Assembly (NCBI RefSeq): GCF_010731855.1
Contig: NZ_AP022620.1
Span: 1,302,001-1,366,000 of the forward strand
From: Mycolicibacterium anyangense
Lineage (GTDB): Bacteria > Actinomycetota > Actinomycetes > Mycobacteriales > Mycobacteriaceae
Direction of reading: 5' to 3'
Length of the DNA: 64,000 nt
The position numbers and the translations under genes are program-made. Under the pieces are notes generated by a model. It had not been told where the DNA came from, did no database searches, and saw only the letters and a program-made list of their open reading frames with translations. Position 1 is the stretch's first letter, and the number at the start of each line of letters is the position of its first letter. Below, one piece after another: positions 1 to 64,000 of this stretch.

Positions 1-393
1 TTGACCTCGCTGGCCGTGGTGCTCGGGGCGATCGGGGTGGCGCTGGGCTTCCCCGCTGCGGACCCCATCATCGGCCTGTTGATCGCGGCCGCGATCGTGG
101 TGGTCATGGTCGCGGCTGCCCGCGACGTGTTCAACCGGCTGCTCGACGGTGTCGATCCGGAGTTGGTCGACACCGCCTACCGTGAACTGGCCCGGCAACC
201 GGGAGTGCTTGGTGTGCAACGAGTCCGGATGAGGTGGATCGGATTACGGCTGGACGCCGATGTGGAACTGAACGTCGACCCGCAGCTGAGCCTGCGCCAG
301 GCGCATCAGCTCGCGCACGAGGCCGAGCATGCGCTCACCCACGCGATCCCGAAGCTCGACACCGCGGTGGTGCACGCGTATCCGGCGCACTAG
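1..393 (+). CDS. Cation diffusion facilitator transporter, C-terminal part (partial)
   Basis: This is the 3' end of a cation-efflux (CDF/ZitB-like) membrane transporter whose 5' part lies outside the window. The visible part begins inside a transmembrane hairpin (hydrophobic residues about 3-42, including the typical ADPIIGLLIA stretch of the last membrane helices). It continues into a cytoplasmic domain with alternating strands and helices, where metal-binding histidines are usual (HQLAHEAEHAL, then VVHAYP at the end). Family members export Zn2+, Fe2+ or related divalent metals by proton antiport. The TTG at position 1 is probably internal rather than a start. The stop overlaps the stop of the convergent lipoprotein gene. 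Confidence 0.85.
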   Translation: MTSLAVVLGAIGVALGFPAADPIIGLLIAAAIVVVMVAAARDVFNRLLDGVDPELVDTAYRELARQPGVLGVQRVRMRWIGLRLDADVELNVDPQLSLRQAHQLAHEAEHALTHAIPKLDTAVVHAYPAH

Positions 394-1067
394 CAGACGT
401 ACTTGAGACCGATTCCCGGTGGCGGGGTGATCTGCTGGGCGCAGGCATAGGAGTCGACCCCGCTGGCCGCCAACCGGATGGCCGACTGATGCGCGTAGTT
501 GACGCAGTACAGCGCCTCGGAGTCGGTGCGACAACGGAAGTCGCCGAAAGACAATGAGGAGTCCAGGGGCAGCGAGGGACCCTGTCCGCTGCCGAACCGG
601 CCCGGGTCACCGTGCGCGGATCCGATCAGGACGGTCGCGCCGTCGAAGTCGACCCAGCCACCCTTCCATTGTCCGTAGACGTCGGGTGGTTGGGGTGGCG
701 GATTGGTGAGCTCCACCAGGCAGGCCAGCCCGGGTGCCCCGTGCTTGGCGTCGGTCATGCAGGTGGTGCCCGCCGGGGTCGTGAAGGCGACGTCGTCGCC
801 CAGATCGGTGCTGGCCCCGCCGCGCAGCGCGATGTGGTAGCCGGCGGCATCCACCGGCGCCGCCCCCTCGATCCAGCTGATCACTCCGGCGATCGGGACG
901 CCCGGCGGCGGGGCCGCCGTGGAACTGGTCGTGGTGGTCGGCGTGGCCGAGGACGCCTTCGGCGCGGGCGTGATCGGCGTCAGCGCGGTCGGACGCGCCT
1001 GACCGCCTGTTGGCGAGGAACATCCGGCAACCAGCAGCGACGCTGCAAGCAACACGGCAATTCGCAT
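390..1067 (-). CDS. Putative lipoprotein of unknown function
   Basis: A 225-residue protein with a lipoprotein signal peptide: a short charged start (MR), a hydrophobic core, and a lipobox ending LVAGC with the acylated Cys at residue 16. A Thr/Pro/Ala-rich linker follows (about 20-55), then a globular domain with several cysteines (about residues 104, 115, 179, 188, 208 and 225) that could form disulfides outside the membrane. It should be anchored on the outer face of the cytoplasmic membrane. I recognise no enzymatic domain. It is transcribed away from the carboxylesterase gene, and the short divergent spacer carries an inverted repeat. Confidence 0.7.
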   Translation of the reverse strand: MRIAVLLAASLLVAGCSSPTGGQARPTALTPITPAPKASSATPTTTTSSTAAPPPGVPIAGVISWIEGAAPVDAAGYHIALRGGASTDLGDDVAFTTPAGTTCMTDAKHGAPGLACLVELTNPPPQPPDVYGQWKGGWVDFDGATVLIGSAHGDPGRFGSGQGPSLPLDSSLSFGDFRCRTDSEALYCVNYAHQSAIRLAASGVDSYACAQQITPPPGIGLKYVC

Positions 1068-1081
1068 CCAGCCAGGCTAGC

Positions 1082-1102
1082 CGTCTCGACCCGAACGAGA
1101 CG
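1082..1102. promoter_or_regulatory. Inverted repeat between divergent genes
   Basis: CGTCTCG (1082-1088) and CGAGACG (1096-1102) form a perfect 7-bp inverted repeat around a 7-nt spacer. It lies in the 71-bp gap between the divergent lipoprotein and carboxylesterase genes. It could be an operator or a hairpin in the esterase leader. No regulator is assigned. Confidence 0.35.
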
Positions 1103-1138
1103 TCAGGCGCGTCGGCGGCGGTTGTTCGATACCGTCGA

Positions 1139-2662
1139 ATGATGCACGAACACACCGTCCGCGCGACGACAACCGGTGGCGTCGTCGAAGGCTTCACCCG
1201 CGACGGCGTCAACCGCTGGCGTTCCGTTCCCTACGCCCGGCCACCGGTGGGTGCGCTGCGGCTGCGAGCCCCGCAGCCGCCCCAGCCGTGGCGGGGGGTG
1301 CGCTACTGCCACAGCTTTGCCAACTGTGCGCCGCAGCAGCGCCGCTACACCATGCTCGGGGTCGGCCGCTATCAGCCGATGAGTGAAGACTGTCTGACCC
1401 TCAACGTGGTCACCCCGCAGTGGCCGGGGCCGGCGCCGGAGGGCGAACTGTTGCCGGTGATGTTCTTCATCCACGGCGGCGGTTACATCATGGGTAGTTC
1501 GGCCACACCGCTGTACGACGGTGCGGCGCTGGCCCGCCGCGGGTGTGTCTACGTGTCGGTGAACTACCGGCTCGGCGCACTCGGTTGCGTGGATTTCTCC
1601 TCGCTGTCGACACCCGAGGTCCCGATCGACAGCAACCTGTTCCTGCGCGACCTGGTGATGGCGCTGCGCTGGGTACGCGACAACATCGCCACCTTCGGCG
1701 GGGATCCCGACAATGTCACCATCTTCGGCGAGAGTGCCGGTGCGCATGCGGTGGCCACCTTGCTGGCGGTCCCGGATGCCAAAGGGTTGTTCCGGCAGGC
1801 GATTTCCGAAAGCCCCGCTTCGGGGTTGGTCAGCACGGGGGAGACAGCAGCGGCGATCGCCGGGAAGTACGTCGACGCGCTGGGCGCTGACCGGGCCGAT
1901 GCCGCCGCCACGCTGATGCGGGCCCGGCCCGCCGATCTGGTCACCACGCTGGACCGGCTGCTCGAACGCAGTCTGCACGAGATGAACGGCGCGTTTGCCG
2001 TCGGCCCAACCCACGGTGACGACATCCTGCCGATCGACCCGATCGAGGCCATGAGAATCGGTATGGCACATAAGGTTCCATTGATCGTGGGTACCAATGC
2101 CGACGAGGGCAGGCTGTTCACCCGTTTCATGAAGCTGCTTCCCACCACCGAGCACGCGATCGAGAAGCTGCTGGCCTTCGCCGAGCCCGAGACACGCGAC
2201 CGGATCACCGCGGCCTATCCCGGATACCCGCGGCCGGAGGCCTGCGTGCAGCTCGGTGGCGACTTCGCCTTCGGTACGGCGGCGTGGCAGATCGCGGAGG
2301 CACACGGTGCCCACGCGCCGACCTACGTCTACCGCTACGACTACGCACCGCGCACGCTGCACTGGTCGGGCTTGGGGGCCACTCACGCAATGGAGCTGCT
2401 GGCCGTCTTCGACATCTACCGAACCCGGCTCGGCGGTGCCCTGACGGTGGGGATCGACCGGGCCTCGGCGTTGCGGGTGAGCCGCGAGGTCCAGAGCAGG
2501 TGGCGCAGCTTCAGCCGTACCGGTGTGCCCGGAGACGGCTGGCCCACCTACTCGACATCAGAACGGCCGGTGCTCGTCTTCGACCGGCACACCCGGATTG
2601 AATACGACCCGCACGCCCATCGGCGCGAAGCGTGGGCAGGATTCTCACTGGCCGCGCGCTAG
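1139..2662 (+). CDS. Type-B carboxylesterase/lipase family protein
   Basis: A 507-residue alpha/beta-hydrolase of the carboxylesterase type B (para-nitrobenzyl esterase) family, which hydrolyses carboxylic esters. Landmarks are SEDCLTLNV near residues 82-90, the oxyanion-hole HGGG at 112-115, the nucleophile elbow GESAG with Ser199, an acidic residue Glu323 in NADEG, and His416 in GATHAMEL. The order and spacing fit a complete Ser-Glu-His triad, and the length is normal for the family. No signal peptide is visible, so a cytoplasmic location is likely. The frame is open upstream to 1010, but ATG 1139 (or 1142) fits the family N-terminus (short lead, then VEGFTRDGVNRWRSVPYA). The natural substrate is unknown. 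Confidence 0.9.
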   Translation: MMHEHTVRATTTGGVVEGFTRDGVNRWRSVPYARPPVGALRLRAPQPPQPWRGVRYCHSFANCAPQQRRYTMLGVGRYQPMSEDCLTLNVVTPQWPGPAPEGELLPVMFFIHGGGYIMGSSATPLYDGAALARRGCVYVSVNYRLGALGCVDFSSLSTPEVPIDSNLFLRDLVMALRWVRDNIATFGGDPDNVTIFGESAGAHAVATLLAVPDAKGLFRQAISESPASGLVSTGETAAAIAGKYVDALGADRADAAATLMRARPADLVTTLDRLLERSLHEMNGAFAVGPTHGDDILPIDPIEAMRIGMAHKVPLIVGTNADEGRLFTRFMKLLPTTEHAIEKLLAFAEPETRDRITAAYPGYPRPEACVQLGGDFAFGTAAWQIAEAHGAHAPTYVYRYDYAPRTLHWSGLGATHAMELLAVFDIYRTRLGGALTVGIDRASALRVSREVQSRWRSFSRTGVPGDGWPTYSTSERPVLVFDRHTRIEYDPHAHRREAWAGFSLAAR

Positions 2663-2664
2663 CG

Positions 2665-2680
2665 TTTGACAGCCGTCAAA
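2665..2680. promoter_or_regulatory. Palindromic operator candidate
   Basis: TTTGAC-AGCC-GTCAAA is a perfect 6-bp inverted repeat with a 4-nt spacer. It starts just after the esterase stop codon and 53 bp before the GTG start of the next gene. A second inverted repeat, CACCGC (2697-2702) and GCGGTG (2712-2717), follows between it and the start. Together they look like regulatory DNA for the downstream gene. No regulator can be named from the sequence. Confidence 0.35.
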
Positions 2681-2732
2681 ATATTGGCCGAAAGGGCACC
2701 GCGGCAGCCCTGCGGTGGCCTAGGTTGGTCGG

Positions 2733-4718
2733 GTGCAGACCAATGACATCGTCGTCGAACGTCCCAGTGACCTGACTCCCGAGTGGCTGACCGCCGTCAT
2801 CGGCGCGGGCACGGTCACCGCCTACACCGTCGACCGCATCGGCACCGGCCAGATGAGTGAGTGCTATCGCATCGGCCTGACCTATGCCGACGGCCACGAC
2901 GGTCCGGCGACGGTAATCCTGAAAGTCGCCGCCACCGACCCGGTGAGCAGGCAGACCGGTCTCGCACTGGGCCTCTACGAGCGCGAGGTCAAGTTCTACA
3001 CCGAGGTCGCGCCGCGGCTCGGCGGACCGATCGCGCAGTGCTTCCACGCCCACTACGACCCGCACAGTGGAATCTTCGCCCTGGTGATCGACGATGCCGC
3101 CCCCGCGGTCGTCGGTGATGAGATTCGCGGCGCGACACGGCAAGACGCGATCCTGGCGCTGACCGAACTCGGCCGGCTGCACGCACCGGTGATCGGCAGC
3201 CAGACCTTCGCCGAGGCCGACTGGCTGAATCGGGAGGCGCCGATGAATCAGGCGCTGCTCTCCCAGCTCTATGCCGGGTTCCTGGACCGTTACGGCGATG
3301 CCGTGACACCCGACCAGCGCACCGTATGCCAGCGCCTTGCCGACAGCTTCGACGCCTACGTCGCGCAAGAGCGTTCGGCGGACCGGATCCAGGGTCTGGT
3401 GCACGGCGACTACCGCTTGGACAACATGCTGTTCGGTCGCCCCGGATCGCGTCGCGAGCTCACGGTGGTGGACTGGCAGACCGTGGGCTGGGGGCCGGCG
3501 CTGACCGACGCCGCGTACTTCATCGGGTGTGCGCTCACCATCGACGATCGCCGCGCCCACTACGACGACCTGCTGCGCGCCTACCACGCGGGCCTTGGTC
3601 CGCAGACTTCGGTGACCCTCGAGCAGGTTCGGGACGGGGTGCGCAGGCAGAGCTTCGCCGGTGTGATGATGGCCGTGGTGTCCTCGATGCTCGTCGAGCG
3701 CACCGACCGCGGTGACGAGATGTTCCTGACCATGCTTGATCGGCACAGCAGCCATGTGCTCGACACCGGTGCGCTGGACGCGCTGCCTGACGGTGCCCAA
3801 TCCGCGCTGGTACCCGACCCGGTCGACGAGGGTCCGCACCAACCCGGTGACGAGCCGCTCTGGAACGAGAGCTGGTACTGGGACTTCGCCGACGCGGGCC
3901 AGGGTGTCGGCGGTTGGATCCGGCTCGGTCTGGTGCCCAATCAGAACGTGTCGTGGATCAACGCGCTGGTCTGCGGACCCGACATGCCGACGATCGCGCT
4001 GCTGGACTTCGAGGCGCCGGTGCCCGCGGATCCGGCGATCGCGGTCGGCGACGGAGTCGAATTGCGGCACGGGGCAACGGTTCCGCTGCAGTCGTATCGG
4101 GTCGAGGTACGTGGCCGCGCCCAGGCCTACGACGATCCCTCGGCGATCCTGCGCGGGGAGCCGGGCCGCCCGGCCGAGCTGGCGATGGATCTGACCTGGA
4201 CCACCACCGGCACGCCCTATGCCTACCGGATCACCACCCGCTACGAAATCCCTTGCACCATCAGCGGTACCGTCACCGTCGACGGTCACACCTATGAGTT
4301 CGACGCGGTGTCCGGACAGCGTGATCACTCCCACGGGGTACGGGACTGGTGGAGCATGGACTGGGTCTGGAGCGCGCTGCACCTCGACGACGGCACTCAC
4401 CTGCACGGCGTCGATCTGCGGATCCCCAACCTGGGTGCGGTCAGTGCGGGCTATGTCCAGCGCGACGGTCAGCCCGTCGTCGAGACGACGTCGGTGACCG
4501 CAGAGGCGAGCTTCGCCGCCAACGACCTCCCCGAGCAGACCAGGATCGTGTACGAGCCGGGCTCGATCGACACCACGGTCACAGTGCTCGGCCACGCGCC
4601 GGTGCGGCTGGTCGGCCCGGACGGCCGGGTCAGCCAGTTTCCGCGAGCCTGGGTCGAGGTCGAGGCAACGGATGGGCGCCGCGGGGTCGGCTGGGTGGAG
4701 TGGAACCGCAACCTCTGA
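2733..4718 (+). CDS. Phosphotransferase (APH/ecdysteroid-kinase-like) fused to a lipocalin-like C-terminal domain
   Basis: A 661-residue two-domain protein. Residues about 10-360 carry an aminoglycoside-phosphotransferase/ecdysteroid-kinase-like fold: a candidate ATP-binding Lys64 in VILKVA, Glu84 in the following helix, the catalytic loop HGDYRLDN at 224-231 and the metal-binding Asp247 in VVDWQT. Residues about 385-661 form a beta-rich domain with the RDHSHGVRDWW signature seen in lipocalin-like (CrtC/AttH-type) folds, which typically bind hydrophobic ligands. The inferred role is phosphorylation of a small hydrophobic alcohol or lipid, with the C-terminal domain contributing a binding site; the substrate is unknown. 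The start is GTG. Its stop lies 1 bp from the convergent neighbour's stop. Confidence 0.8.
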   Translation: MQTNDIVVERPSDLTPEWLTAVIGAGTVTAYTVDRIGTGQMSECYRIGLTYADGHDGPATVILKVAATDPVSRQTGLALGLYEREVKFYTEVAPRLGGPIAQCFHAHYDPHSGIFALVIDDAAPAVVGDEIRGATRQDAILALTELGRLHAPVIGSQTFAEADWLNREAPMNQALLSQLYAGFLDRYGDAVTPDQRTVCQRLADSFDAYVAQERSADRIQGLVHGDYRLDNMLFGRPGSRRELTVVDWQTVGWGPALTDAAYFIGCALTIDDRRAHYDDLLRAYHAGLGPQTSVTLEQVRDGVRRQSFAGVMMAVVSSMLVERTDRGDEMFLTMLDRHSSHVLDTGALDALPDGAQSALVPDPVDEGPHQPGDEPLWNESWYWDFADAGQGVGGWIRLGLVPNQNVSWINALVCGPDMPTIALLDFEAPVPADPAIAVGDGVELRHGATVPLQSYRVEVRGRAQAYDDPSAILRGEPGRPAELAMDLTWTTTGTPYAYRITTRYEIPCTISGTVTVDGHTYEFDAVSGQRDHSHGVRDWWSMDWVWSALHLDDGTHLHGVDLRIPNLGAVSAGYVQRDGQPVVETTSVTAEASFAANDLPEQTRIVYEPGSIDTTVTVLGHAPVRLVGPDGRVSQFPRAWVEVEATDGRRGVGWVEWNRNL

Positions 4719-4719
4719 G

Positions 4720-5607
4720 CTAGAGGTGCGCGTCGTCGTCGTCGAGTTCGTCGCGCTGCAACGCCATCGGAGTGGCCGACGGAATGTCGCCACCGGCGAT
4801 CACCTGCCGGGTCAACGGCGTCAGCGCGGCGAACAGCCGCTGCACCTCGCTGTCACTCAGCGCGGCCAGGCCGCCGAGTGCCAGCGTGTCGGTGCGGTGC
4901 TCCACCCGTTGCTTCAGGGCTCGGCCGGCATCGGTGAGTTCGCCTGTGGCGCTGAGCAGCCCACGGCCCGCGAGGCTGTCGACGCAGGCCTGCCACTCCT
5001 CGTCGCTGTAGTCGCGGCTGCGCTTGATGAAAGCCGCCGGGACCGCGCCGGCCGCGACGTGCAGCACATTGGACTCGCGGCCGCTGACATCCTCGGCCAC
5101 CAGCGCAGCGACATGACCGTCACCGCGCTGCTCGCGCAGCAACGTGGCGGCGTGCCACAGCGTGGCCAGCGGAGCGTCTGGCCAGGGCAGCGCGAGGTTG
5201 GCGGCGAACAACGCGCGGCCGTCCAGCGGCGCACCGCGTGCCGCGTCGGCCGCCAACGCCGCGGCCTCGGCCACACCCGGCGAGTCGTCGCTCAGTCCGT
5301 ATCGGCGCAGCGCGGCGACAGCGCTGTCCTCGCGGACCCGCAGTACCTCCGCGGGAGCGGCGATCTCCCGTACCGCAGGCAGCATCCGGTGCACCCGCTC
5401 GGCGGAGAAGTTGTAGAAGATGGCCGTCACCACGTCGGGCGCCACCGGACCCAGTGGCGCCGACCGCGCCGCGAAGTACCCGCGCCAGAAGCCGGTGAAT
5501 CCCATCGCACCCAATTGGTCCTGCACTTCGGGAGCGAAGTAGGTGACGGCGTGGACGGGTTCGAAGCGGTCGAAGAATCGTCGCGCCAGCCGTGGAGTTC
5601 TCGTCAC
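4720..5607 (-). CDS. SCO6745-family (SalK-like) protein
   Basis: A 295-residue mostly helical protein resembling the actinobacterial SCO6745/SalK group. The N-terminus contains the characteristic stretch with HAVTYFAPE and the helix around FWRGYFAARSAPLG. The rest is alpha-helical with a winged-helix-like C-terminal part (around LAGRGLLSATGELTDAGRALK), where dimeric regulators of the MarR type have similar patterns. No transmembrane segments or catalytic motif are visible. The start is GTG. Biochemical function is not established from sequence; a regulatory or ligand-binding role is possible. Confidence 0.65.
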   Translation of the reverse strand: MTRTPRLARRFFDRFEPVHAVTYFAPEVQDQLGAMGFTGFWRGYFAARSAPLGPVAPDVVTAIFYNFSAERVHRMLPAVREIAAPAEVLRVREDSAVAALRRYGLSDDSPGVAEAAALAADAARGAPLDGRALFAANLALPWPDAPLATLWHAATLLREQRGDGHVAALVAEDVSGRESNVLHVAAGAVPAAFIKRSRDYSDEEWQACVDSLAGRGLLSATGELTDAGRALKQRVEHRTDTLALGGLAALSDSEVQRLFAALTPLTRQVIAGGDIPSATPMALQRDELDDDDAHL

Positions 5608-5728
5608 CCTGAGCAGTCAATCACCCTCGCCGCGGCTGCCGATAGGGGAGTTGATTTCTCAGCGACTTGGTATCTTGCTCCCAGACTTCCACGGGCACCG
5701 TGGTGGCGGCAAACTTTGGGAGGCCATG

Positions 5729-6466
5729 ATGCGACGGACAACCGCTGCGCTCGCGGCGCTGGTGGTCGGTGGTGCGGCGCTGGCGGGCTGTTCGTTCAGC
5801 GCTTCCACAGGAAAGCCGTTGGTGGACAAGGCCGATCTTCAGAAAGACATCACCGAGCGGCTGACCAAGGCGGGAGCCAAGCCGGAGTCGGTCACCTGCA
5901 AGGCCGACCTCGAGGGCGAGGTCGGCAAGACCACTCGATGTGAAGTGGTGCTCAGCGCGACCAACAGTTTCGAGCCGATCGTCACCGTCACCAAGGTCGA
6001 CGGCTCCACCGTCAGCTACGACATGGCGCCGGCAGTCAACAAGGAGCAACTGGAGAAGACCGTCACCACCATGGTCTCGCAGGCTTCCGGGTCCAACGTC
6101 GAGTCGGTCAGCTGCGAGTCGGGCCTGGACGGCAAGAAGGGGGCCGAGGCGCACTGCGACGTGACGGCAGGGGGCGTGACCCTGAAGCGGACCGTCGAGG
6201 TCACCGAGGTCAACAACCTGCTGATGAACTTCACCGTGATTCCGGTGCTCCCCAAGGCACAGGTGGAGAACTCCCTGCTGGACCAGCTGCAGACCCAACT
6301 CGGGCACCGTCCGGATACCGCGGACTGCACCGCCGACCTCGAGGGCAAGCCGGGAACCACTGTCGAGTGCTCGGTGGTCGCCGGCGAAGAGCATCAGGAC
6401 TTCACGCTCACCGTCACCACCGTCGACGGCGATACCGTCAACTACAGCTTCGCGCCCAAGGCCTGA
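5729..6466 (+). CDS. Lipoprotein with three DUF4333 domains
   Basis: A secreted lipoprotein of about 245 residues. The signal peptide ends in the lipobox ALAGC. Three repeats of about 75 residues follow, each with the DUF4333 pattern: a helix, then a strand pair containing two cysteines (CKADLEGEVG...C, CESGLDGKKG...C, CTADLEGKPG...C). Single DUF4333 domains are common in mycobacterial cell-envelope lipoproteins, so a triple copy is on the long side. There are two adjacent ATGs at 5726 and 5729. I chose 5729 because the GGGAGG ribosome-binding site at 5718-5723 is then 5 nt away, against 2 nt for the first ATG. Function unknown. Confidence 0.8.
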   Translation: MRRTTAALAALVVGGAALAGCSFSASTGKPLVDKADLQKDITERLTKAGAKPESVTCKADLEGEVGKTTRCEVVLSATNSFEPIVTVTKVDGSTVSYDMAPAVNKEQLEKTVTTMVSQASGSNVESVSCESGLDGKKGAEAHCDVTAGGVTLKRTVEVTEVNNLLMNFTVIPVLPKAQVENSLLDQLQTQLGHRPDTADCTADLEGKPGTTVECSVVAGEEHQDFTLTVTTVDGDTVNYSFAPKA

Positions 6467-6471
6467 ACCGG

Positions 6472-7191
6472 CTATCCCGCGGTAGCGGGGGAGTCGCCCG
6501 ACACTGCCGCAGCGGACTCGTCGATGATGGCGCGCATCGCGCGTTCGGCGGCGTCTTCGTCGCGTAGCCGCACCGCCCTGGCCACCTCATCATGCAGCGC
6601 GATCGCGGCGGGGTTGGGGGTGCTCGGCATCATCCCGTGGTGGGTGCGCCCGGCCAGGACCTCGGCCACCACGTCATAGAGCGCCCGAAACATCTCGTTG
6701 CCGCTGGCCTCCAGCAGCGCGCGGTGAAAGACCTTGTCCGCCAGCAGATATGCGTCCAGATCGCCGGAACGCCCGTGCACCACCATATCCGAGACGGCGG
6801 CCGCCATGATGCGGCATTGATGGGGGTCGGCTCGTCGTGCGGCCAGCGCCGCGGCGGCGGGTTCGAATCCGCGTCGCAGTTCGGAGAGCGAAAGTAGTTG
6901 CGCTGCACGGTCTCCGACGTCCAGGCGCCAGCGGATGACCCTGGGGTCGAAGACGTTCCAGTTGCGCGCCGGCTGGATGGTGATGCCGACCCGCCGGCGC
7001 GGGGCCACCATCCCCATCGACTCGAGCACCCGGATGGCCTCTCGGGCGACGGATCGGGACACCCCATGGGTCGCGCTCACCGAATCGAGGGTGAGCACCT
7101 GCCCGGGCTGATAGCGGCCGGAGACGATGTCCTGCCCCAAGGCGGCGAGCACATTGCCGTGCAACTCGCCGACTATTGGCTCCGGGTTCAC
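6472..7191 (-). CDS. GntR/FadR-family transcriptional regulator of the gluconate genes
   Basis: A 239-residue regulator. The N-terminal winged helix-turn-helix (about 10-75, including SRSVAREAIRVLESMGMV) is of the GntR/FadR type. It is followed by an FCD effector-binding helical domain (about 90-225). It is divergent from the gluconokinase and GntP genes, so it most probably represses them and responds to gluconate or 6-phosphogluconate; this is inferred from family and position. The start is GTG. The 123-bp spacer holds inverted sequence elements (see 7203-7266). Confidence 0.85.
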   Translation of the reverse strand: MNPEPIVGELHGNVLAALGQDIVSGRYQPGQVLTLDSVSATHGVSRSVAREAIRVLESMGMVAPRRRVGITIQPARNWNVFDPRVIRWRLDVGDRAAQLLSLSELRRGFEPAAAALAARRADPHQCRIMAAAVSDMVVHGRSGDLDAYLLADKVFHRALLEASGNEMFRALYDVVAEVLAGRTHHGMMPSTPNPAAIALHDEVARAVRLRDEDAAERAMRAIIDESAAAVSGDSPATAG

Positions 7192-7202
7192 CCATACATG
7201 CT

Positions 7203-7266
7203 GTCATACCGCCATCCGGCGGGTATAAAGCCGATCCATAACCGTTTCGTCTTGATTAAGTATGAC
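7203..7266. promoter_or_regulatory. Divergent gluconate promoter region with inverted repeats
   Basis: GTCATAC at 7203-7209 recurs inverted as GTATGAC at 7260-7266. The first half overlaps an imperfect palindrome, ATACC...GGGTAT, at 7206-7226. The elements lie between the divergent regulator and gluconokinase genes. They are plausible binding sites for the adjacent GntR-type regulator, but this has not been tested. Confidence 0.35.
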
Positions 7267-7314
7267 TATTCATGCAAGCTGTGTGACATCGTGCACAGGA
7301 GGGTAGACGCAGGC

Positions 7315-7815
7315 ATGACCTCACCGATCGTGGTCATGGGGGTGTCCGGTTCGGGGAAGTCCACCGTGGGCGCCGCCCTGGCCCAGCGCCTGCGGGTGCC
7401 GTTCGCCGACGCCGACGACTTCCACCCACCGGCCAATATCGCGAAGATGACGGCCGGTCATCCGCTCGACGATCGGGATCGCTACCCCTGGTTGGAGACG
7501 ATCGGACGCTGGCTGGCCGGCCATCCGGATGGTGGGGTGATGAGCTGCTCGGCGCTCAAGCGCAGCTACCGCGAACAACTGCGGCGGCACTGTCCGGACG
7601 TCCGATTCCTGCACCTGACCGGATCGCCGGAGGTCATCGCCCGCCGGCAGGCGAGCCGGCCCGGGCACTTCATGCCGGCTTCGTTGCTGGCATCCCAGTT
7701 CGACACCCTCGAACCCCTTGGCGACGACGAGCACGGAACGGCCATCGACATCGATCAGAGCATCGACGCGATCATCGAGACATACATGTCTCGCACGACA
7801 GGAGACAATGAATGA
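7315..7815 (+). CDS. gntK: Gluconokinase
   Basis: A 166-residue kinase of normal length for the GntK family, which phosphorylates D-gluconate with ATP to give 6-phosphogluconate, feeding the pentose-phosphate pathway. The Walker A motif GVSGSGKST is at residues 9-17, and the family stretch DADDFHPPANIAKM follows. MSCSALKRSYREQLR and the later DxL-type region also match. The ATG at 7315 follows a strong ribosome-binding site (CAGGAGGG at 7296-7303). Its stop overlaps the next start by 4 nt, so kinase and permease are translationally coupled. Confidence 0.93.
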   Translation: MTSPIVVMGVSGSGKSTVGAALAQRLRVPFADADDFHPPANIAKMTAGHPLDDRDRYPWLETIGRWLAGHPDGGVMSCSALKRSYREQLRRHCPDVRFLHLTGSPEVIARRQASRPGHFMPASLLASQFDTLEPLGDDEHGTAIDIDQSIDAIIETYMSRTTGDNE

Positions 7816-9248
7816 ATCCATCCGGCGTTCTACTGGCCGATGCCCCGAAGCTGCCTGTTCCGGTCGCCTCCGGCTGGCAGCTCATCCTGGCCTTCCTGGC
7901 CGGCATCGGGGTGATCGTGGTGCTGATCACCGTGGCCAAGCTGCATCCGTTCCTGGCGTTGATCTTCGGTGCACTCACGGTGGGCATCGTCGCCGGGGAG
8001 AATCTGGAGAAGGTGCTCACGTCGTTCTCCGACGGCTTCGGATCCACTGCGGCGGGCGTCGGCATCCTCATCGCGCTGGGTGCCATGTTCGCCAAGCTGC
8101 TGGCCGACTCCGGCGGTGCGGACGAGGTCGTCGACACCATCGTCGGTCATGCCTCACCTCGTGCACTGCCCTGGGCGATGGCTCTGGTGGGAGCCATCAT
8201 CGGGTTGCCGATGTTCTTCGAGATCGGTCTGGTGTTGCTGATGCCGGTGATCTACCTGGTCTCGCGACGCTCGCAGTTGTCTTTGGTCACGGTCGGAATC
8301 CCTGCGCTGGCAGGGCTTTCCGCGATGCATGGTTTCGTGCCGCCGCATCCGGGCCCGCTGACGGCCATCAACCTGCTCGGCGCCGATCTCGGCCTCACCC
8401 TGGCGCTGGGTGTCGCGGTCGCGATTCCGACGATCATCGTCGCGGGTCCGTTGTTCGGCAAGCTCGCCGGACGGTGGGTCGTGGTGGCGGCCCCCGACAC
8501 CTTCGCGCCCGACGAGTTCGCCGCGCGCCGGGAGGGGCCTGGCACCGCACTGGCGAGCGGCGAGGAACGCCGTCTGCACCGCCCGTCGTTCGGCATGACG
8601 ATGTTCAGCGTGCTGCTGCCGGTGGCGCTGATGCTAGGCAAGGCGCTCGTGGACATCTTCATCGACGACAAAAACCAATGGTTCCGAATCACTTTCGATG
8701 TGCTGGGCACACCGCTGGTAGCCCTGTTGATCGCCGTGATCGTCGGCATATTCACGCTGGGACTGGGCGCGGGAATGTCACGCAGCCAACTCACCGCATG
8801 CGTCGAGTCGGGGCTGCCGCCGGTGGCCGGGATCATCCTGATCGTCGCCGCGGGTGGCGGTTTCAAGCAGGTGCTCGTCGACAGCGGAATCGGCACCCTG
8901 CTCGCCGACTGGGCCAAGGACGTCAACATCTCGGTGATCCTGCTGGCGTGGCTACTCGCGGTGTTGATCCGCCTGGCCACCGGCTCGGCCACCGTCGCCA
9001 CCATCACGGCGTCCTCGCTGGTGCTCGGACTTGTCGAGGGTCTCAGTGGTTCCCAGGTATCGCTCGTCGTGCTCGCCGTCGGCGCCGGGTCGCTGTTCTT
9101 CTCCCACGTCAATGACGCCGGATTCTGGTTGGTCAACCAGTATTTCCGGCTCAGCGTCGGTCAGACGATCAAGACCTGGTCGATCATGGAGACGGTGCTC
9201 TCGGTGACCGGCCTGGTGGTGGTGCTGCTGCTCGGCCTGGTGATCTGA
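7812..9248 (+). CDS. gntP: GntP-family gluconate:H+ symporter
   Basis: A 478-residue polytopic membrane protein with about 12-14 hydrophobic segments, of the gluconate permease GntP family. Family signatures include FGALTVGIVAGENLEKVL near the N-terminus, MHGFVPPHPGPLTAI in the middle and the C-terminal SHVNDAGFWLVNQYF. It imports gluconate or a related sugar acid for the coupled kinase. The ATGA overlap with the kinase gene indicates one operon under the divergent GntR-type regulator. Confidence 0.92.
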   Translation: MNPSGVLLADAPKLPVPVASGWQLILAFLAGIGVIVVLITVAKLHPFLALIFGALTVGIVAGENLEKVLTSFSDGFGSTAAGVGILIALGAMFAKLLADSGGADEVVDTIVGHASPRALPWAMALVGAIIGLPMFFEIGLVLLMPVIYLVSRRSQLSLVTVGIPALAGLSAMHGFVPPHPGPLTAINLLGADLGLTLALGVAVAIPTIIVAGPLFGKLAGRWVVVAAPDTFAPDEFAARREGPGTALASGEERRLHRPSFGMTMFSVLLPVALMLGKALVDIFIDDKNQWFRITFDVLGTPLVALLIAVIVGIFTLGLGAGMSRSQLTACVESGLPPVAGIILIVAAGGGFKQVLVDSGIGTLLADWAKDVNISVILLAWLLAVLIRLATGSATVATITASSLVLGLVEGLSGSQVSLVVLAVGAGSLFFSHVNDAGFWLVNQYFRLSVGQTIKTWSIMETVLSVTGLVVVLLLGLVI

Positions 9249-9254
9249 GCCGGA

Positions 9255-9833
9255 TCAGCCCTTGACCACCTGGGTGCCGCCGGCCAGCTCGTCGTGCTTG
9301 CCCTGCTTGGACGGGCTGTTGTTGATCGTCACCGCGATGACGATGTAGGCAATGAACGCCAGCAGGCCACCGATGTAGGGGATCACCGACAACAGCGTGA
9401 AGGAGTTGCGGATCGCCGACTGCTGGACATTCGGCTTGGCTGCACCGCCCGGTCCGCGGACCGACAGACCGAGGAGTTTCTTGGCTGGCGTCCACCCCTG
9501 GGTGACCTCGAAGGCCACGAAGTAGGCGAACGTCAACAGGCCCGAAAACAGCCCGGTGACAAGGATATTGCTGGTCGCGTGGAAGGCGAATGCCAGGACC
9601 AGCGCCACGATGCCGACGAAGATACCGTCGATCAAGCGGGCCGCGAACCGCAGACCGAGTCCACCAGGCGCGACGCCCGGCAGCGGTGGCGGCGGGTAAC
9701 CCGGCTGGCCGTACGGGTTCGGCGGCGGGTAAGAGCCGCCCGGCGGGCCGTACTGACCCGGCGGAGGCGGTGGCGGCGGGGGAAAGCCCTGCGGTTGCCC
9801 GTAGGCGTTCGGATCGTAATCACCCGTCGTCAT
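9255..9833 (-). CDS. RDD-family membrane protein with proline-rich N-terminus
   Basis: A 192-residue protein. Residues about 1-60 are rich in Pro, Gly and Tyr, with an eight-proline run and PYGQPGYPPPP-type repeats. An RDD domain follows: the ARLID motif, two or three transmembrane helices, and the GWTPAKKLLGL segment typical of RDD proteins. Such proteins are widespread in mycobacterial membranes and mostly uncharacterised. I chose the ATG at 9833 because the GAGGAG ribosome-binding site sits just upstream. The frame stays open to 9869. Confidence 0.82.
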   Translation of the reverse strand: MTTGDYDPNAYGQPQGFPPPPPPPPGQYGPPGGSYPPPNPYGQPGYPPPPLPGVAPGGLGLRFAARLIDGIFVGIVALVLAFAFHATSNILVTGLFSGLLTFAYFVAFEVTQGWTPAKKLLGLSVRGPGGAAKPNVQQSAIRNSFTLLSVIPYIGGLLAFIAYIVIAVTINNSPSKQGKHDELAGGTQVVKG

Positions 9834-9840
9834 CAGATCT

Positions 9841-9887
9841 CCTCGGTGGCGATGTCTTGGGGAACCCAATCTACCCGCCCACCGAGG
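9841..9887. promoter_or_regulatory. Long inverted repeat upstream of the RDD gene
   Basis: CCTCGGTGG (9841-9849) and CCACCGAGG (9879-9887) are perfectly complementary over 9 bp with a 29-nt loop. The first arm overlaps the ribosome-binding site of the RDD gene (minus strand). The RNA hairpin could therefore hide that site, or act as a terminator for the upstream DoxX gene. I see no U-tract. Confidence 0.35.
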
Positions 9888-9922
9888 CGCTTCGGAGGCT
9901 TCGCCGCGTGGCGATCAGAACT

Positions 9923-10708
9923 TCAGCGTCTGGCGAACTTCTTGGCTCGCGAGCGGGTGGTGTCGACCAGATCCGCACCCTGGTCCTTGGCCAGCTCACG
10001 GGCGGCGTCGGCGAGCTCGGCGCCTCGGCCCCGAGCGGCGTCGGCGAGCTCGGCGCCACGCTCCAGCGCCACGTCTGCGAGTTCAGCACCGCGTTTGCGG
10101 GCGGCCTCCAACAGCGGCGCGGTGCGCTCGCCCGCAACGAGCGCGAGTTCTCGGCCCCGCTCGGCACCCGCCTGAAGACCGTGAACGGCCCGATCCGCGA
10201 GTTCGCTGTCGACCAGCGCGGAATTCGAGGAGGGCAGGGTGGCCGTGACCGCCTCGGCGACCTTGCGGGCCGCCCGGCGCCCGCGCCAGCCCAGCGACGG
10301 CTTGCCCGCGGTGTCTGCGGAGGCGATGATCAGCCCTCCGAGCAGGCTGATATCGGTCAGGAACTCGCGGCGCTTCTGCGCCTTGAGCTTTTGGTCGTTC
10401 TCATTCCAGAACATATGCGCACCCAGGTTCGCCGGAATCACCGTCGCGGCCAACGCCGCTGAGGCCAGCCGCGGCATCCGCCCGGTCGCCAGCAGCAGAC
10501 CGCCGCCGATCTGTACGGCGGCGTTCACCTTGGCGAAAGTCTCCGCGTCACCGGGCACGCCGGAACCCACCGGATCAGGCAGCTTCTGCAGACCCTCCAG
10601 CGTCGGCCGAGCCGCGTCGGCCGCGAGCTTGGGGCTGCGCAACGCGTCGAAACCCTGCCCGATGAACACGGCCGCCAGCATGGGACGAGCCACTCTGCGA
10701 ATCAACAT
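9923..10708 (-). CDS. DoxX-family membrane protein with C-terminal 11-residue repeats
   Basis: A DoxX-fold membrane protein of about 261 residues, with four hydrophobic segments in the first 150 residues and the typical beginning RRVARPMLAAVFIGQG. The last 100 residues are charged and helical and contain three tandem copies of an 11-residue unit (RGAELADVALE, RGAELADAARG, RGAELADAARE). These predict a long amphipathic helix. DoxX proteins are membrane-associated and linked in some mycobacteria to redox stress. I chose the ATG at 10708 (MLIRR...). An ATG at 10735 and a TTG at 10741 are alternatives. Confidence 0.75.
   Translation of the reverse strand: MLIRRVARPMLAAVFIGQGFDALRSPKLAADAARPTLEGLQKLPDPVGSGVPGDAETFAKVNAAVQIGGGLLLATGRMPRLASAALAATVIPANLGAHMFWNENDQKLKAQKRREFLTDISLLGGLIIASADTAGKPSLGWRGRRAARKVAEAVTATLPSSNSALVDSELADRAVHGLQAGAERGRELALVAGERTAPLLEAARKRGAELADVALERGAELADAARGRGAELADAARELAKDQGADLVDTTRSRAKKFARR
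10003..10090. repeat. 33-bp coding tandem repeat in the DoxX gene
   Basis: The 22-bp core CGGCGTCGGCGAGCTCGGCGCC minus its last two bases is identical at 10003 and 10036, an offset of 33 bp. A third, diverged unit lies at about 10067-10090. Each unit encodes 11 residues, so copy-number change would keep the frame. Confidence 0.7.
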
Positions 10709-10759
10709 GGCCGCGGTGTTCCCGAAGGCACCCATCGCCAAACCCAGCTGGCCGCCCGC

Positions 10760-11263
10760 TCACTGGGGAGTCCGGTGACGCATCGCCAGTGGATACCCCA
10801 CCCAGGCAGCCAACATTGCCGCGCCCGTCACCGCACCGGCTACGACGGCGGACCGGGTTCCCAGCACCGTTCCGAACACGACCACCGCCACGCCGGTCAG
10901 CGCCGCACCGAGCAGCAGCAGTCCGGCATAGGCGCACCGGTGAGCTGCCGACACCAGGGCAGCCACCTTGTGCCGGCGGAAGAGCATGCGGTGCATGCCC
11001 ACCGGCGCAACGAGCAGCACGGTCGCCCCCAGCGAGGCCACCACCGTGGCCAGGTAGGCGTCGTGCAGGCCATCGTCCAATGTGGTGAACCTGGCCTGAA
11101 ACGGCAGCGTCAGCAGGAAACCGGTGAGCAGTTGGACACCGGTCTGGGTGACCCGCAATTCCTGCAGCAGGCTCGACCAGTTGCGGTCCAGTCGCTGCAT
11201 CTCACTCTCCGAGCGCGCTGCAGCATCCCAGGACTGATCGAATTCGGGATGGTCGACGTCCAC
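10760..11263 (-). CDS. DUF6328-family membrane protein
   Basis: A 167-residue protein with an acidic N-terminal stretch, then a conserved segment of the DUF6328 type (LLQELRVTQTGVQLLTGFLL) and four hydrophobic helices. The short loop RMLFRRHK lies between helices 2 and 3. It is probably an inner-membrane protein of unknown function. The start is GTG. It lies in the same direction as, and 18-51 bp upstream of, the DoxX gene, so the two may be co-transcribed. Confidence 0.75.
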   Translation of the reverse strand: MDVDHPEFDQSWDAAARSESEMQRLDRNWSSLLQELRVTQTGVQLLTGFLLTLPFQARFTTLDDGLHDAYLATVVASLGATVLLVAPVGMHRMLFRRHKVAALVSAAHRCAYAGLLLLGAALTGVAVVVFGTVLGTRSAVVAGAVTGAAMLAAWVGYPLAMRHRTPQ

Positions 11264-11302
11264 CCGGTGGGCATGCCCCGCCCAGACCGCCGCGAAACCG
11301 GT

Positions 11303-11875
11303 TCAGGCCAGCAGCAACCGGGCGGATCGTTCGAGTTTGGTGGCGATCTCCATATAGGACGCGTAGCCCATTCCGGCCCGCACCAGCGCCCCGGCATACA
11401 ACTGCTCGAGCAGTTCGACGATCTCTGAATCCGCTTGTGCGCCAAGGGCAGAGCACAGTCTCTGGTGAATCTCCCTGCCGATGCGGAATCGCAGGTGCTC
11501 GACGTCGGGGTCCCTGCCCAGCAGCGCGGTGGTGACGGCACCGGCCAGTTCGGGCTCGTCGGCCACCAGCAGTGCGATGTTGCGCAGCACCAGCACCACC
11601 CGGTCGGTGGGATCGGCGGAATCGAACGGGGGAGCGGGCGAGGAGGCCAGCCGGCGCCAGAACACCTCGGCGACCAGATGCTCCTTGGAGGAGAAGTAGG
11701 TGTAGGCCGTGGCCGCGCCCACCCCCGCCTCGGCGGCCACCATCCGGATCGTCAGACCGGCGAACCCCTGGCGGCTGAGCACGTCCACCGCGGCCCGGCC
11801 GAGCCGCTCTACGGTGGCGGCCTGCTTCGCTGTCAACCGGCGCCGTGTCGCCTCGCGAGCTACCGGTTCAGACAC
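11303..11875 (-). CDS. TetR-family transcriptional regulator
   Basis: A 190-residue regulator. The N-terminal TetR helix-turn-helix spans about residues 12-60 (FAGLTIRMVAAEAGVGAAT then YTYFSSKEHLV). The C-terminal helical domain would bind a ligand and dimerise. I chose the GTG at 11875, because the upstream extension to 11941 is low-complexity and overlaps the divergent promoter. The gene is divergent from the methyltransferase at 11958. A 20-bp element covering its start codon recurs in front of the GT4 operon at 15781, which suggests it controls itself and that cluster. Confidence 0.85.
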   Translation of the reverse strand: MSEPVAREATRRRLTAKQAATVERLGRAAVDVLSRQGFAGLTIRMVAAEAGVGAATAYTYFSSKEHLVAEVFWRRLASSPAPPFDSADPTDRVVLVLRNIALLVADEPELAGAVTTALLGRDPDVEHLRFRIGREIHQRLCSALGAQADSEIVELLEQLYAGALVRAGMGYASYMEIATKLERSARLLLA

Positions 11876-11885
11876 ATGTCCGGAC
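11866..11885 (-). promoter_or_regulatory. Candidate TetR operator, copy 1
   Basis: Read on the minus strand the element is GTCCGGACATGTGTCTGAAC. It matches 15781-15800 at 18 of 20 positions. It is built of two GTCYGRAC half-sites separated by ATGT. It overlaps the GTG start of the TetR gene, which fits autoregulation. Confidence 0.5.
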
Positions 11886-11948
11886 GCTACTACAACCACT
11901 ACCGGTCGACAAGATGCGCGCTGGCCATCCGCTATGTCCACACGCTAG

Positions 11949-13687
<1,739 letters not shown>

Positions 13688-13704
<17 letters not shown>

Positions 13705-14419
13705 CGGCGATCGGCTTCTCGAAGTAGAGCGCGACACTCTTGCCTACCAGGGGGTTGAGTGCGGACTCGGCCACCCGCGTGAGCGCAGGGCGTGACATCA
13801 TGTCCCATACCAACAGCTTGTGGTAGGCCTTGACCGCGGGATGCTCCGTCTTGTCAACGCCCACAGCGCATTTCAACCACCAGAACGGTGCGTGCAGCGC
13901 ATGGGCGTGGTGCTCGTGGGTGAACCGCAAGCCACCGCGGGTGAGCTTGCCGCGCAACTCGTCGGCCTTGTAGATGCGAATGTGGCCGCCCTCGTTGGCG
14001 TGGTACTCGTCGGACAACAGCCAGCAGATCTTCTCCGGCAGCCACCGGGGCACCGTGACGGCCAGTGTGCCGCCCGGCCTGAGTACGCGGATGAGTTCGG
14101 CGATCGCGGCGTCGTCATCGGGGATGTGTTCAAGGATCTCCGAGGCGATCACGGTGTCGAAGCTGCCGTCGGGATAGGGCAGCGCCAGTGCGTCGCCGAC
14201 GACGACCTGGGCCTTGGCCGATTCCGGCGCTTCGCCGGCCTGACCCATCGCCTGCAGCATGGTGTCGACTCCCGCCAACTCCTCGGCGTCCTGGTCGAAG
14301 GCGATCACGTTGGCGCCCCGGCGATAGGCCTCGAAGCTGTGCCGCCCCGCGCCGCATCCGACGTCGATGACCTTGCGTCCCGGACCGACCCGCAGCCGGT
14401 CGTAGTCCACCGTCAGCAT
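13688..14419 (-). CDS. Class I SAM-dependent methyltransferase (Methyltransf_11 type)
   Basis: A 243-residue methyltransferase. The SAM-binding motif I is VIDVGCGAGRHS at about residues 17-28, the acidic loop is FDQDAEEL, and motif IV/post-II is DTVIASEILEHIPDD. A C-terminal cap region (WWLKCAVGV) follows. The ATG at 14419 gives the natural N-terminus and overlaps the GT4 gene's stop by 7 bp, so the two are translationally coupled. The methyl acceptor is probably the glycosyltransferase product or its lipid carrier, by position only. Confidence 0.85.
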
Positions 14420-15684
14420 GGTTCGTCCACCACCTCGATATCGGAGCGAACCCGGCCGGTGCGGGCGATCGCCTGTTCGTAGACCCGGACGGTCTGCGCC
14501 GCCACCGACTCCCAGCTGAAAACGTCGAGCGCGCGGCGCCTGCCCGCGGTGCCGAGCCATTGCCTGCGCTCTGCCGACTGCAGCAACCGGCCCAGCGCGA
14601 ACGTCAGCTCGCCGACATCACCGGGGGTCACCAGGTCCGCACACTCACCGTCGGGTCCCAGCACCTCGGGCAGCGCACCCGCTCGGCTGGCGACGATCGG
14701 CGTCCCGCTGGCCATGGCCTCGACCGCGGGCAGCGAGAACCCCTCATACAGCGACGGAATGCAGGCGATCTCCGCCGAGGCGAACAGCCCGGCCAGTTCG
14801 GCGTCGCTCAACCCGCTGGAGGTGTGCACGATGTCGGAGATGCCGAGCTCAGCCAGCAGCTTCTCGGTCGGGCCGTTGGGCTCCAGCTTGGCGACCAGCT
14901 GCAGCTCGACGTCGTGCTCCGCGCGCAGCCGGGCCACCGCGTGCAGCAAGTGGCCGATTCCCTTGAGGGGGCGGTCGGCGCTGGAGATCGCGATGATGCG
15001 CCCGGGTATCCGCGGCTGGTCATGCGGCTTGAACAGCTCGGTGTCCACGCCGAGCGGAACCACCCGGAGCTGATCGGGATTGACCCCGAAATCATCGGCG
15101 ATGTCGGTGGCCGACGACGAGGACACCGTGAGCAGGTCGGGGATCCTGCGGGCCACCTTCTTCTGCATCTGGGCAAAGCCATACCACCTGTGCACCAACG
15201 GCTTTCGCCACCATTTCGCGGCGGCCAGATCCAGCACGCGGTCGCGGGTGATCGGGTGGTGCACGGTGGCCACCACCGGAAGCCCGCCGGCGGCGATCTT
15301 GAGCAGTCCGGTGCCCAGGCACTGGTTGTCGTGGACCACGTCGAAGTCACCGCGGCGCGCCGCCAGCAGGCGAGCGGCACGCAGGCTGAAGGTGCGCGGC
15401 TCGGGGAAGCCCGACGTCCACATGGTGGCCAGTTCCAGCACGTCGATCCGATCGCGGATCTCGCTGATATGTGGCACCCGGAAGGGGTCCGGCTCGCGGT
15501 AGAGGTCAAGGCTGGGCACCTCGGTCAGCCGCACCCGCGGATCGAGGATCTCCGGGTAGGGCTGACCGGAGAACACCTCGACCTGGTGACCGAGTTCGAC
15601 CAGGCCCTGGCTCAAGTGACGGACGTAGACGCCCTGCCCACCGCAATGGGTCTTGCTGCGATAGGACAGCAACGCAATTCGCAT
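14413..15684 (-). CDS. GT4-family glycosyltransferase
   Basis: A 423-residue GT-B-fold retaining glycosyltransferase of the GT4 type. The N-terminal donor-independent half includes GGQGVYVRHLSQGLVELGH (glycine-rich loop, about residues 16-34) and VVATVHHPI. The C-terminal nucleotide-sugar half has VVPLGVDTELF and the E-x7-E motif in EGFSLPAVEAMASG. It would transfer a sugar from a nucleotide donor to a lipid or glycan. I chose the ATG at 15684, 7 nt after AGGAG; an in-frame GTG lies two codons upstream. It is first in a three-gene operon with the methyltransferase and toroid protein. Confidence 0.88.
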   Translation of the reverse strand: MRIALLSYRSKTHCGGQGVYVRHLSQGLVELGHQVEVFSGQPYPEILDPRVRLTEVPSLDLYREPDPFRVPHISEIRDRIDVLELATMWTSGFPEPRTFSLRAARLLAARRGDFDVVHDNQCLGTGLLKIAAGGLPVVATVHHPITRDRVLDLAAAKWWRKPLVHRWYGFAQMQKKVARRIPDLLTVSSSSATDIADDFGVNPDQLRVVPLGVDTELFKPHDQPRIPGRIIAISSADRPLKGIGHLLHAVARLRAEHDVELQLVAKLEPNGPTEKLLAELGISDIVHTSSGLSDAELAGLFASAEIACIPSLYEGFSLPAVEAMASGTPIVASRAGALPEVLGPDGECADLVTPGDVGELTFALGRLLQSAERRQWLGTAGRRRALDVFSWESVAAQTVRVYEQAIARTGRVRSDIEVVDEPC

Positions 15685-15740
15685 GGTCACGCTCCTGAAC
15701 TGTCCGTGATCGATGCGGCCGGGTCACCCGTCAGGCTCGC

Positions 15741-15800
15741 ATGTGTCATCGTTGAGGTATCCGGACATCGGCAGCAATCTGTCTGGACATGTGTCTGGAC
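15741..15800. promoter_or_regulatory. Promoter region with repeated operator half-sites (copy 2 at 15781-15800)
   Basis: GTCTGGACATGTGTCTGGAC at 15781-15800 matches the element in front of the TetR gene (11866-11885, opposite strand) with 2 mismatches in 20. Further fragments lie upstream: ATGTGTC at 15741-15747 and TCCGGACAT at 15760-15768. The region sits between the divergent GT4 operon and metallo-hydrolase gene and could control both. Confidence 0.5.
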
Positions 15801-15873
15801 TCTAATTCGATAAGCTACATATTGCAACGTAAGTCCCGCGCGAAGGCCCACGCCAGCGACTAGTTTCAGCGGC

Positions 15874-16578
15874 ATGTACTACGAATGGGAATCGCCGGCC
15901 CGTGGCGTTCACCGGTGCCGTCTGCCGTTTCTCGATGTCACCGTCGGTCTCATCCGCGGTCGCGACGGAGTGGTCCTGGTCGATTGTGGCACAACGCTTT
16001 TGGAGGCAAAGCAGTTGGTCGCCGACGTTGCGGAACTCACCGGTGGGGCCGTGACCCATCTGGTGATGACCCATCACCACTTCGACCACATTCTCGGTGC
16101 GCCCGGATTCGCCGGTGCCGCCAGCTACGCTCCTGCGGCGGTGGGACGGGCCCTGACCACCGGCCTGGCGGACGTTCGCGCCCATGCGCTGCAGTACGGC
16201 GCCGACCCGGCCGAACTGGACCGGGCTATCGCCGTCGCACAGGCACCCGACCACATCGTCACCGACACCGGCCTGGACCTCGGTGACCGGATGGTGCACC
16301 TCGTACACCCCGGCCGCGGGCACACCGACCACGACCTGGTCGTGATTGCCGCCCCGGCCACCGGCGGCGATCCGACCGTGGTGTTCTGCGGTGACCTCGT
16401 CGAGGAGTCGGCGGATCCCGCCGTGAACGCCGAATCGGACGTGGCGGCGTGGATCGACACGCTGGACCGGGTGCTGGCGCTCGGGGGTCCGGACGCGGTG
16501 TACATCCCCGGCCACGGCGCGGCCGTCGACGCCGCGTTCGTGCGCCGGCAGCGGGAGTGGCTCAGAAACCGGTGGTGA
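15874..16578 (+). CDS. MBL-fold metallo-hydrolase
   Basis: A 234-residue metallo-beta-lactamase-fold hydrolase. The zinc motif HHHFDH at 67-72 supplies His67, His69, Asp71 and His72. Further ligands are His150 in GRGHTDHD, Asp174 in FCGDLVEES and His214 in IPGHG, so the dinuclear site looks complete. No signal peptide or extra domain is present. The fold covers thioesterases, lactonases and glyoxalase II-like enzymes; the substrate cannot be told. Its 3' end overlaps the convergent kinase/aminotransferase gene by 17 bp. The promoter region is shared with the GT4 operon. Confidence 0.88.
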   Translation: MYYEWESPARGVHRCRLPFLDVTVGLIRGRDGVVLVDCGTTLLEAKQLVADVAELTGGAVTHLVMTHHHFDHILGAPGFAGAASYAPAAVGRALTTGLADVRAHALQYGADPAELDRAIAVAQAPDHIVTDTGLDLGDRMVHLVHPGRGHTDHDLVVIAAPATGGDPTVVFCGDLVEESADPAVNAESDVAAWIDTLDRVLALGGPDAVYIPGHGAAVDAAFVRRQREWLRNRW

Positions 16579-19504
16579 GCACCCGGTCGAGCATGTCGAC
16601 GAAGAAGTCGGCCGACTCCCGGGTGATGCACATCGGCGGCTTGACCTTCAGCACGTTCTGCCGGTCACCGGTGGGCTGCACGATCACCCCGAGCTCGCGC
16701 ATCCGCTCACAGATCGCGGCGGTCTCCTCGGCGGCCGGCTCCAGCGTGCCGCGGTCCCGGACGAGTTCGATGCCCATGTAGAGCCCGCTGCCGTGCACGG
16801 TGCCGATCAGCTGATGACGGTCGGCCATCGCCTCGATGCGGGCCCTGAGATGATCGCCGATGCTCAGCGCGTTCTCCTGCAGGCGCTCCTTGACCAGCAT
16901 GTCGAGCACCGTCAGGCCGACCACGCAGGACACCGGGCTGCCACCTGCGGAGGAGAAGAAGTAACCCTGGGTGCGGTACTTCTCGGCGATCGCCCGGGTG
17001 GTGATCACCGCGCCCAACGGCTGCCCGTTGCCCATCGCCTTGGCGACGGTGACGATGTCGGGAACGACCTCCTGCTGCTGGAACGCCCAGAACCAGCGGC
17101 CCGTGCGGCCGTAGCCGACCTGCACCTCGTCGGCGATCGCCAACCCACCCGCGGCGCGGATCGCGCCGTAGACAGCCCGCAGGTAGCCGTCCGGCAGAGC
17201 CATGCCGCCTGCGTTGCCGTAGAACGGTTCGCAGATGAAGGCCGCCGGCGGATGTCCTTGCGCCACAAGACCTTCGATGATGGCCACCGCGTCGGGTGCA
17301 TACCGCGAGGCGTCCCGGCCACGGTAGTCACCGCGGTAGGCGTTCGGCGAGGGCACGGTGTGCACCCACGACGGGCGGGTCTCGAGCGCGTTGGGGTTGT
17401 CGGCCACCGAGGTGGACACCGCGTCGGTCGCGTAGGTCCAGCCGTGATAGGCCTCGGCCACCGCGACGATGTCGTGCCGGCCGGTGTTGGCCATCGCGAG
17501 TCGCAACGCCAGATCACCGGCCTCCGAGCCGGAGTTCACCAGGAACACGGTGTCCAGCGGGTCGGGCAGAGTAGCGGCCAGTCGCTCGGAGAGCTCCACC
17601 ACGGCGCCGTAGTTGAACCGCGAGTTGGTGTTCAGCCTGCGCCACTGCCGGGCGACCGCGTCGGCCAGCACCGGGTGACCGTGGCCCAGGATCGCCACGT
17701 TGTTGACCATGTCGAGATAGCTGCGGCCGTCGGTGGCCAGCATGTGCTCGCGCCAGCCCCGTTCGATCTGGGGTGGGTTCTGGTAGTAGTGCTCCTGCAC
17801 GCTGGCAAACGAATCGGCCCGGCGGCGCCACAGCGCCTCGCTGTCGCCGCCGGAGGGTGCCAACGGCGACAGCCCGAGCAGGGAAGCCGGGTCGGCCACC
17901 AGGGGCAGCCAGCCCGCCGAGTACTCCGGACGTACCAGGTCGGGTACGGCGATATCGGGCTGGTGTCGGTACTGGATCCAGACGCGGCCGTCGACCACGC
18001 CCAGCGTCGCACCGGCGGCGACGTCACCGCCGGCGCGCAGTCCGGGATCCGCTCTCAGCGCGCCGCGCACCAGCACCGATCCGGACGTTCCGGTCAGCAC
18101 GAGGGTGTCGGCGGTCGCGGACTCGACCACGCCGGCCCACGGGGCGGTCACCGTCAGCGGGGCGGCCGGCCACAGGTCGATTCCGGTACCCACGGTCGCC
18201 GGCGACTCGGCACGCAACAGGGCCGACCGGCTCACCCGCGGCTGGCCGAAACCGGTGATCACCGCGGCGGCCCCACCGGCGAGTTCGGCGGCCGCCAACT
18301 GGTCTTCGCAGGCCGGGTCCAGCCAGGCACCGGCATCCATCGCGTCGGAATCCAGCGAGAGGTCCAGCCGTGCCACCGCACCGGTGTCCAGCCCGGCGAT
18401 CAGCGGCGCGTCAGACGTGACCCGTGCGTCCAGGCGAGCGTTGGGGTGCGCCAGGCCGAGGCGGTCGCGGATCAGCGCCGTCATCACCTCGGTCGGCACC
18501 TCGGTGGCGCGTTCGAAGATGCGCCACTCGAAGTCCAGCGCGCTGGTGGCGTACTCGTTGTCCGTATCGATGCTCGCCTGGTGGATTCCGCTGACCACCA
18601 ACACCGCAGCACGCAGGACGACCAGCGGCCAGAGCGCCTCGATCTCGGCCGGGGACAGCGGGCGCACGGCGTTGAAGGCGGCGATGGCCGGCAGTGTCGC
18701 GGCGGGCTCGCCGCCTTCGTGGCGCAGCAGCGAGGACACCGCGACGGCCAGCTCCGCGACCGTCCAGGACCGGGTCAGATCGCCGAGGTCGATGATGCCG
18801 TCGGGTAGCCGACCGTCCTGCGCCGACGCGCACACCACGTTGTCGTCGGTGATGTCACCGTGGATCACCTGGACCGGGAGGTCGTCGCCGAGATCGGCGA
18901 CCACACTCCAGGCCGCTGCGGTGGCGGCTTCGACGGCCTCCCGACGAGCGGCATCGGTCATGTGCTCGGCCAGCAGTTCCACCGTGCGCTGGGCGAAGCG
19001 CAGGTCCCACTGCAGGATACGGTCGACGCCGGGGTGCTCGAAGCCGGCCAGCGCCCGGCAGGTGCGCCCGGCCAGCGTGCCCAGCGCCGCTGCCTGGCCG
19101 GGCGCGACGTAGTGGTCGCCGCTCATGGTGCCGCCGGACAGATAGGTGATGATCCGGCCGTAGAGGACGGTGCCGTCGGGCGCCCGTAATTCGGCGATCG
19201 GCGGATGGCCGGGCCGCTCGATGTTGGTGGCCGCCCGGACGCCGGGCTCGGTCTGGGAGATATAGGCCGCCGCGGCATCCTGGGCTTCCAGCTCGAGGCG
19301 GGAGAACGCCGGGTTGGCGATCTTGAGCACACCGATCTGTGCGCCGTCGGCACCGGTGAGTAGAAAGTTGGCGTCCTGCTGGCTGCCCAACGGCGTGACC
19401 TCGGCGTCGACGCCGAAATGTGCGGAGGCGATATCGACTGCCTGAGCGGGAGTGATCGCCGGGACGGGTAGTTCCTCGGCCTGGAAGAAGTCGAACAGGG
19501 TCAT
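16562..19504 (-). CDS. APH-type kinase fused to a class-III aminotransferase-fold (phospholyase-like) enzyme
   Basis: A 980-residue three-part fusion. Residues about 15-350 are an APH/homoserine-kinase-II-like kinase: Lys61 in [13 protein letters not shown] at 215-222, IDLGD at 238-242. Residues about 430-525 form a beta domain resembling the M23-peptidase/biotinyl-type barrel. Residues about 555-980 are a PLP-dependent class-III aminotransferase fold: GSEAGD at 659-664, DEVQ at 792-795, catalytic Lys822 in TVAKAMGNG. Separate eukaryotic relatives are hydroxylysine kinase and ammoniophospholyases, so one polypeptide may phosphorylate an amino alcohol and then eliminate ammonia and phosphate (inference). 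I chose the ATG at 19504; the frame is open further upstream without conserved sequence. Confidence 0.85.
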
Positions 19505-19625
19505 CTCGCTACTCGGGCATCCTCGTGGGCAATTGGCGGTCTCACTGTACTGCTGCACCCATCGCCGCGAGGTCGGGTGAACGACAGCCGTGGTACACCG
19601 GCGACGGTGCCGATACGGTGACAAC

Positions 19626-20183
19626 ATGCGGGCGCTGATCATCGTCGACGTACAGAACGATTTCTGCGAGGGCGGGTCGCTGGCCGTCGCGGGCGGCCGG
19701 GCCGTGGTGCGGGCGATCAACACGCTGCTGGCCGGCGATCACGGCTATGCCCACGTGGTGGCCACCAAGGATCTTCACATCGACCCCGGTGGCCACTTCG
19801 CCGAGGAACCGGACTACATCGACTCCTGGCCGGCACACTGCGTGGCTGGCACTGCGGGCGCCGACTTCCACCCGGACCTGGACACCGCGCCGATCGAGGA
19901 GGTGTTTCACAAGGGCGCCTACACCGCCGCCTACAGCGGGTTCGAGGGCGCCGCCGACGGCACCCCGCTCGACGAGTGGTTGCGGTCCCGGGGGGTCGAC
20001 GAAGTCGACGTCGTCGGTATCGCCACCGACTACTGCGTTCGGGAGACGGCCGACGACGCCGCCGACGCGGGCTTTCGGACCCGGGTCCTGCTCGATCTGA
20101 CCGCTGGTGTCGCCGAGCAGAGCACAGCTGCCGCGCTCGACGACATGCGGAACCACGGGGTGGAACTGGTGCATACCGCCTGA
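19626..20183 (+). CDS. pncA: Nicotinamidase/pyrazinamidase
   Basis: A 185-residue isochorismatase-fold amidase that hydrolyses nicotinamide to nicotinate for NAD recycling; in mycobacteria the enzyme also activates pyrazinamide. Active-site residues are all present: Asp8, Lys96 and Cys137 (triad) and the metal ligands Asp49, His51, His57 and His71. His57, which is Asp in M. bovis, is conserved here. Sequence and length are very close to M. tuberculosis PncA (186 residues; the Cys shifts by one because of a one-residue gap). The ATG at 19626 fits this alignment. Its stop overlaps the next start by one base, as TGATG. Confidence 0.96.
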   Translation: MRALIIVDVQNDFCEGGSLAVAGGRAVVRAINTLLAGDHGYAHVVATKDLHIDPGGHFAEEPDYIDSWPAHCVAGTAGADFHPDLDTAPIEEVFHKGAYTAAYSGFEGAADGTPLDEWLRSRGVDEVDVVGIATDYCVRETADDAADAGFRTRVLLDLTAGVAEQSTAAALDDMRNHGVELVHTA

Positions 20184-20974
20184 TGTCAGGTCCGCGCTCG
20201 GATCTCCTAGCCGCCGTGCAGCGTTCACCGGAGGCGGCCGCCACGCACGACCGCCCGGGATGGGTGGGCTTGTTCGCCCCCGACGGCCGGGTGGAGGATC
20301 CCGTCGGGTCACGACCGCACGTCGGAGGCCACGCGATCGGCCGGTTCTACGACACCTTCATCGGACCGCGCGACATCGTCTTCCACCCGGACGCCGACAT
20401 CGTCTGCGGCTCGACGGTGATCAGGGACGTGGTACTCGGGGTAGCGATGGGCCCTTCGGTGACCATGCGGATACCGGCGGTGCTGCGCTACGACCTGCGC
20501 CAGGTGGACGGCGAGTGGAAATTCCAACGGCTGCAAGCATATTGGGAGCTTCCGGCGATGATGCTGCAGTTCCTGGGTAACGGCCTGGCCGCCGGGTCGC
20601 AGGGAATGGCGCTGAGCCGGGCACTGCTGGGTAACCAGGGTCTGCGGGGCGCGGTCGGCTTTGCGGCCGGCTTCCGTGGACCCCGGATCCGCGGTAGGCG
20701 CACGGTCCGTGCGCTGCTGGATGCCATCGCAGTCGGCGACGAACTACGCGCTCGCCGCACCCTGACCTCCGGTGCGGTCGTCACCCGTGCAGAACGGACG
20801 ACCATGAAGTTCAGCGCGCTCCGCGAGGAACTGAGCGGACGATCGCCGGTGAAGATCCTGGTCGCCGGATCGTCGGTCACGGTGTCATTGGCGGGTCCGG
20901 CACCGGCGGTGCTCGTCGCGGAGTTGGTGGACAGTGGCCGGGCGATCAGCACGCTGACCTACTTCGCCGAATAA
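20183..20974 (+). CDS. Rv2042c-like protein with an NTF2/ketosteroid-isomerase-like N-terminus
   Basis: A 263-residue protein. Residues about 1-125 look like an NTF2/SnoaL-like fold (GWVGLFAPDGRVEDPVGS, later YDLRQVDGEWKFQRLQAYWE). A second part of about 130 residues with basic loops (FRGPRIRGRRTVR) and a C-terminal beta region follows. Its position directly after pncA with a 1-nt overlap, and its size, match the pncA-Rv2042c pair of M. tuberculosis, so it is probably the orthologue. Function is unknown. Translational coupling implies co-production with the nicotinamidase. Confidence 0.8.
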   Translation: MSGPRSDLLAAVQRSPEAAATHDRPGWVGLFAPDGRVEDPVGSRPHVGGHAIGRFYDTFIGPRDIVFHPDADIVCGSTVIRDVVLGVAMGPSVTMRIPAVLRYDLRQVDGEWKFQRLQAYWELPAMMLQFLGNGLAAGSQGMALSRALLGNQGLRGAVGFAAGFRGPRIRGRRTVRALLDAIAVGDELRARRTLTSGAVVTRAERTTMKFSALREELSGRSPVKILVAGSSVTVSLAGPAPAVLVAELVDSGRAISTLTYFAE

Positions 20975-20977
20975 GAA

Positions 20978-21796
20978 CTACATCCGGGCGAATCGGGCCA
21001 GCACGAAACAGTAGGCGCCATAGGCGGCCAGACCCACGGCGGCAAGGATCAGCAGCAGCTTGCCGAACGGAGCCTGGCCCAGGCTCTTGACCGCGGCGTC
21101 CAATCCAGCACCCTTGGCGGGGTCTGAGGTCACCGTCGCCACGACCAATAGAACCCCGGCACCTCCCAGAACCAGTCCCTTGGCGACATAGCCGAGCATG
21201 CCCAGCACCGTCACCGTACGGTGTTCGGACTCCGACAGATCGTCGGAGAACTTCTGCGAGAGGCCCTTGTAGAGGTGATAGCCGCCGACCGCGATGATGC
21301 CCACGGCCGCACCCAGCAGCACCGCCTTGCCCCATCCCGTTTGCAGCAGGCGCGCCGTCAGGCTGACGTTCTCGGCGCTGTTGGACTTCCCGCCGCCGGT
21401 CGCAAACCGAACCGCGGTCATCGCGATGCCGGCGTAGACCACTGCCAGCGCAACCGATTTCACCCGATTGAAGACCTTCTTCGGGCCCCTGTCGGGCCGT
21501 CCCGGTTCGTTGGGGTGCGATCCGACCACGCTCTCGGCCAGGCGCCAGAGGGCCAGCGCAGCCAGTCCCACGGCCACCACCCACAGTGCCGGCGTTCCGC
21601 CGGGCTGCGCGGCCAGCGTGGCGATCGCCCCGGACTGGTCGGCATTGCCCGCCGAGCCGAACGCCAGGCGCGCGACGATGACGGCGATCAGCAGGTGCAG
21701 CAGCCCGCTGACGGCGTAACCGGTCCGGGCCGCAGAGACGAAGGCGGTGCTATCGGTCGCTCGATCCACCGCGCCGTGCACCGTATTGTCGGCCAT
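20978..21796 (-). CDS. DUF1206-family membrane protein
   Basis: A 272-residue membrane protein with three repeats of a two-helix unit, which is the DUF1206 architecture. Each unit starts near a glycine-rich helix (ARTGYAVSGLLHLLIAV, KSVALAVVYAGIAMTAV, LGMLGYVAKGLVLGG) and ends in an aromatic helix. Lys/Arg-rich loops suggest positive loops inside. Function unknown. The ATG at 21796 is the only reasonable start. The DedA gene lies 42 bp upstream in the same direction, so they may form an operon. Confidence 0.83.
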   Translation of the reverse strand: MADNTVHGAVDRATDSTAFVSAARTGYAVSGLLHLLIAVIVARLAFGSAGNADQSGAIATLAAQPGGTPALWVVAVGLAALALWRLAESVVGSHPNEPGRPDRGPKKVFNRVKSVALAVVYAGIAMTAVRFATGGGKSNSAENVSLTARLLQTGWGKAVLLGAAVGIIAVGGYHLYKGLSQKFSDDLSESEHRTVTVLGMLGYVAKGLVLGGAGVLLVVATVTSDPAKGAGLDAAVKSLGQAPFGKLLLILAAVGLAAYGAYCFVLARFARM

Positions 21797-21838
21797 GGCA
21801 ATTGGGCTTCCCTCGATGACCGCCGGGCAAACCGGGCG

Positions 21839-22495
21839 CTACTTCGCGTGTCGCAGGGTCTCCCAGTCGTGCTCGTCCTCGAGTTGTTCGATCAACGCGC
21901 GGGTGCGGTCCTTGAGGAGCAGGGTCATCCCGATGCCCACGATGACGGCCACCAGCAGCGCTACCCAGGAGAAGCGCGACAGCCATTTCTCGGCGGCCAG
22001 ACCCAGGAAGTACACCACCGCGGTGGTGCCACCCGCCCAGCACAGCGCACCCGAGGCATTGGCGGCCAGGAAGTGCGGATACCGCATCCGCAGTGCACCG
22101 GCCAGCGGCCCGGCCAGGATCCGCAGCAGCGCCATGAACCGGCCGAAGAACACTGCCCAGACACCCCATCGGGTGAACAGCTGCTTGGCCAGCGCGACGT
22201 GGCCGGGACCGAAGTGTTTGGGGAACCGGTTGCCGAGCTTCTCGAACAGCCCCATGCCGAAGCGGCGACCGATGCTGTAGCCGATCGAGTCACCGATGAT
22301 CGCGCCGATGGTGGCCGCCGCACCCACCCACACCGGTGAGATGTCCAGGGTGTGCCGCGAGGCCAGCAGCGCGGCACTGACCAGAGCTATCTCACCGGGC
22401 AGCGGGATGCCCAGACTCTCGGCACCGATGATGAGACCCACCACCAGGTACACCGCCAACGGCGGAATGGACTCCAGGATCGCCTCGACGTTCAC
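21839..22495 (-). CDS. DedA-family (SNARE-associated) membrane protein
   Basis: A 218-residue polytopic membrane protein of the DedA/VTT family. Recognisable features are the re-entrant-loop region (GAESLGIPLPGEIALVSAALL, with the conserved Glu and Pro residues), then GDSIGYSIGRRFG and FFGRFMALLRILAGPLAG with the family's conserved arginines. DedA proteins are implicated in membrane lipid homeostasis and flipping of undecaprenyl phosphate or phospholipids. The start is GTG. The C-terminal 20 residues are charged and cytoplasmic. Confidence 0.88.
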   Translation of the reverse strand: MNVEAILESIPPLAVYLVVGLIIGAESLGIPLPGEIALVSAALLASRHTLDISPVWVGAAATIGAIIGDSIGYSIGRRFGMGLFEKLGNRFPKHFGPGHVALAKQLFTRWGVWAVFFGRFMALLRILAGPLAGALRMRYPHFLAANASGALCWAGGTTAVVYFLGLAAEKWLSRFSWVALLVAVIVGIGMTLLLKDRTRALIEQLEDEHDWETLRHAK

Positions 22496-22522
22496 CGGGC
22501 AAGCTTAAGGGTCTCGCCGCGC

Positions 22523-23386
22523 TCAGGCCTCGCGCTTGCGGCGGTACAGCGTGCCCAGACCCAGCAACACCAGGCTGAACACCAGGATGGCCGTGGCCAG
22601 CACGTTGATCTGGGGCGGTACCGCCGCTTTCACCGCGGCGTTGACGTAGAGCGGGTAGGTCGTGGTCGAGCCGCTGACGAAGTAGGTGATGATGAAGTCG
22701 TCGAGCGACAGCGCGAACGACAGCATCGCCGCCGCCACGATGCCCGGCACGATCAGCGGCAACGTCACCTTGAAGAACGTCCTCGTCGGGTTGGCGCCCA
22801 GGTCCAGTGAGGCGTCCTCCAGCGTCCAGTCGAAGCCACGGATCCGGGCCCGCACCGTCATCGCGATGAAGCTGATCTCGAAGGCCACGTGGGCAATCAG
22901 GATCGTGGTGTAGCCGGTGGCCCAGCCCAGGTCCAGGAACAGCGTCAGCAACGAGGCACCCATCACCACTTCGGGTGAGGTCAGCGGCAGCACCAGGAAG
23001 GTGTCCACCGCCTTGCTGCCCCGGAACCGTTGGCGCACAAGGGCAATGGCTACCAGAGTGCCCAAAACGACAGCGATCAACGTGGAGACCAGTGCGACGT
23101 TCAAGCTGAGCTTCAACGCGCTGGTCAACGCCGGATACTTGAACGGGTTGGCCCAGTTGTCCAGCGTGAAGCCCTGCCAGGTGTAGTTGAACTTGCCCGC
23201 GGGCTTGTTGAACGAGAACACCACGATCACCAGGATCGGCAGGAACAGATACGCCAGCACCAGACCGGCCAGGATCCGCAGCGCGACGTCGCCGAGCTTG
23301 AAGCTGCCGCGGACGTTGCGGCCGGGCTTGGCCAGCCCGCCATGGTCGATCGTCTGAGCGATCGCCGCACCCGCCTCGGTCGTCAT
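22523..23386 (-). CDS. Polyamine-type ABC transporter permease (PotC-like)
   Basis: A 287-residue inner-membrane permease with six hydrophobic helices and the binding-protein-dependent permease EAA-type loop (EDASLDLGANPTRTFFKVTLP at about residues 190-210). It is the last gene of a four-gene spermidine/putrescine-type uptake operon (ATPase, binding protein, permease B, permease C). The start overlaps the upstream permease stop by 4 nt. The N-terminus is 25-30 residues longer than in many PotC proteins and is charged, so it lies inside the cell. The substrate class is inferred from the whole operon. Confidence 0.88.
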   Translation of the reverse strand: MTTEAGAAIAQTIDHGGLAKPGRNVRGSFKLGDVALRILAGLVLAYLFLPILVIVVFSFNKPAGKFNYTWQGFTLDNWANPFKYPALTSALKLSLNVALVSTLIAVVLGTLVAIALVRQRFRGSKAVDTFLVLPLTSPEVVMGASLLTLFLDLGWATGYTTILIAHVAFEISFIAMTVRARIRGFDWTLEDASLDLGANPTRTFFKVTLPLIVPGIVAAAMLSFALSLDDFIITYFVSGSTTTYPLYVNAAVKAAVPPQINVLATAILVFSLVLLGLGTLYRRKREA

Positions 23387-24258
23387 ACCAGGTCCTCCGT
23401 GCCCAATGCCCGGGTGTACATCAACACGCCGGCCAGGATCAGCGCCATCAGCACGAAGCTCAGGGCCGCCGCCGCCGGATAGTCCTTGACCACGAGGAAC
23501 TGCTTCTGGATCACATTGCCGATCATCGTGTTCTGGGTGCTGCCCAGGTAATCGGCGTTGATGAAGTCACCGACCGCGGGGATGAACACCAGCATGCTGC
23601 CGGCCAGCACGCCGGGCATCGCCAGCGGCAGGATCACCTTCCCGAACATCCTGCGATTGGTGGCGTACAGATCCCGGGACGCCTCCAGGAGGCGGGCGTC
23701 GATCTTCTCCAGGCTGACGTACAACGGCAGGATCATGAAGATGACCCAGTTGTAGGTCAGACCGCCGATGACAGCCCAGCTGGTGGACAGCAGCCGGCCA
23801 TCGGACGGCAGCAGCCCCAGCGAGCCCAGTGTGTGCACCACCCACCCGTCGTCGGCGAGGATCGTCTTCCACGCCAGCGTGCGGATCAGGAACGTCACGA
23901 AGAACGGCAGGATCACCAAGCCCAGCAACAGGTTCTTGAACCGCCCGGCCTTGAACGCGATCACGTAGGCCAACGGGAATGCCAGCAACGCGCACAACAC
24001 CGTCGCCGACAGTGCATACCCGAAGGAGCGCAGGATCTGCTCCTTGTACTCGGTGAGCGCATGGCCGTAATTGCTGAAATCCCAGGCGAATTCGAGCTTG
24101 GGCAGGTAGATCGAGCCACCCATGTTCGACAGCGAGGTCCGGAACAGCGAGACGAACGGCACCACATAGAAGATCCCGAGGTACGCCAGGGCGGGCAGGA
24201 TCATCAGGTATGGCGCCAGCTTGCTCCGCTGCCGGTTGCTGCTGGCTACACCGGCCAT
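23383..24258 (-). CDS. Polyamine-type ABC transporter permease (PotB-like)
   Basis: A 291-residue permease with six membrane helices. The EAA loop reads EASRDLYATNRRMFGKVILPLA. Family context in the first third is VVPFVSLFRTSLSN. It pairs with the PotC-like permease to form the channel for the lipoprotein-delivered substrate. It starts at ATG 24258, just 4 nt after the binding-protein stop, and its own stop overlaps the PotC-like start as ATGA. The operon order ATPase-binding protein-PotB-PotC is unusual in placing the receptor second. Confidence 0.88.
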   Translation of the reverse strand: MAGVASSNRQRSKLAPYLMILPALAYLGIFYVVPFVSLFRTSLSNMGGSIYLPKLEFAWDFSNYGHALTEYKEQILRSFGYALSATVLCALLAFPLAYVIAFKAGRFKNLLLGLVILPFFVTFLIRTLAWKTILADDGWVVHTLGSLGLLPSDGRLLSTSWAVIGGLTYNWVIFMILPLYVSLEKIDARLLEASRDLYATNRRMFGKVILPLAMPGVLAGSMLVFIPAVGDFINADYLGSTQNTMIGNVIQKQFLVVKDYPAAAALSFVLMALILAGVLMYTRALGTEDLV

Positions 24259-24262
24259 GGCG

Positions 24263-25453
24263 TCAGCCGCCGGTGACGGCGGCGTAGGCCTTGTTGAAGT
24301 CCGAGGTCTGCTGATCGGTCAGCGCGGCCCACGACTTCAGCTTGTCCAGCGTCGCCTGCGGCGGGTTGATCAACGGGTTGGAGGCCAGCTTCGGGTCGAT
24401 CTTGTTCAACTCGTCGGCCATGTCGGACAACACCGGGACGTACTGGGTGTGCGCGATCAGCTTGGCGTAGTTCGCCCGGTCGTAGACGTAGTTGATCCAC
24501 TCCTCGGCGGCCTTCTGATTCTGCGTGGTGTACGGGATCACCATGGTGTCGACGAAGGTGGTGCCGCCGGTCTCGGGAACGATGAACTTCAGGTCCGGGT
24601 TGTCCTTCTGCAGCTGGACCACGTCACCGGAGTAGGCCTGGGCGATCACGACGTTGCCGGACGCCAGATCGTCGGCGTAGTCGTTGCCGGTGAAGCGGCG
24701 GATCTGCCCCTTGTCCTTCTGCTCCTTGATCAGGTCGACGGCCTTCTGCACGCCTTCCATGGTCGGGTCCTCGACCGAGCCGCCCTGCGACAGGATGATC
24801 ATGCCCAGACCGTCCTGCATGTCGGACAGCAGGCTGATCTTGCCCTTGAACGCCGGATCCCACAGGTCGTCGATCTTGGTGATGTCGCGCCCGGTGGCCG
24901 CCCGGTTGTAGGCGAGCGCGGTCATACCCGACATGTAGGGCGCGCTGAACTTGCGGCCCGGGTCGGCCTTGGCATCGAGCAGGTCGGGACGCAGATTCTT
25001 CTTGTTGGTCCAGCGGCTTTCGCTGATCCCGTTCAGCCAGCCCAGACCGTTGAGGCGGGCCGCCATGAACTGGGTCGGCACCACCAGGTCGGCGCCGATG
25101 TCCTGCTTGCGCGAGAGGGGTTCCTTGTTCTTGGCGAACCACTCTTCGTTGTCGTTGTAGTCCTCTTTGTAGTCGACGGTCAGACCGGTGGCGGTCTGGA
25201 AGGCTGCGACGAATCCGTCGGCCATGTAGAGCGGCCAGTTCGAGATGCGCAGCTTGCCGGTCGCGGGCTTGCCGTCATCGGACGGGGTGGCCGGTCCGCT
25301 GCTGGAGGCGCTGGAGGAGTTGTCCGACTTGCTACAGGCGGCCAGGAAGCTCGAGCCCAGAGCAAGGGCGCCGACGGCCGCGGCACCGCCACCGATGAAC
25401 CGGCGCCGGGAGGCGAGCTGGGCGAAAAGTCGAGGGTCGATCTCTTTGGCCAT
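24263..25453 (-). CDS. Polyamine-type substrate-binding lipoprotein (PotD/F-like), probably Tat-exported
   Basis: A 396-residue extracytoplasmic solute-binding protein. The signal region has a twin-arginine motif SRRRFI (residues 15-20), a hydrophobic stretch and a lipobox ending LAAC, with acylated Cys40. It should therefore be exported folded by Tat and lipid-anchored. The mature part has PotD-like landmarks (LRISNWPLYM, DLVVPTQFMAARL, SLLSDMQDGLGMII, VIAQAYSGDVVQL, IPYTTQNQKAAEEWINYVY). It would capture spermidine, putrescine or a related cation and deliver it to the two permeases. Confidence 0.9.
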   Translation of the reverse strand: MAKEIDPRLFAQLASRRRFIGGGAAAVGALALGSSFLAACSKSDNSSSASSSGPATPSDDGKPATGKLRISNWPLYMADGFVAAFQTATGLTVDYKEDYNDNEEWFAKNKEPLSRKQDIGADLVVPTQFMAARLNGLGWLNGISESRWTNKKNLRPDLLDAKADPGRKFSAPYMSGMTALAYNRAATGRDITKIDDLWDPAFKGKISLLSDMQDGLGMIILSQGGSVEDPTMEGVQKAVDLIKEQKDKGQIRRFTGNDYADDLASGNVVIAQAYSGDVVQLQKDNPDLKFIVPETGGTTFVDTMVIPYTTQNQKAAEEWINYVYDRANYAKLIAHTQYVPVLSDMADELNKIDPKLASNPLINPPQATLDKLKSWAALTDQQTSDFNKAYAAVTGG

Positions 25454-25524
25454 GTGCGGTAAAGCCTTTCGTAAAAGGGAGGTCGATTGATGAAAGCAGG
25501 TTGTCGAGCGGGCGGAGTGCCGAT

Positions 25525-26721
<1,197 letters not shown>

Positions 26722-26728
26722 GGCCCGT

Positions 26729-26735
26729 CCTCCTT
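26729..26735 (-). promoter_or_regulatory. Ribosome-binding site fixing a CTG start
   Basis: On the minus strand AAGGAGG lies 7 nt before the CTG codon at 26719-26721. It is the only strong ribosome-binding site upstream of the conserved ATPase sequence. It supports CTG as the initiation codon of the PotA-like gene. Confidence 0.7.
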
Positions 26736-26935
26736 GTAGTCCCGTCGGCCGACAGACATGGCGATGCGTCGGCTCCCGTGGCTAAAACCATCGCGGATTT
26801 ATGGCCATTGCGCAACCGATTCCGCAACGAACTTCGATTTTTTCGATGGAATCCCTCGTCAGACCCCCGGTGCGGACGCGGCTTTCCGTGGAACGGCACC
26901 GCTCGCAGGTGTCGCTGGACGGATCTTATCGAGGA

Positions 26936-28081
26936 TCAGACCGCCGCGAGCCCGCGCGCGATAACCAGTCGCTGGATCTGATTGGTGCCTTCGAAGATCT
27001 GGGTGATCTTGGCTTCCCGCATGTAGCGCTCCACCCGGTAGTCGCGGGTGTAGCCGACACCTCCCAGCACCTGCACAGCATCGGTGGTGACCTTCATGGC
27101 CGCATCGGTCGCAATCAGTTTGGCCACACTGGCCGCCTGCGAGTAGGGCAGGCCGGAATCGCGGCGCCGGGCCGCGTCCAGATAGGTGGCCCTGGCGCTG
27201 GCCACGGCCGCGGCCATGTCGGCCAGCAGGAAGCCGAGCCCCTGATGGTCAATGATCTTGCGGCCGAACGTGGTTCGGTCCTGGGCGTAGGCGCAGGCTT
27301 CGTCGAGGGCGGCCTGCGCGATGCCGACCGCGACGGCGGCGATCCCGAGCCGGCCGGCATCCAGTGCGCTGAATGCGATCTGCAGCCCCTGGCCCTCGGT
27401 GCCGATCCTGCGGTCCGCGCCGATCTCGGCGTTGTCGTAGAAGGCCGAGGTGGTGGGGACCGCGGCCAGCCCCATCTTCTCTTCGGGCTTGCCGAAACTG
27501 AGGCCGGGCAGGTCACCGGGGACCAGGAAGCACGAGATCCCTTTGGACGATCCCTCACCGGTGCGGGCGAACAGGTTGTAGAAGTCGGCGATCCCACCGT
27601 GGGTGATCCACGCCTTGGAGCCGTTGACGACGTATCCACCCCCGGCCGGTACCGCTGCGCAACGCAGCGCTGCGGCATCCGACCCGGCCTGGGGTTCGGA
27701 CAGGCTGTACGCGCCGATCTGCTCACCGGAGAGCATCCCCGGCAGCCAGCGCTGTTTCTGCTCCTCGGTACCGAAGGTCAGTAGCGGGTGGCAGGCCAGG
27801 GTGTGCACGCTGACCGCAACGGCCACGGCCGCCCAGCGGGCGGCGAGTTCCTCGAGGACCTGCAGGTACACCTCGTAGGGCTGGCCGCCGCCGCCCCATT
27901 CCTCCGGCTGCGGAAGGCTCAGCAGGCCGGCCGCTCCGAGCTGGGCGAACACGCCTTCCGGGTAGGTCTCCGAGCGCTCGTGCTCGTCGACGATCGGGCT
28001 GAGCACCTTATCGGCGATGTCGCGCGTGAGCGCGACGAGATCGGCGGCGTCCTGGGTGGGCAGGAGTCGGTCGACGGTCAT
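26936..28081 (-). CDS. Acyl-CoA dehydrogenase
   Basis: A 381-residue FAD-dependent acyl-CoA dehydrogenase of normal length, introducing an alpha-beta double bond into an acyl-CoA thioester. Landmarks are the FAD/substrate loop YSLSEPQAGSDAAAL, AWITHGG, FGRKIIDHQG and the C-terminal MREAKITQIFEGTNQIQ with the presumed catalytic base Glu364. ATG 28081 follows AGAGAGG at a suitable distance. It is divergent from a TetR gene, and the 63-bp spacer contains a perfect 10-bp inverted repeat, so it is very likely that regulator's target. The acyl chain specificity is unknown. Confidence 0.93.
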   Translation of the reverse strand: MTVDRLLPTQDAADLVALTRDIADKVLSPIVDEHERSETYPEGVFAQLGAAGLLSLPQPEEWGGGGQPYEVYLQVLEELAARWAAVAVAVSVHTLACHPLLTFGTEEQKQRWLPGMLSGEQIGAYSLSEPQAGSDAAALRCAAVPAGGGYVVNGSKAWITHGGIADFYNLFARTGEGSSKGISCFLVPGDLPGLSFGKPEEKMGLAAVPTTSAFYDNAEIGADRRIGTEGQGLQIAFSALDAGRLGIAAVAVGIAQAALDEACAYAQDRTTFGRKIIDHQGLGFLLADMAAAVASARATYLDAARRRDSGLPYSQAASVAKLIATDAAMKVTTDAVQVLGGVGYTRDYRVERYMREAKITQIFEGTNQIQRLVIARGLAAV

Positions 28082-28106
28082 GGGCGGCCTCTCTGTCTGG
28101 TACGGA

Positions 28107-28140
28107 AAATAGTACTCAGTTACGCATTCCAGTACTATTT
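28107..28140. promoter_or_regulatory. TetR operator candidate (perfect inverted repeat)
   Basis: AAATAGTACT (28107-28116) and AGTACTATTT (28131-28140) are a perfect 10-bp inverted repeat with a 14-nt spacer. It occupies most of the spacer between the acyl-CoA dehydrogenase and TetR genes and ends 4 bp before the TetR ATG. It is AT-rich against a GC-rich background. Each arm also contains the palindrome AGTACT. Confidence 0.7.
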
Positions 28141-28144
28141 GGGC

Positions 28145-28723
28145 ATGGCAGCCCGTCCGGAATTCGGTACCAGACGCCGCGGAGAGCTGTTCGACGCCTT
28201 GCTGACGCTGTTCTTGGCCGAAGGTTTCGCGCAGCTCACCCTCGACGACATCGCCGCACGGCTGCATTGTTCGAAGGGCACGCTCTACCGGCTGGCCGGT
28301 AGCAAGGAACAGCTCGTCCACGCCGTGACCGTGCACTTCTTCCGCCGCGCCACCGACGATGTGGAGAAACAGGTCGCCGGGGTGACCGGAGCGCGGGACC
28401 GGATCACCGCCTATCTCACTGCGGTCGGGTCGGCTCTGGGGGCAGCGTCCGATACCTTCATGGCCGATCTCGATGCGTTCGGACCGGCGCGGGCGGTCTA
28501 CGAGCAGAACACCGCGATCGCGGCCCGCCGGGTGGGGGAGTTGATCGACGACGGTGTGACCGCAGGAGAGTTCCGCGATGTGCATGCCACCTTTGCCGCC
28601 GATCTCGCGGCCGCCGCCATGGTCCGGATCCAGCAGGGGACTGTGCGGGCCACGATCGGCCTCGACGACGCCGCCGCCTATCGCGAGCTGGCTGCCATCC
28701 TCACCGCAGGCATCAACGCCTGA
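28145..28723 (+). CDS. TetR-family transcriptional regulator
   Basis: A 192-residue regulator. The helix-turn-helix is at about residues 12-58 (LTLDDIAARLHCSKGTLYRLAGSKEQL minus its flanks). The C-terminal domain resembles the TetR_C group with an acyl-CoA or lipid ligand in many relatives. ATG 28145 is placed directly after the inverted repeat it probably binds, so it is likely autoregulated and represses the divergent acyl-CoA dehydrogenase. Its stop codon abuts the convergent SDR stop without a gap. Confidence 0.87.
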   Translation: MAARPEFGTRRRGELFDALLTLFLAEGFAQLTLDDIAARLHCSKGTLYRLAGSKEQLVHAVTVHFFRRATDDVEKQVAGVTGARDRITAYLTAVGSALGAASDTFMADLDAFGPARAVYEQNTAIAARRVGELIDDGVTAGEFRDVHATFAADLAAAAMVRIQQGTVRATIGLDDAAAYRELAAILTAGINA

Positions 28724-29530
28724 TCACATATGGGCGCCGCCGTCGACACGAACCTCGGTGCCCGAGACGAAGAAGGCGTCAGGACTGCCGAGCATCGCCA
28801 CCACCGCGGCCACCGCAGCCGGATTGGCGAAGATCGCGCCGTCCGGCAACGGCAGCAGCGGAGCGACGCGGCCGAACAGCTTGTAGTTGACGTCCTGGGG
28901 CAGCCCGGGGCCCACGCTCTGTTTCGACTCGCCGCTGCCGTCGGTCATTCCGGATGAGATCGAGCCGGGCTGCACCGAGTTGAATCGGATGCCGTCGGCG
29001 GCGAACTCGGCGGCCAGGGCGTGCGTCATCGCCTGGACGCCGCCCTTGGAAGCGGCATAGGCCGACATATAAGGATGGGCGAACGCCGCCGACGTGGAGC
29101 TGAAGTTGACCACTGCCGGCGAATTGCCGTCACGCAGGGCGGGCAACGCTTCGCGGGTGACCAGGAAGGTGCCCACCAGGTTGACCCGAAGCACCTGTTC
29201 GAAGTCGGCCAGCGAGGTGTCCGCGAAGTGTGCCGATCGCAGGATGCCGGCCACGTTCACGAGAGTGTCTAGCCCACCGAGTACGGAGACGGCCTCGCGG
29301 ACAGCGGCTTTCACGGAGTCCTCGCTGCCGACATCCATCACCACCGTGGACAACCGGTCCACCTCGGCGCCGGCCTTGGCGGTGGTGTCCTTCAGGCCGG
29401 ACTCACTGATATCGGCGGCCACCACCCGACCACCCTCGTCGAGGATGCGCAGTACGCATGCCTGGCCGATACCGGAACCGCCACCGGTGATCAGGACTCG
29501 ACGATCGGCATAACGCTCGATGCTGGCCAT
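28724..29530 (-). CDS. Short-chain dehydrogenase/reductase
   Basis: A 268-residue classical SDR using NAD(P)H. The cofactor motif TGGGSGIG is at residues 15-22, and the catalytic Ser (FSST, about 144-145), Tyr158 and Lys162 (YAASK) are all present. The C-terminus FVSGTEVRVDGGAH is typical. It starts at ATG 29530 after AAGGAG. It lies head-to-head with the Mce operon across a 318-bp regulatory region and ends against the TetR gene. A hydroxysteroid or hydroxyacyl substrate would fit its surroundings, but the sequence does not show this. Confidence 0.9.
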   Translation of the reverse strand: MASIERYADRRVLITGGGSGIGQACVLRILDEGGRVVAADISESGLKDTTAKAGAEVDRLSTVVMDVGSEDSVKAAVREAVSVLGGLDTLVNVAGILRSAHFADTSLADFEQVLRVNLVGTFLVTREALPALRDGNSPAVVNFSSTSAAFAHPYMSAYAASKGGVQAMTHALAAEFAADGIRFNSVQPGSISSGMTDGSGESKQSVGPGLPQDVNYKLFGRVAPLLPLPDGAIFANPAAVAAVVAMLGSPDAFFVSGTEVRVDGGAHM

Positions 29531-29703
29531 AGTGGACTGCTCCTTGGACGACTGTGGCGTGGCGGCTTGCTCGTAGCAGAATTGTGCAGCGCGGCAGTCG
29601 CTCTCCCGCCGGGTCCCACTGGGTGGGAGACCGGGGTGGAGCGGTCCCGATTCCACGGTCCAATGGCCCGCTGATGGAAGCCTTATGCACCCGACGCGCC
29701 TAT

Positions 29704-29720
29704 ATCTCGATTCGCGAGAT
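29704..29720. promoter_or_regulatory. Inverted repeat in the SDR/Mce regulatory region
   Basis: ATCTCG (29704-29709) and CGAGAT (29715-29720) form a perfect 6-bp inverted repeat with a 5-nt centre. It lies 47 bp before the KstR-type site. It may be a second operator; no regulator is assigned. Confidence 0.35.
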
Positions 29721-29766
29721 CTGCTTCCAGACCGGCGTCAAGTGAACTACTCTGCCAAGGCGCCAC

Positions 29767-29780
29767 TGAAACGTGTTCCA
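29767..29780. promoter_or_regulatory. KstR-type operator upstream of the Mce operon
   Basis: TGAAACGTGTTCCA matches the published KstR consensus TNNAACNNGTTNNA at every fixed position. The palindrome extends to ACTG...CAGT on both sides (29765-29782). It overlaps the proposed -35 and lies about 70 bp before yrbE. KstR represses cholesterol-uptake and degradation genes in mycobacteria and is released by a cholestenoyl-type CoA ester. Confidence 0.65.
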
Positions 29781-29848
29781 GTTTTATTGACGCGTTGGTA
29801 CATAGCCCGAGGTCTGCCCGGCACGACGATGGAGGCTCTGAACACGAA

Positions 29849-30658
29849 ATGACAAACCGCGCAGCAGATCGATGGTCACCGGGCATTGCTCTTCGCAATG
29901 GTGTGTCCGGGCCGATGCAAGCAATCGGTGGCTTGTTTGCGATGTCTGCTGATGCCGTTCGCTATGTCTTCCACAAGCCGTTCCAGTGGCGGGAGTTCTT
30001 GGAGCAGTCGTGGTTCGTGGCCCGGGTGTCGTTGGCGCCCACGTTGCTGGTGGCGATCCCGTTCACGGTGCTGGTGTCGTTCACATTGAACATCCTGTTG
30101 CGGGAACTGGGCGCGGCCGATCTCAGCGGGGCCGGAGCTGCGTTCGGCGCGGTGACCCAGGTGGGTCCGTTGGTCACGGTGTTGATCGTGGCCGGGGCGG
30201 GCGCCACCGCGATGTGCGCCGATCTGGGGTCGCGCACCATTCGCGAGGAGATCGACGCGATGGAGGTGCTGGGCATCAATCCGGTCCAGCGCCTGGTGAC
30301 TCCGCGGATGCTGGCCTCCGGACTGGTCGCCTTGTTGCTCAACAGCCTGGTGGTGATCATCGGCATTCTGGGTGGGTATGTCTTCTCGGTGTTCGTCCAG
30401 GACGTCAATCCGGGCGCGTTCGCGGCCGGTATCACGCTGCTGACCGGGGTGCCCGAGGTGATCATCTCGTGCGTCAAAGCCGCATTGTTCGGCCTGATCG
30501 CGGGACTGGTGGCCTGCTACCGGGGGTTGACCATCTCCGGTGGTGGCGCCAAGGCGGTCGGTAATGCGGTCAACGAGACGGTGGTCTACGCGTTCATGGC
30601 GTTGTTCGTGGTCAACGTGGTCGTCACGGCCATCGGCATCCGAATGACCAGCCGGTAG
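29849..30658 (+). CDS. yrbEA: YrbE-family permease A of an Mce transporter
   Basis: A 269-residue MlaE/YrbE-type permease, first gene of the Mce operon. It has five or six hydrophobic segments and the family loop around DLGSRTIREEIDAMEVLGIN, where the EExDAMxxLG motif is diagnostic. With YrbEB it forms the inner-membrane core of an ABC-like lipid importer powered by an MceG-type ATPase encoded elsewhere. ATG 29849 is preferred over the ORF start at 29795 because the protein then begins near the conserved region. The nearest GGAGG is 13 nt away, longer than usual. Confidence 0.92.
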   Translation: MTNRAADRWSPGIALRNGVSGPMQAIGGLFAMSADAVRYVFHKPFQWREFLEQSWFVARVSLAPTLLVAIPFTVLVSFTLNILLRELGAADLSGAGAAFGAVTQVGPLVTVLIVAGAGATAMCADLGSRTIREEIDAMEVLGINPVQRLVTPRMLASGLVALLLNSLVVIIGILGGYVFSVFVQDVNPGAFAAGITLLTGVPEVIISCVKAALFGLIAGLVACYRGLTISGGGAKAVGNAVNETVVYAFMALFVVNVVVTAIGIRMTSR

Positions 30659-30669
30659 AGGAACCCACC

Positions 30670-31515
30670 ATGGCACTCCCAGCGGTCTATCCGCGACTGA
30701 CCCGGCAACTCAAGCGCCCCATCGGGACGCTGGGGCGCATCGGTGATCACACCTTGTTCTATGCCCGGGCCATCGGCGGGACCCCGCATGCGGCAATACA
30801 TTTCCGCAAGGAGATCATCCGGCTGATCGCCGAGATCTCCATGGGTGCGGGGACGTTGGCGATGATCGGTGGGACGGTGGTCATCGTCGGCTTCCTGACG
30901 CTGGCCGCCGGTGGCACGCTGGCGGTGCAGGGTTACAGCTCGTTGGGCAACATCGGGATCGAAGCGCTCACCGGCTTTCTGGCGGCGTTCATCAACGTGC
31001 GGATCAGCGCGCCCGTGGTCGCCGGCATCGGACTGGCCGCGACGTTCGGTGCGGGTGTGACCGCGCAACTGGGTGCCATGCGGATCAACGAGGAGATCGA
31101 CGCGCTCGAGTCGATGGGCATCCGGCCGGTCGAATACCTGGTGAGCACCCGAATCGTGGCCGGGATGGTGGCGATCACGCCGCTGTACTCGATCGCGGTG
31201 ATCCTGTCGTTCCTGGCATCCCAGTTCACCACCGTGGTCCTGTTCGGTCAGTCCGGTGGCCTCTACGAGCACTACTTCACCACGTTCCTCAATCCGATCG
31301 ACTTGTTGTGGTCGTTTCTGCAGGCGGTGTTGATGGCGATCACGATCCTGTTGATCCACACCTACTTCGGTTATTTCGCCACCGGCGGCCCGTCGGGAGT
31401 CGGTGTCGCGGTGGGCAACGCGGTGCGGACGTCATTGATCGTCGTGGTCTCGGTGACCCTGCTGGTGTCGCTGGCCATTTACGGCTCCAACGGCAACTTC
31501 AACCTGTCCGGATAG
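30670..31515 (+). CDS. yrbEB: YrbE-family permease B of an Mce transporter
   Basis: A 281-residue YrbE/MlaE permease, the partner of YrbEA. The diagnostic loop is LGAMRINEEIDALESMGI, and the C-terminal part contains the long conserved TYFGYFATGGPSGVGVAVG. It starts 11 bp after YrbEA with GAGGAA as ribosome-binding site. Both permeases are full length, so the transporter core looks functional. Confidence 0.94.
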   Translation: MALPAVYPRLTRQLKRPIGTLGRIGDHTLFYARAIGGTPHAAIHFRKEIIRLIAEISMGAGTLAMIGGTVVIVGFLTLAAGGTLAVQGYSSLGNIGIEALTGFLAAFINVRISAPVVAGIGLAATFGAGVTAQLGAMRINEEIDALESMGIRPVEYLVSTRIVAGMVAITPLYSIAVILSFLASQFTTVVLFGQSGGLYEHYFTTFLNPIDLLWSFLQAVLMAITILLIHTYFGYFATGGPSGVGVAVGNAVRTSLIVVVSVTLLVSLAIYGSNGNFNLSG

Positions 31516-31527
31516 GCGAGGAACCCG

Positions 31528-32715
31528 ATGACATCAGGTATCGCCCGCCCGCTGGCGGGCTTGGCGACCGTCGTGGCGCTGGCGGCGATCGTCGCCGTCG
31601 CTATCGGCCTGTTCAACGACAGCTTCACCAAAACTGTTCCGGTAACGGTCATTTCGGATCGTGCTGGCCTGGTGATGAACCCCGAAGCCAAGGTCAAGAT
31701 CAACGGTGCCCAGGTGGGCAGGGTAGCCTCCATCGACTCGCTGCCCGGCGGGAAGGCGGCCCTGCACCTGGCGATCGACCCCAAGATGGTCGACGTCATC
31801 CCGGACAACGTCGGCGCCGACATCACCTCCTCGACGGTGTTCGGGTCCAAGTTCGTCGAATTGGTCCCGCCTGCGGATCCCTCGGCACAATCGTTGCGTG
31901 CAGATCAGGTGATCCAGGGCAACCACGTCACCGTCGAGATCAACACCGTGTTCCAGCAGCTGGTCAATGTGCTCTCCGAGATCGAGCCGGCAAAGCTGAA
32001 CCAGACCCTCGGTGCCATTGCGAAGGGTTTCAACGGACGCGGCCAGAAGTTCGGTCAGTCGCTGGTCGATCTCGACTCGGCACTGGCCAAGCTGAACCCG
32101 AGTCTGGACACCCTCAACCACGAGATCGCCGTCGCGCCACCGGTCTTCGACGCCTATGCCGCGGCCTCCTCGGATCTGGTCTCGACGGTCGACAACGCCA
32201 CCAAGATCAGCGACACCATCGTCGACCAGAACCAGAACCTCGACGCCCTGCTGGTCAGCGCGATCGGTCTGGCCGACGTCGGCACCGAGGTGCTGTCCAC
32301 CAACCGCCAGGCACTCACCGACGTCCTGCATCTTCTGGTGCCGACCACCGATCTGCTCAACCAGTACAACGCCGCGCTGAACTGTGGGATCGCCGGTCTG
32401 GTCCCGTTGGCGACCGGACCTGGCCAGCCGCTACCCGGCGTGATGCTGCTGCAGTCCTTCTTCCTGGGTCGCGAGCGCTACCGGTACCCACAGGACCTGC
32501 CGAAGGTCGCCGCCAAGGGTGGTCCGCAGTGCACGGACCTGCCCAAGGTGCCGTTCGAGAAGAGCGCCCCGTTCGTGGTCGCCGATATCGGCACCAACCA
32601 GGCCCAGTACGGCAACCAGGGCATCCTGCTGAACTCCGACGCGCTCAAGCAGGCGTTGTTCGGACCCATCGACGGGCCGCCCCGCAACACCGCACAGATT
32701 GGACAGCCCGGATGA
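31528..32715 (+). CDS. mceA: Mce protein A
   Basis: A 395-residue Mce-family protein. A single N-terminal transmembrane helix or uncleaved signal (about 12-32) is followed by the MCE/MlaD beta-barrel domain (about 40-115, containing ISDRAGLVMNPEAKVKINGA and VGRV) and a long helical region of the Mce4/CUP1-type. Mce subunits assemble into an elongated, lipid-conducting shaft across the envelope. It starts 12 bp after YrbEB. Its stop overlaps MceB as ATGA. Confidence 0.93.
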   Translation: MTSGIARPLAGLATVVALAAIVAVAIGLFNDSFTKTVPVTVISDRAGLVMNPEAKVKINGAQVGRVASIDSLPGGKAALHLAIDPKMVDVIPDNVGADITSSTVFGSKFVELVPPADPSAQSLRADQVIQGNHVTVEINTVFQQLVNVLSEIEPAKLNQTLGAIAKGFNGRGQKFGQSLVDLDSALAKLNPSLDTLNHEIAVAPPVFDAYAAASSDLVSTVDNATKISDTIVDQNQNLDALLVSAIGLADVGTEVLSTNRQALTDVLHLLVPTTDLLNQYNAALNCGIAGLVPLATGPGQPLPGVMLLQSFFLGRERYRYPQDLPKVAAKGGPQCTDLPKVPFEKSAPFVVADIGTNQAQYGNQGILLNSDALKQALFGPIDGPPRNTAQIGQPG

Positions 32716-33737
32716 CCGCGACGTGGAAGACCCTCGTCAAGGTCGGCATCTTCGGGGTCGTGATGTTGCTGCTGACCGGCGCGTTGTTCGCGATCTTCGG
32801 GCAGTACCGATCGGGGTCGGACAACAGCTATTCCGCCGAGTTCGCCGACGCATCGAGCCTGAAGTCCGGAGATTCCGTGCGGGTCGCCGGCGTGCGGGTG
32901 GGCACGGTCACGGATGTGGCGCTGCAACCGGACAACAAGGTCATCGTCGACTTCGACGCCGACCAGAAGATCGTCTTGACCCAGGGCACCAAGGCCGTGG
33001 TGCGGTACCTGAACCTCGTCGGTGACCGCTACCTGGAGTTGGTGGACAGTCCCGGGTCGGGCAAGATCCAGCCAGCCGGCTCACGTATTCCATTGGACCG
33101 CACCGAACCGGCGCTGGACCTCGATCTGCTGCTGGGCGGCCTCAAACCCGTTGTGCAAGGGCTCAACCCGCAAGACGTCAACGCATTGACCAACTCGCTG
33201 ATCCAGATCCTGCAGGGCCAGGACGGCAACCTGGAGTCACTCTTCTCCAAGACCGCGTCGTTCTCCACCGCGCTCGCCGACAACGGCCAGACCGTGCAGG
33301 CCCTGATCGACAACCTCAACACGGTGGTAGCCACCATCTCCAAGGACGGCGACAAGTTCTCCGGCGCCGTCGACAAGCTCGAGAAACTGGTCACCGGCCT
33401 GGCCGCGGACAAAGACCCGATCGGTGAGGCGGTCACCGCACTGGACAACGGCACCGCCTCGCTCACCGACCTGCTCGGCCAGGCGCGGGCGCCGCTGGCC
33501 GGAACCATCGACCAGCTCGGCCGACTGGCGCCGCTGCTCGATCAGGACAAGGAGCTCTTGGACATCTCCATCCAGAAGGCGCCGAAGAACTACCGAAAGC
33601 TGGTGCGCCTCGGCGCCTACGGCAGCTTCCTCAACCAGTATCTGTGCGGGCTGTCATTCCGGGTGACTGACCTGCAGGGTCGCACCGCCTACTTCCCCTG
33701 GATCATCCAACACAGCGGAAGGTGTGGGGAGCCCTGA
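32712..33737 (+). CDS. mceB: Mce protein B
   Basis: A 341-residue Mce-family protein with an N-terminal hydrophobic helix (about 8-28), the MCE domain (SYSAEFADASSLKSGDSVRV, then VAGVRVGTV) and a helical tail ending in a Cys-containing segment (YLCGLSF and HSGRCGEP). It overlaps MceA by 4 nt and MceC by 1 nt. The frame is open far upstream inside mceA, but the ATG at 32712 gives the expected N-terminus. Confidence 0.92.
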   Translation: MTATWKTLVKVGIFGVVMLLLTGALFAIFGQYRSGSDNSYSAEFADASSLKSGDSVRVAGVRVGTVTDVALQPDNKVIVDFDADQKIVLTQGTKAVVRYLNLVGDRYLELVDSPGSGKIQPAGSRIPLDRTEPALDLDLLLGGLKPVVQGLNPQDVNALTNSLIQILQGQDGNLESLFSKTASFSTALADNGQTVQALIDNLNTVVATISKDGDKFSGAVDKLEKLVTGLAADKDPIGEAVTALDNGTASLTDLLGQARAPLAGTIDQLGRLAPLLDQDKELLDISIQKAPKNYRKLVRLGAYGSFLNQYLCGLSFRVTDLQGRTAYFPWIIQHSGRCGEP

Positions 33738-34834
33738 TGCTCAAATACCGCGGTTCCTCTCTGATCAGGTCGGGGTTCATCGGGCTGGCGTTGATCGTGC
33801 TCGTGATCACGGTCGGGCTCGCGCCCGAGCGAATCCTCACCTGGGCCACATCGGTCAAGCATCAGGCACTGTTCACCGAAGCCGGCGGGCTGCAGACCGG
33901 CAACGACGTCAAGGTATCCGGCGTCAAGGTGGGCACCGTGTCGGACGTGTCGCTCGACCACGGCAAGGCGCTGGTGACCTTCATGGTGAAGGGCAATGTG
34001 CGTCTGGGCTCGGACACCACGGCCCACATCCGCACCGGAACCCTTCTCGGGCAACGCATCCTGACCCTGGAGTCCAACGGCAAGGGCAACCTGAAGTCTG
34101 CTGACGTGATCCCGGTTTCGCGCACCGGCGCCCCGTACTCGCTGTCCGATTCGCTCTCGGAGTTCACCGCGAACACCGCCGACACCGACACCGCCGCACT
34201 GAATCAGTCGCTCAACACTCTGTCGGACACCCTGGACCGGGTGGCGCCCCAGATCGGACCGACCTTCGACGGTCTGAGCAAGCTGTCGCGCACGCTCAAC
34301 GAGCGCAATGAGTCCCTGGCCAGCCTGCTCAAGAGCGCCGCGAACGTGACGAGCATCCTGGGGGAGCGCAGCCAGCAGGTCAACACGCTGCTGCTCAATG
34401 CCAATGATCTGGTCGGCGTGCTCGCCGATCGGCGGTACGCGATCGTGAACCTGCTGGCGAATACCTCCGCATTGTCCAAGCAGCTGTCCGGCATCGTCGC
34501 CGACAACGAGAAGGAGTTGGCCCCGGCGTTGGAGAAGCTGAATTCGGTGACGGCGATGTTGGAGAAGAACAACGACAACATCACCGCCGCCATGAAGGGC
34601 CTGGCCAAGTACCAGATCACCCAGGCCGAGGCGGTCAACAGCGGGTTCCTCTACAACGCGTTCGTGACGAACCTCAACCCGATGCAGACGGTGCAGCCGT
34701 TCCTGGACTACGCGCTCGGCTTCCGCCGCGGCATCGATGCCGGCCAGCCGCCGGACAACGCCGGACCGCGCGCCGAGATTCCGTTCCCGTACAACGGCAT
34801 TCCGCAGCCCAATGAGCGATGGGGGCAGCCATGA
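33737..34834 (+). CDS. mceC: Mce protein C
   Basis: A 365-residue Mce-family protein. A membrane helix at about 14-34 precedes the MCE domain (ALFTEAGGLQTGNDVKVSGV). A helical coiled region of about 200 residues follows, and a Pro-rich tail closes the protein. Start is the ATG in the TGATG overlap with MceB; stop overlaps MceD as ATGA. No truncation is seen. Confidence 0.92.
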   Translation: MLKYRGSSLIRSGFIGLALIVLVITVGLAPERILTWATSVKHQALFTEAGGLQTGNDVKVSGVKVGTVSDVSLDHGKALVTFMVKGNVRLGSDTTAHIRTGTLLGQRILTLESNGKGNLKSADVIPVSRTGAPYSLSDSLSEFTANTADTDTAALNQSLNTLSDTLDRVAPQIGPTFDGLSKLSRTLNERNESLASLLKSAANVTSILGERSQQVNTLLLNANDLVGVLADRRYAIVNLLANTSALSKQLSGIVADNEKELAPALEKLNSVTAMLEKNNDNITAAMKGLAKYQITQAEAVNSGFLYNAFVTNLNPMQTVQPFLDYALGFRRGIDAGQPPDNAGPRAEIPFPYNGIPQPNERWGQP

Positions 34835-36309
34835 CCCGCAAGAAGATCACGGTCGTTGCCGCGGTGATCCTGGCGCTCCTGGTCGCCGGCGGGGTCACGC
34901 TGTTGGTGCGCCAGGCATTCTTCAAACCGACCACCATCACCGCCTACTTCACCAGCGCCACGGCGATCTACCCGGGCGACGAGGTCCGGGTGGCCGGGGT
35001 GAAGGTCGGCACCATCAAGTCGATCGACGCGCAGGGCACGAAGGCCAAGATGACGCTCGCGGTCGACCGCGACGTGGCTATTCCGGCCAACGCCGAGGCG
35101 GTGATCGTCTCGCAGAACCTGGTCGGCGCCCGCTACGTCCAGCTCACCCCGCCGTACGAGGACAGCGGGCCGAAGATGGCCGACGGAGCCGTCATCGGAC
35201 TCGACCGGACCGCAGTCCCCGTCGAGTGGGACGAAGTCAAGACCCAATTGACGCGTTTGGCAACGGATTTGGGGCCCAAAGATGCCGAGTCCACGACCGC
35301 TGTCAGTCGCTTCATCGACAGCGCAGCCAACGCGCTGGATGGCAATGGCCAGAAACTTCACGACACCATCGCTGAGCTGTCCGGGGTGAGCCGGGTACTC
35401 GCCGACGGCAGCGGGAACATCGTCGACACCATCAAGAACCTCCAGATCTTCGTCACCGCTCTGCGCGACAGCAATGTCCAGATCGTCCAATTCCAGGACC
35501 GACTGGCCAGCCTGACCAGCGTGGTGGACGGCAGCAGAACGGATCTGGACGCCGCGCTGACGAACCTGTCCAGTGCGGTGGTGGACGTCCAGCGCTTCAT
35601 CGCCGGGAGTCGCAACCAGACCACCGAGCAACTGCAGCGTCTGACGAGCGTGACCAAGAACCTCGCCGACAACCAGATGGTGCTGAAGAATCTGCTGCAC
35701 GTGGCGCCCAACGCCATCGGCAACGCCTACAACATCTATGACCCCGACACCCAGAGCGCCATGGGTGGTTTCGCGCTGGCCAACTTCGCCAACCCGGTCG
35801 ACCTCGTCTGCAGCTCTATTGCGGCGATCGAGAATGCCACCGCAGCCGAGACCGGCAAACTCTGTGCCCAGTACCTGGGCCCCGCGCTGCGGTTGCTGAA
35901 CTTCAACTATCTGCCCCTGCCGTTCAACAGCTACCTCGGCAAATCACCGAGTCCGGAGAATCTGATCTACTCCGACCCGGCGATCGCACCCGGCGGCTCG
36001 CGGTATGCCCCGCCCGCGGAGATCCCGCCGGCAGTATCGGCCTACACCGGCTACAACGGTGACGTGCCGGGCCCGGCCGGTTGGGGCGTTCCGCCTGCCG
36101 ATCCCAATTTCCGCGGGGCATACACGCCCAACGGTCTGCCCGCCGATCCGCAGCCCGCGCTGTACCCGGGAGCTCCCGTTCCGCCCGGCGTTCCGGCCGC
36201 GGTCACCGGGCCCGCCGCGCCGCCACCGTCGACCGTCGAAGGCATGCTGCTCCCGGCCGAATCACCGCCTGCGGCAGCACCACCTGCCGAAGGGACACCG
36301 CCATCATGA
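34831..36309 (+). CDS. mceD: Mce protein D
   Basis: A 492-residue Mce-family protein. The N-terminal membrane helix (about 8-28) is followed by the MCE domain (AIYPGDEVRVAGVKVGTI), the helical region to about 330, and a C-terminal tail of about 130 residues very rich in Pro, Ala and Gly. Such tails are usual for MceD and probably extend through the cell wall. ATG 34831 is used because of the ATGA overlap with MceC. Confidence 0.92.
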   Translation: MTRKKITVVAAVILALLVAGGVTLLVRQAFFKPTTITAYFTSATAIYPGDEVRVAGVKVGTIKSIDAQGTKAKMTLAVDRDVAIPANAEAVIVSQNLVGARYVQLTPPYEDSGPKMADGAVIGLDRTAVPVEWDEVKTQLTRLATDLGPKDAESTTAVSRFIDSAANALDGNGQKLHDTIAELSGVSRVLADGSGNIVDTIKNLQIFVTALRDSNVQIVQFQDRLASLTSVVDGSRTDLDAALTNLSSAVVDVQRFIAGSRNQTTEQLQRLTSVTKNLADNQMVLKNLLHVAPNAIGNAYNIYDPDTQSAMGGFALANFANPVDLVCSSIAAIENATAAETGKLCAQYLGPALRLLNFNYLPLPFNSYLGKSPSPENLIYSDPAIAPGGSRYAPPAEIPPAVSAYTGYNGDVPGPAGWGVPPADPNFRGAYTPNGLPADPQPALYPGAPVPPGVPAAVTGPAAPPPSTVEGMLLPAESPPAAAPPAEGTPPS

Positions 36310-37583
36310 CCCGCCATGACTCGGCGCGCCGGCTGGCCGTGATCGCGACCTGTGTCGCGATCAGCACCAGTGGCTGCGCCTTCGGGGGCCTGAACTCGCT
36401 GCCCCTTCCGGGCACCGTGGGGCACGGTGAAGGATCCAAGACCTACCATGTGGAGCTCGCCAATGTCGGCCAGCTCGAATCGAATTCGCCGGTCCTGGTC
36501 GGGGATGTCGTGGTCGGCAGCGTCGGCAAGATGACGGTCAGTGATTGGCACGCCGATGTGGAGATCTCGGTGAAGCCAGGGATCGTCATCCCGGCCAACG
36601 CGGTGGCGACGGTCGGTCAGACGAGTCTGCTCGGATCAATGCATCTGGGCTTGAACCCGCCGCTCGGCGAGGCGCCCAGCGGCGTGCTGCAGCCCGGTGC
36701 CACCCTGGGGCTGAACCGGTCCTCGACCTACCCGTCGACCGAGCAGACGCTCTCGGCGTTGTCTGTCGTGGTCAACGGCGGCGGCCTGGGCCAGATCGGC
36801 GACATCGTCCGGGAATTCAGCGGGGCGTTGAACGGCCGTGAGGACAAGATCCGCGATCTACTGACCCAGCTCAACGACTTCGTCGGACTGCTCGCCGAAC
36901 AGCGCGACAACATCAACGCGGCGGTCACCTCGCTGAACAATCTGGCCGGCACGTTTGCCGGCCAGCGGGAGGTCCTGACCAACGCGCTCAACCGGATCCC
37001 GCCCGCACTCGACATCCTGGTCAACGAGCGGCCGCGCATCACCACTGCGCTGGAAAAGTTCCGTGATTTCTCCAACCTGGCCACCGGCCTGGTCAACGAC
37101 TCAGGGGCCGACCTGGTGCGGAACCTGCAGAATCTGGAGCCCACGTTGAAGGCGCTCGCCGATGTCGGGCCGAAGCTCGATACCGCCCTGGCGTACTTCC
37201 CGACGTTCCCGTACACGCAGAGCGTCGTCGACCGTGCCATCCGCGGCGACTACATGAACCAGTTCATCACCTTCGACTTCACCGTGCCGCGGCTCAAGCG
37301 AGCCCTCTTCCTGGGCACCAGATGGGGCGATCCGAACGCGAAACTTGTTCCCGCGCCGGGTGATCCGTTCTACGCGACGTACACTTACGATCCGCTGCAG
37401 GCACCACTGACGCCGACGCCCGCTCAGCTTGCCGACCTCCCACCGCTGGTCGACCCGCCGGCCTCGGCGCGGAGTTCGCAGTCGGCATTGAACGCCGACA
37501 CCTCGGCGGCTCACGGCACGGGCACCGGTCCGCTACCCGGACCGGCGCCCGATGCGGCGCCGCAGGACGGAGGTGGCAACTAG
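36306..37583 (+). CDS. mceE: Mce protein E, lipoprotein
   Basis: A 425-residue Mce-family lipoprotein. The signal peptide ends in the lipobox STSGC (acylated Cys about residue 24), as is typical for MceE/LprK proteins. The MCE domain follows (YHVELANVGQLESNSPVLVG), then a helical section and a Pro/Ala-rich tail. ATG 36306 overlaps the MceD stop as ATGA. It is likely anchored on the periplasmic side of the membrane and steadies the Mce shaft. Confidence 0.92.
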   Translation: MTRHDSARRLAVIATCVAISTSGCAFGGLNSLPLPGTVGHGEGSKTYHVELANVGQLESNSPVLVGDVVVGSVGKMTVSDWHADVEISVKPGIVIPANAVATVGQTSLLGSMHLGLNPPLGEAPSGVLQPGATLGLNRSSTYPSTEQTLSALSVVVNGGGLGQIGDIVREFSGALNGREDKIRDLLTQLNDFVGLLAEQRDNINAAVTSLNNLAGTFAGQREVLTNALNRIPPALDILVNERPRITTALEKFRDFSNLATGLVNDSGADLVRNLQNLEPTLKALADVGPKLDTALAYFPTFPYTQSVVDRAIRGDYMNQFITFDFTVPRLKRALFLGTRWGDPNAKLVPAPGDPFYATYTYDPLQAPLTPTPAQLADLPPLVDPPASARSSQSALNADTSAAHGTGTGPLPGPAPDAAPQDGGGN

Positions 37584-37585
37584 CG

Positions 37586-39178
37586 ATGTTGACCCGTTTC
37601 GTTCGTAACCAGCTGATCATCTTCACGATCGCCTCGATCATCGGGATCGGTGTGATGGTGGTGGCCTACCTGCAAGCTCCAACGCTGCTCGGGATCGGCC
37701 GCATGACCGTGAAGCTCGAGCTGCCCAGGACCGGTGGCCTCTACCAGTTCTCGAATGTGACCTATCGCGGCGTGCAGCTGGGACGGGTCACCGAGGTCCG
37801 CCCGACCACAACCGGGGCAGAGGCCACCCTGTCGCTGGCCACCTCGCCGAAGGTGCCCGCCGATCTGCAGGCCCGGGTGCTGAGCGTGTCGGCGGTCGGC
37901 GAGCAGTACGTGGACCTGGTGCCACGCACCGACGCCGGACCGTACCTGGAGAACGGCTCGGTGATCCCGGTGAAGAACACCACCGTCCCGCAGGCGGTGG
38001 GACCGATGCTCGATCAGGTCAGTGCGCTGCTCAAGAGCATCCCGAAGGAGCGGATTCCCGATCTGCTCCAAGAGACGTTCACGGCGCTCAACGGAACCGC
38101 CGACAACCTGAGTGTGCTGGCCGATTCGGCGTCGCGGCTGGCCGCCGACTTCAACAGCTCTGGGGATCAGGCCCGTACGCTGATCGAGGACAGCCGTCCG
38201 CTGCTCGACGGCCAGCTGGCCTCGACCGATTCCATCCGGACGTGGGCGCGCAGCCTGGCTGGTGTCAGTGGCCAGCTGGTGACCGATGACCCGCAGTGGC
38301 GCGCGATCCTGCAGAACGGGCCGGGCGCAGCCGACGAGGCGTCCGCCCTGCTGAACCAGGTGAAGCCGACTCTGCCGGTACTGCTGGCCAACCTGACCAC
38401 CGTCGGCCAGGTGGGCGTGACGTACCACGCGTCGCTCGAGCAGCTGCTGGTGTTGCTGCCGCCTTACATCGCGTCCATCCAGTCGATCGGCCCGATGAAC
38501 AATCCGGTCGGGATGGCCAAGGGCGACTTCACCGTCGGCATCAGCGATCCGCCGGCGTGCACGGTGGGCTTCCTGCCGCCGTCGTCCTGGCGATCGCCTG
38601 CCGACCTCTCCGATGTCGACACACCGGACGGGCTGTACTGCAAACTGCCACAGGACTCTCCCATCGCGGTCCGCGGCGCCCGCAACTACCCGTGCCAGGG
38701 GCAGCCGGGCAAACGCGCCCCCACGGCCGAGATGTGCGAGAGCGACAAACCGTTCGAACCGCTTGCCATGCGCCAGCATGCGACGGGACCGTCGCCCATC
38801 GATCCGAACCTCATCTCGCAGGGGATTCCGCCCGATGACCGGGTGACCCTCAACGACAACATCTACGGGCCGCTCCAGGGCACACCCCGGCCACCCGGGC
38901 CCGCGCCCGCTGCGGCTCCGGTGGCGCCGGCCGCAGGACAGGTGCCTGCACCGGTACAGCCCACGGCCCCGGTGCCGAACCTCGCCCCGATGGACTCCGG
39001 TGGCGCAGTGGCGCCGAGTGCATTCACCGGCGGACCCACGGGCCCCTCGGTGGCTATCGCGACGTACGACCCGACGACCGGTCAGTACGCCACCCCCGAC
39101 GGCAGCGTGTTCCGGCAGTCGGATCTGGTGAAGCCGGGTGCCGAGCGGTCGTGGAAAGACCTGTTGCCCACGACATGA
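37586..39178 (+). CDS. mceF: Mce protein F
   Basis: A 530-residue Mce-family protein, last of the six. The N-terminal helix (about 9-29) precedes the MCE domain (LPRTGGLYQFSNVTYRGVQL). The helical region has several Cys residues in the second half (CTVGF, YCKLP, YPCQG, MCES), and a long Pro/Ala tail follows. It starts 2 bp after MceE. The next gene follows without a terminator. Confidence 0.92.
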   Translation: MLTRFVRNQLIIFTIASIIGIGVMVVAYLQAPTLLGIGRMTVKLELPRTGGLYQFSNVTYRGVQLGRVTEVRPTTTGAEATLSLATSPKVPADLQARVLSVSAVGEQYVDLVPRTDAGPYLENGSVIPVKNTTVPQAVGPMLDQVSALLKSIPKERIPDLLQETFTALNGTADNLSVLADSASRLAADFNSSGDQARTLIEDSRPLLDGQLASTDSIRTWARSLAGVSGQLVTDDPQWRAILQNGPGAADEASALLNQVKPTLPVLLANLTTVGQVGVTYHASLEQLLVLLPPYIASIQSIGPMNNPVGMAKGDFTVGISDPPACTVGFLPPSSWRSPADLSDVDTPDGLYCKLPQDSPIAVRGARNYPCQGQPGKRAPTAEMCESDKPFEPLAMRQHATGPSPIDPNLISQGIPPDDRVTLNDNIYGPLQGTPRPPGPAPAAAPVAPAAGQVPAPVQPTAPVPNLAPMDSGGAVAPSAFTGGPTGPSVAIATYDPTTGQYATPDGSVFRQSDLVKPGAERSWKDLLPTT

Positions 39179-39192
39179 CAGGAGGTGGCTGG

Positions 39193-39708
39193 ATGCGTAT
39201 GACACCAACGCTGGTGGCCGCGACGGCGCTGGCCGCTACCGTCGTCGGCGCCAACCTGAACCCGGCAACGGCGCAGGCCTCGGACCAATGGGCGCTCAAC
39301 GGGACGTTCATCGCGACGTCCAACGGCGAGTGGGCCACCAATAACGACGTGTTCCACGACGAGAAGAGCATCCGCAGCATCTGGACCATCTCCTCGCAGT
39401 GCAGCTATCCCACCGAGTGCACCGGCACCGTGTCCAGCGACTGGGGCTGGACGGCACCGATCTACCAGACCGGGGGAGAGTGGTACGTCAAGCGGGTGAT
39501 CCCGGATTGGATGCCCTGCTATGACGGGTCTTCGGCACCTGGAAAGCAGGTGTACCGGTTCCACGGCGTCACCCCGGATGGTTCGGCGTCCGATCCGACG
39601 TCGAACATGTTGGTGGGGGAGGACGGCACCACCGGGGCCCCCGGTGGATGCGGGCGGAGCGCGCCGCTCTACATCAGCATGCCGTTCAAGCTGGTCAAGC
39701 AGACCTGA
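39193..39708 (+). CDS. Secreted Mce-associated protein
   Basis: A 171-residue protein with a cleavable signal peptide (hydrophobic stretch about 6-20, probable cleavage after TAQA). The mature part contains six cysteines in patterns such as QCSYPTEC, PCYDG and GGCGRSAP, suggesting disulfide-bonded secretion. I chose the ATG at 39193 because AGGAGGT (39180-39186) lies 6 nt upstream; an earlier ATG at 39175 overlaps the MceF stop. Co-transcription with the Mce genes suggests a role at the cell surface in the same transport process. No known domain is recognised. Confidence 0.78.
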   Translation: MRMTPTLVAATALAATVVGANLNPATAQASDQWALNGTFIATSNGEWATNNDVFHDEKSIRSIWTISSQCSYPTECTGTVSSDWGWTAPIYQTGGEWYVKRVIPDWMPCYDGSSAPGKQVYRFHGVTPDGSASDPTSNMLVGEDGTTGAPGGCGRSAPLYISMPFKLVKQT

Positions 39709-41245
39709 CCGGCCTGCCGGCCATGTCGAGAGCGGCCAGATGGCTGAACAACATCGACGCGCCGATCGGATTCCCCCCACCGGGATAGGTGGTGCCGCTG
39801 ACCGCCGCCATGGTGTTGCCCGCGGCGTACAATCCCGGGATCGGCACACCGTCGCCGTCGAGGACCCTGGCCTGTGCGTCGGTGCGCAGACCGCCCTTGG
39901 TGCCCAGGTCGGACAGGCCGAACGCGGCTGCGTGAAATGGTGGTTGGTCGACGGGAACCAGCGGTGAGCGTCCCTGCGAGAACGCCCGGTCGTAGGCTTC
40001 GTCACCCCGGCCGAAGTCGGTGTCGGCACCGTCGGCGACCATCTGGTTGAACCGCGCCACCGTCCGTTCCAGAGCGTCGGCCGCCACACCGATCGACTCG
40101 GCTAGCTCCGCGAGAGTGGTTGCGGTAAGCCATAACCCGGCGTCCCGATAGCGCTCGGTTTCCACCATCGACACGTTGGTCGCCTTGACCGGTGGCACCT
40201 CACCCTCCCGATCGTCGTAGATCATCCACAGCGGTGTGTGCAGCTGGCCGGCCTGCATCTCGTCGATGATGGCCCGGCCGATGCGGTCATAGGCGGCCGA
40301 TTCGTTGACGAAGCGCTGGCCGGCGTCGTTGACGAAAATGCCGCCGGTGAACCACAGCGCGAACGCCGAGCGGCCGTCGGGATGGGTCAGCCCGGGGGAC
40401 CACCACGCCTGGTCCATCAGGTCCAGGCTGGCACCCGCTCGAATCGCGGCCTGCAGCGCAGCGCCGGTATTACCGGGGCAGCCCATCGAGTCGGTGGGAT
40501 CACCCGGTACGCCGTAGCGCTGTCGCAGTTCCGGGTTGTGCTCGAATCCACCGGCGGCCAACAGCACCCCGCGCCGTGCTCCGATCCGCACCTGTTCGCC
40601 GTCGCGGCGCACCACGGCACCGACCACGCGGCCGCCATCGATGATCAGGTCGACCAGTTCGGCATTGCGGTACAAGGTGGCATCGGGAAAACCGCTCAGC
40701 GCGGCCAGGAACCGGCCGATCAGCGCGCGGCCACCGAACAGCTTGCCCGGAGCCGGCGCGCCCAGCCGCTCGGTGTCCAGTGGGCCCCCGACGGTACCCG
40801 CGTAGGGTCCCAGTTTCTCGTCGCGGATCGGCACGGCGACGATGTGGCGCAGCCCGTCGGTGCGGGCGTCAGGCGCCTTGCCGAAGTAGTCCGGCCATGG
40901 CAGTACCGTGAACGCGAAATTCTCGTCGGCTTCCAGGTATTCGATGAGGGCGGCGCCACCGCGTACGTAGGCGTCCTGCAGGTCGCGCGGAGTTCGATCG
41001 CCCACCACGGAATGGAAATAGTTCAGCGCGCGCTCGACGGTGTCGTCACTGCCTGCGCGTTGCAGAACGGGGTTGCAGGGAAACCACATACCGCCACCAC
41101 CGGAATAGGCTGTGGTGCCGCCGAATTTCCCGGTGGCCTCGGCCAGGACCACCGAAAGCCCCTCACGCGCCGCGGTATACGCGCCGGTGATGCCGCCACC
41201 GGAGCCGGCGACGACGACGTCGACAGTCTGATCGAACGGCGGCAT
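39695..41245 (-). CDS. 3-ketosteroid delta-1-dehydrogenase-like FAD protein
   Basis: A 516-residue FAD-dependent oxidoreductase of the KstD/fumarate-reductase flavoprotein family. The dinucleotide fold GSGGGITGA (about residues 14-22) is followed by FGGTTAYSGGGGMWFP, a segment close to KstD enzymes. The C-terminal GTTYPGGGNPIG contains the conserved Tyr and Gly of KstD active sites. KstD introduces a C1-C2 double bond into 3-ketosteroids before ring opening. Exact substrate is uncertain, since related enzymes accept 3-ketosteroid derivatives of different side chains. It is last in an operon with HsaC- and HsaA-like genes and ends in a 14-bp convergent overlap with the secreted-protein gene. 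Confidence 0.8.
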   Translation of the reverse strand: MPPFDQTVDVVVAGSGGGITGAYTAAREGLSVVLAEATGKFGGTTAYSGGGGMWFPCNPVLQRAGSDDTVERALNYFHSVVGDRTPRDLQDAYVRGGAALIEYLEADENFAFTVLPWPDYFGKAPDARTDGLRHIVAVPIRDEKLGPYAGTVGGPLDTERLGAPAPGKLFGGRALIGRFLAALSGFPDATLYRNAELVDLIIDGGRVVGAVVRRDGEQVRIGARRGVLLAAGGFEHNPELRQRYGVPGDPTDSMGCPGNTGAALQAAIRAGASLDLMDQAWWSPGLTHPDGRSAFALWFTGGIFVNDAGQRFVNESAAYDRIGRAIIDEMQAGQLHTPLWMIYDDREGEVPPVKATNVSMVETERYRDAGLWLTATTLAELAESIGVAADALERTVARFNQMVADGADTDFGRGDEAYDRAFSQGRSPLVPVDQPPFHAAAFGLSDLGTKGGLRTDAQARVLDGDGVPIPGLYAAGNTMAAVSGTTYPGGGNPIGASMLFSHLAALDMAGRPVRSA

Positions 41246-41246
41246 G

Positions 41247-42155
41247 TCAGGGCCGCATGGCAGCCGGAAGGTCGCTGACCCACTGGTGACCCCAGTAGCT
41301 GTCGGCGGTGATTTCCTCAGCCGTGTAGTGGGTTTCGTCGATCCGCAGGCCGCCGGTGCCGAACTCCATGTCCCAATCCCCGGGCGCGCGGACGTAGAAC
41401 GACACCATCTTGTCGTTGGTGTGCCTGCCCAGAGTGGAGGACAGCTGGAAGCCTTCCCTGGTCACCCGGTCAAGTGCCGCCCCGACGGCGTCGAGGCTGT
41501 CGACCTCGACCATCATGTGGATCAGGCCCGGATCGCGCAGGGTGGTCGCCGGGGCGATCGCCAGGCTGTGATGCCGCTCGTTGACCCCGAGGAACCTGAT
41601 CCGGATCGGACCGAACTCTTTGGGTAGCGGCACCCGGAAGGCGCCGCGGGACAGGAAACCCAATGTCTCGGTGTAGAACTCGAACAGCGCGTTGGCATCG
41701 AGCGCCGGCAGCACAACATGTCCTAGGCCCTGGTCGCCGGTGACGAAACGCGCACCGTACGGTGTCACCACCGGGCTGTGGTCGAGCACCGCGCCGTGGA
41801 ACACCTCGACGGTGTTGCCCGCCGGATCGTCGAAGGTGATGACCTCCTCGACTCGGCGGTCGTCGGCCTCACCCTGCGAGAGTTGCTTGTGCGCAACGCC
41901 TGCGGCATCCAGGGTCCGGCGCACCCGCTCGAGTGCGATGCGGTCACGAACCTCCCACCCGGAGGCGACGATCCGGTCCCCGTCTCCGGGCGTGACGATG
42001 ATGCGGGCAGCCCGCTCGTCCATCCGCAGATACAGCGAGTCCGGATCGGGTCCCTTGCCTTCGGCGAAACCCAGCAGAGTGAAGGCGAACTGGCGCCAGC
42101 GCTCGATGTCGGCGGTATGGATCGTGACGTAGCCAAGACTGGAAAACAGGCTCAT
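41247..42155 (-). CDS. Extradiol dioxygenase, HsaC-like
   Basis: A 302-residue type-I extradiol ring-cleavage dioxygenase with two vicinal-oxygen-chelate modules. The Fe(II) ligands are His146 (GLGHVVLP), His213 (LIHMMVEV) and Glu264 (DMEFG), in the same positions as in M. tuberculosis HsaC, and length also matches. HsaC cleaves the catecholic ring (3,4-DHSA) made during cholesterol degradation. This is likely a paralogue for a similar catechol. The gene is 13 bp downstream of the HsaA-like gene and 1 bp from the KstD-like gene. Confidence 0.87.
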   Translation of the reverse strand: MSLFSSLGYVTIHTADIERWRQFAFTLLGFAEGKGPDPDSLYLRMDERAARIIVTPGDGDRIVASGWEVRDRIALERVRRTLDAAGVAHKQLSQGEADDRRVEEVITFDDPAGNTVEVFHGAVLDHSPVVTPYGARFVTGDQGLGHVVLPALDANALFEFYTETLGFLSRGAFRVPLPKEFGPIRIRFLGVNERHHSLAIAPATTLRDPGLIHMMVEVDSLDAVGAALDRVTREGFQLSSTLGRHTNDKMVSFYVRAPGDWDMEFGTGGLRIDETHYTAEEITADSYWGHQWVSDLPAAMRP

Positions 42156-42168
42156 CGAGTCTGCCGCC

Positions 42169-43350
42169 TCAGATCATGGCCCGCAGCGGACCCTGGGGTT
42201 CGACGCCGAAGGAGCTGAGCGCGGAGGCGTGGAAGACGGTGCCCGGCACGTGGATCGCGTGCGCCATGCCGGTGTGGGCGTCGCGCCAGTAGCGCTGCAA
42301 CGGCTTGTCCATCCGCATCCCGTTGCCGCCGGAGCGGGAGAAGATCTGGTCGACGGCCATCACCGCACGCCAGACCGCACGGACCTGGGTGCGCCGGCCC
42401 GCAGCGCGGTCGGCGAAGGTCACCTCCTTGCCGGAGTCGACCATGTCGTAAATGCGGTCGATGTTGGCCAGGATCTCCTGGCGGGCGGCATTGATGTCAG
42501 CCGCAGCCTCGCCGATCGCGTACATCACGTACGGGTCGTCCTTGACGGCGGTGCCGGCGGCGTTGACCCGCTCACGTTGATAGTCCAGATGGGCGGCCAG
42601 CGCGCCTTCGCAGATGCCGATGGTGGCCGCCGAGATGCCCAGCGGGAACATCGACGACCACGGCATCAGATAGAGCGTGTCGGTCATCCCGGCCTCCCGC
42701 TGGGCGGTGCCGTCCATCACCTTGAACGCGTCCATGGTGCGGTAGTCGGGGACGAACGCGTTGCGCACGATCACGTCCTTGGACCCGGTGCCGCGCAGAC
42801 CCACCACGTCCCAGGAATCCTCGACGATCTCGTAGTCCTTGCGGGGCAGAATCATGTGCAGCATTTGCGGCGGCATGACCGGCTTGCCTTCGGCATCCCC
42901 GAGCAGCGCGCCCAGGAAGATCCAGTCGCAATGATCAGTGCCGGAGCTGAACTGCCAGCGGCCGTTGAAGATGTAGCCACCGTCGACGGGTACCGCGACG
43001 CCCTGGGGCGCGTACGGGGAGGCGACCCAGGTGTCGACGTCGTCGGCCCAGATCTCGGCGGCCACCCGCGGATCGGCGTAGGCCAGCTGGTAGGGGTGCA
43101 CACCGACAACCCCGTTGATCCAGCCCGCCGCCGGGTCGAGCGCGGCCGTCGCCATGACGGTCTCGGCGAACTCCCGCGGATGCACCTCGAGGCCGCCGTG
43201 CTCCTTGGGTTGCAGTAGGCGGATGTTGCCCGCCGACTTCATGATCTTGACGGTCTGCTCGGTGAGTTTGCCGATCTTCTCGGCTTCGACGGCGTGCTCG
43301 CGCAATTGGTCGGCAGCGTCCATGACTTTGTCGATAACCCGGGTGGTCAT
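42169..43350 (-). CDS. Flavin-dependent monooxygenase, HsaA-like
   Basis: A 393-residue protein with the acyl-CoA-dehydrogenase fold used by group D flavin monooxygenases such as HsaA, of nearly identical length. Recognisable segments are LLQPKEHGGLEVHPREFAE, WQFSSGTDHCDWIFLGAL and GLRGTGSKDVIVRNAFVP. HsaA hydroxylates the phenolic A ring (3-HSA to 3,4-DHSA) with FMNH2 supplied by the reductase HsaB. No reductase gene lies in this window, so it must borrow one. It starts at ATG 43350 after TGAGGT and is first in a three-gene operon. Confidence 0.85.
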   Translation of the reverse strand: MTTRVIDKVMDAADQLREHAVEAEKIGKLTEQTVKIMKSAGNIRLLQPKEHGGLEVHPREFAETVMATAALDPAAGWINGVVGVHPYQLAYADPRVAAEIWADDVDTWVASPYAPQGVAVPVDGGYIFNGRWQFSSGTDHCDWIFLGALLGDAEGKPVMPPQMLHMILPRKDYEIVEDSWDVVGLRGTGSKDVIVRNAFVPDYRTMDAFKVMDGTAQREAGMTDTLYLMPWSSMFPLGISAATIGICEGALAAHLDYQRERVNAAGTAVKDDPYVMYAIGEAAADINAARQEILANIDRIYDMVDSGKEVTFADRAAGRRTQVRAVWRAVMAVDQIFSRSGGNGMRMDKPLQRYWRDAHTGMAHAIHVPGTVFHASALSSFGVEPQGPLRAMI

Positions 43351-43537
43351 GCGTTTTACCTCATCTGTCGGGCGTGATCACTCCATAGTGCGGCAGCGCC
43401 ACAACCTGCGCGACGACTTGTCTCGATCAGCGGATCCGCGCTCGCTGAGTTCACACATGGGTCATTTTCGTACGGTCACCAACATTGGGCTAATGTCGAC
43501 GAAAACGCTTACGCTGCAATCGAAGTCACGCCGCGCG

Positions 43538-44392
43538 TCAGGCGCGCCGCAGGAAGCCCAGCGCGGTGGACTCGAAGGCCGCCTTCTGTTCGATCATCAC
43601 CCAGTGCCCGCAGTTCGGGAACACGTGCAACTCGGCGTTGGGAATCGTGCGCATCGGAATCAGCGACATGTCCAGCGGGCTCACCCGGTCGTCGCGCCCC
43701 CAGGTCAGCAGCGTCGGCGCCTTGACCTTGTGCATGATCGCCCACGGCAGCGGGAAGTCGGCATTGCGCATCATCTTCGTCATCGCTGCGAAGGCGGCCT
43801 TGCCGTACATCCGCCGCGCACTGGCCAGTGTCTCGGGGTCGGTGGCCAGCTCCCAGCGCTCCTCGATCAGCCTCTCGGTGACCAGCTCGGGGTCGTAGAC
43901 CATCGAGTTGAGCCAGTCCACCAGGCGCTGCCGGGTCGGGTCCTCGGTGAACTCCTGCAGCAGGCGGATGCCCTCGCTGGGGCCGGGGCTGTAGATGTTG
44001 GTGCCGATCCCGCCGATGGTGATCAGCTTGCCGATCCGGTCGGGCTGGGAGATCGCGAAGTTGATCCCGACGCCGCCGCCCATCGAGTTGCCGATCACGT
44101 CGACCTTGTCGACACCGAGGGCGTCGAGGAACACCGGCACTGAGCCCTGTGCGTCCAGCATGGGGTGACCGCCGAAGTCGTCACTGACGCCGAACCCGGG
44201 GAACTCCAGGACGATGCAGCGGAAGTGCTCGGCGAAGAACCCGAGGTTGCCGCGGAAGTTGCGCCAGCCGGTCACCCCGGGACCGGAACCGTGCAGCAGC
44301 AACAGCGGCGGCCCGTCGCCGGCCTCGTGGTAGCGCAGGACGCCCTTGCTGGTGCCGACTTCGCGCAGTGTCTCCGCGTAGGTGATCTCCAC
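43538..44392 (-). CDS. Meta-cleavage product hydrolase, HsaD-like
   Basis: A 284-residue alpha/beta-hydrolase. The oxyanion region LLHGSGPG, the nucleophile elbow GNSMGGG with Ser103, Asp235 in WGRDDRV and His263 in NCGHWV complete the triad. Overall pattern and length resemble HsaD/BphD-type C-C hydrolases, which split the product of extradiol cleavage. The natural start is GTG at 44392, not the longer frame to 44662, which overlaps the divergent gene. It lies 187 bp upstream of the HsaA-like gene and may have its own or a shared promoter. Confidence 0.83.
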   Translation of the reverse strand: MEITYAETLREVGTSKGVLRYHEAGDGPPLLLLHGSGPGVTGWRNFRGNLGFFAEHFRCIVLEFPGFGVSDDFGGHPMLDAQGSVPVFLDALGVDKVDVIGNSMGGGVGINFAISQPDRIGKLITIGGIGTNIYSPGPSEGIRLLQEFTEDPTRQRLVDWLNSMVYDPELVTERLIEERWELATDPETLASARRMYGKAAFAAMTKMMRNADFPLPWAIMHKVKAPTLLTWGRDDRVSPLDMSLIPMRTIPNAELHVFPNCGHWVMIEQKAAFESTALGFLRRA

Positions 44393-44562
44393 GCCTGGTA
44401 TCCGATCATCTGGGCGGCGGTATCTCAACGGCTCGTTCCGGTCAGTGAACGGGCAACATGTGATGCTCGAAGTCGTCACATCAGCCCCAATGGTCACATT
44501 TGTGCTGGTACCCTGCTCTGTGATCCGTGCCAGATCGGGTCCTGCCGGGCGAAGGGGTGGCG

Positions 44563-46764
44563 ATGACCCAGGTGTCTGACCCTGCTGTGGCCGACGTTCC
44601 CGCCGCGGCCCCGGCGGAGTCCCCACCGACGCGCCTGGACTCCTTCCGCCGCCGGCGCCCACTGAGCCACGTCAGCATCCAGTCGAAGCTCATCATGATG
44701 CTGGTGCTGTGTACGATCCTCGTCGCCGCCGTGGTCGGGGGAATCGCCTATCACGCGGGCCGGAATGCGTTGCGTGAGGCGGTTTTCAACCGACTGACGG
44801 AAGTGCGTCAGTCCCAGACCCGGTCGTTGCAGACCGAGGTCTCCGATCTGAAGAACTCGCTGATCATCTACACCCACGGATCGGTCACCCGCCAGGCACT
44901 GGAAGACTTCACTGCGGGATTCGACCAACTTGCCAACGCTCAGATCAACGGCGCCCAGTGGCAGAGCATCGTCGACTACTACCACAACAACTTCCTCAAG
45001 CAGACCGAACAGTCCAGCGGGGTCAAGCTCGACGCGACCGCCCTGCTGCCGGCCACGCCGGCGCAACGCTATCTGCAGGCCAACTACACCGCCCTGCGAC
45101 GCGACGACGACAACGCCGTGACGATCCGTGACGCCGGTGACGGCAGTCTGTGGTCGGCGGCCAACAACAGGTACCAGGATTTCTTTCGCCAGATCGTGAC
45201 CCGCTTCGAATTCGAGGACGCGTTGCTCCTCGACGCTCGCGGCAATGTGGTCTACAGCGCGTTCAAAGACGTCGACCTGGGCACCAACATCCTCACCGGC
45301 CCGTACTCGGGCTCCAAACTCCAGCAGGCCTACACCAAGGCGATGGCATCCAATGCGGTCGACTACGTGGGCTTCACCGACTTCGAGTTCTACCAACCCG
45401 CCGAGATGTCACCCACCGCGTGGATGGTAGCTCCGCTTCGACGCGACGGCCGCACCGAAGGTGTGCTGGCGCTGCAGTTCCCGATCGCCAAGATCAACCG
45501 CCTGATGACGTTCGACAAGCAGTGGGAAAGCGCCGGTCTGGGGCGCACCGGCGAGACGTATCTGGCCGGACCGGACAACTTGATGCGCTCGGATTCGCGT
45601 CTGTTCCTGGAGAATCCGCAACAGTTCAAACAGGAAGTCGTTCAGGCCGGGACACCGCCGGACGTCGCTGATATGTCCATTCGCCAGGGCGGCACGACGC
45701 TGGTGCAGCCGGTCGGGGCCGATGCGACGAAGAAGGCCCAGGAGGGCGAGTCGGGCACTCAGATCACCACCGACTACCTCGGGCAGAACAGTCTGCAGGC
45801 CTACGCCCCGCTGGTGATCAAAGACTCCGAACTGCACTGGGCCATCGTTGCCAAGGTGGATACCGCCGAGGCGTTCCAACGCGAGGCGACGTTCACCAGA
45901 ACCATGGTCCAGGCGACGGTCGGCATGATCTTCCTGGTGTGTCTGATCGCGATCGCGTGGGCGCAGATCTTCGTCCGCCCGATCCGCAAGCTGGAGGCCG
46001 GCGCCCAGCGGATCAGCGCAGGGGACTACGGCGTGGCGATCCCGGTCACGACCCGCGACGAGATAGGCGATCTCACCAGGGCTTTCAACGAGATGGGTCG
46101 GAGCCTGACCGTCAAAGAAGACCTGATCAACCAGCAGCGCAAGGAGACTGACGAGCTGCTGAGGTCACTGATGCCGGAGTCCATCGCCGAGCGATTCCGG
46201 CAGGGTGAGGAGACGATCGCCGTCGAGCACCACAACGTGACGGTGATCTTCGCCGACTTCATCGGGCTCGAACAGCTCCAGGCCGAGCTGCTGCCCGAGC
46301 AGGCCCTGACCCTGGTCAACGAGTTGACCCGCCAGATCGACGCCGCCGCGGACAGCCTCGGCATCGAACGCGTGCACACCGTACGCAACGGGTATCTGGC
46401 AAGTTGCGGTCTGACGGTGCCACGGCTCGACAACGTCCGCCGGACGGTGGATTTCGCCCTGGAATGCGAGCAGATCCTGCGGCGGTTCAACGCCGAGACC
46501 GACACCGAGCTCACATTGCGCGCCGGCATCGACACCGGTTCGGTCAGCAGTGGCCTGTTCGGTCAGCCGTCAGTGGTGTACGACATGTGGGGCTCGGCGG
46601 TCAACCTCGCGCACCAGATCAAGGACGGTTCACCCCAGCCCGGGATCTACGTCACCTCGAGCGTGTATGACTCGCTGCACGAGACAATGCAATTCAGCGC
46701 TGCCGAGTCGGTCACGGTGGACGGGGTGCAACAACGCGTGTGGCGGCTCGTGGAGCGGCTGTGA
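44563..46764 (+). CDS. Membrane class-III nucleotide cyclase-like protein (degenerate active site)
   Basis: A 733-residue membrane receptor. Transmembrane helices lie at about 42-63 and 449-470, with a large extracytoplasmic sensor (dCache-like) between them. A HAMP linker (about 470-525) and a class-III cyclase domain (about 555-733) follow. The first metal-binding Asp is present (Asp565 in FADFIG). The second is replaced: the usual GD of the IGDAYM-type motif reads RN (Asn609 in HTVRNGYL). The transition-state Asn681 (WGSAVN) is kept but the Arg is Gln685 (LAHQI). Canonical cyclase activity is therefore doubtful. Size and neighbour match the Rv2435c-Rv2434c pair. ATG 44563 is chosen; an upstream GTG-type extension is possible. 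Confidence 0.85.
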   Translation: MTQVSDPAVADVPAAAPAESPPTRLDSFRRRRPLSHVSIQSKLIMMLVLCTILVAAVVGGIAYHAGRNALREAVFNRLTEVRQSQTRSLQTEVSDLKNSLIIYTHGSVTRQALEDFTAGFDQLANAQINGAQWQSIVDYYHNNFLKQTEQSSGVKLDATALLPATPAQRYLQANYTALRRDDDNAVTIRDAGDGSLWSAANNRYQDFFRQIVTRFEFEDALLLDARGNVVYSAFKDVDLGTNILTGPYSGSKLQQAYTKAMASNAVDYVGFTDFEFYQPAEMSPTAWMVAPLRRDGRTEGVLALQFPIAKINRLMTFDKQWESAGLGRTGETYLAGPDNLMRSDSRLFLENPQQFKQEVVQAGTPPDVADMSIRQGGTTLVQPVGADATKKAQEGESGTQITTDYLGQNSLQAYAPLVIKDSELHWAIVAKVDTAEAFQREATFTRTMVQATVGMIFLVCLIAIAWAQIFVRPIRKLEAGAQRISAGDYGVAIPVTTRDEIGDLTRAFNEMGRSLTVKEDLINQQRKETDELLRSLMPESIAERFRQGEETIAVEHHNVTVIFADFIGLEQLQAELLPEQALTLVNELTRQIDAAADSLGIERVHTVRNGYLASCGLTVPRLDNVRRTVDFALECEQILRRFNAETDTELTLRAGIDTGSVSSGLFGQPSVVYDMWGSAVNLAHQIKDGSPQPGIYVTSSVYDSLHETMQFSAAESVTVDGVQQRVWRLVERL

Positions 46765-48179
46765 TGACGGAGCTCTTCTCGTCAGTATGGTTCTACTGGG
46801 CGATCGGCATCGCCGTCGGTTTGCCGCTGGGCTTGGTGCTCCTGACCGAGTGGCAACACGTCTTGGCGCGCAAGCAGAGTTTCCTGCTGCGGCCCGTGTC
46901 CATCATGCGCAACTACCTGCTGCCGCTGAGCGCGCTGCTGATCCTGATGCTGGAGGCCCGCCAGCTGCCGCCGCAAGCCACCTCGGTGCGCGTCGTCGGC
47001 ACCCTGGTCGCCTTCGTCGTCCTGGTCCTGTTGCTGTCGGGCATCAAGGCCGCCCTGTTCCAGAGTGCACCTGAGGACTCCTGGCGCAAGCGAATCCCGT
47101 CGATCTTCCTCGACGTACTGCGATTCGTGTTGATCGCGGTGGGCTTGGCAATGATCTTCGCCTACATCTGGGGTGCGAACGTCAAGGGGTTGTTCACCGC
47201 CCTCGGAGTCACCTCGATCGTGGTCGGCCTGACACTGCAGAACTCGGTGGGCCAGATCATCTCGGGCCTGCTGATGCTCTTCGAGCAGCCATTTCGGTTG
47301 GGCGATTGGATCGAGACACCCCAGGCCAAGGGTAAGGTCGTCGAAGTCAACTGGCGCGCAATCCATCTCGAGACCGGTACCGGATTGCAGATCACGCCCA
47401 ACTCGGTTCTGGCTGCCGCGTCTTTCGCCAACCTGAGCAGGCCCGCCGGAAAGCACTCGCTGACCGTGAGCACCGTTTTTGCGCTGTCCGATCCGCCCGA
47501 TAAAGTGTGCGCGATGCTGGCCCGCGTCGCTTCGGAGTTGCCGCACTGTGACCCTGAGCGCAGGCCCACAGCGGTTCCGTCGGGAGCGCAGGAGTACCGC
47601 ACCAAGATTCCGCTGCAATCTCCGGCCGAAGACGGTCGCGCGAAAGCTGTTTTCCTGCGCTGGATCTGGTATGCCGCACGGCGGGATGGCCTGCACCTCG
47701 ATGAGGCCGTTGACGAGTTCTCGACGCCCGAACGCGTCGCCGAGGCAGTGGCCGAGGTCGTGGGGCCGACGCTGCACCTCAACCGGGACGAACAGCAGAT
47801 GTTGCTCTCGCACGCCAGGATCGAACGCTATGGCGACGGGGAACTGGTGCAGCGTGTCGGCGAGGTGCCCGACTGCATGACCTTCATCATGGCCGGCGAG
47901 GTACAGATGACCGCGAGGCTCGAGGACGGTTCGGAGACCGTTCTGTGGACTCAGTCCGAGGGCAGCTTTCTCGGCCAGTCCGCCCTGACCCGACAAGCAG
48001 TGCTGGGATCGGCCTACGCCATCGGCGAGGTGACGGCAGTCCATGTCGCACGGGACAAGATGGCCGATCTCGTGCACCAGAATCCCAAGTTGCTCCAGGA
48101 ATTGGGTCGCACCATCGAGGAGCGTCGTGCCCACGTCCGCCGCGCCCTCCAAGAGCCCGCCGAAGTCGATGTTGATTGA
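46764..48179 (+). CDS. MscS-type mechanosensitive channel with C-terminal cyclic-nucleotide-binding-like domain
   Basis: A 471-residue channel. Three to four membrane helices lead to the pore-lining MscS segment (VTSIVVGLTLQNSVGQIISGL, about 149-169) and the MscS beta domain (FRLGDWIETPQAKGKVVEVNW). Residues about 345-455 form a cNMP-binding-fold domain (VPDCMTFIMAGEVQMTARL, then EGSFLGQSALTR). The phosphate-binding cassette lacks its usual residues: Glu is Gln405 and the Arg position is Leu414/Gly415. It starts one base inside the cyclase stop (TGATG), so the two proteins are made together, in the arrangement of Rv2434c with Rv2435c. It may be gated by another ligand or by the receptor itself. 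Confidence 0.87.
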   Translation: MTELFSSVWFYWAIGIAVGLPLGLVLLTEWQHVLARKQSFLLRPVSIMRNYLLPLSALLILMLEARQLPPQATSVRVVGTLVAFVVLVLLLSGIKAALFQSAPEDSWRKRIPSIFLDVLRFVLIAVGLAMIFAYIWGANVKGLFTALGVTSIVVGLTLQNSVGQIISGLLMLFEQPFRLGDWIETPQAKGKVVEVNWRAIHLETGTGLQITPNSVLAAASFANLSRPAGKHSLTVSTVFALSDPPDKVCAMLARVASELPHCDPERRPTAVPSGAQEYRTKIPLQSPAEDGRAKAVFLRWIWYAARRDGLHLDEAVDEFSTPERVAEAVAEVVGPTLHLNRDEQQMLLSHARIERYGDGELVQRVGEVPDCMTFIMAGEVQMTARLEDGSETVLWTQSEGSFLGQSALTRQAVLGSAYAIGEVTAVHVARDKMADLVHQNPKLLQELGRTIEERRAHVRRALQEPAEVDVD

Positions 48180-48187
48180 GCCAGCGG

Positions 48188-49387
48188 ATGGTTCGTGCGA
48201 CACATGACCTCGTGGTGGTGGGGGCGGGCATCGTCGGCCTGGCCGTTGCGCGAGAGTGGTTGCTGCGCAGGCCCGCAGACTCGGTGGTGGTGCTCGAACG
48301 GGAGCCCGGCCCGGCACAGCACCAGAGCGGCCACAATTCCGGAGTGATCCACGGCGGCATCTACTATCAGCCGGGCTCCTTGAAAGCCAGCCTGTGTGTC
48401 GAAGGCGCCCGGCTGATGTACGACTACTGCGAGCAACACGGCGTGGCCTACGAGCGGTGCGGCAAGTTGATCGTTGCGGTCTCGCACGACGAGTTGCCCC
48501 GGTTGGATGCCCTCGAGGCGCGCGGACATGCGAATGCCGTGCCTGGCCTACGCCGTGTCGGTGCCGACGAAATCGCCGAGATCGAGCCCAATGCCATCGG
48601 TGTGCAAGCACTTCACGCACCTAACACCGGCATCGTGGATTATCCCGGAGTGGCCCGCGAACTGGTCACCGAATTGGCCGCCCTGGGCGCGCAGGTGCGT
48701 TTCGGCACCGACGTGACGGCCATCGACGGCACCGCGGATGCGGTGGTGCATACCGGGGCGGGCCCGGTTCGAGCCGCCAGGGTGATCGCGTGCGCGGGCT
48801 TGTGGTCGGATCGGCTGGCGCGCCGCGCAGGTGCTCCACGCGACCCTCAGATCGTGCCGTTCCGCGGCGCATACCTGGGCCTGAAACCGACGGCGCGACC
48901 ACGGCTGAACGGCATGGTCTACCCGGTGCCCAACCCTGACCTGCCATTCCTCGGGGTGCATATCACCAAGCACATCGACGGGGCTGTGACGCTGGGGCCG
49001 ACCGCCATGATGGTCGCGGCCCGCGACGGCTACTCGCTGCGCCGGTGGCGCTGGAAGGACGCCTGGGAAACCGTGACGTGGCCGGGCACCTGGCATGTGG
49101 CCCACCGGTATTGGCGGGTCGGCATCGACGAGCTCCAGATGGCGGCCAGCCGGCGCGCATTCGTTGCGGCCGCGGCCCGCTATCTGCCGGGTCTGACCCT
49201 GGCCGACCTCGACGGGAGCTCGCACGCCGGGGTGCGGGCACAGGCGGTCGGTCGCGACGGCACGCTGGTCGACGACTTCGTCATCTCCCGCACCGGCGCG
49301 GCGTCGCACGTACGCAACGCGCCCTCGCCGGCCGCCACCTCCGCGCTGGCGCTGGCGCGCGAGCTTGTCGACCGGGTGACCGCCTGA
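48188..49387 (+). CDS. lhgO: L-2-hydroxyglutarate oxidase
   Basis: A 399-residue FAD-dependent oxidase of the LhgO family, oxidising L-2-hydroxyglutarate to 2-oxoglutarate. The dinucleotide motif VVVGAGIVGLAVAREW is at the N-terminus, followed by QSGHNSGVIHGGIYYQPGSLKA (cut here as two conserved blocks, QSGHNSGV and HGGIYY) and NTGIVDYPGVARELV. GVRAQAV and the HVRNAPSPAAT end segment also match. ATG 48188 is preferred; a TTG at 48176 overlaps the MscS stop. The gene may be read through from the cyclase/channel operon. Confidence 0.9.
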   Translation: MVRATHDLVVVGAGIVGLAVAREWLLRRPADSVVVLEREPGPAQHQSGHNSGVIHGGIYYQPGSLKASLCVEGARLMYDYCEQHGVAYERCGKLIVAVSHDELPRLDALEARGHANAVPGLRRVGADEIAEIEPNAIGVQALHAPNTGIVDYPGVARELVTELAALGAQVRFGTDVTAIDGTADAVVHTGAGPVRAARVIACAGLWSDRLARRAGAPRDPQIVPFRGAYLGLKPTARPRLNGMVYPVPNPDLPFLGVHITKHIDGAVTLGPTAMMVAARDGYSLRRWRWKDAWETVTWPGTWHVAHRYWRVGIDELQMAASRRAFVAAAARYLPGLTLADLDGSSHAGVRAQAVGRDGTLVDDFVISRTGAASHVRNAPSPAATSALALARELVDRVTA

Positions 49388-49402
49388 CGTGTCCCGCCCC
49401 CG

Positions 49403-50281
49403 ATGAGCGCTCATCCCGCGAGGACCGGCGCAGCCCTCGCCGTGGCCGCGATGGTGTGTGTACAGCTGGGTCTGGCCGTGGCGGTCGGCCTGATCGGGCG
49501 GATCGGCGCGGACGGCGCAGTCTGGTTGCGTCTGGCGTGGGCCGGCGTGCTGTTCCTGATCCTGGTGCGTCCTCGCCCGTCAGCGTTCACCAGGACCACG
49601 TTCCTCACCTGTGTGGTACTGGGCGCAGTGATCGCGCTGACCACCCTGCTGTTCATGACTGCGCTGGCGCGCATCCCGCTGGCGACGGCCAGCGCACTGG
49701 AGTTTCTCGGACCGCTGGGCGTAGCCGTGGTCAGCGGCCGGGGCGGGGGACGGCTGGTGTGGCCCACGCTCGCCGTTGTCGGCGTGCTCCTGCTCACCGA
49801 ACCCTGGCACGGCATCATCGACATCACCGGCGTGGCGATGTCGATGGGTGCGGCACTGTGCTGGGCGGCGTACATCCTGTTGACCCAACGCGTCGGCGAC
49901 GGTGTCGACGGGCTACAGGGGCTGGGGGTGTCGATGCCGGTGGCGGCCCTGGTGGCGACGGCGGCGGTCGGTCATGCGGTGCTGCCGAGGATGACACCGG
50001 AGCTCATCGCCATCGGCCTCGGGTTGGCGCTACTGCTGCCGATGTCTCCGTTCGTGCTCGAACTGTTGGCCCTGCGCCGGCTCACCACCGCAGCGTTCGG
50101 CACGCTCGCCAGCCTGGAACCGGCATTGGCCCTGATTGTGGGATTCCTTGTGCTCCATCAGGTTCCGACCAAGTCCGCGATAGTCGGCATCGCGTTCGTG
50201 GTACTGGCCGGAGTCGGTGCCGCGCGCGGAGGTTCGCGGGCCGTCAGCCCCACTCATGGTTCATCGCCCGAGAATCGGTGA
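49403..50281 (+). CDS. EamA-family metabolite exporter (RhtA-like)
   Basis: A 292-residue transporter with ten hydrophobic helices in two EamA repeats. The first has ALARIPLATASALEFLGPLGVAV, as in threonine/homoserine exporters of the RhtA group; the second ends in the ALRRLTTAAFGTLASLEPALAL motif. It probably exports amino acids or related metabolites. ATG 49403 follows closely on LhgO. The 3' end overlaps the convergent MFS gene by 38 bp. Confidence 0.85.
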   Translation: MSAHPARTGAALAVAAMVCVQLGLAVAVGLIGRIGADGAVWLRLAWAGVLFLILVRPRPSAFTRTTFLTCVVLGAVIALTTLLFMTALARIPLATASALEFLGPLGVAVVSGRGGGRLVWPTLAVVGVLLLTEPWHGIIDITGVAMSMGAALCWAAYILLTQRVGDGVDGLQGLGVSMPVAALVATAAVGHAVLPRMTPELIAIGLGLALLLPMSPFVLELLALRRLTTAAFGTLASLEPALALIVGFLVLHQVPTKSAIVGIAFVVLAGVGAARGGSRAVSPTHGSSPENR

Positions 50282-51713
50282 TGTCGTCGAGGGAGTCCAG
50301 CCGCCGCAACCGTGGCCGGGTGGTGGCGATCAACACCAGCGCGCCCAGGGCAGTGCCGGCGCCGAGGACAAAGATGGCGACGAAACTGGCCTCCGCCGGA
50401 AAGCCGTGGTGCGACCGGCTGAGCAGCACCGCCACGATGGCGGCGGCCACCGAACTGCCGATGGTCCGCGCGATGGCGTTCATGCTGGTGGCCACACCGG
50501 TTTCACCGGCGCCGACTTCCTGGACGACCAGGGCGGGCAGCGCCCCGTAGGCCAGACTGATGTAGGCGTTGGCCAGCACAGTGGCGGCGATGACCTGCCA
50601 GGGGTGCTGGTGGGCGACGGCCAGCAGGACGAATCCGGCGATACCTGCCACCGCTCCGACCATCAGCACGATACGAGCGCCGTAGCGGTCGATATAGCGT
50701 CCGCTGGCGACTGCGGTCACAAAGCCTGCGATAGCGCCCGGTAGCAGGAACACCAGGCTGGCGCCGAGCACGGTGGCACCGAAGCCGTAACCGCTGTGCA
50801 CCGGTGTCTGCACGAAGTCGGTCAATCCCAGGAAGCTCAGATACAGACCCATGCCGACCAGCACGGTGGCGATATTGGTGAGCAGTATCGGCCGGCGCGA
50901 GAGCATCTCGGTGGACACCAGGGGTTGGCTGCACCGACGTTCCCACCACCACCAGACGAAGAGCACCACCAGCCCGGCACCCGCGCACCCGATCGTGCGC
51001 GGCGACGTCCACCCCCAGCCGGTGCCCTGGGTGATGGCGAGCAGCATCGTCGACAGCCCTGCGGCCAGACCGACGGCTCCGGCCCAGTCGATCGTGCCGG
51101 TGGCACTGCGCGGCCGGGACGGGACGACGAGGACAACGGCCACGATGACGACCGCGGTGAACGCCGTCGTCAGCCAGAACACTCGGTGATAGCCGGCGTC
51201 GCCGCGCATCAGCAGTCCGGTCACCACCAGTCCCATGCCGCCGCCGAAACCGAGCGTCCCCGACAGCACCGCCATGGCCCGCATCAGCCGGTCTGCCGGC
51301 AGTTCGTCCCGCAGGATGGACACGCTGATCGGGTAGAGCGCGTACGAGGCTCCCTGCAGCACCCGGGCCACGATCAGCAGCGGCAGTGCGGCGGTCAGAG
51401 ACGCCAACAGCGAACCCGCCAGGACTACCGCCAGGACCACCAGCAGCACCAGGCGCTTGCTGTAGAGGTCGGCCAGCCGCCCGATCAGGGGAGTGCTGGC
51501 CGCGGCAGCGAGCAGATTGGCGGTGACTGCCCAACTCACAGCGACGGTGGGTGCATTCAGTTGCCGGGCGATCACCCCCAGGATGGGCACCACCCCGGTC
51601 TGCAGGACGGCGACGGTCAACGCCACCACGCTCAAGGTGGCCAGCAGTAATCCGGGCCGTGGGTGGCCGTCGGCCGGGTCGGTGATGGGCTGGACAGCGC
51701 CGAGTTCAGCCAC
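50244..51713 (-). CDS. MFS transporter (DHA2-like, 14 helices)
   Basis: A 489-residue major-facilitator protein with about 14 hydrophobic segments, typical of drug:H+ antiporter-2 efflux pumps. Motif A in the loop between helices 2 and 3 reads GRLADLYSKRLVLL, and a motif C-like glycine-rich helix (GTLGFGGGMGLVVTG) is present. It likely exports a drug or a small metabolite. The start is GTG after GGGAGGG. It is divergent from the thioesterase gene. Confidence 0.86.
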   Translation of the reverse strand: MAELGAVQPITDPADGHPRPGLLLATLSVVALTVAVLQTGVVPILGVIARQLNAPTVAVSWAVTANLLAAAASTPLIGRLADLYSKRLVLLVVLAVVLAGSLLASLTAALPLLIVARVLQGASYALYPISVSILRDELPADRLMRAMAVLSGTLGFGGGMGLVVTGLLMRGDAGYHRVFWLTTAFTAVVIVAVVLVVPSRPRSATGTIDWAGAVGLAAGLSTMLLAITQGTGWGWTSPRTIGCAGAGLVVLFVWWWWERRCSQPLVSTEMLSRRPILLTNIATVLVGMGLYLSFLGLTDFVQTPVHSGYGFGATVLGASLVFLLPGAIAGFVTAVASGRYIDRYGARIVLMVGAVAGIAGFVLLAVAHQHPWQVIAATVLANAYISLAYGALPALVVQEVGAGETGVATSMNAIARTIGSSVAAAIVAVLLSRSHHGFPAEASFVAIFVLGAGTALGALVLIATTRPRLRRLDSLDDITDSRAMNHEWG

Positions 51714-51803
51714 AGTCCCTCCCTTCTCTGGCGTCGGACTCCTTGATTATGTCGACTAAGCATCAGGGCCGCTCCCCGGGGATGGGTATGCGAGGATGCG
51801 CGG

Positions 51804-52628
51804 ATGGGCAACGGTCCGGCGTATTTCAGTGCGGAGTCCGACGGGACATTCCATCCGACGCAGTGGTCGCAGAGCCGCTGGGGCGAGGACATGCTCAACG
51901 GTCCCGCGGTGGTGGCCCTGGCAGCCCGGAGTCTCGAACAGCACTACGGGGTGCCCGGGTTCCTGCCCGGCCGGCTGACCGTGGACCTGTTCAAGGCCGC
52001 CCGCAAGAAGCCCACCGAAGTGTGCACCCGCCTGGTCCGCGACGGCCACCGGATCCGCAACAGCGAATGCGACGTCATCCAGGACGGCGTCGTGGTCGCC
52101 CGCGCCACGCTGGTTCAGTACCGCACCTCGCAGCCGCCGCCCGGCGACGAGTGGACCGGGGATCGTGGCTTCACGGCGCCCGCCCGGACGCCCGATAACA
52201 CCTACCTGATCGGCAGCGACGACGCCGGCTGGGACCCCAAAGGCGTTGCGCACCAGAACGCCTCGCGAAAGCGCGTCTACTGCAAGCCGATCGACACCGT
52301 TGCCGGCGAGGTTCTGAGCCCGTTCGTACGGGCGGTGATCGTCAGCGAGGCCACCAGCCTGGTCTGCAATCTAGGGACCAAGGGCATCGGCTACATCAAC
52401 GGCGACCTGACCGTCGCGCTGACCCGGCTACCGGAATCGGAATACCTGGGCCTGCAAGCAGATTCGCACTGGGCAGCCGACGGCGTCTCGGTCGGCACCG
52501 CAACCCTGTTCGACGAAGCGGGGCCCTTCGGCACCGGGATGGTCACCGCTATCGCCAACCCAGCGGCGCAACTCGACTTCAGCGGCTTCAACGCCGTCCC
52601 GGGTGCCGCGGCGAACCTCGAGGTCTGA
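51804..52628 (+). CDS. Acyl-CoA thioesterase-like double-hotdog protein
   Basis: A 274-residue protein of the acyl-CoA thioesterase (TesB/4HBT-like) superfamily, with two hotdog halves. The first half shows LNGPAVVALAARSLEQHYG and LTVDLFKAARKKPTE; the second has FVRAVIVSEATSLVCNLGTKG and GYINGDLTVALTRLPE. A catalytic role in releasing CoA from an acyl thioester is inferred from the fold. Start and neighbours give no firm substrate. Confidence 0.82.
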   Translation: MGNGPAYFSAESDGTFHPTQWSQSRWGEDMLNGPAVVALAARSLEQHYGVPGFLPGRLTVDLFKAARKKPTEVCTRLVRDGHRIRNSECDVIQDGVVVARATLVQYRTSQPPPGDEWTGDRGFTAPARTPDNTYLIGSDDAGWDPKGVAHQNASRKRVYCKPIDTVAGEVLSPFVRAVIVSEATSLVCNLGTKGIGYINGDLTVALTRLPESEYLGLQADSHWAADGVSVGTATLFDEAGPFGTGMVTAIANPAAQLDFSGFNAVPGAAANLEV

Positions 52629-52631
52629 CCC

Positions 52632-53783
52632 TCACAGTAGGGCGAGCAGCCGCTCGTGCGGCAGTGCGGGGGAGCGGTGCCCGTCACGGCCGACCATGTC
52701 GGCGTTGACGATCAGGGCGTTGAGCACGGCCTCTTCGACGGCATAGACCACAGCGGCATAGATCGGATCCATCCGGCCCCACGGCAGAAAGCGCAGCTGG
52801 CCGAACTCGTCGTCGGTCGGCGCGCCGACGGGGAAATGGCTGGCCAATCCGGGCGCCGGTGCGGTGGAGAAGGCCAGGAAGATGTCGCCGGAGAAGTGGC
52901 TGCCGGTGGTCCCGGTACGCGCCAGCCCCAGTGGAACCCGGCGGGCCAGCGCTTTGCACTGTCCGGGCAGCAGCGGCGCGTCGGTGGCGATGATGACGAT
53001 CACCGAACCGGCGCCCGGTGGCGGCCGGTTCAGGTCATGGTCGAACCAGTCACCGGCCAGCGGATTGTCCACGCCCAGTTGCGGTCCCACGTGCCGGCCG
53101 GCCACGGTGAGTTCTTCCCGCGCGCCGAAGTTGGCCTGCACGAGAGCCCCGACGGTGAAGGTGTGGCTGCCGTAGTGCACCAGGCGGGAGGCGGTTCCGT
53201 TGCCGCCTTTGAACTCGTAGCAGTTCATCCCGGTTCCGCCACCCACCGACCCCTCCGCCACTGGGCCACCGGCAGCGGCGTCCAAGGCGGCTACGGCATG
53301 CTCGGGGCGGACATGTCCGCCGTTGATGTCGTTGAGATAGCCATCCCAGGTCTCGGCGCAGACCGGCAGCAGCCACTGCCGTGCCAGCGCCGGGGCAACC
53401 CGGTTGACCCAGGAGATCGCGCCGGTGTGGCAGGGGCCGACCGCATGCGTGTTCGACAGCAGCACAGGCAGATTGAACGATCCGGCCTCTTCGATCCAGG
53501 TGGTCCCGGTCATCTCGCCATTGCCGTTGAGTGAATGCCAGCCCGCCGCGCATGGCTGCCCGACCCCGGTCCGCCCACGGGGGAGGATGGCGGTCACACC
53601 GGTGCGCACCGGGCCGCGACCAACATCCAGCGGGCCCTCCCCGTCGATGAGCGTGACTGCACCCACCTCGACACCGGGCACATCGGTGATCGCGTTGAGC
53701 GGTCCCGGTTCGCCGGGCGTGGTGATGCCCAGGCCGCGTGCTCGCGGCCGTCCGTCGGTGGTGTAGGCCTGCGGTGAGTTCAC
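52632..53783 (-). CDS. P1-family peptidase/aminopeptidase (DmpA-like)
   Basis: A 383-residue Ntn-like hydrolase of MEROPS family S58 (DmpA), which self-cleaves to form alpha and beta chains. The cleavage site and nucleophile are Gly259-Ser260 in GAGSVIVIIATDAPL. Other family blocks are GLGITTPGEPGPLNAITDVP at the N-terminus, NTHAVGPCHTG, and GGGTGMNCYEFKGGNGTASR. DmpA enzymes remove N-terminal D- or L-amino acids or act on beta-peptides. The start is GTG 53783, since the extension to 53924 has no conserved residues. Confidence 0.9.
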   Translation of the reverse strand: MNSPQAYTTDGRPRARGLGITTPGEPGPLNAITDVPGVEVGAVTLIDGEGPLDVGRGPVRTGVTAILPRGRTGVGQPCAAGWHSLNGNGEMTGTTWIEEAGSFNLPVLLSNTHAVGPCHTGAISWVNRVAPALARQWLLPVCAETWDGYLNDINGGHVRPEHAVAALDAAAGGPVAEGSVGGGTGMNCYEFKGGNGTASRLVHYGSHTFTVGALVQANFGAREELTVAGRHVGPQLGVDNPLAGDWFDHDLNRPPPGAGSVIVIIATDAPLLPGQCKALARRVPLGLARTGTTGSHFSGDIFLAFSTAPAPGLASHFPVGAPTDDEFGQLRFLPWGRMDPIYAAVVYAVEEAVLNALIVNADMVGRDGHRSPALPHERLLALL

Positions 53784-53868
53784 CTCGCAGACCCTACCGA
53801 CGGGCCTGCGCTGACACACCTGCCTGCGATTGGGCATGATCGTCTGCACAACCGTGTGAAGGAGATCG

Positions 53869-54717
53869 ATGGCGACCCGTTCCGGCGTGCTGATGACGGC
53901 CCAGGACCTGATCGGCCGCATCACCAGTGGCGAGCCGATGACGGTGCTCGACGTGCGCTGGCAGCTGACCGAACCCGACGGCCGGTCGGCCTACCTGGCC
54001 GGGCATCTGCCGGGTGCGGTGTACGTCTCACTCGAGGATGAACTGAGCGATCACACCGTCGTCGGACGTGGCCGTCATCCGCTGCCGTCCGGCCCCACCC
54101 TGACGGCCGCAGCCCGGCGCTGGGGTGTGTGCGACGGCAGGCCGGTCGTCGTTTACGACGACTGGAACCGGGCCGGTTCAGCACGGGCCTGGTGGGTGCT
54201 GCGGGCGGCCGGCCTGACCGACGTCTATATCCTCGACGGCGGGCTGGCCGGGTGGAAGGCCGCGGGCGGTCCGCTGGACACCGGCGCGGTCGAACCCGAT
54301 GCCGGTGACGTCACGCTGTCCCATGACGACCTGTACGCCGGGGCGATGCCGACCTTGAGCGCCGACGAGGTCGATACCGTGCTGCTGCTCGACGCCCGCG
54401 CCCCGGAGCGGTTCCGCGGTGATGTCGAGCCGGTGGATCCGGTGGCGGGCCATATTCCAGGGGCGCGCAACCTGCCCAGCACCGCGGTGCTGGCCGGGGA
54501 CGGCACATTCCTGGCCGACACCGAGATCGATGCGCAACTGGCCCGGCGCGGTGTGGGGGACGCGCAAGCGGTGGGCGTCTACTGCGGATCCGGTGTCACA
54601 GCGGCCGTGGCGATCGCCGCGCTGACCGCACGGGGCCGGCCGGCCGCCCTGTTTCCCGGGTCGTGGTCGCAGTGGAGTTCGGACCCGACGCGGGCGGTCG
54701 CTCGCGGACCGCAATGA
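53869..54717 (+). CDS. Tandem-rhodanese sulfurtransferase
   Basis: A 282-residue thiosulfate/3-mercaptopyruvate sulfurtransferase. There are two rhodanese domains, about 8-135 and 150-280. The second holds the catalytic Cys239 in YCGSGVTA; the first has Asp98 at the matching place (YDDWNR) and is structural. The enzyme moves sulfane sulfur to cyanide or a thiol acceptor. ATG 53869 follows GAAGGAGATCG. The stop overlaps the start of the small membrane protein as ATGA, so it leads a three-gene coupled unit with the potassium channel. Confidence 0.92.
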   Translation: MATRSGVLMTAQDLIGRITSGEPMTVLDVRWQLTEPDGRSAYLAGHLPGAVYVSLEDELSDHTVVGRGRHPLPSGPTLTAAARRWGVCDGRPVVVYDDWNRAGSARAWWVLRAAGLTDVYILDGGLAGWKAAGGPLDTGAVEPDAGDVTLSHDDLYAGAMPTLSADEVDTVLLLDARAPERFRGDVEPVDPVAGHIPGARNLPSTAVLAGDGTFLADTEIDAQLARRGVGDAQAVGVYCGSGVTAAVAIAALTARGRPAALFPGSWSQWSSDPTRAVARGPQ

Positions 54718-54953
54718 GCACGTCGACGCTGCGGACCTACCTCCGGATTCAGCTGATGGTGTTCGTCTTCGGCATCGTCGGGCCGATCTTCCTGGTGCTG
54801 TATTTCGTGGTCCAACCCGATCCGACGGTGAAATGGATGTACTACACCGGCCTGGTGATCACCGCGATCGACATCCTGATCGCGTTGCGGCTCACCGAAC
54901 AGTCCGTACGGCACGTTCCCGCCAGCCGTGACGACGAGCGGGAGTCGGCGTGA
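54714..54953 (+). CDS. Small two-helix membrane protein coupled to a potassium channel
   Basis: A 79-residue protein with two hydrophobic segments (about 14-33 and 43-61) and a charged C-terminus (RHVPASRDDERESA). It overlaps the rhodanese stop by 4 nt and the channel start by 4 nt. This tight three-gene coupling suggests it is made in step with the channel and may be an accessory subunit. No known family is recognised. Its hydrophobicity and good codon use support it as a real gene. Confidence 0.68.
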   Translation: MSTSTLRTYLRIQLMVFVFGIVGPIFLVLYFVVQPDPTVKWMYYTGLVITAIDILIALRLTEQSVRHVPASRDDERESA

Positions 54954-55729
54954 CAGCCACCCAGGACAGGCGTGCGGAACCCGCAGCCGGTGAGACGCGA
55001 CTTCAGCGATGGGAGACGCTGGCCGAGTGGCCGCTGGCCGGTGTCGCGATGCTGTTCCTGATCCTGTTCTCGATTCAGGTTCTCGCACAGCCGCAGGGCA
55101 TCCACGGCCACATCATCCGGTTGATGCTGGCGGTCTTGTACATCCCCTTCGCCATCGACTATGTCGCCCGGCTGGCATTGGCCGAGCACCGTCTGAGGTG
55201 GTTCTTCCGCCACCTGCTGGACTTGGCGATCGTCGTGCTGCCGTTCCTGGGACCGCTGCGGCTGCTCCGGCTGGTCGTGCTGGTCAGCGCCCTGCAAAAA
55301 GCGCTGGGCTCGGCCGCCCGGGGTCGGGTAGTCGTGTTCACCGCGGCCAGCGCTACGCTGTTGGCCTACGCCGCATCACTGGCGGTCCTGCAGGCCGAGC
55401 GATCGGCGCCGGGCGCGCACATCCGGAACTTCGGCGATGCCGTGTGGTGGGCGCTGACCACCATCACCACGGTGGGCTACGGCGACATGTACCCCGTCAC
55501 CGCGATGGGCCGAGTCGTGGCGGCGCTGCTGATGATCGGCGGGATCAGCCTTGTCGGCGCCATCACCGCGTCCGTCGCGACGTGGATCGTGCAACGGGTC
55601 GCGGCCGAGGAGAACGAACAGCAAGCGGCCACCGTGGCGCACATCGAAGTGTTGCAGAAGGAACTCGCCGCGCTCACTGCGTTGGTGGCGGAGCAACGCC
55701 GCTCAGACCCGCGGGCCGAAGACGGCTGA
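54950..55729 (+). CDS. Potassium channel family protein
   Basis: A 259-residue six-helix channel of the voltage-gated-like (Kv/ion_trans_2) type. Helices S1-S4 span about 27-118 with a sparsely charged S4-like segment (RLLRLVVLVSAL). The pore loop contains the K+ selectivity filter TVGYGD at 174-179, and S6 is at about 189-212. The C-terminal 45 residues form a charged helix likely to coil as a tetramer. The start is GTG, inside the stop of the small membrane protein gene. Confidence 0.92.
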   Translation: MTATQDRRAEPAAGETRLQRWETLAEWPLAGVAMLFLILFSIQVLAQPQGIHGHIIRLMLAVLYIPFAIDYVARLALAEHRLRWFFRHLLDLAIVVLPFLGPLRLLRLVVLVSALQKALGSAARGRVVVFTAASATLLAYAASLAVLQAERSAPGAHIRNFGDAVWWALTTITTVGYGDMYPVTAMGRVVAALLMIGGISLVGAITASVATWIVQRVAAEENEQQAATVAHIEVLQKELAALTALVAEQRRSDPRAEDG

Positions 55730-55731
55730 AT

Positions 55732-55995
55732 TCAGTCCCGGACCCAGACCGAGATGTAGCCGATCGGAATGCCGGTGTGGGTGGCGATGCACTCGCGGGC
55801 GGCGAGTTCGACAGCGGCCCGGTCAGCGGCGTCGGTGACCGCGTTGATCTCGGGGACCGCGATGACCCAACGATTGTTCTCGGGACGAATGTCGATCTCG
55901 AAGCACTGGCCGGCGACAGGCCGCAGCACACGGTGGGAACGGGCACTACGTTGCGGACGGGTGGAGAAGCCGCGGGTTCTGTAATGGGTGCGCAT
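55732..55995 (-). CDS. Small HicB-like hypothetical protein
   Basis: An 87-residue protein. After a basic lead (RTHYRTRGFSTRPQR) comes a beta-alpha-beta region (CFEIDIRPENNRWVIAVPEI, DAADRAAVELAARECIATHTG) resembling the partial RNase-H-like fold of HicB antitoxins. No HicA toxin gene is next to it. ATG 55995 is chosen, with an upstream GTG at 56061 as alternative. A solo regulator or structural protein is possible. Confidence 0.55.
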   Translation of the reverse strand: MRTHYRTRGFSTRPQRSARSHRVLRPVAGQCFEIDIRPENNRWVIAVPEINAVTDAADRAAVELAARECIATHTGIPIGYISVWVRD

Positions 55996-56144
55996 CTTCT
56001 TGCTTTCCGAAACGATTTTGGGCCGCCGGAAAAGATACAACCGCCCGGGCGTATTCACCAAATCCGTGGCGGAGGTTTACCGCAGCGTTCTCCCAGGTTA
56101 ATCAGGACGCGACACCGCCATCACCCCGAGGAGAGCCAACCGCC

Positions 56145-56519
56145 ATGGCCGACAACGCTTCTGCGTCCGAACACATCGACGCCCGAATCGACGAACTCGA
56201 CGACTGGCGCGGGGAGCTGCTGGCGCGGATCAGAGCAGTGGTCCGTCGCGCCGACCCCGATGTCGTCGAGGAATGGAAATGGCGCGGGGTGCCGGTGTGG
56301 TCGCACGCCGGCATCATCTGCACCGGTGAGACATATCAGAAGGTCGTGAAGATGACGTTCGCCAAAGGTGCCGCACTCGAGGATCCGTCCGGGCTGTTCA
56401 ATTCCAGCTTGGATGGGAACACCCGGCGCGCCATCGATTTTCACGAAGGTGACGACATCGACGAAGAAGCGCTGACCGCGCTCATCCACGCCGCGATCGC
56501 AGTCAATACGTCGCGGTAG
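56145..56519 (+). CDS. DUF1801-family protein
   Basis: A 124-residue protein of the DUF1801 (YdhG-like) fold. The strand-turn WKWRGVPVWSHAGIICTGETYQKVVKMTF is the core, and the segment LFNSSLDGNTRRAIDFHEGDDID precedes the last helix. These proteins are small, cytosolic and uncharacterised; some are iron-related. It starts at ATG 56145 after GAGGAGAG. It lies alone between a small gene and the response regulator. Confidence 0.8.
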   Translation: MADNASASEHIDARIDELDDWRGELLARIRAVVRRADPDVVEEWKWRGVPVWSHAGIICTGETYQKVVKMTFAKGAALEDPSGLFNSSLDGNTRRAIDFHEGDDIDEEALTALIHAAIAVNTSR

Positions 56520-56525
56520 CTGCCG

Positions 56526-57170
56526 TCATTCCAGCAGCCGGCGGCGCATCGCCTCGGCGACCGCCGCACCGCGGTCGGACACGCCGAGCTTCTCGTAGAG
56601 GTTGTGGATGTGGGTGCGCACGGTCGCCGGCGACAAGTGGATCTGCTTGCTGATCTCGGGCACCGACAAGCCCTCGGCGATGAACCGCACTACCTCGAGT
56701 TCACGCGGCGTCAACACCATCATGGTGCCCTTGGCCCGCTTACGGACCTCGGCGGCCAGGCCGCGCGCCAGCTCCAACGGGACCACCTCCTCGCCCCGGG
56801 CGATCGCGCGGACCGCGTCGACCACCTGCTCGGGGGGCGCCTCCTTGCTGATGAATCCCAGTGCCCCCGACGAGAGCGCCTCGTAGACGATGGTGCTGTC
56901 GTCGAACGCCGACACCAGTAACACCTTGGTGGGCAGTTCGTCACGGGTGACGGCATGAGCGAGCGCCACGCCGTCGAGTCCGGGCATCTTGTAATCCACC
57001 ACCGCGACGTCGGGGCTCAGCTCGCGAATGATCTCCAAGGCCGCGCGGCCGTCGGCGGCCTCGCCGATAACGTCCAGGCCGCTGGCCCGCAGCACCCGGA
57101 CCATGCCTTCGCGGAACAGCGGATGGTCGTCGCACACCACGACCCTGGTGCGGGTCTCCGACGTCTGCAC
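56526..57170 (-). CDS. NarL/LuxR-family response regulator
   Basis: A 214-residue response regulator. The receiver domain (about 8-125) has the acidic pair Asp14-Asp15, the phospho-acceptor Asp59 (AVVDYKMPG) and Lys109 in FISKEAPP. The C-terminal LuxR helix-turn-helix is at about 150-214 (LTPRELEVVRFIAEGLSVPE then IHLSPATVRTHIHNLYEKL). It should be phosphorylated by the histidine kinase 58 bp upstream and control the transporter of the same strand, or more distant genes. GTG start. Confidence 0.93.
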   Translation of the reverse strand: MQTSETRTRVVVCDDHPLFREGMVRVLRASGLDVIGEAADGRAALEIIRELSPDVAVVDYKMPGLDGVALAHAVTRDELPTKVLLVSAFDDSTIVYEALSSGALGFISKEAPPEQVVDAVRAIARGEEVVPLELARGLAAEVRKRAKGTMMVLTPRELEVVRFIAEGLSVPEISKQIHLSPATVRTHIHNLYEKLGVSDRGAAVAEAMRRRLLE

Positions 57171-57228
57171 TGAGCCACACCCGCCTTCCTCGTGTCGCTG
57201 ACCTGGACCTTACCGTGACGTGCCGGAC

Positions 57229-58482
57229 TCACACCGTGCGTCGCAGCGGAACCTTCACCGTCACCCGGGTGCCCGGTGACGTGGAGTCGACGGCGAACTG
57301 GCCTTCGGTGGCCAGCACCTTGGTGCGGATGGCAGCCAGACCGATGTGACCGTCTTCGAGCTTCGCGGCCAGGTCGACGTCGGCCATCCCGTTGCCGTCG
57401 TCGGCAATCACGATGCAGCCCAACCCATCCGCGAGCGCGAGGTTGATCTGGACCGTACTGGCGCCGGCATGCTTGAGCACGTTGTTGGTCAGCTCCCTGA
57501 CGCAACTGAACAGCAGTACGTCGGCATCGGTGCGGACGCCCTCGGGCCAGTCATCGGCATCGAGATCGACTGTCAGGCCGCCACGTTCGGCCACCGTGTC
57601 GGCGAGCTGCTCGACAGCGGTGTGCAGACCGGAGCGGTTGAGCACCTCGGGGTGAAGCTCGCGGACAACGTCTCGCAGCAGGTGCACCGCGTCGGTGAGA
57701 GTGCTGCTCATCCGGTCGATCGCTTCGGCCGACCCGGCCCGCACGGCGGCCAGGTCGTACCGTGCGGCAAGCACCGACTGCAGGGCGCCGTCGTGCAGTC
57801 GTTCGGAGAGTTCGGTCTGTTCGCGCTTCTCCAGTCCGAGCATCTCGTCGAGCAGCTGGGTGCGCTGAACGAGAAGGCTTCTGATTGTCGCGATGCGCGC
57901 CCGCTGCAGGTAGGACAGCATGACCGAGCCGGCCGCCACGGTGGCCAGCAGACAGGCGTGCAGGATGATCGGCGGCCAGGGTTCCTCGTTGGCCGCCTGA
58001 TTGATCCAGTTGGCCACCACCTGCGCCAGCACGGTGAGCACGGCGGTCACCGCCGTGAGCCCAGCGCTGAGTTGGGCGGCGGCGATGAAGAGGATCAGGA
58101 ACAGCCCCTCGCGAAGAATGTCGGAGGTCCAGCTGTCGGGTGAGGCGATCCCGGTGATGGCGGTGATGGACGCGACGACCGCGATGTCGGCGAGCAGGAT
58201 GGCCAGGGCGACGCGCGTGGAGTTGCGCTGCTCGGCGGGCCTTGGCGTGAAGACCCACACCGCCCAGGCCAGGACAACCCCCACATACACCCCGACGATG
58301 ACCATGCACAGCGCGAACTCGTCGTGCGGGCGCTCGATCACCAGCGTGGTGGTGACGAACGCCAACAGTAGGATCCGCAACCCGAGCTGGAGACGGAAAC
58401 CCGCCAGCAGGTACCGGTCGAGGCGGCCAGCCAGATCGACTCGCGGCGCGATGAGTGAGTGGTGGCCTGCTGTCGGCATCAT
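57229..58482 (-). CDS. Membrane histidine kinase (HisKA_3 type)
   Basis: A 417-residue sensor kinase. Five or six membrane helices span about 35-195 without a large extracellular loop, so the signal is probably sensed in or near the membrane. A coiled linker leads to the dimerisation domain with phospho-acceptor His230 (ERLHDGALQSVL). The HATPase_c domain follows, with N-box ELTNNVLKHA and G-box DDGNGM. It is a NarX/DegS-type partner for the downstream NarL-type regulator and starts 22 bp after the symporter stop. Confidence 0.92.
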   Translation of the reverse strand: MMPTAGHHSLIAPRVDLAGRLDRYLLAGFRLQLGLRILLLAFVTTTLVIERPHDEFALCMVIVGVYVGVVLAWAVWVFTPRPAEQRNSTRVALAILLADIAVVASITAITGIASPDSWTSDILREGLFLILFIAAAQLSAGLTAVTAVLTVLAQVVANWINQAANEEPWPPIILHACLLATVAAGSVMLSYLQRARIATIRSLLVQRTQLLDEMLGLEKREQTELSERLHDGALQSVLAARYDLAAVRAGSAEAIDRMSSTLTDAVHLLRDVVRELHPEVLNRSGLHTAVEQLADTVAERGGLTVDLDADDWPEGVRTDADVLLFSCVRELTNNVLKHAGASTVQINLALADGLGCIVIADDGNGMADVDLAAKLEDGHIGLAAIRTKVLATEGQFAVDSTSPGTRVTVKVPLRRTV

Positions 58483-58504
58483 CGGCTCCTGGTGGCTGGT
58501 CGCC

Positions 58505-59974
58505 TCAACGATAGGCCCAGGTGCGCGCTTCGGGTTGTGCCATCCGGTCCGGGGGTGTCTGCGCCGGGCGGACCAGACTGACCACGGCGACCACCGCGAT
58601 ATTGGCGGCCAGTGCCACCAGACCGGCGTTGACTCCGTGCAGCGGATCCCGGTCGGCGAACACCAGCCAGCTCACCAGGCTCACCCCGACGATCAGGCCG
58701 CTGACGATCGCCGTCGCCGAGATCTTGCGCCACAGCAGTGCCAGCAGCACCGCCGGCATGAGTTGCGCCATTCCCTCGTAGGACAGCAGGGACAACCGCA
58801 CCAGCGCGTTGGGCCAGAGATAGGTCATCGCGAGGGCGACGCTGCCGGCCAGCAGTGCCACCGCCTGCGACAGTTCTCGCTGACGCGGCGCGGTACGCGG
58901 GTGGATACCCAACACCGAACGACCCCACATGGTTCCGATCACGAGCATGAACATTGCCATCGGCACGATCGCCGAGAGTGCGCCCGCCGCTCCGAATACC
59001 CCGAGAAGCCAAGCCGGCATGGCGGATTCGATCATCGTGAACAATGCCAGATTGGAGTCCTTCAAGCCAGGAACCACGAACAGCGCCGCCAGCCCGAGGA
59101 TCACCGGGACGAACAACAGCACCTGATAAAGCGGCAGCAGGATCGCGTTCTTACGCAGAGCCTGAGCACTTTTCGCGCCCAGAAATGCGGTGACCTGGGT
59201 GGGGAACACGGTGAACACGACACCGTTGAGGATCGCCGTGGAGATGAACCAACTGATACCCATGGCGTGGCTGACCGGACCGGGCAGGGTCAACCAGTCG
59301 CGGTGATCGCTGGTGATCCGGTGCAGCATCTCACCGTAGGACCCGAAGTAGTGCAGAGGGATGTAGACGAAGACAATGCTCAGCGTGAGCACCGCAAGGA
59401 TGTCCTTGAGCACCGATACCCAAGCGCTGCCGCGCAGTCCGCTGACCAGGATGAAGGTTTCGGAGATCAGGAAGGCCAGCAGGTAGGCCACCGACAGGCC
59501 GATCGCCCCGTAACTCACAGTGGCGACCACAACGCCCATCCCGGTGATCTGCAACTGGATGTAGGGCAGCACGAACACGGTCGCCAGGATCGCGGTGAGG
59601 GCGCCGAGCCACGGCGCGGCGAAGCGGTGCGCGACGATATCGGTGATGCCGACCAGATTGTGCCGGTGGGCATAGGTCCACAACACCGGACCGACCACGT
59701 AGCTCACGGCCATTCCGATGGACAGATAGGCCACGACGTAGAGGGCCGAAAGTCCGTGGGTGTAGGACCATCCGGCTGCGCCGAGGTAGCTGAAGCTGGT
59801 GTAGGTCTCGCCGGCCATCAGCACCAGGGTGAGCAGCAGGCCCAGGCTGCGGCCGCCGATGGACCAGTCGGCGAGGTCGACGGTGCTCGCGGCGCGATTG
59901 CGCGCGGCCACCCCCAAGCCAACGGTGATGAGGAGGAAGACCGCGAGCACCGTCACCGAGACGGCCGGATTCAT
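58505..59974 (-). CDS. Sodium:solute symporter (MctP-like)
   Basis: A 489-residue SSS-family transporter with about 13 helices. Landmarks are DWSIGGRSLGLLLTLVLMAG, GETYTSFSYLGAAGW and the sodium-site helix around GISWFISTAILNG. Together with the overlapping DUF3311 gene it resembles the MctP/MctC monocarboxylate transporters for pyruvate, acetate or propionate. ATG 59974 is used because of the 4-nt overlap with the small upstream gene. The two-component genes downstream probably regulate it. Confidence 0.9.
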   Translation of the reverse strand: MNPAVSVTVLAVFLLITVGLGVAARNRAASTVDLADWSIGGRSLGLLLTLVLMAGETYTSFSYLGAAGWSYTHGLSALYVVAYLSIGMAVSYVVGPVLWTYAHRHNLVGITDIVAHRFAAPWLGALTAILATVFVLPYIQLQITGMGVVVATVSYGAIGLSVAYLLAFLISETFILVSGLRGSAWVSVLKDILAVLTLSIVFVYIPLHYFGSYGEMLHRITSDHRDWLTLPGPVSHAMGISWFISTAILNGVVFTVFPTQVTAFLGAKSAQALRKNAILLPLYQVLLFVPVILGLAALFVVPGLKDSNLALFTMIESAMPAWLLGVFGAAGALSAIVPMAMFMLVIGTMWGRSVLGIHPRTAPRQRELSQAVALLAGSVALAMTYLWPNALVRLSLLSYEGMAQLMPAVLLALLWRKISATAIVSGLIVGVSLVSWLVFADRDPLHGVNAGLVALAANIAVVAVVSLVRPAQTPPDRMAQPEARTWAYR

Positions 59975-60183
59975 TCGGCGTCGTCCTCGGCGGCGGCCGG
60001 TTCGGTGAACAACGGATCTCCGCGCGCGGCCAGATAAATGAACAGCGGAGTCAGCAGGGTGGCGCCGAGCAGCCACGGGCCCAACAGATGCGGACGGTTG
60101 ACGAGGGGGAGCGGTGCCACAAAGAGGATCGCCGGGGCCAGCAGCCATAGCAGCGAGCGGCGGCCGCGCAGGATGTCGAGCAT
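59971..60183 (-). CDS. DUF3311 small membrane protein, symporter partner
   Basis: A 70-residue protein with two hydrophobic helices (about 11-28 and 34-52), a short loop with NRPHLLGP, and an acidic C-terminus. DUF3311 proteins are regularly coded next to SSS-type monocarboxylate symporters and are thought to help them. ATG 60183 is preceded by AGAAAGG. The stop overlaps the symporter ATG as ATGA, so they are coupled. Confidence 0.85.
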   Translation of the reverse strand: MLDILRGRRSLLWLLAPAILFVAPLPLVNRPHLLGPWLLGATLLTPLFIYLAARGDPLFTEPAAAEDDAE

Positions 60184-60273
60184 ACGCTGGGCCTTTCTGT
60201 GCGGACCGGTTGTGAGGAAGCATCCCAGGCGCCGACACCGGACACCATCCTCCGTCCGCATGGACCTTCCCGT

Positions 60274-60287
60274 CCACCGATCGGTGG
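60274..60287. promoter_or_regulatory. 14-bp perfect palindrome
   Basis: CCACCGATCGGTGG lies 91 bp upstream of the DUF3311/symporter operon (minus strand) and 81 bp before the secreted-protein gene (plus strand). It is a good operator candidate for one of these units, possibly for the linked two-component regulator. Confidence 0.4.
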
Positions 60288-60367
60288 GCATGGATCCAGC
60301 CAAGCCCGCCCGGGCACCAGCACCTCCCGGCTAGGCTCGCTGCCGAACGATGGCCGGGGGGTGGCGC

Positions 60368-61291
60368 ATGGTGATGACGAGATCCGCGCTGGTGGGCAGT
60401 CTCAGCGCTGTGGCGGTTGCCCTGGGTATCGGCATCGCGATCGCCACGCCAGCCCTGGCGGCACCGGCCGACTCGAGTGAGCATGCCAGCACCTCGACGG
60501 GTGGCGCCGGTCCGCGGGCTGCTGGATCGGCCCGGCCCCGCACGGCCCGCTCCAATCCGGTGGCATCTCCTGCACCTGCCGCCGCCTCGTCGCGACCCGC
60601 GCGCACCGCGGCCGCCACCGCCGCGCCGGGCCGTCGCATCATCACGCCAGCGCCGGGGCCGGCCGTGCCGACATCGGAGCCGATCCGGCTTCCGCTCGGA
60701 CCAACCGAGACGATTCCCTGGCCGTCCACCGACGTGCCGGAGGGCACCGGCATCAAAGCAACTCCGTTGACACCGGCGAAGATTCATGTCGGGTTCAAGG
60801 GGCAGGTGTCGATCTTCCAGAATCTGCCGTTCAGTCTGCCCCGCACGCCGGCCTTCTTCGTCACCAAGGTGAGCGGCAACGCGATGCTCACCGAGAACAC
60901 CATCTACGATCTGCACAACGTCGACCAGTACGACTGGAACAAGCTCACCGGGATCTCGTTCAACATCTTGCGGCCCGATCAGAACGCGTTGATGGTGGCG
61001 TGGCGTTACAACGTCACCAGCCAGCAATTCGAGATCGCGCCGTACTACAACGTCGACCTGGCCCGGATCCTGCCGTCAGATTCGGAGATCATTCCGGTTC
61101 CAGTGGGCCAAACCTTCACGTTCTCAGTCGATTACAGCGGTATCACGGTGTCCTACGGTGGGAGCTCGGTGTTCAAACCGATCCCGAGCGGCTTGCACCC
61201 CAACCAGTTGACGGCATTCCGGGTGCACACCTGGTTCGGTGGCACGAGCCTGCCGCCGCGAAGCTTGTCGCTGTACCTGAATCTGGACTAG
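60368..61291 (+). CDS. Secreted protein with Ala/Pro-rich linker and beta-rich C-terminal domain
   Basis: A 307-residue protein. The signal peptide (hydrophobic about 8-30) ends near ALAAPA. Residues about 33-110 are rich in Ala, Pro, Ser and Thr. The last 180 residues are a compact, aromatic-rich beta domain (FFVTKVSGNAMLTENTIYDL, VAWRYNVTSQQFEIAPYYNV, FSVDYSGITVSYGGSSVF) reminiscent of mycobacterial secreted ligand-binding modules. ATG 60368 is chosen for its G-rich upstream ribosome-binding site; 60350 is possible. Function unknown. Confidence 0.72.
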   Translation: MVMTRSALVGSLSAVAVALGIGIAIATPALAAPADSSEHASTSTGGAGPRAAGSARPRTARSNPVASPAPAAASSRPARTAAATAAPGRRIITPAPGPAVPTSEPIRLPLGPTETIPWPSTDVPEGTGIKATPLTPAKIHVGFKGQVSIFQNLPFSLPRTPAFFVTKVSGNAMLTENTIYDLHNVDQYDWNKLTGISFNILRPDQNALMVAWRYNVTSQQFEIAPYYNVDLARILPSDSEIIPVPVGQTFTFSVDYSGITVSYGGSSVFKPIPSGLHPNQLTAFRVHTWFGGTSLPPRSLSLYLNLD

Positions 61292-62259
61292 GCGTTGAGA
61301 TCCACGACGTCGCCGCGCGCCCACGGATCGAGATCCGTCAGGAAGACCGAGTCACCGGCTCCCTGTCTCTGCCGGTCGACCCACGCACGCAGGGCGCGCG
61401 GGGCCGGCCCGGACAGGATCCCGGCGGCATTGGCGCTGGCTTCGCGGCGCAGACTCTCGGCAGGTGTTAGCAGTAAGTCCTCGTTGAAGATCCGCTTCTG
61501 CACTCCGACGGTGACGCGGTTGCGGCGAGCGTAACGGGCCGCCATCTGCTGGGCGGTCGGCATCAGCTCGTCGGGAGCGACGAGCTGGCGAACCAGGCCC
61601 ATGTCCAGAGCCTCCCGTGCGGTGTACATCCGCCCTTCGAGCATCATTTCCAGCGCCCGGGCCGGACCGATCAACTGGGCGAGCCGCTGACCGCCGACGG
61701 TGGTGGTGAGCCCGATGAGAAGCTCGGGGAGGATGAACCCGACCGCGTCGTCGTCGGCTGCTATCCGGACATCGAAGGCGACCGACAACTCGAGCCCACC
61801 GCCGCCGCACGGCCCACCAATGGCTCCGATGTAGACCGCTGGTGAACGCATGATGCGCAGCACAACATTGACGAATCGGGTGATATCTAGCATCCCCGCC
61901 AGCGGCGAATCCGCCAGTGCCGCTTCAACTCCCGGCAGAGTAGTGAGCGCATCGAGACCGTGGGCGATCCTGCGCAGGGTGTGCTCAGACAACGGACGAT
62001 TGGCGCGCTCCGCCGCGGCGAGAATATCGGCGATATCGAAGTGGGTGATGTAGCGCTTGTCCACGCCGCCGGTGACGACGACCGCCCCGACCGTGTCGTC
62101 ATCATCCACGGCGCGGGTGAGTGCATCGAAGTCACGGTGCATCTGTGCGGTCATGTAGTTGAACGGCGGAGACACCACACGGGCGGTCAGTACCCGCTCA
62201 TGCTGTTCGATAACGAGCGTCTGGAGCTGTAGATCGCGAGCACATTGCCGCTCGGACAT
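61288..62259 (-). CDS. Enoyl-CoA hydratase/isomerase family protein
   Basis: A 323-residue crotonase-fold protein, about 60 residues longer than typical enoyl-CoA hydratases. The oxyanion-hole loops are TGGVDKRYITHFDI (with an unusual VDKRYIT insert) and GAIGGPCGGGGLELSVAFD. The C-terminal part has ARYARRNRVTVGVQKRIFN. The first catalytic Glu of the hydratase motif is not clear, so another crotonase reaction is possible. ATG 62259 follows GGAAGGGC. The stop overlaps the convergent secreted-protein gene's CTAG. Confidence 0.8.
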   Translation of the reverse strand: MSERQCARDLQLQTLVIEQHERVLTARVVSPPFNYMTAQMHRDFDALTRAVDDDDTVGAVVVTGGVDKRYITHFDIADILAAAERANRPLSEHTLRRIAHGLDALTTLPGVEAALADSPLAGMLDITRFVNVVLRIMRSPAVYIGAIGGPCGGGGLELSVAFDVRIAADDDAVGFILPELLIGLTTTVGGQRLAQLIGPARALEMMLEGRMYTAREALDMGLVRQLVAPDELMPTAQQMAARYARRNRVTVGVQKRIFNEDLLLTPAESLRREASANAAGILSGPAPRALRAWVDRQRQGAGDSVFLTDLDPWARGDVVDLNA

Positions 62260-62379
62260 GGCTTGCCCTTCCGTCAGATCTCGGTCAGCTAGGCACGATA
62301 GCGCGTGACTGACGAATTTCTCATATCTGATGATACCTGCAGAATGCCCACAAGGTGTGTGTGTGGCAGCAGGCCGAAT

Positions 62380-62391
62380 TGTCACGTGACA
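62380..62391. promoter_or_regulatory. TGTCACGTGACA palindrome
   Basis: A perfect 12-bp palindrome lies 34 bp before the DUF664 remnant and 121 bp before the divergent enoyl-CoA hydratase. It shares the GTCAC/GTGAC arms with two elements at 62790 and 62979. Confidence 0.4.
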
Positions 62392-62424
62392 TAAATCCGT
62401 GTCGGGGCGCCATGGCAGCATCGC

Positions 62425-62775
62425 ATGAATGACCCACTGGCCGGAGAGGACGTCGCCGCGATCTACGAAGCATCGAACCATCCCGAAGGGCACGACGGCG
62501 GATTCGAACTCGCGCCAGATTCGACCATGAGTACAGCGCTCGAGGTGTGGCAGACCGAGATTCGCCGCGCCCGATCCAACTGTGCGCAACACACGCTTGA
62601 CCAGTCGACCGAGTTCATGGGCGGCGAGGTGAGCCTGCGCAGGATTTACACCCACATGGCCACCGAGTATGCGCGGCATTGCGGCCACGCGGACTTGATC
62701 CGCGAGCGGATCGATGGCACATCCGGCGTCGAGCCGGCGAAAGGCGTTGGGATGGAGCACTATTCACCCATCTAG
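62425..62775 (+). pseudogene. Truncated DinB/DUF664-family protein
   Basis: The 116-residue reading frame matches only the C-terminal two-thirds of the DUF664 (mini-circle/DinB-like) family. After a short non-matching lead, residues about 20-105 align (HPEGHDGGFELAPDSTMS, then VSLRRIYTHMATEYARHCGH and ADLIRERIDGTSG, each a family block). The usual first helix with its metal-binding His is missing, and a stop at 62392 closes the frame upstream. It looks like a decayed or recombined remnant, or less likely a small active protein starting at ATG 62425. Confidence 0.65.
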
Positions 62776-62789
62776 CGGCACCAGGCCAT

Positions 62790-62806
62790 TACGTCACTGT
62801 GACGTA
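62790..62806. repeat. TACGTCAC-T-GTGACGTA palindrome, copy 1
   Basis: A 17-bp perfect palindrome around a single T. Its first 15 bases recur exactly at 62979-62993. It lies 15 bp after the DUF664 remnant. Confidence 0.6.
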
Positions 62807-62978
62807 TATGCCAGTGCCGGCGGAGGCATCGGGGAAGGGGTGGCCACCACAACGGTGGAGCTCCGCCGCAGCAGCTGGGTGCGCAACGACTGGCACGCGC
62901 GCTCCGCCGCCCGGACATTGCCGACTCGGCGGAGGCCGCTGAACGCCAGCTCCCGAGTGCACCCCAGGCGCACGTCGA

Positions 62979-62993
62979 TACGTCACTGTGACG
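62979..62993. repeat. TACGTCACTGTGACG, copy 2
   Basis: An exact 15-bp copy of the first 15 bases at 62790. The palindromic core is CGTCAC-T-GTGACG. The distance between copies is 189 bp. Confidence 0.6.
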
Positions 62994-63359
62994 AATCAAG
63001 TAGTCGCAAGCGGCGGCGGAGAGTAAGCGACCACCGAAGCGGTCTTGCCGCCGATGGCCCGAGTGACGACTTGTCGCCATCGCCTCTGCATACAGCGTCC
63101 CGCAGCGCCCTCGGTGCGATCTGTGCGCAGACGCTGCAGCGCGTACTGGCTAGACCGAACGGCAGGTGGTTGCGCCGGCAGGATAGTCAGATATGCCCAG
63201 TTGAACGGCTTTCGCCGCGTACGGCCAGGTCGTACGTTTTGCCGATAAGCCACATTATGTCAAGTAAAGCACGCTGTATTGCACTGCGGCTCAACAGTTC
63301 TCGCCTATCGCGCAAGACCGAGGAATGCCATCATCGCGCGGTTGTGAGCTTGTCGCCTT

Positions 63360-64000
63360 TCACACGGGAAAAGCGACCCCGGTCAGTTCCTCGGATACCT
63401 GCCACATCTTCGCCTGAAGCTGTTGGTCGTGGGACCGCCGACTCGACGCAACCACAACCGGAGCTCCTCGCCGCTGCCCTAGCCCGCCTGGACCGTAGTA
63501 TTGCCCCCCTTGGGCAGCGGGGTCGGTCGCGGCACGCAGCAACGGCAGAGCTCCCTTGTCACCAGGCTGGAGCAGGATCGGAGATGCGGCATTGATCGCC
63601 CACCGCAACCATCGCGGAAAGTCCCGCGTCAGTTCAGTCTCCGCCAATCCAGGGTGCGCCGCGAGCGCGCTGGTCTGTTGACCTGCCGCGACGAGCCGGC
63701 GCTGCAATTCGTAGGTGAACAGAAGGTTTGAAAGCTTCGACCTCCCGTAAGCAGCGACACGGTCGTACTTGCGAGATAACTGCAAATCATCGAAGTCGAT
63801 CACTGATCGCTGAGTGTGCGCCAGGCTACTCACAGTGACAATTCTGGAATGCGCCTGCTGTAGCAGGCTGTTGATTATCAAGCCGGTGAAGGCGAAGTGA
63901 CCGAGATGATTGGTGCCGAAATGCAGCTCGAATCCGTCGTCGGTCGTGGAGAAGGGTGTCCACATCACTCCGGCGTTGTTGATGAGCAGGTCGACGCACG
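63360..64000 (-). CDS. Short-chain dehydrogenase (retinol-dehydrogenase-like), partial
   Basis: The C-terminal 213 residues of an SDR whose N-terminus lies beyond the window edge. Visible features are [12 protein letters not shown] (the NNAG structural motif) at the window edge, NHLGHFAFT, the catalytic Ser in VTVSSLAH, and YGRSKLSN with Tyr and Lys of YxxxK. This pattern is typical of the retinol dehydrogenase/protochlorophyllide-reductase-like SDRs common in mycobacteria. The GTG at 63968 is internal. The substrate is unknown. Confidence 0.85.

Follow-up and report, generated by a model that had tools for sequence, protein, structure and literature searches.

What does an Mce operon import when it stands behind a KstR-type operator and converges on genes resembling kstD, hsaC, hsaA and hsaD? 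This arrangement occurs in the 64-kb stretch of DNA analyzed here (the window, numbered from its first nucleotide). Mce4 is the accepted cholesterol importer of mycolic acid bacteria. On balance, we favor the reading that the window operon, under the control of KstR, has replaced Mce4 as importer of a steroid or sterol. The operon (29849–39708) would be paralogous to the Mce importers found alongside steroid clusters of the C-19+ type; in the lineage of the window, it would have come under KstR and stand in for a missing mce4.

The mce operon and its operator

The features are as follows.

28724..29530, minus strand: SDR gene, divergent from the mce operon
29704..29720, no strand: inverted repeat ATCTCG-N5-CGAGAT upstream of the promoter, partly conserved
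29748..29753, plus strand: putative -10 box TACTCT (TANNNT type), read from the sequence, just upstream of the operator
29767..29780, no strand: KstR-type operator TGAAACGTGTTCCA (pattern match, weight-matrix score and conservation)
29849..30658, plus strand: yrbEA, MlaE permease (PF02405)
30670..31515, plus strand: yrbEB, MlaE permease (PF02405)
31528..32715, plus strand: mceA (PF11887, PF02470)
32712..33737, plus strand: mceB (translation, orthologues by tblastn; start inside a longer ORF)
33722..34834, plus strand: mceC (longest ORF; start uncertain)
34819..36309, plus strand: mceD (longest ORF; start uncertain)
36306..37583, plus strand: mceE (likely start; the longest ORF begins at 36081)
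37586..39178, plus strand: mceF (Pfam scan)
39151..39708, plus strand: secreted-like ORF of 185 aa with a signal-like N-terminus (tblastn)
39695..41245, minus strand: KstD-like FAD dehydrogenase (NF009474, 937 bits)
41247..42155, minus strand: HsaC-like extradiol dioxygenase (family profiles and nearest solved structures)
42169..43350, minus strand: HsaA-like oxygenase (same evidence)
43421..43435, minus strand: degenerate copy of the TCCCGCTSAYCGGGA palindrome with three mismatches, in front of the HsaA-like gene
43538..44392, minus strand: HsaD-like hydrolase (same evidence)

All the genes of the original prediction are present: two YrbE (MlaE), six Mce (MlaD) and one secreted-like protein on one strand, and on the other an operon of HsaA-like, HsaC-like and KstD-like genes with an HsaD-like gene. 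The 3′ ends of the 185-aa ORF and of the KstD-like gene overlap by 14 bp, so that the two operons converge, as had been proposed. The 185-aa ORF has no Pfam match, and it adjoins the same mce operon in relatives too (tblastn). The divergent SDR has counterparts (74% and 69% identity) on two plasmids, one from Nocardia and one from Rhodococcus, where regions of 31–41 kb contain them together with HsaC-like genes. A TetR gene lies at about 28150–28723.

The KstR motif was taken from the available part of PMC1995591. The box at 29767–29780, which starts 82 bp upstream of the yrbEA ATG (29849), is the sole exact match to TNNAACNNGTTNNA in the window (0.18 expected), and it satisfies the operator pattern TnnAACnnGTTnnA within an intergenic promoter. 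Shuffling the window 100 times yields at least one match to the core in 17 cases; the core alone, therefore, does not exclude chance. A 22-bp weight matrix was built on 25 of the genome's other 33 sites (hand-picked, mostly intergenic). The box scores 26.2 bits in it, outscoring 10 of those 25, and the second-best place in the window reaches 9.5 bits. The predicted operator thus scores like the other KstR sites of its genome. The genome-wide scan gives 60 KstR-type palindromes, twice as many as for the reversed pattern (30), and KstR, whose absence would have spoken against the prediction, is encoded at L039:10478-11188 (NF033703, 337 bits vs. a cut-off of 280), behind a KstR-type site of its own. 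At the sequence level, the box heads a complete operon (YrbE2–Mce6).

In aligned relatives, the -10 position reads TACTCT or TAATCT. KstR bound to the operator, which follows closely on the -10 region, would block transcription, and a breakdown product of cholesterol, either 3-oxo-cholestenoic acid or a CoA thioester according to the available part of PMC5348764, would release it and so induce the operon. Other motifs were also seen. The repeat TCTCG-N5-CGAGA occurs at 19 places in the genome vs. 2 for the reversed pattern. The TCCCGCTSAYCGGGA copy is not significant alone, since the window has more than 30 places at that stringency. The enzyme operon (kstD/hsaC/hsaA-like) has no KstR box in a pattern and matrix scan of the window. 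A transplant of the promoter from mce4 was considered and rejected: seven yrbE4A promoters resemble the window promoter, by eye, only in the box.

mce4 in the genome and its relatives

We did not find an orthologue of Mce4A in this complete genome (best match 3.6e-72); genomes called mce4-positive have a match of 8e-130 or better, and mce4 was called absent at a best E-value of 4.5e-97 or weaker. Seven genomes (G004, G029, G050, G020, G337, G093, and G150) have a full mce operon between hsd4A and otsA. In all 20 readable mce4-less genomes of the window type, the present one included, the hsd4A and otsA matches lie 7–66 bp apart (a set without G043 and G300, the latter having no hsd4A match). 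By neither sequence nor place, between hsd4A and otsA, is the window operon an orthologue of mce4. Its MceA is 36%–40% identical to Mce4A of the seven mce4 loci, so that an equal substrate is not given. The original prediction saw the module as an accessory that stands apart from the core mce4/hsa genes; because mce4 is missing, with hsd4A and otsA abutting and no Mce4A orthologue, it is probably not accessory to mce4.

Genomes of the window type are those with MceA at least 79% identical (25 genomes) together with G009, where mceA lies in two frames. mce4 is missing in 22 of these 26 (the present genome included) vs. 51 of 370 others (Fisher 3e-14); the species are related, so the counts are not independent and the association is inflated. 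The 51 were counted by eye and comprise many incomplete assemblies; 19 of them form a group of small genomes with MceA at 70%–76%. The four that keep mce4 are G004, G093, G150, and G337, and the KstR box is also seen in three of them (G004, G150, and G337): both can therefore coexist. In the relatives, yrbE4A itself carries a KstR box, with at least 19.8 bits in six of the seven mce4 loci and 13.6 in the seventh. In a tree of hsd4A and otsA, the mce4 holders (G337; G093, G150, and G004) are nested inside mce4-less lines, and the small-genome group joins the window group with a support of only 0.77. This distribution may reflect a single loss with regain or many separate losses.

The steroid-type enzymes

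The KstD-like protein keeps Tyr120, Tyr319, Tyr487, and Gly491, equivalent to the catalytic Tyr119, Tyr318, Tyr487, and Gly491 (R. erythropolis numbering) named in the available part of PMC5348764. Its nearest solved structure is the 3-ketosteroid dehydrogenase 4c3x. The HsaD-like protein scores 225 bits with HsaD (7zjt) and 190 with BphD (2og1). The HsaC-like one scores 294 bits with 2zi8, titled BphC but which we take to be HsaC of M. tuberculosis, and 170 with the next BphC (1han). For the HsaA-like protein, the matches are 2or0 (an unnamed hydroxylase, 558 bits), 3afe (308), and 2rfq (3-HSA hydroxylase, 286), with 166 bits for p-hydroxyphenylacetate hydroxylase. Judged solely by these bit scores against solved structures, the three are nearer to steroid enzymes than to those for biphenyl or phenol. 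The HsaC-, HsaA-, and HsaD-like proteins stay below the NCBIfam equivalog cut-offs (369/450, 373/450, and 269/400 bits), and the HsaC-like one passes narrowly the BphC model TIGR03213 (367.5/366.45). Compared with their core counterparts in this genome, the HsaC-like protein is 46%–47% and the HsaA-like protein 40% identical. The window enzymes are diverged paralogues of KstD, HsaC, HsaA, and HsaD, closest to steroid enzymes.

As predicted, HsaB is not in the module: a Pfam scan of 30 window ORFs gives no match to a flavin reductase family, and an hsaB-like gene is located within the core hsa operon. That core operon has no hsaD at the usual place between hsaA and hsaC. The same gap is present in 8 of 13 window-type relatives and, outside that group, in G050. 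G004 and G150 lack hsaD at that place yet keep mce4; the loss of hsaD and that of mce4 are therefore not one event. Since neither mce4 nor hsaD at its core place was found, the module may make up for core functions that are missing. Opening of the A and B rings would fall to the convergent kstD-hsaC-hsaA-hsaD genes, with the core operon contributing HsaB, and the HsaD paralogue may compensate for the absence of hsaD from that operon.

A less probable reading, although the most serious rival, makes the module an accessory set for side-chain-shortened steroids (C-19/C-22), with KstR timing the recapture of leaked intermediates and with sterols entering through another Mce system or none. The enzymes are indeed paralogues distinct from the core set. 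In the available part of PMC5348764, R. ruber KstD1, with the same catalytic residues, prefers 9OHAD and testosterone, and KstR-type sites lie upstream of cyp450-kstD1. Against it, no mce4 was found in this genome or in most other holders, and none of nine other mce loci fetched from this genome has a KstR box (best score 10.0; a few weaker Mce-like loci were left aside).

The distance between the HsaC-like and KstD-like genes varies among relatives. The gap measures 1 bp in the window and only a few in M26, G309, and G255; it is ∼80 bp in G170, ∼1.4 kb in M. litorale (with an extra FAD gene), ∼3–3.5 kb in L059 and L160, and, in G004, 61 kb. Within this long stretch of G004 are genes 58% and 55% identical to genes of the present genome that we take, from their position only, for kshA and kshB. 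These distances fit insertion as well as a deletion that would have left the window as remnant of a G004-like island. Relatives with the same two ends so far apart would suit a leftover of a C-19+-like island, with the operon kept for another lipid, the box a trace of old regulation and sterol uptake poor. The lack of KstR above the cut-off in 5 of 19 mce4-less small genomes searched (all incomplete assemblies) points the same way. We regard this as rather improbable: the module genes are open and under purifying selection (dN/dS 0.02–0.17 vs. three relatives; for HsaD, about 100 codons only in two), and the genome retains KstR, core hsaA, hsaC, and hsaB, KstD-type genes, and no fewer than 25 KstR-type sites.

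Conservation of the box and relation to known systems

Among the 25 other holders, 16 promoters could be read; the contig ends in G024, G043, G198, G300, and G190, and the set is without G181 and without G093, G053, and G327, which start close to the end of a contig. Of the 16 promoters, 15 retain the box, at about -81 to -87 of yrbEA, with all fixed positions unchanged and the central two bases either GT or AC; the flanking DNA is, by eye, less alike than the box. A chance match with KstR inactive here, which the shuffles and the close relative G255 (L154, with neither mce4 nor box) might suggest, is rejected as very improbable by this conservation of the fixed positions at about the same distance. 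KstR is above the cut-off in 26 of 26 window-type genomes. We did not observe the box in any of 22 sister-clade mce promoters (one, L113, being a yrbE remnant only); five sister mce promoters have another palindrome in its place. In a YrbE–MceA tree without loci with cut genes and L101 (split mceA), the window clade separates from the sister pair L102/L107 with a support of only 0.64.

In the small mce4-less genomes, 15 loci of a related mce operon were fetched, one without yrbEA. A KstR box occurs in 5 of the 14 readable ones, at about -36, always in a genome with KstR; the other nine (two with <400 bp read) have neither mce4 nor box, and five of them have KstR. Under the replacement of Mce4 that we favor, a fuller history can be offered tentatively, at somewhat less than even confidence: the lineage lost mce4, and on two occasions KstR gained control of its C-19+-type Mce operon, through boxes at about -84 and about -36, so that this side-pathway importer became the core one for sterols; the HsaD paralogue displaced core hsaD in part of the lineage; and mce4 either came back in some members or persisted in them while disappearing from many sister lines. 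If this is true, mycobacteria that have KstR and the catabolic genes, and another Mce operon behind a KstR box instead of mce4, would offer a natural experiment on which properties turn an Mce complex into a steroid importer and on the way in which a regulon exchanges one transporter for another. In the full-text literature (searched for mce4 loss or absence and for KstR, mce, and C-19+; subscription papers lay outside its scope), we found no report of mce4 loss with a KstR box on another Mce operon.

Mce4 (yrbE4AB-mce4A-F) likewise has two YrbE, six Mce, and a KstR box at the yrbEA promoter, but the window operon belongs to another Mce clade and lies at another place. The KstD1 proteins of R. 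ruber and R. erythropolis SQ1 have the four catalytic and several pocket residues in common with the window KstD, with the run G490 G491 N492 P493 common to the window and R. ruber proteins. The context differs: in R. ruber it is cyp450-kstD1-MFS transporter, and kstD1 may have its own promoter (available part of PMC5348764), whereas in the window it is an mce-hsa module. From the core HsaA, HsaC, and HsaD, the window copies have all diverged. In relatives, HsaA and HsaC paralogues of the same type are found in larger islands that also contain an mce operon and KstD-like genes, and the C-19+ genes of M. smegmatis presumably belong to the same clade. As in the C-19+ cluster of M. smegmatis and its relatives (available part of PMC5962712), there is a second HsaA/HsaC-type set distinct from the core set. 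No Ksh genes (Rieske/KshA-like or KshB-like), which a full cluster would have, occur in the module among the window ORFs scanned; unlike that cluster, the window module is compact, with one KstD and with the KstR box on mce.

Module anatomy and enzymes

The rightward genes of the module encode two MlaE permeases, six Mce proteins and then a secreted-like ORF of 185 aa. They converge on the leftward genes, with a 14-bp overlap at the ends of the two sets. The promoter region of the mce operon is common to a divergent SDR gene, whose relatives lie on two plasmids, one from Nocardia and one from Rhodococcus, in the regions that also hold HsaC-like genes. Comparison with three relatives indicates purifying selection on the module genes. 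The features are, in window positions:

25525-26553: PotA-type ABC ATPase, conserved together with the same-strand genes to its left as the left-hand border of the mce operon
29704-29720: ATCTCG-N5-CGAGAT, an inverted repeat ahead of the promoter that relatives conserve in part
29748: TANNNT-like -10 element
29767: KstR-type box TGAAACGTGTTCCA
29849-39708, plus strand: mce operon, from yrbEA to the 185-aa ORF
minus strand, converging: KstD-like, HsaC-like, HsaA-like and HsaD-like genes
44527-48179: adenylate/guanylate cyclase (with HAMP) beside an MscS channel with a cyclic-nucleotide-binding domain, a pair bordering the HsaD-like gene in many relatives

The HsaA-, HsaC- and HsaD-like enzymes score below the NCBIfam cut-offs for HsaA, HsaC and HsaD, and the HsaC-like enzyme narrowly passes the BphC model. 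Against solved structures, the HsaC entry is 124 bits ahead of BphC, HsaD is 35 bits ahead of BphD, and HsaA entries precede p-hydroxyphenylacetate hydroxylase. In an alignment, the KstD-like protein retains the four catalytic residues of KstD1 (as given in an excerpt of PMC5348764).

A KstR-type box before yrbEA

The original prediction of a KstR-type box before yrbEA was confirmed by a scan of the window and by a weight matrix. The sequence at 29767 is the sole exact match to the KstR-type core in the window; since about one in six shuffled windows contains a core match by chance, the box was judged by its context. With a 22-bp matrix built from 25 of 33 other KstR-type sites read in the genome, it reaches 26.2 bits and outscores 10 of those 25 sites, the runner-up in the window having only 9.5 bits. 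It lies between the -10 element and the start of yrbEA, and such a putative operator would be placed where a repressor blocks transcription.

The M. anyangense genome (a single contig of 5.70 Mb) encodes KstR (locus L039, 10478-11188; 337 bits for a cut-off of 280), and a KstR-type site precedes the kstR gene. The nine other mce loci fetched from this genome all lack such a box. One of its KstR-type sites (L051:3063) is upstream of an orphan MceA-like gene at 3315-4556, near which there is no further Mce4_CUP1 match.

Distribution in the genus and absence of mce4

HsaC-like proteins (at least 71% identity) occur in 54 of 98 congeners, M. anyangense counted; core HsaC is distinct, at about 45-51% identity among the matches listed. 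The window mce operon groups with the mce operons of such clusters, mostly at 60-77% MceA identity. Close orthologs, here called window-type (MceA at least 79% identical, or G009, with mceA in two frames), are found in 26 of 396 genomes of the genus, M. anyangense counted. The box occupies one same place in 15 of 16 readable promoters of window-type relatives, the exception being G255 (L154), and is found in none of 22 sister mce promoters.

Several side observations concern these loci. M. anyangense has another mce operon from this broad clade (L113, C1:3533815-3553700; MceA 60%), with mceA-F, seemingly only remnants of yrbEA and yrbEB, and no KstR box. In M. litorale F4 (L101, about 6001-7184), the window-type mceA is in two frames, due either to a true disruption of the gene or to a mistake in the sequence. 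There and in G004 (L109:15694-17151), a 485-aa FAD protein, assigned to PRK07121 for the G004 copy, follows HsaC-like; the gene is absent from the window, where 1 bp separates the HsaC-like gene from the KstD-like gene. Also absent from the window is the KstR-type site found just outside the island in relatives (L114:7434; near 633-712 in L058, L059, L062-L064, L066, L067 and L094).

In M. tuberculosis, mce4 sits between hsd4A and otsA. A complete mce operon occupies this place in G004, G029, G050 and G020; in M. anyangense the two genes adjoin. A Mce4A search across the 396 congeners gave two separated groups, with M. anyangense in the mce4-less one. Mce4 is missing in 22 of 26 window-type genomes vs. 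51 of 370 others. A gap of 7-66 bp separates the hsd4A match from the otsA match in 20 of these 22 (all the readable ones, M. anyangense counted), and mce4 is present there in window-type G337, G093 and G150. KstR is above cut-off in all 26 window-type genomes.

The core hsa operon of M. anyangense has the order hsaA-hsaC-hsaB, with 45 bp from hsaA to hsaC. In M. hassiacum, HsaD is located between HsaC and HsaA (PMC10832570, in excerpt). Because hsaD was not found at this usual place in M. anyangense, the window HsaD-like gene may serve the core pathway. Among 13 window-type relatives, hsaD is absent from the core place in eight and present in five; among six other readable genomes, it is present in five and absent in one (G050).

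Proposed replacement of the importer and known systems

The most economical reading of these sequence comparisons is a replacement, in which mce4 is gone and a related Mce operon under KstR would carry steroid import. Against it stand G255, a mce4-less window-type genome without the box, genomes holding both importer systems, and small genomes with KstR yet no box. The latter belong to a second mce4-less group (mostly incomplete assemblies), with hsd4A adjoining otsA (5-58 bp) in 7/7 readable loci. Of the 14 readable promoters of their related mce operons, five contain a KstR box, which lies near -36 vs. -84 in the window-type group. KstR is present in all five with the box; of the nine without, five likewise encode KstR, and the other four give no KstR match above the cut-off. 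The small-genome box looks like a second, separate gain; losses of an ancestral box that had moved may also explain the pattern, and support in the trees is weak at the nodes deciding box history.

Another palindrome, TCCCGCTSAYCGGGA, occurs with at most one mismatch in 16 of 25 island-type loci scanned (its consensus having been derived from some of these very loci) and in none of 14 control loci of M. anyangense. Among the carriers are the yrbEA promoters of five sister loci and several promoters of hsaA-like and kstD-like genes (L107:7775, L102:15928, L057:8719, L108:4651, L112:14976, L126:1754 and others); the window has only a copy with three mismatches, before hsaA-like. The palindrome is a candidate operator for the own regulator of a cluster like C-19+, the steroid gene cluster type. 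According to PMC10672877, neither phytosterol nor C19 steroids activate the C-19+ pathway; in PMC4881515, M. smegmatis MSMEG_2854-2865, mce genes included, is reported to be induced by cholesterol.
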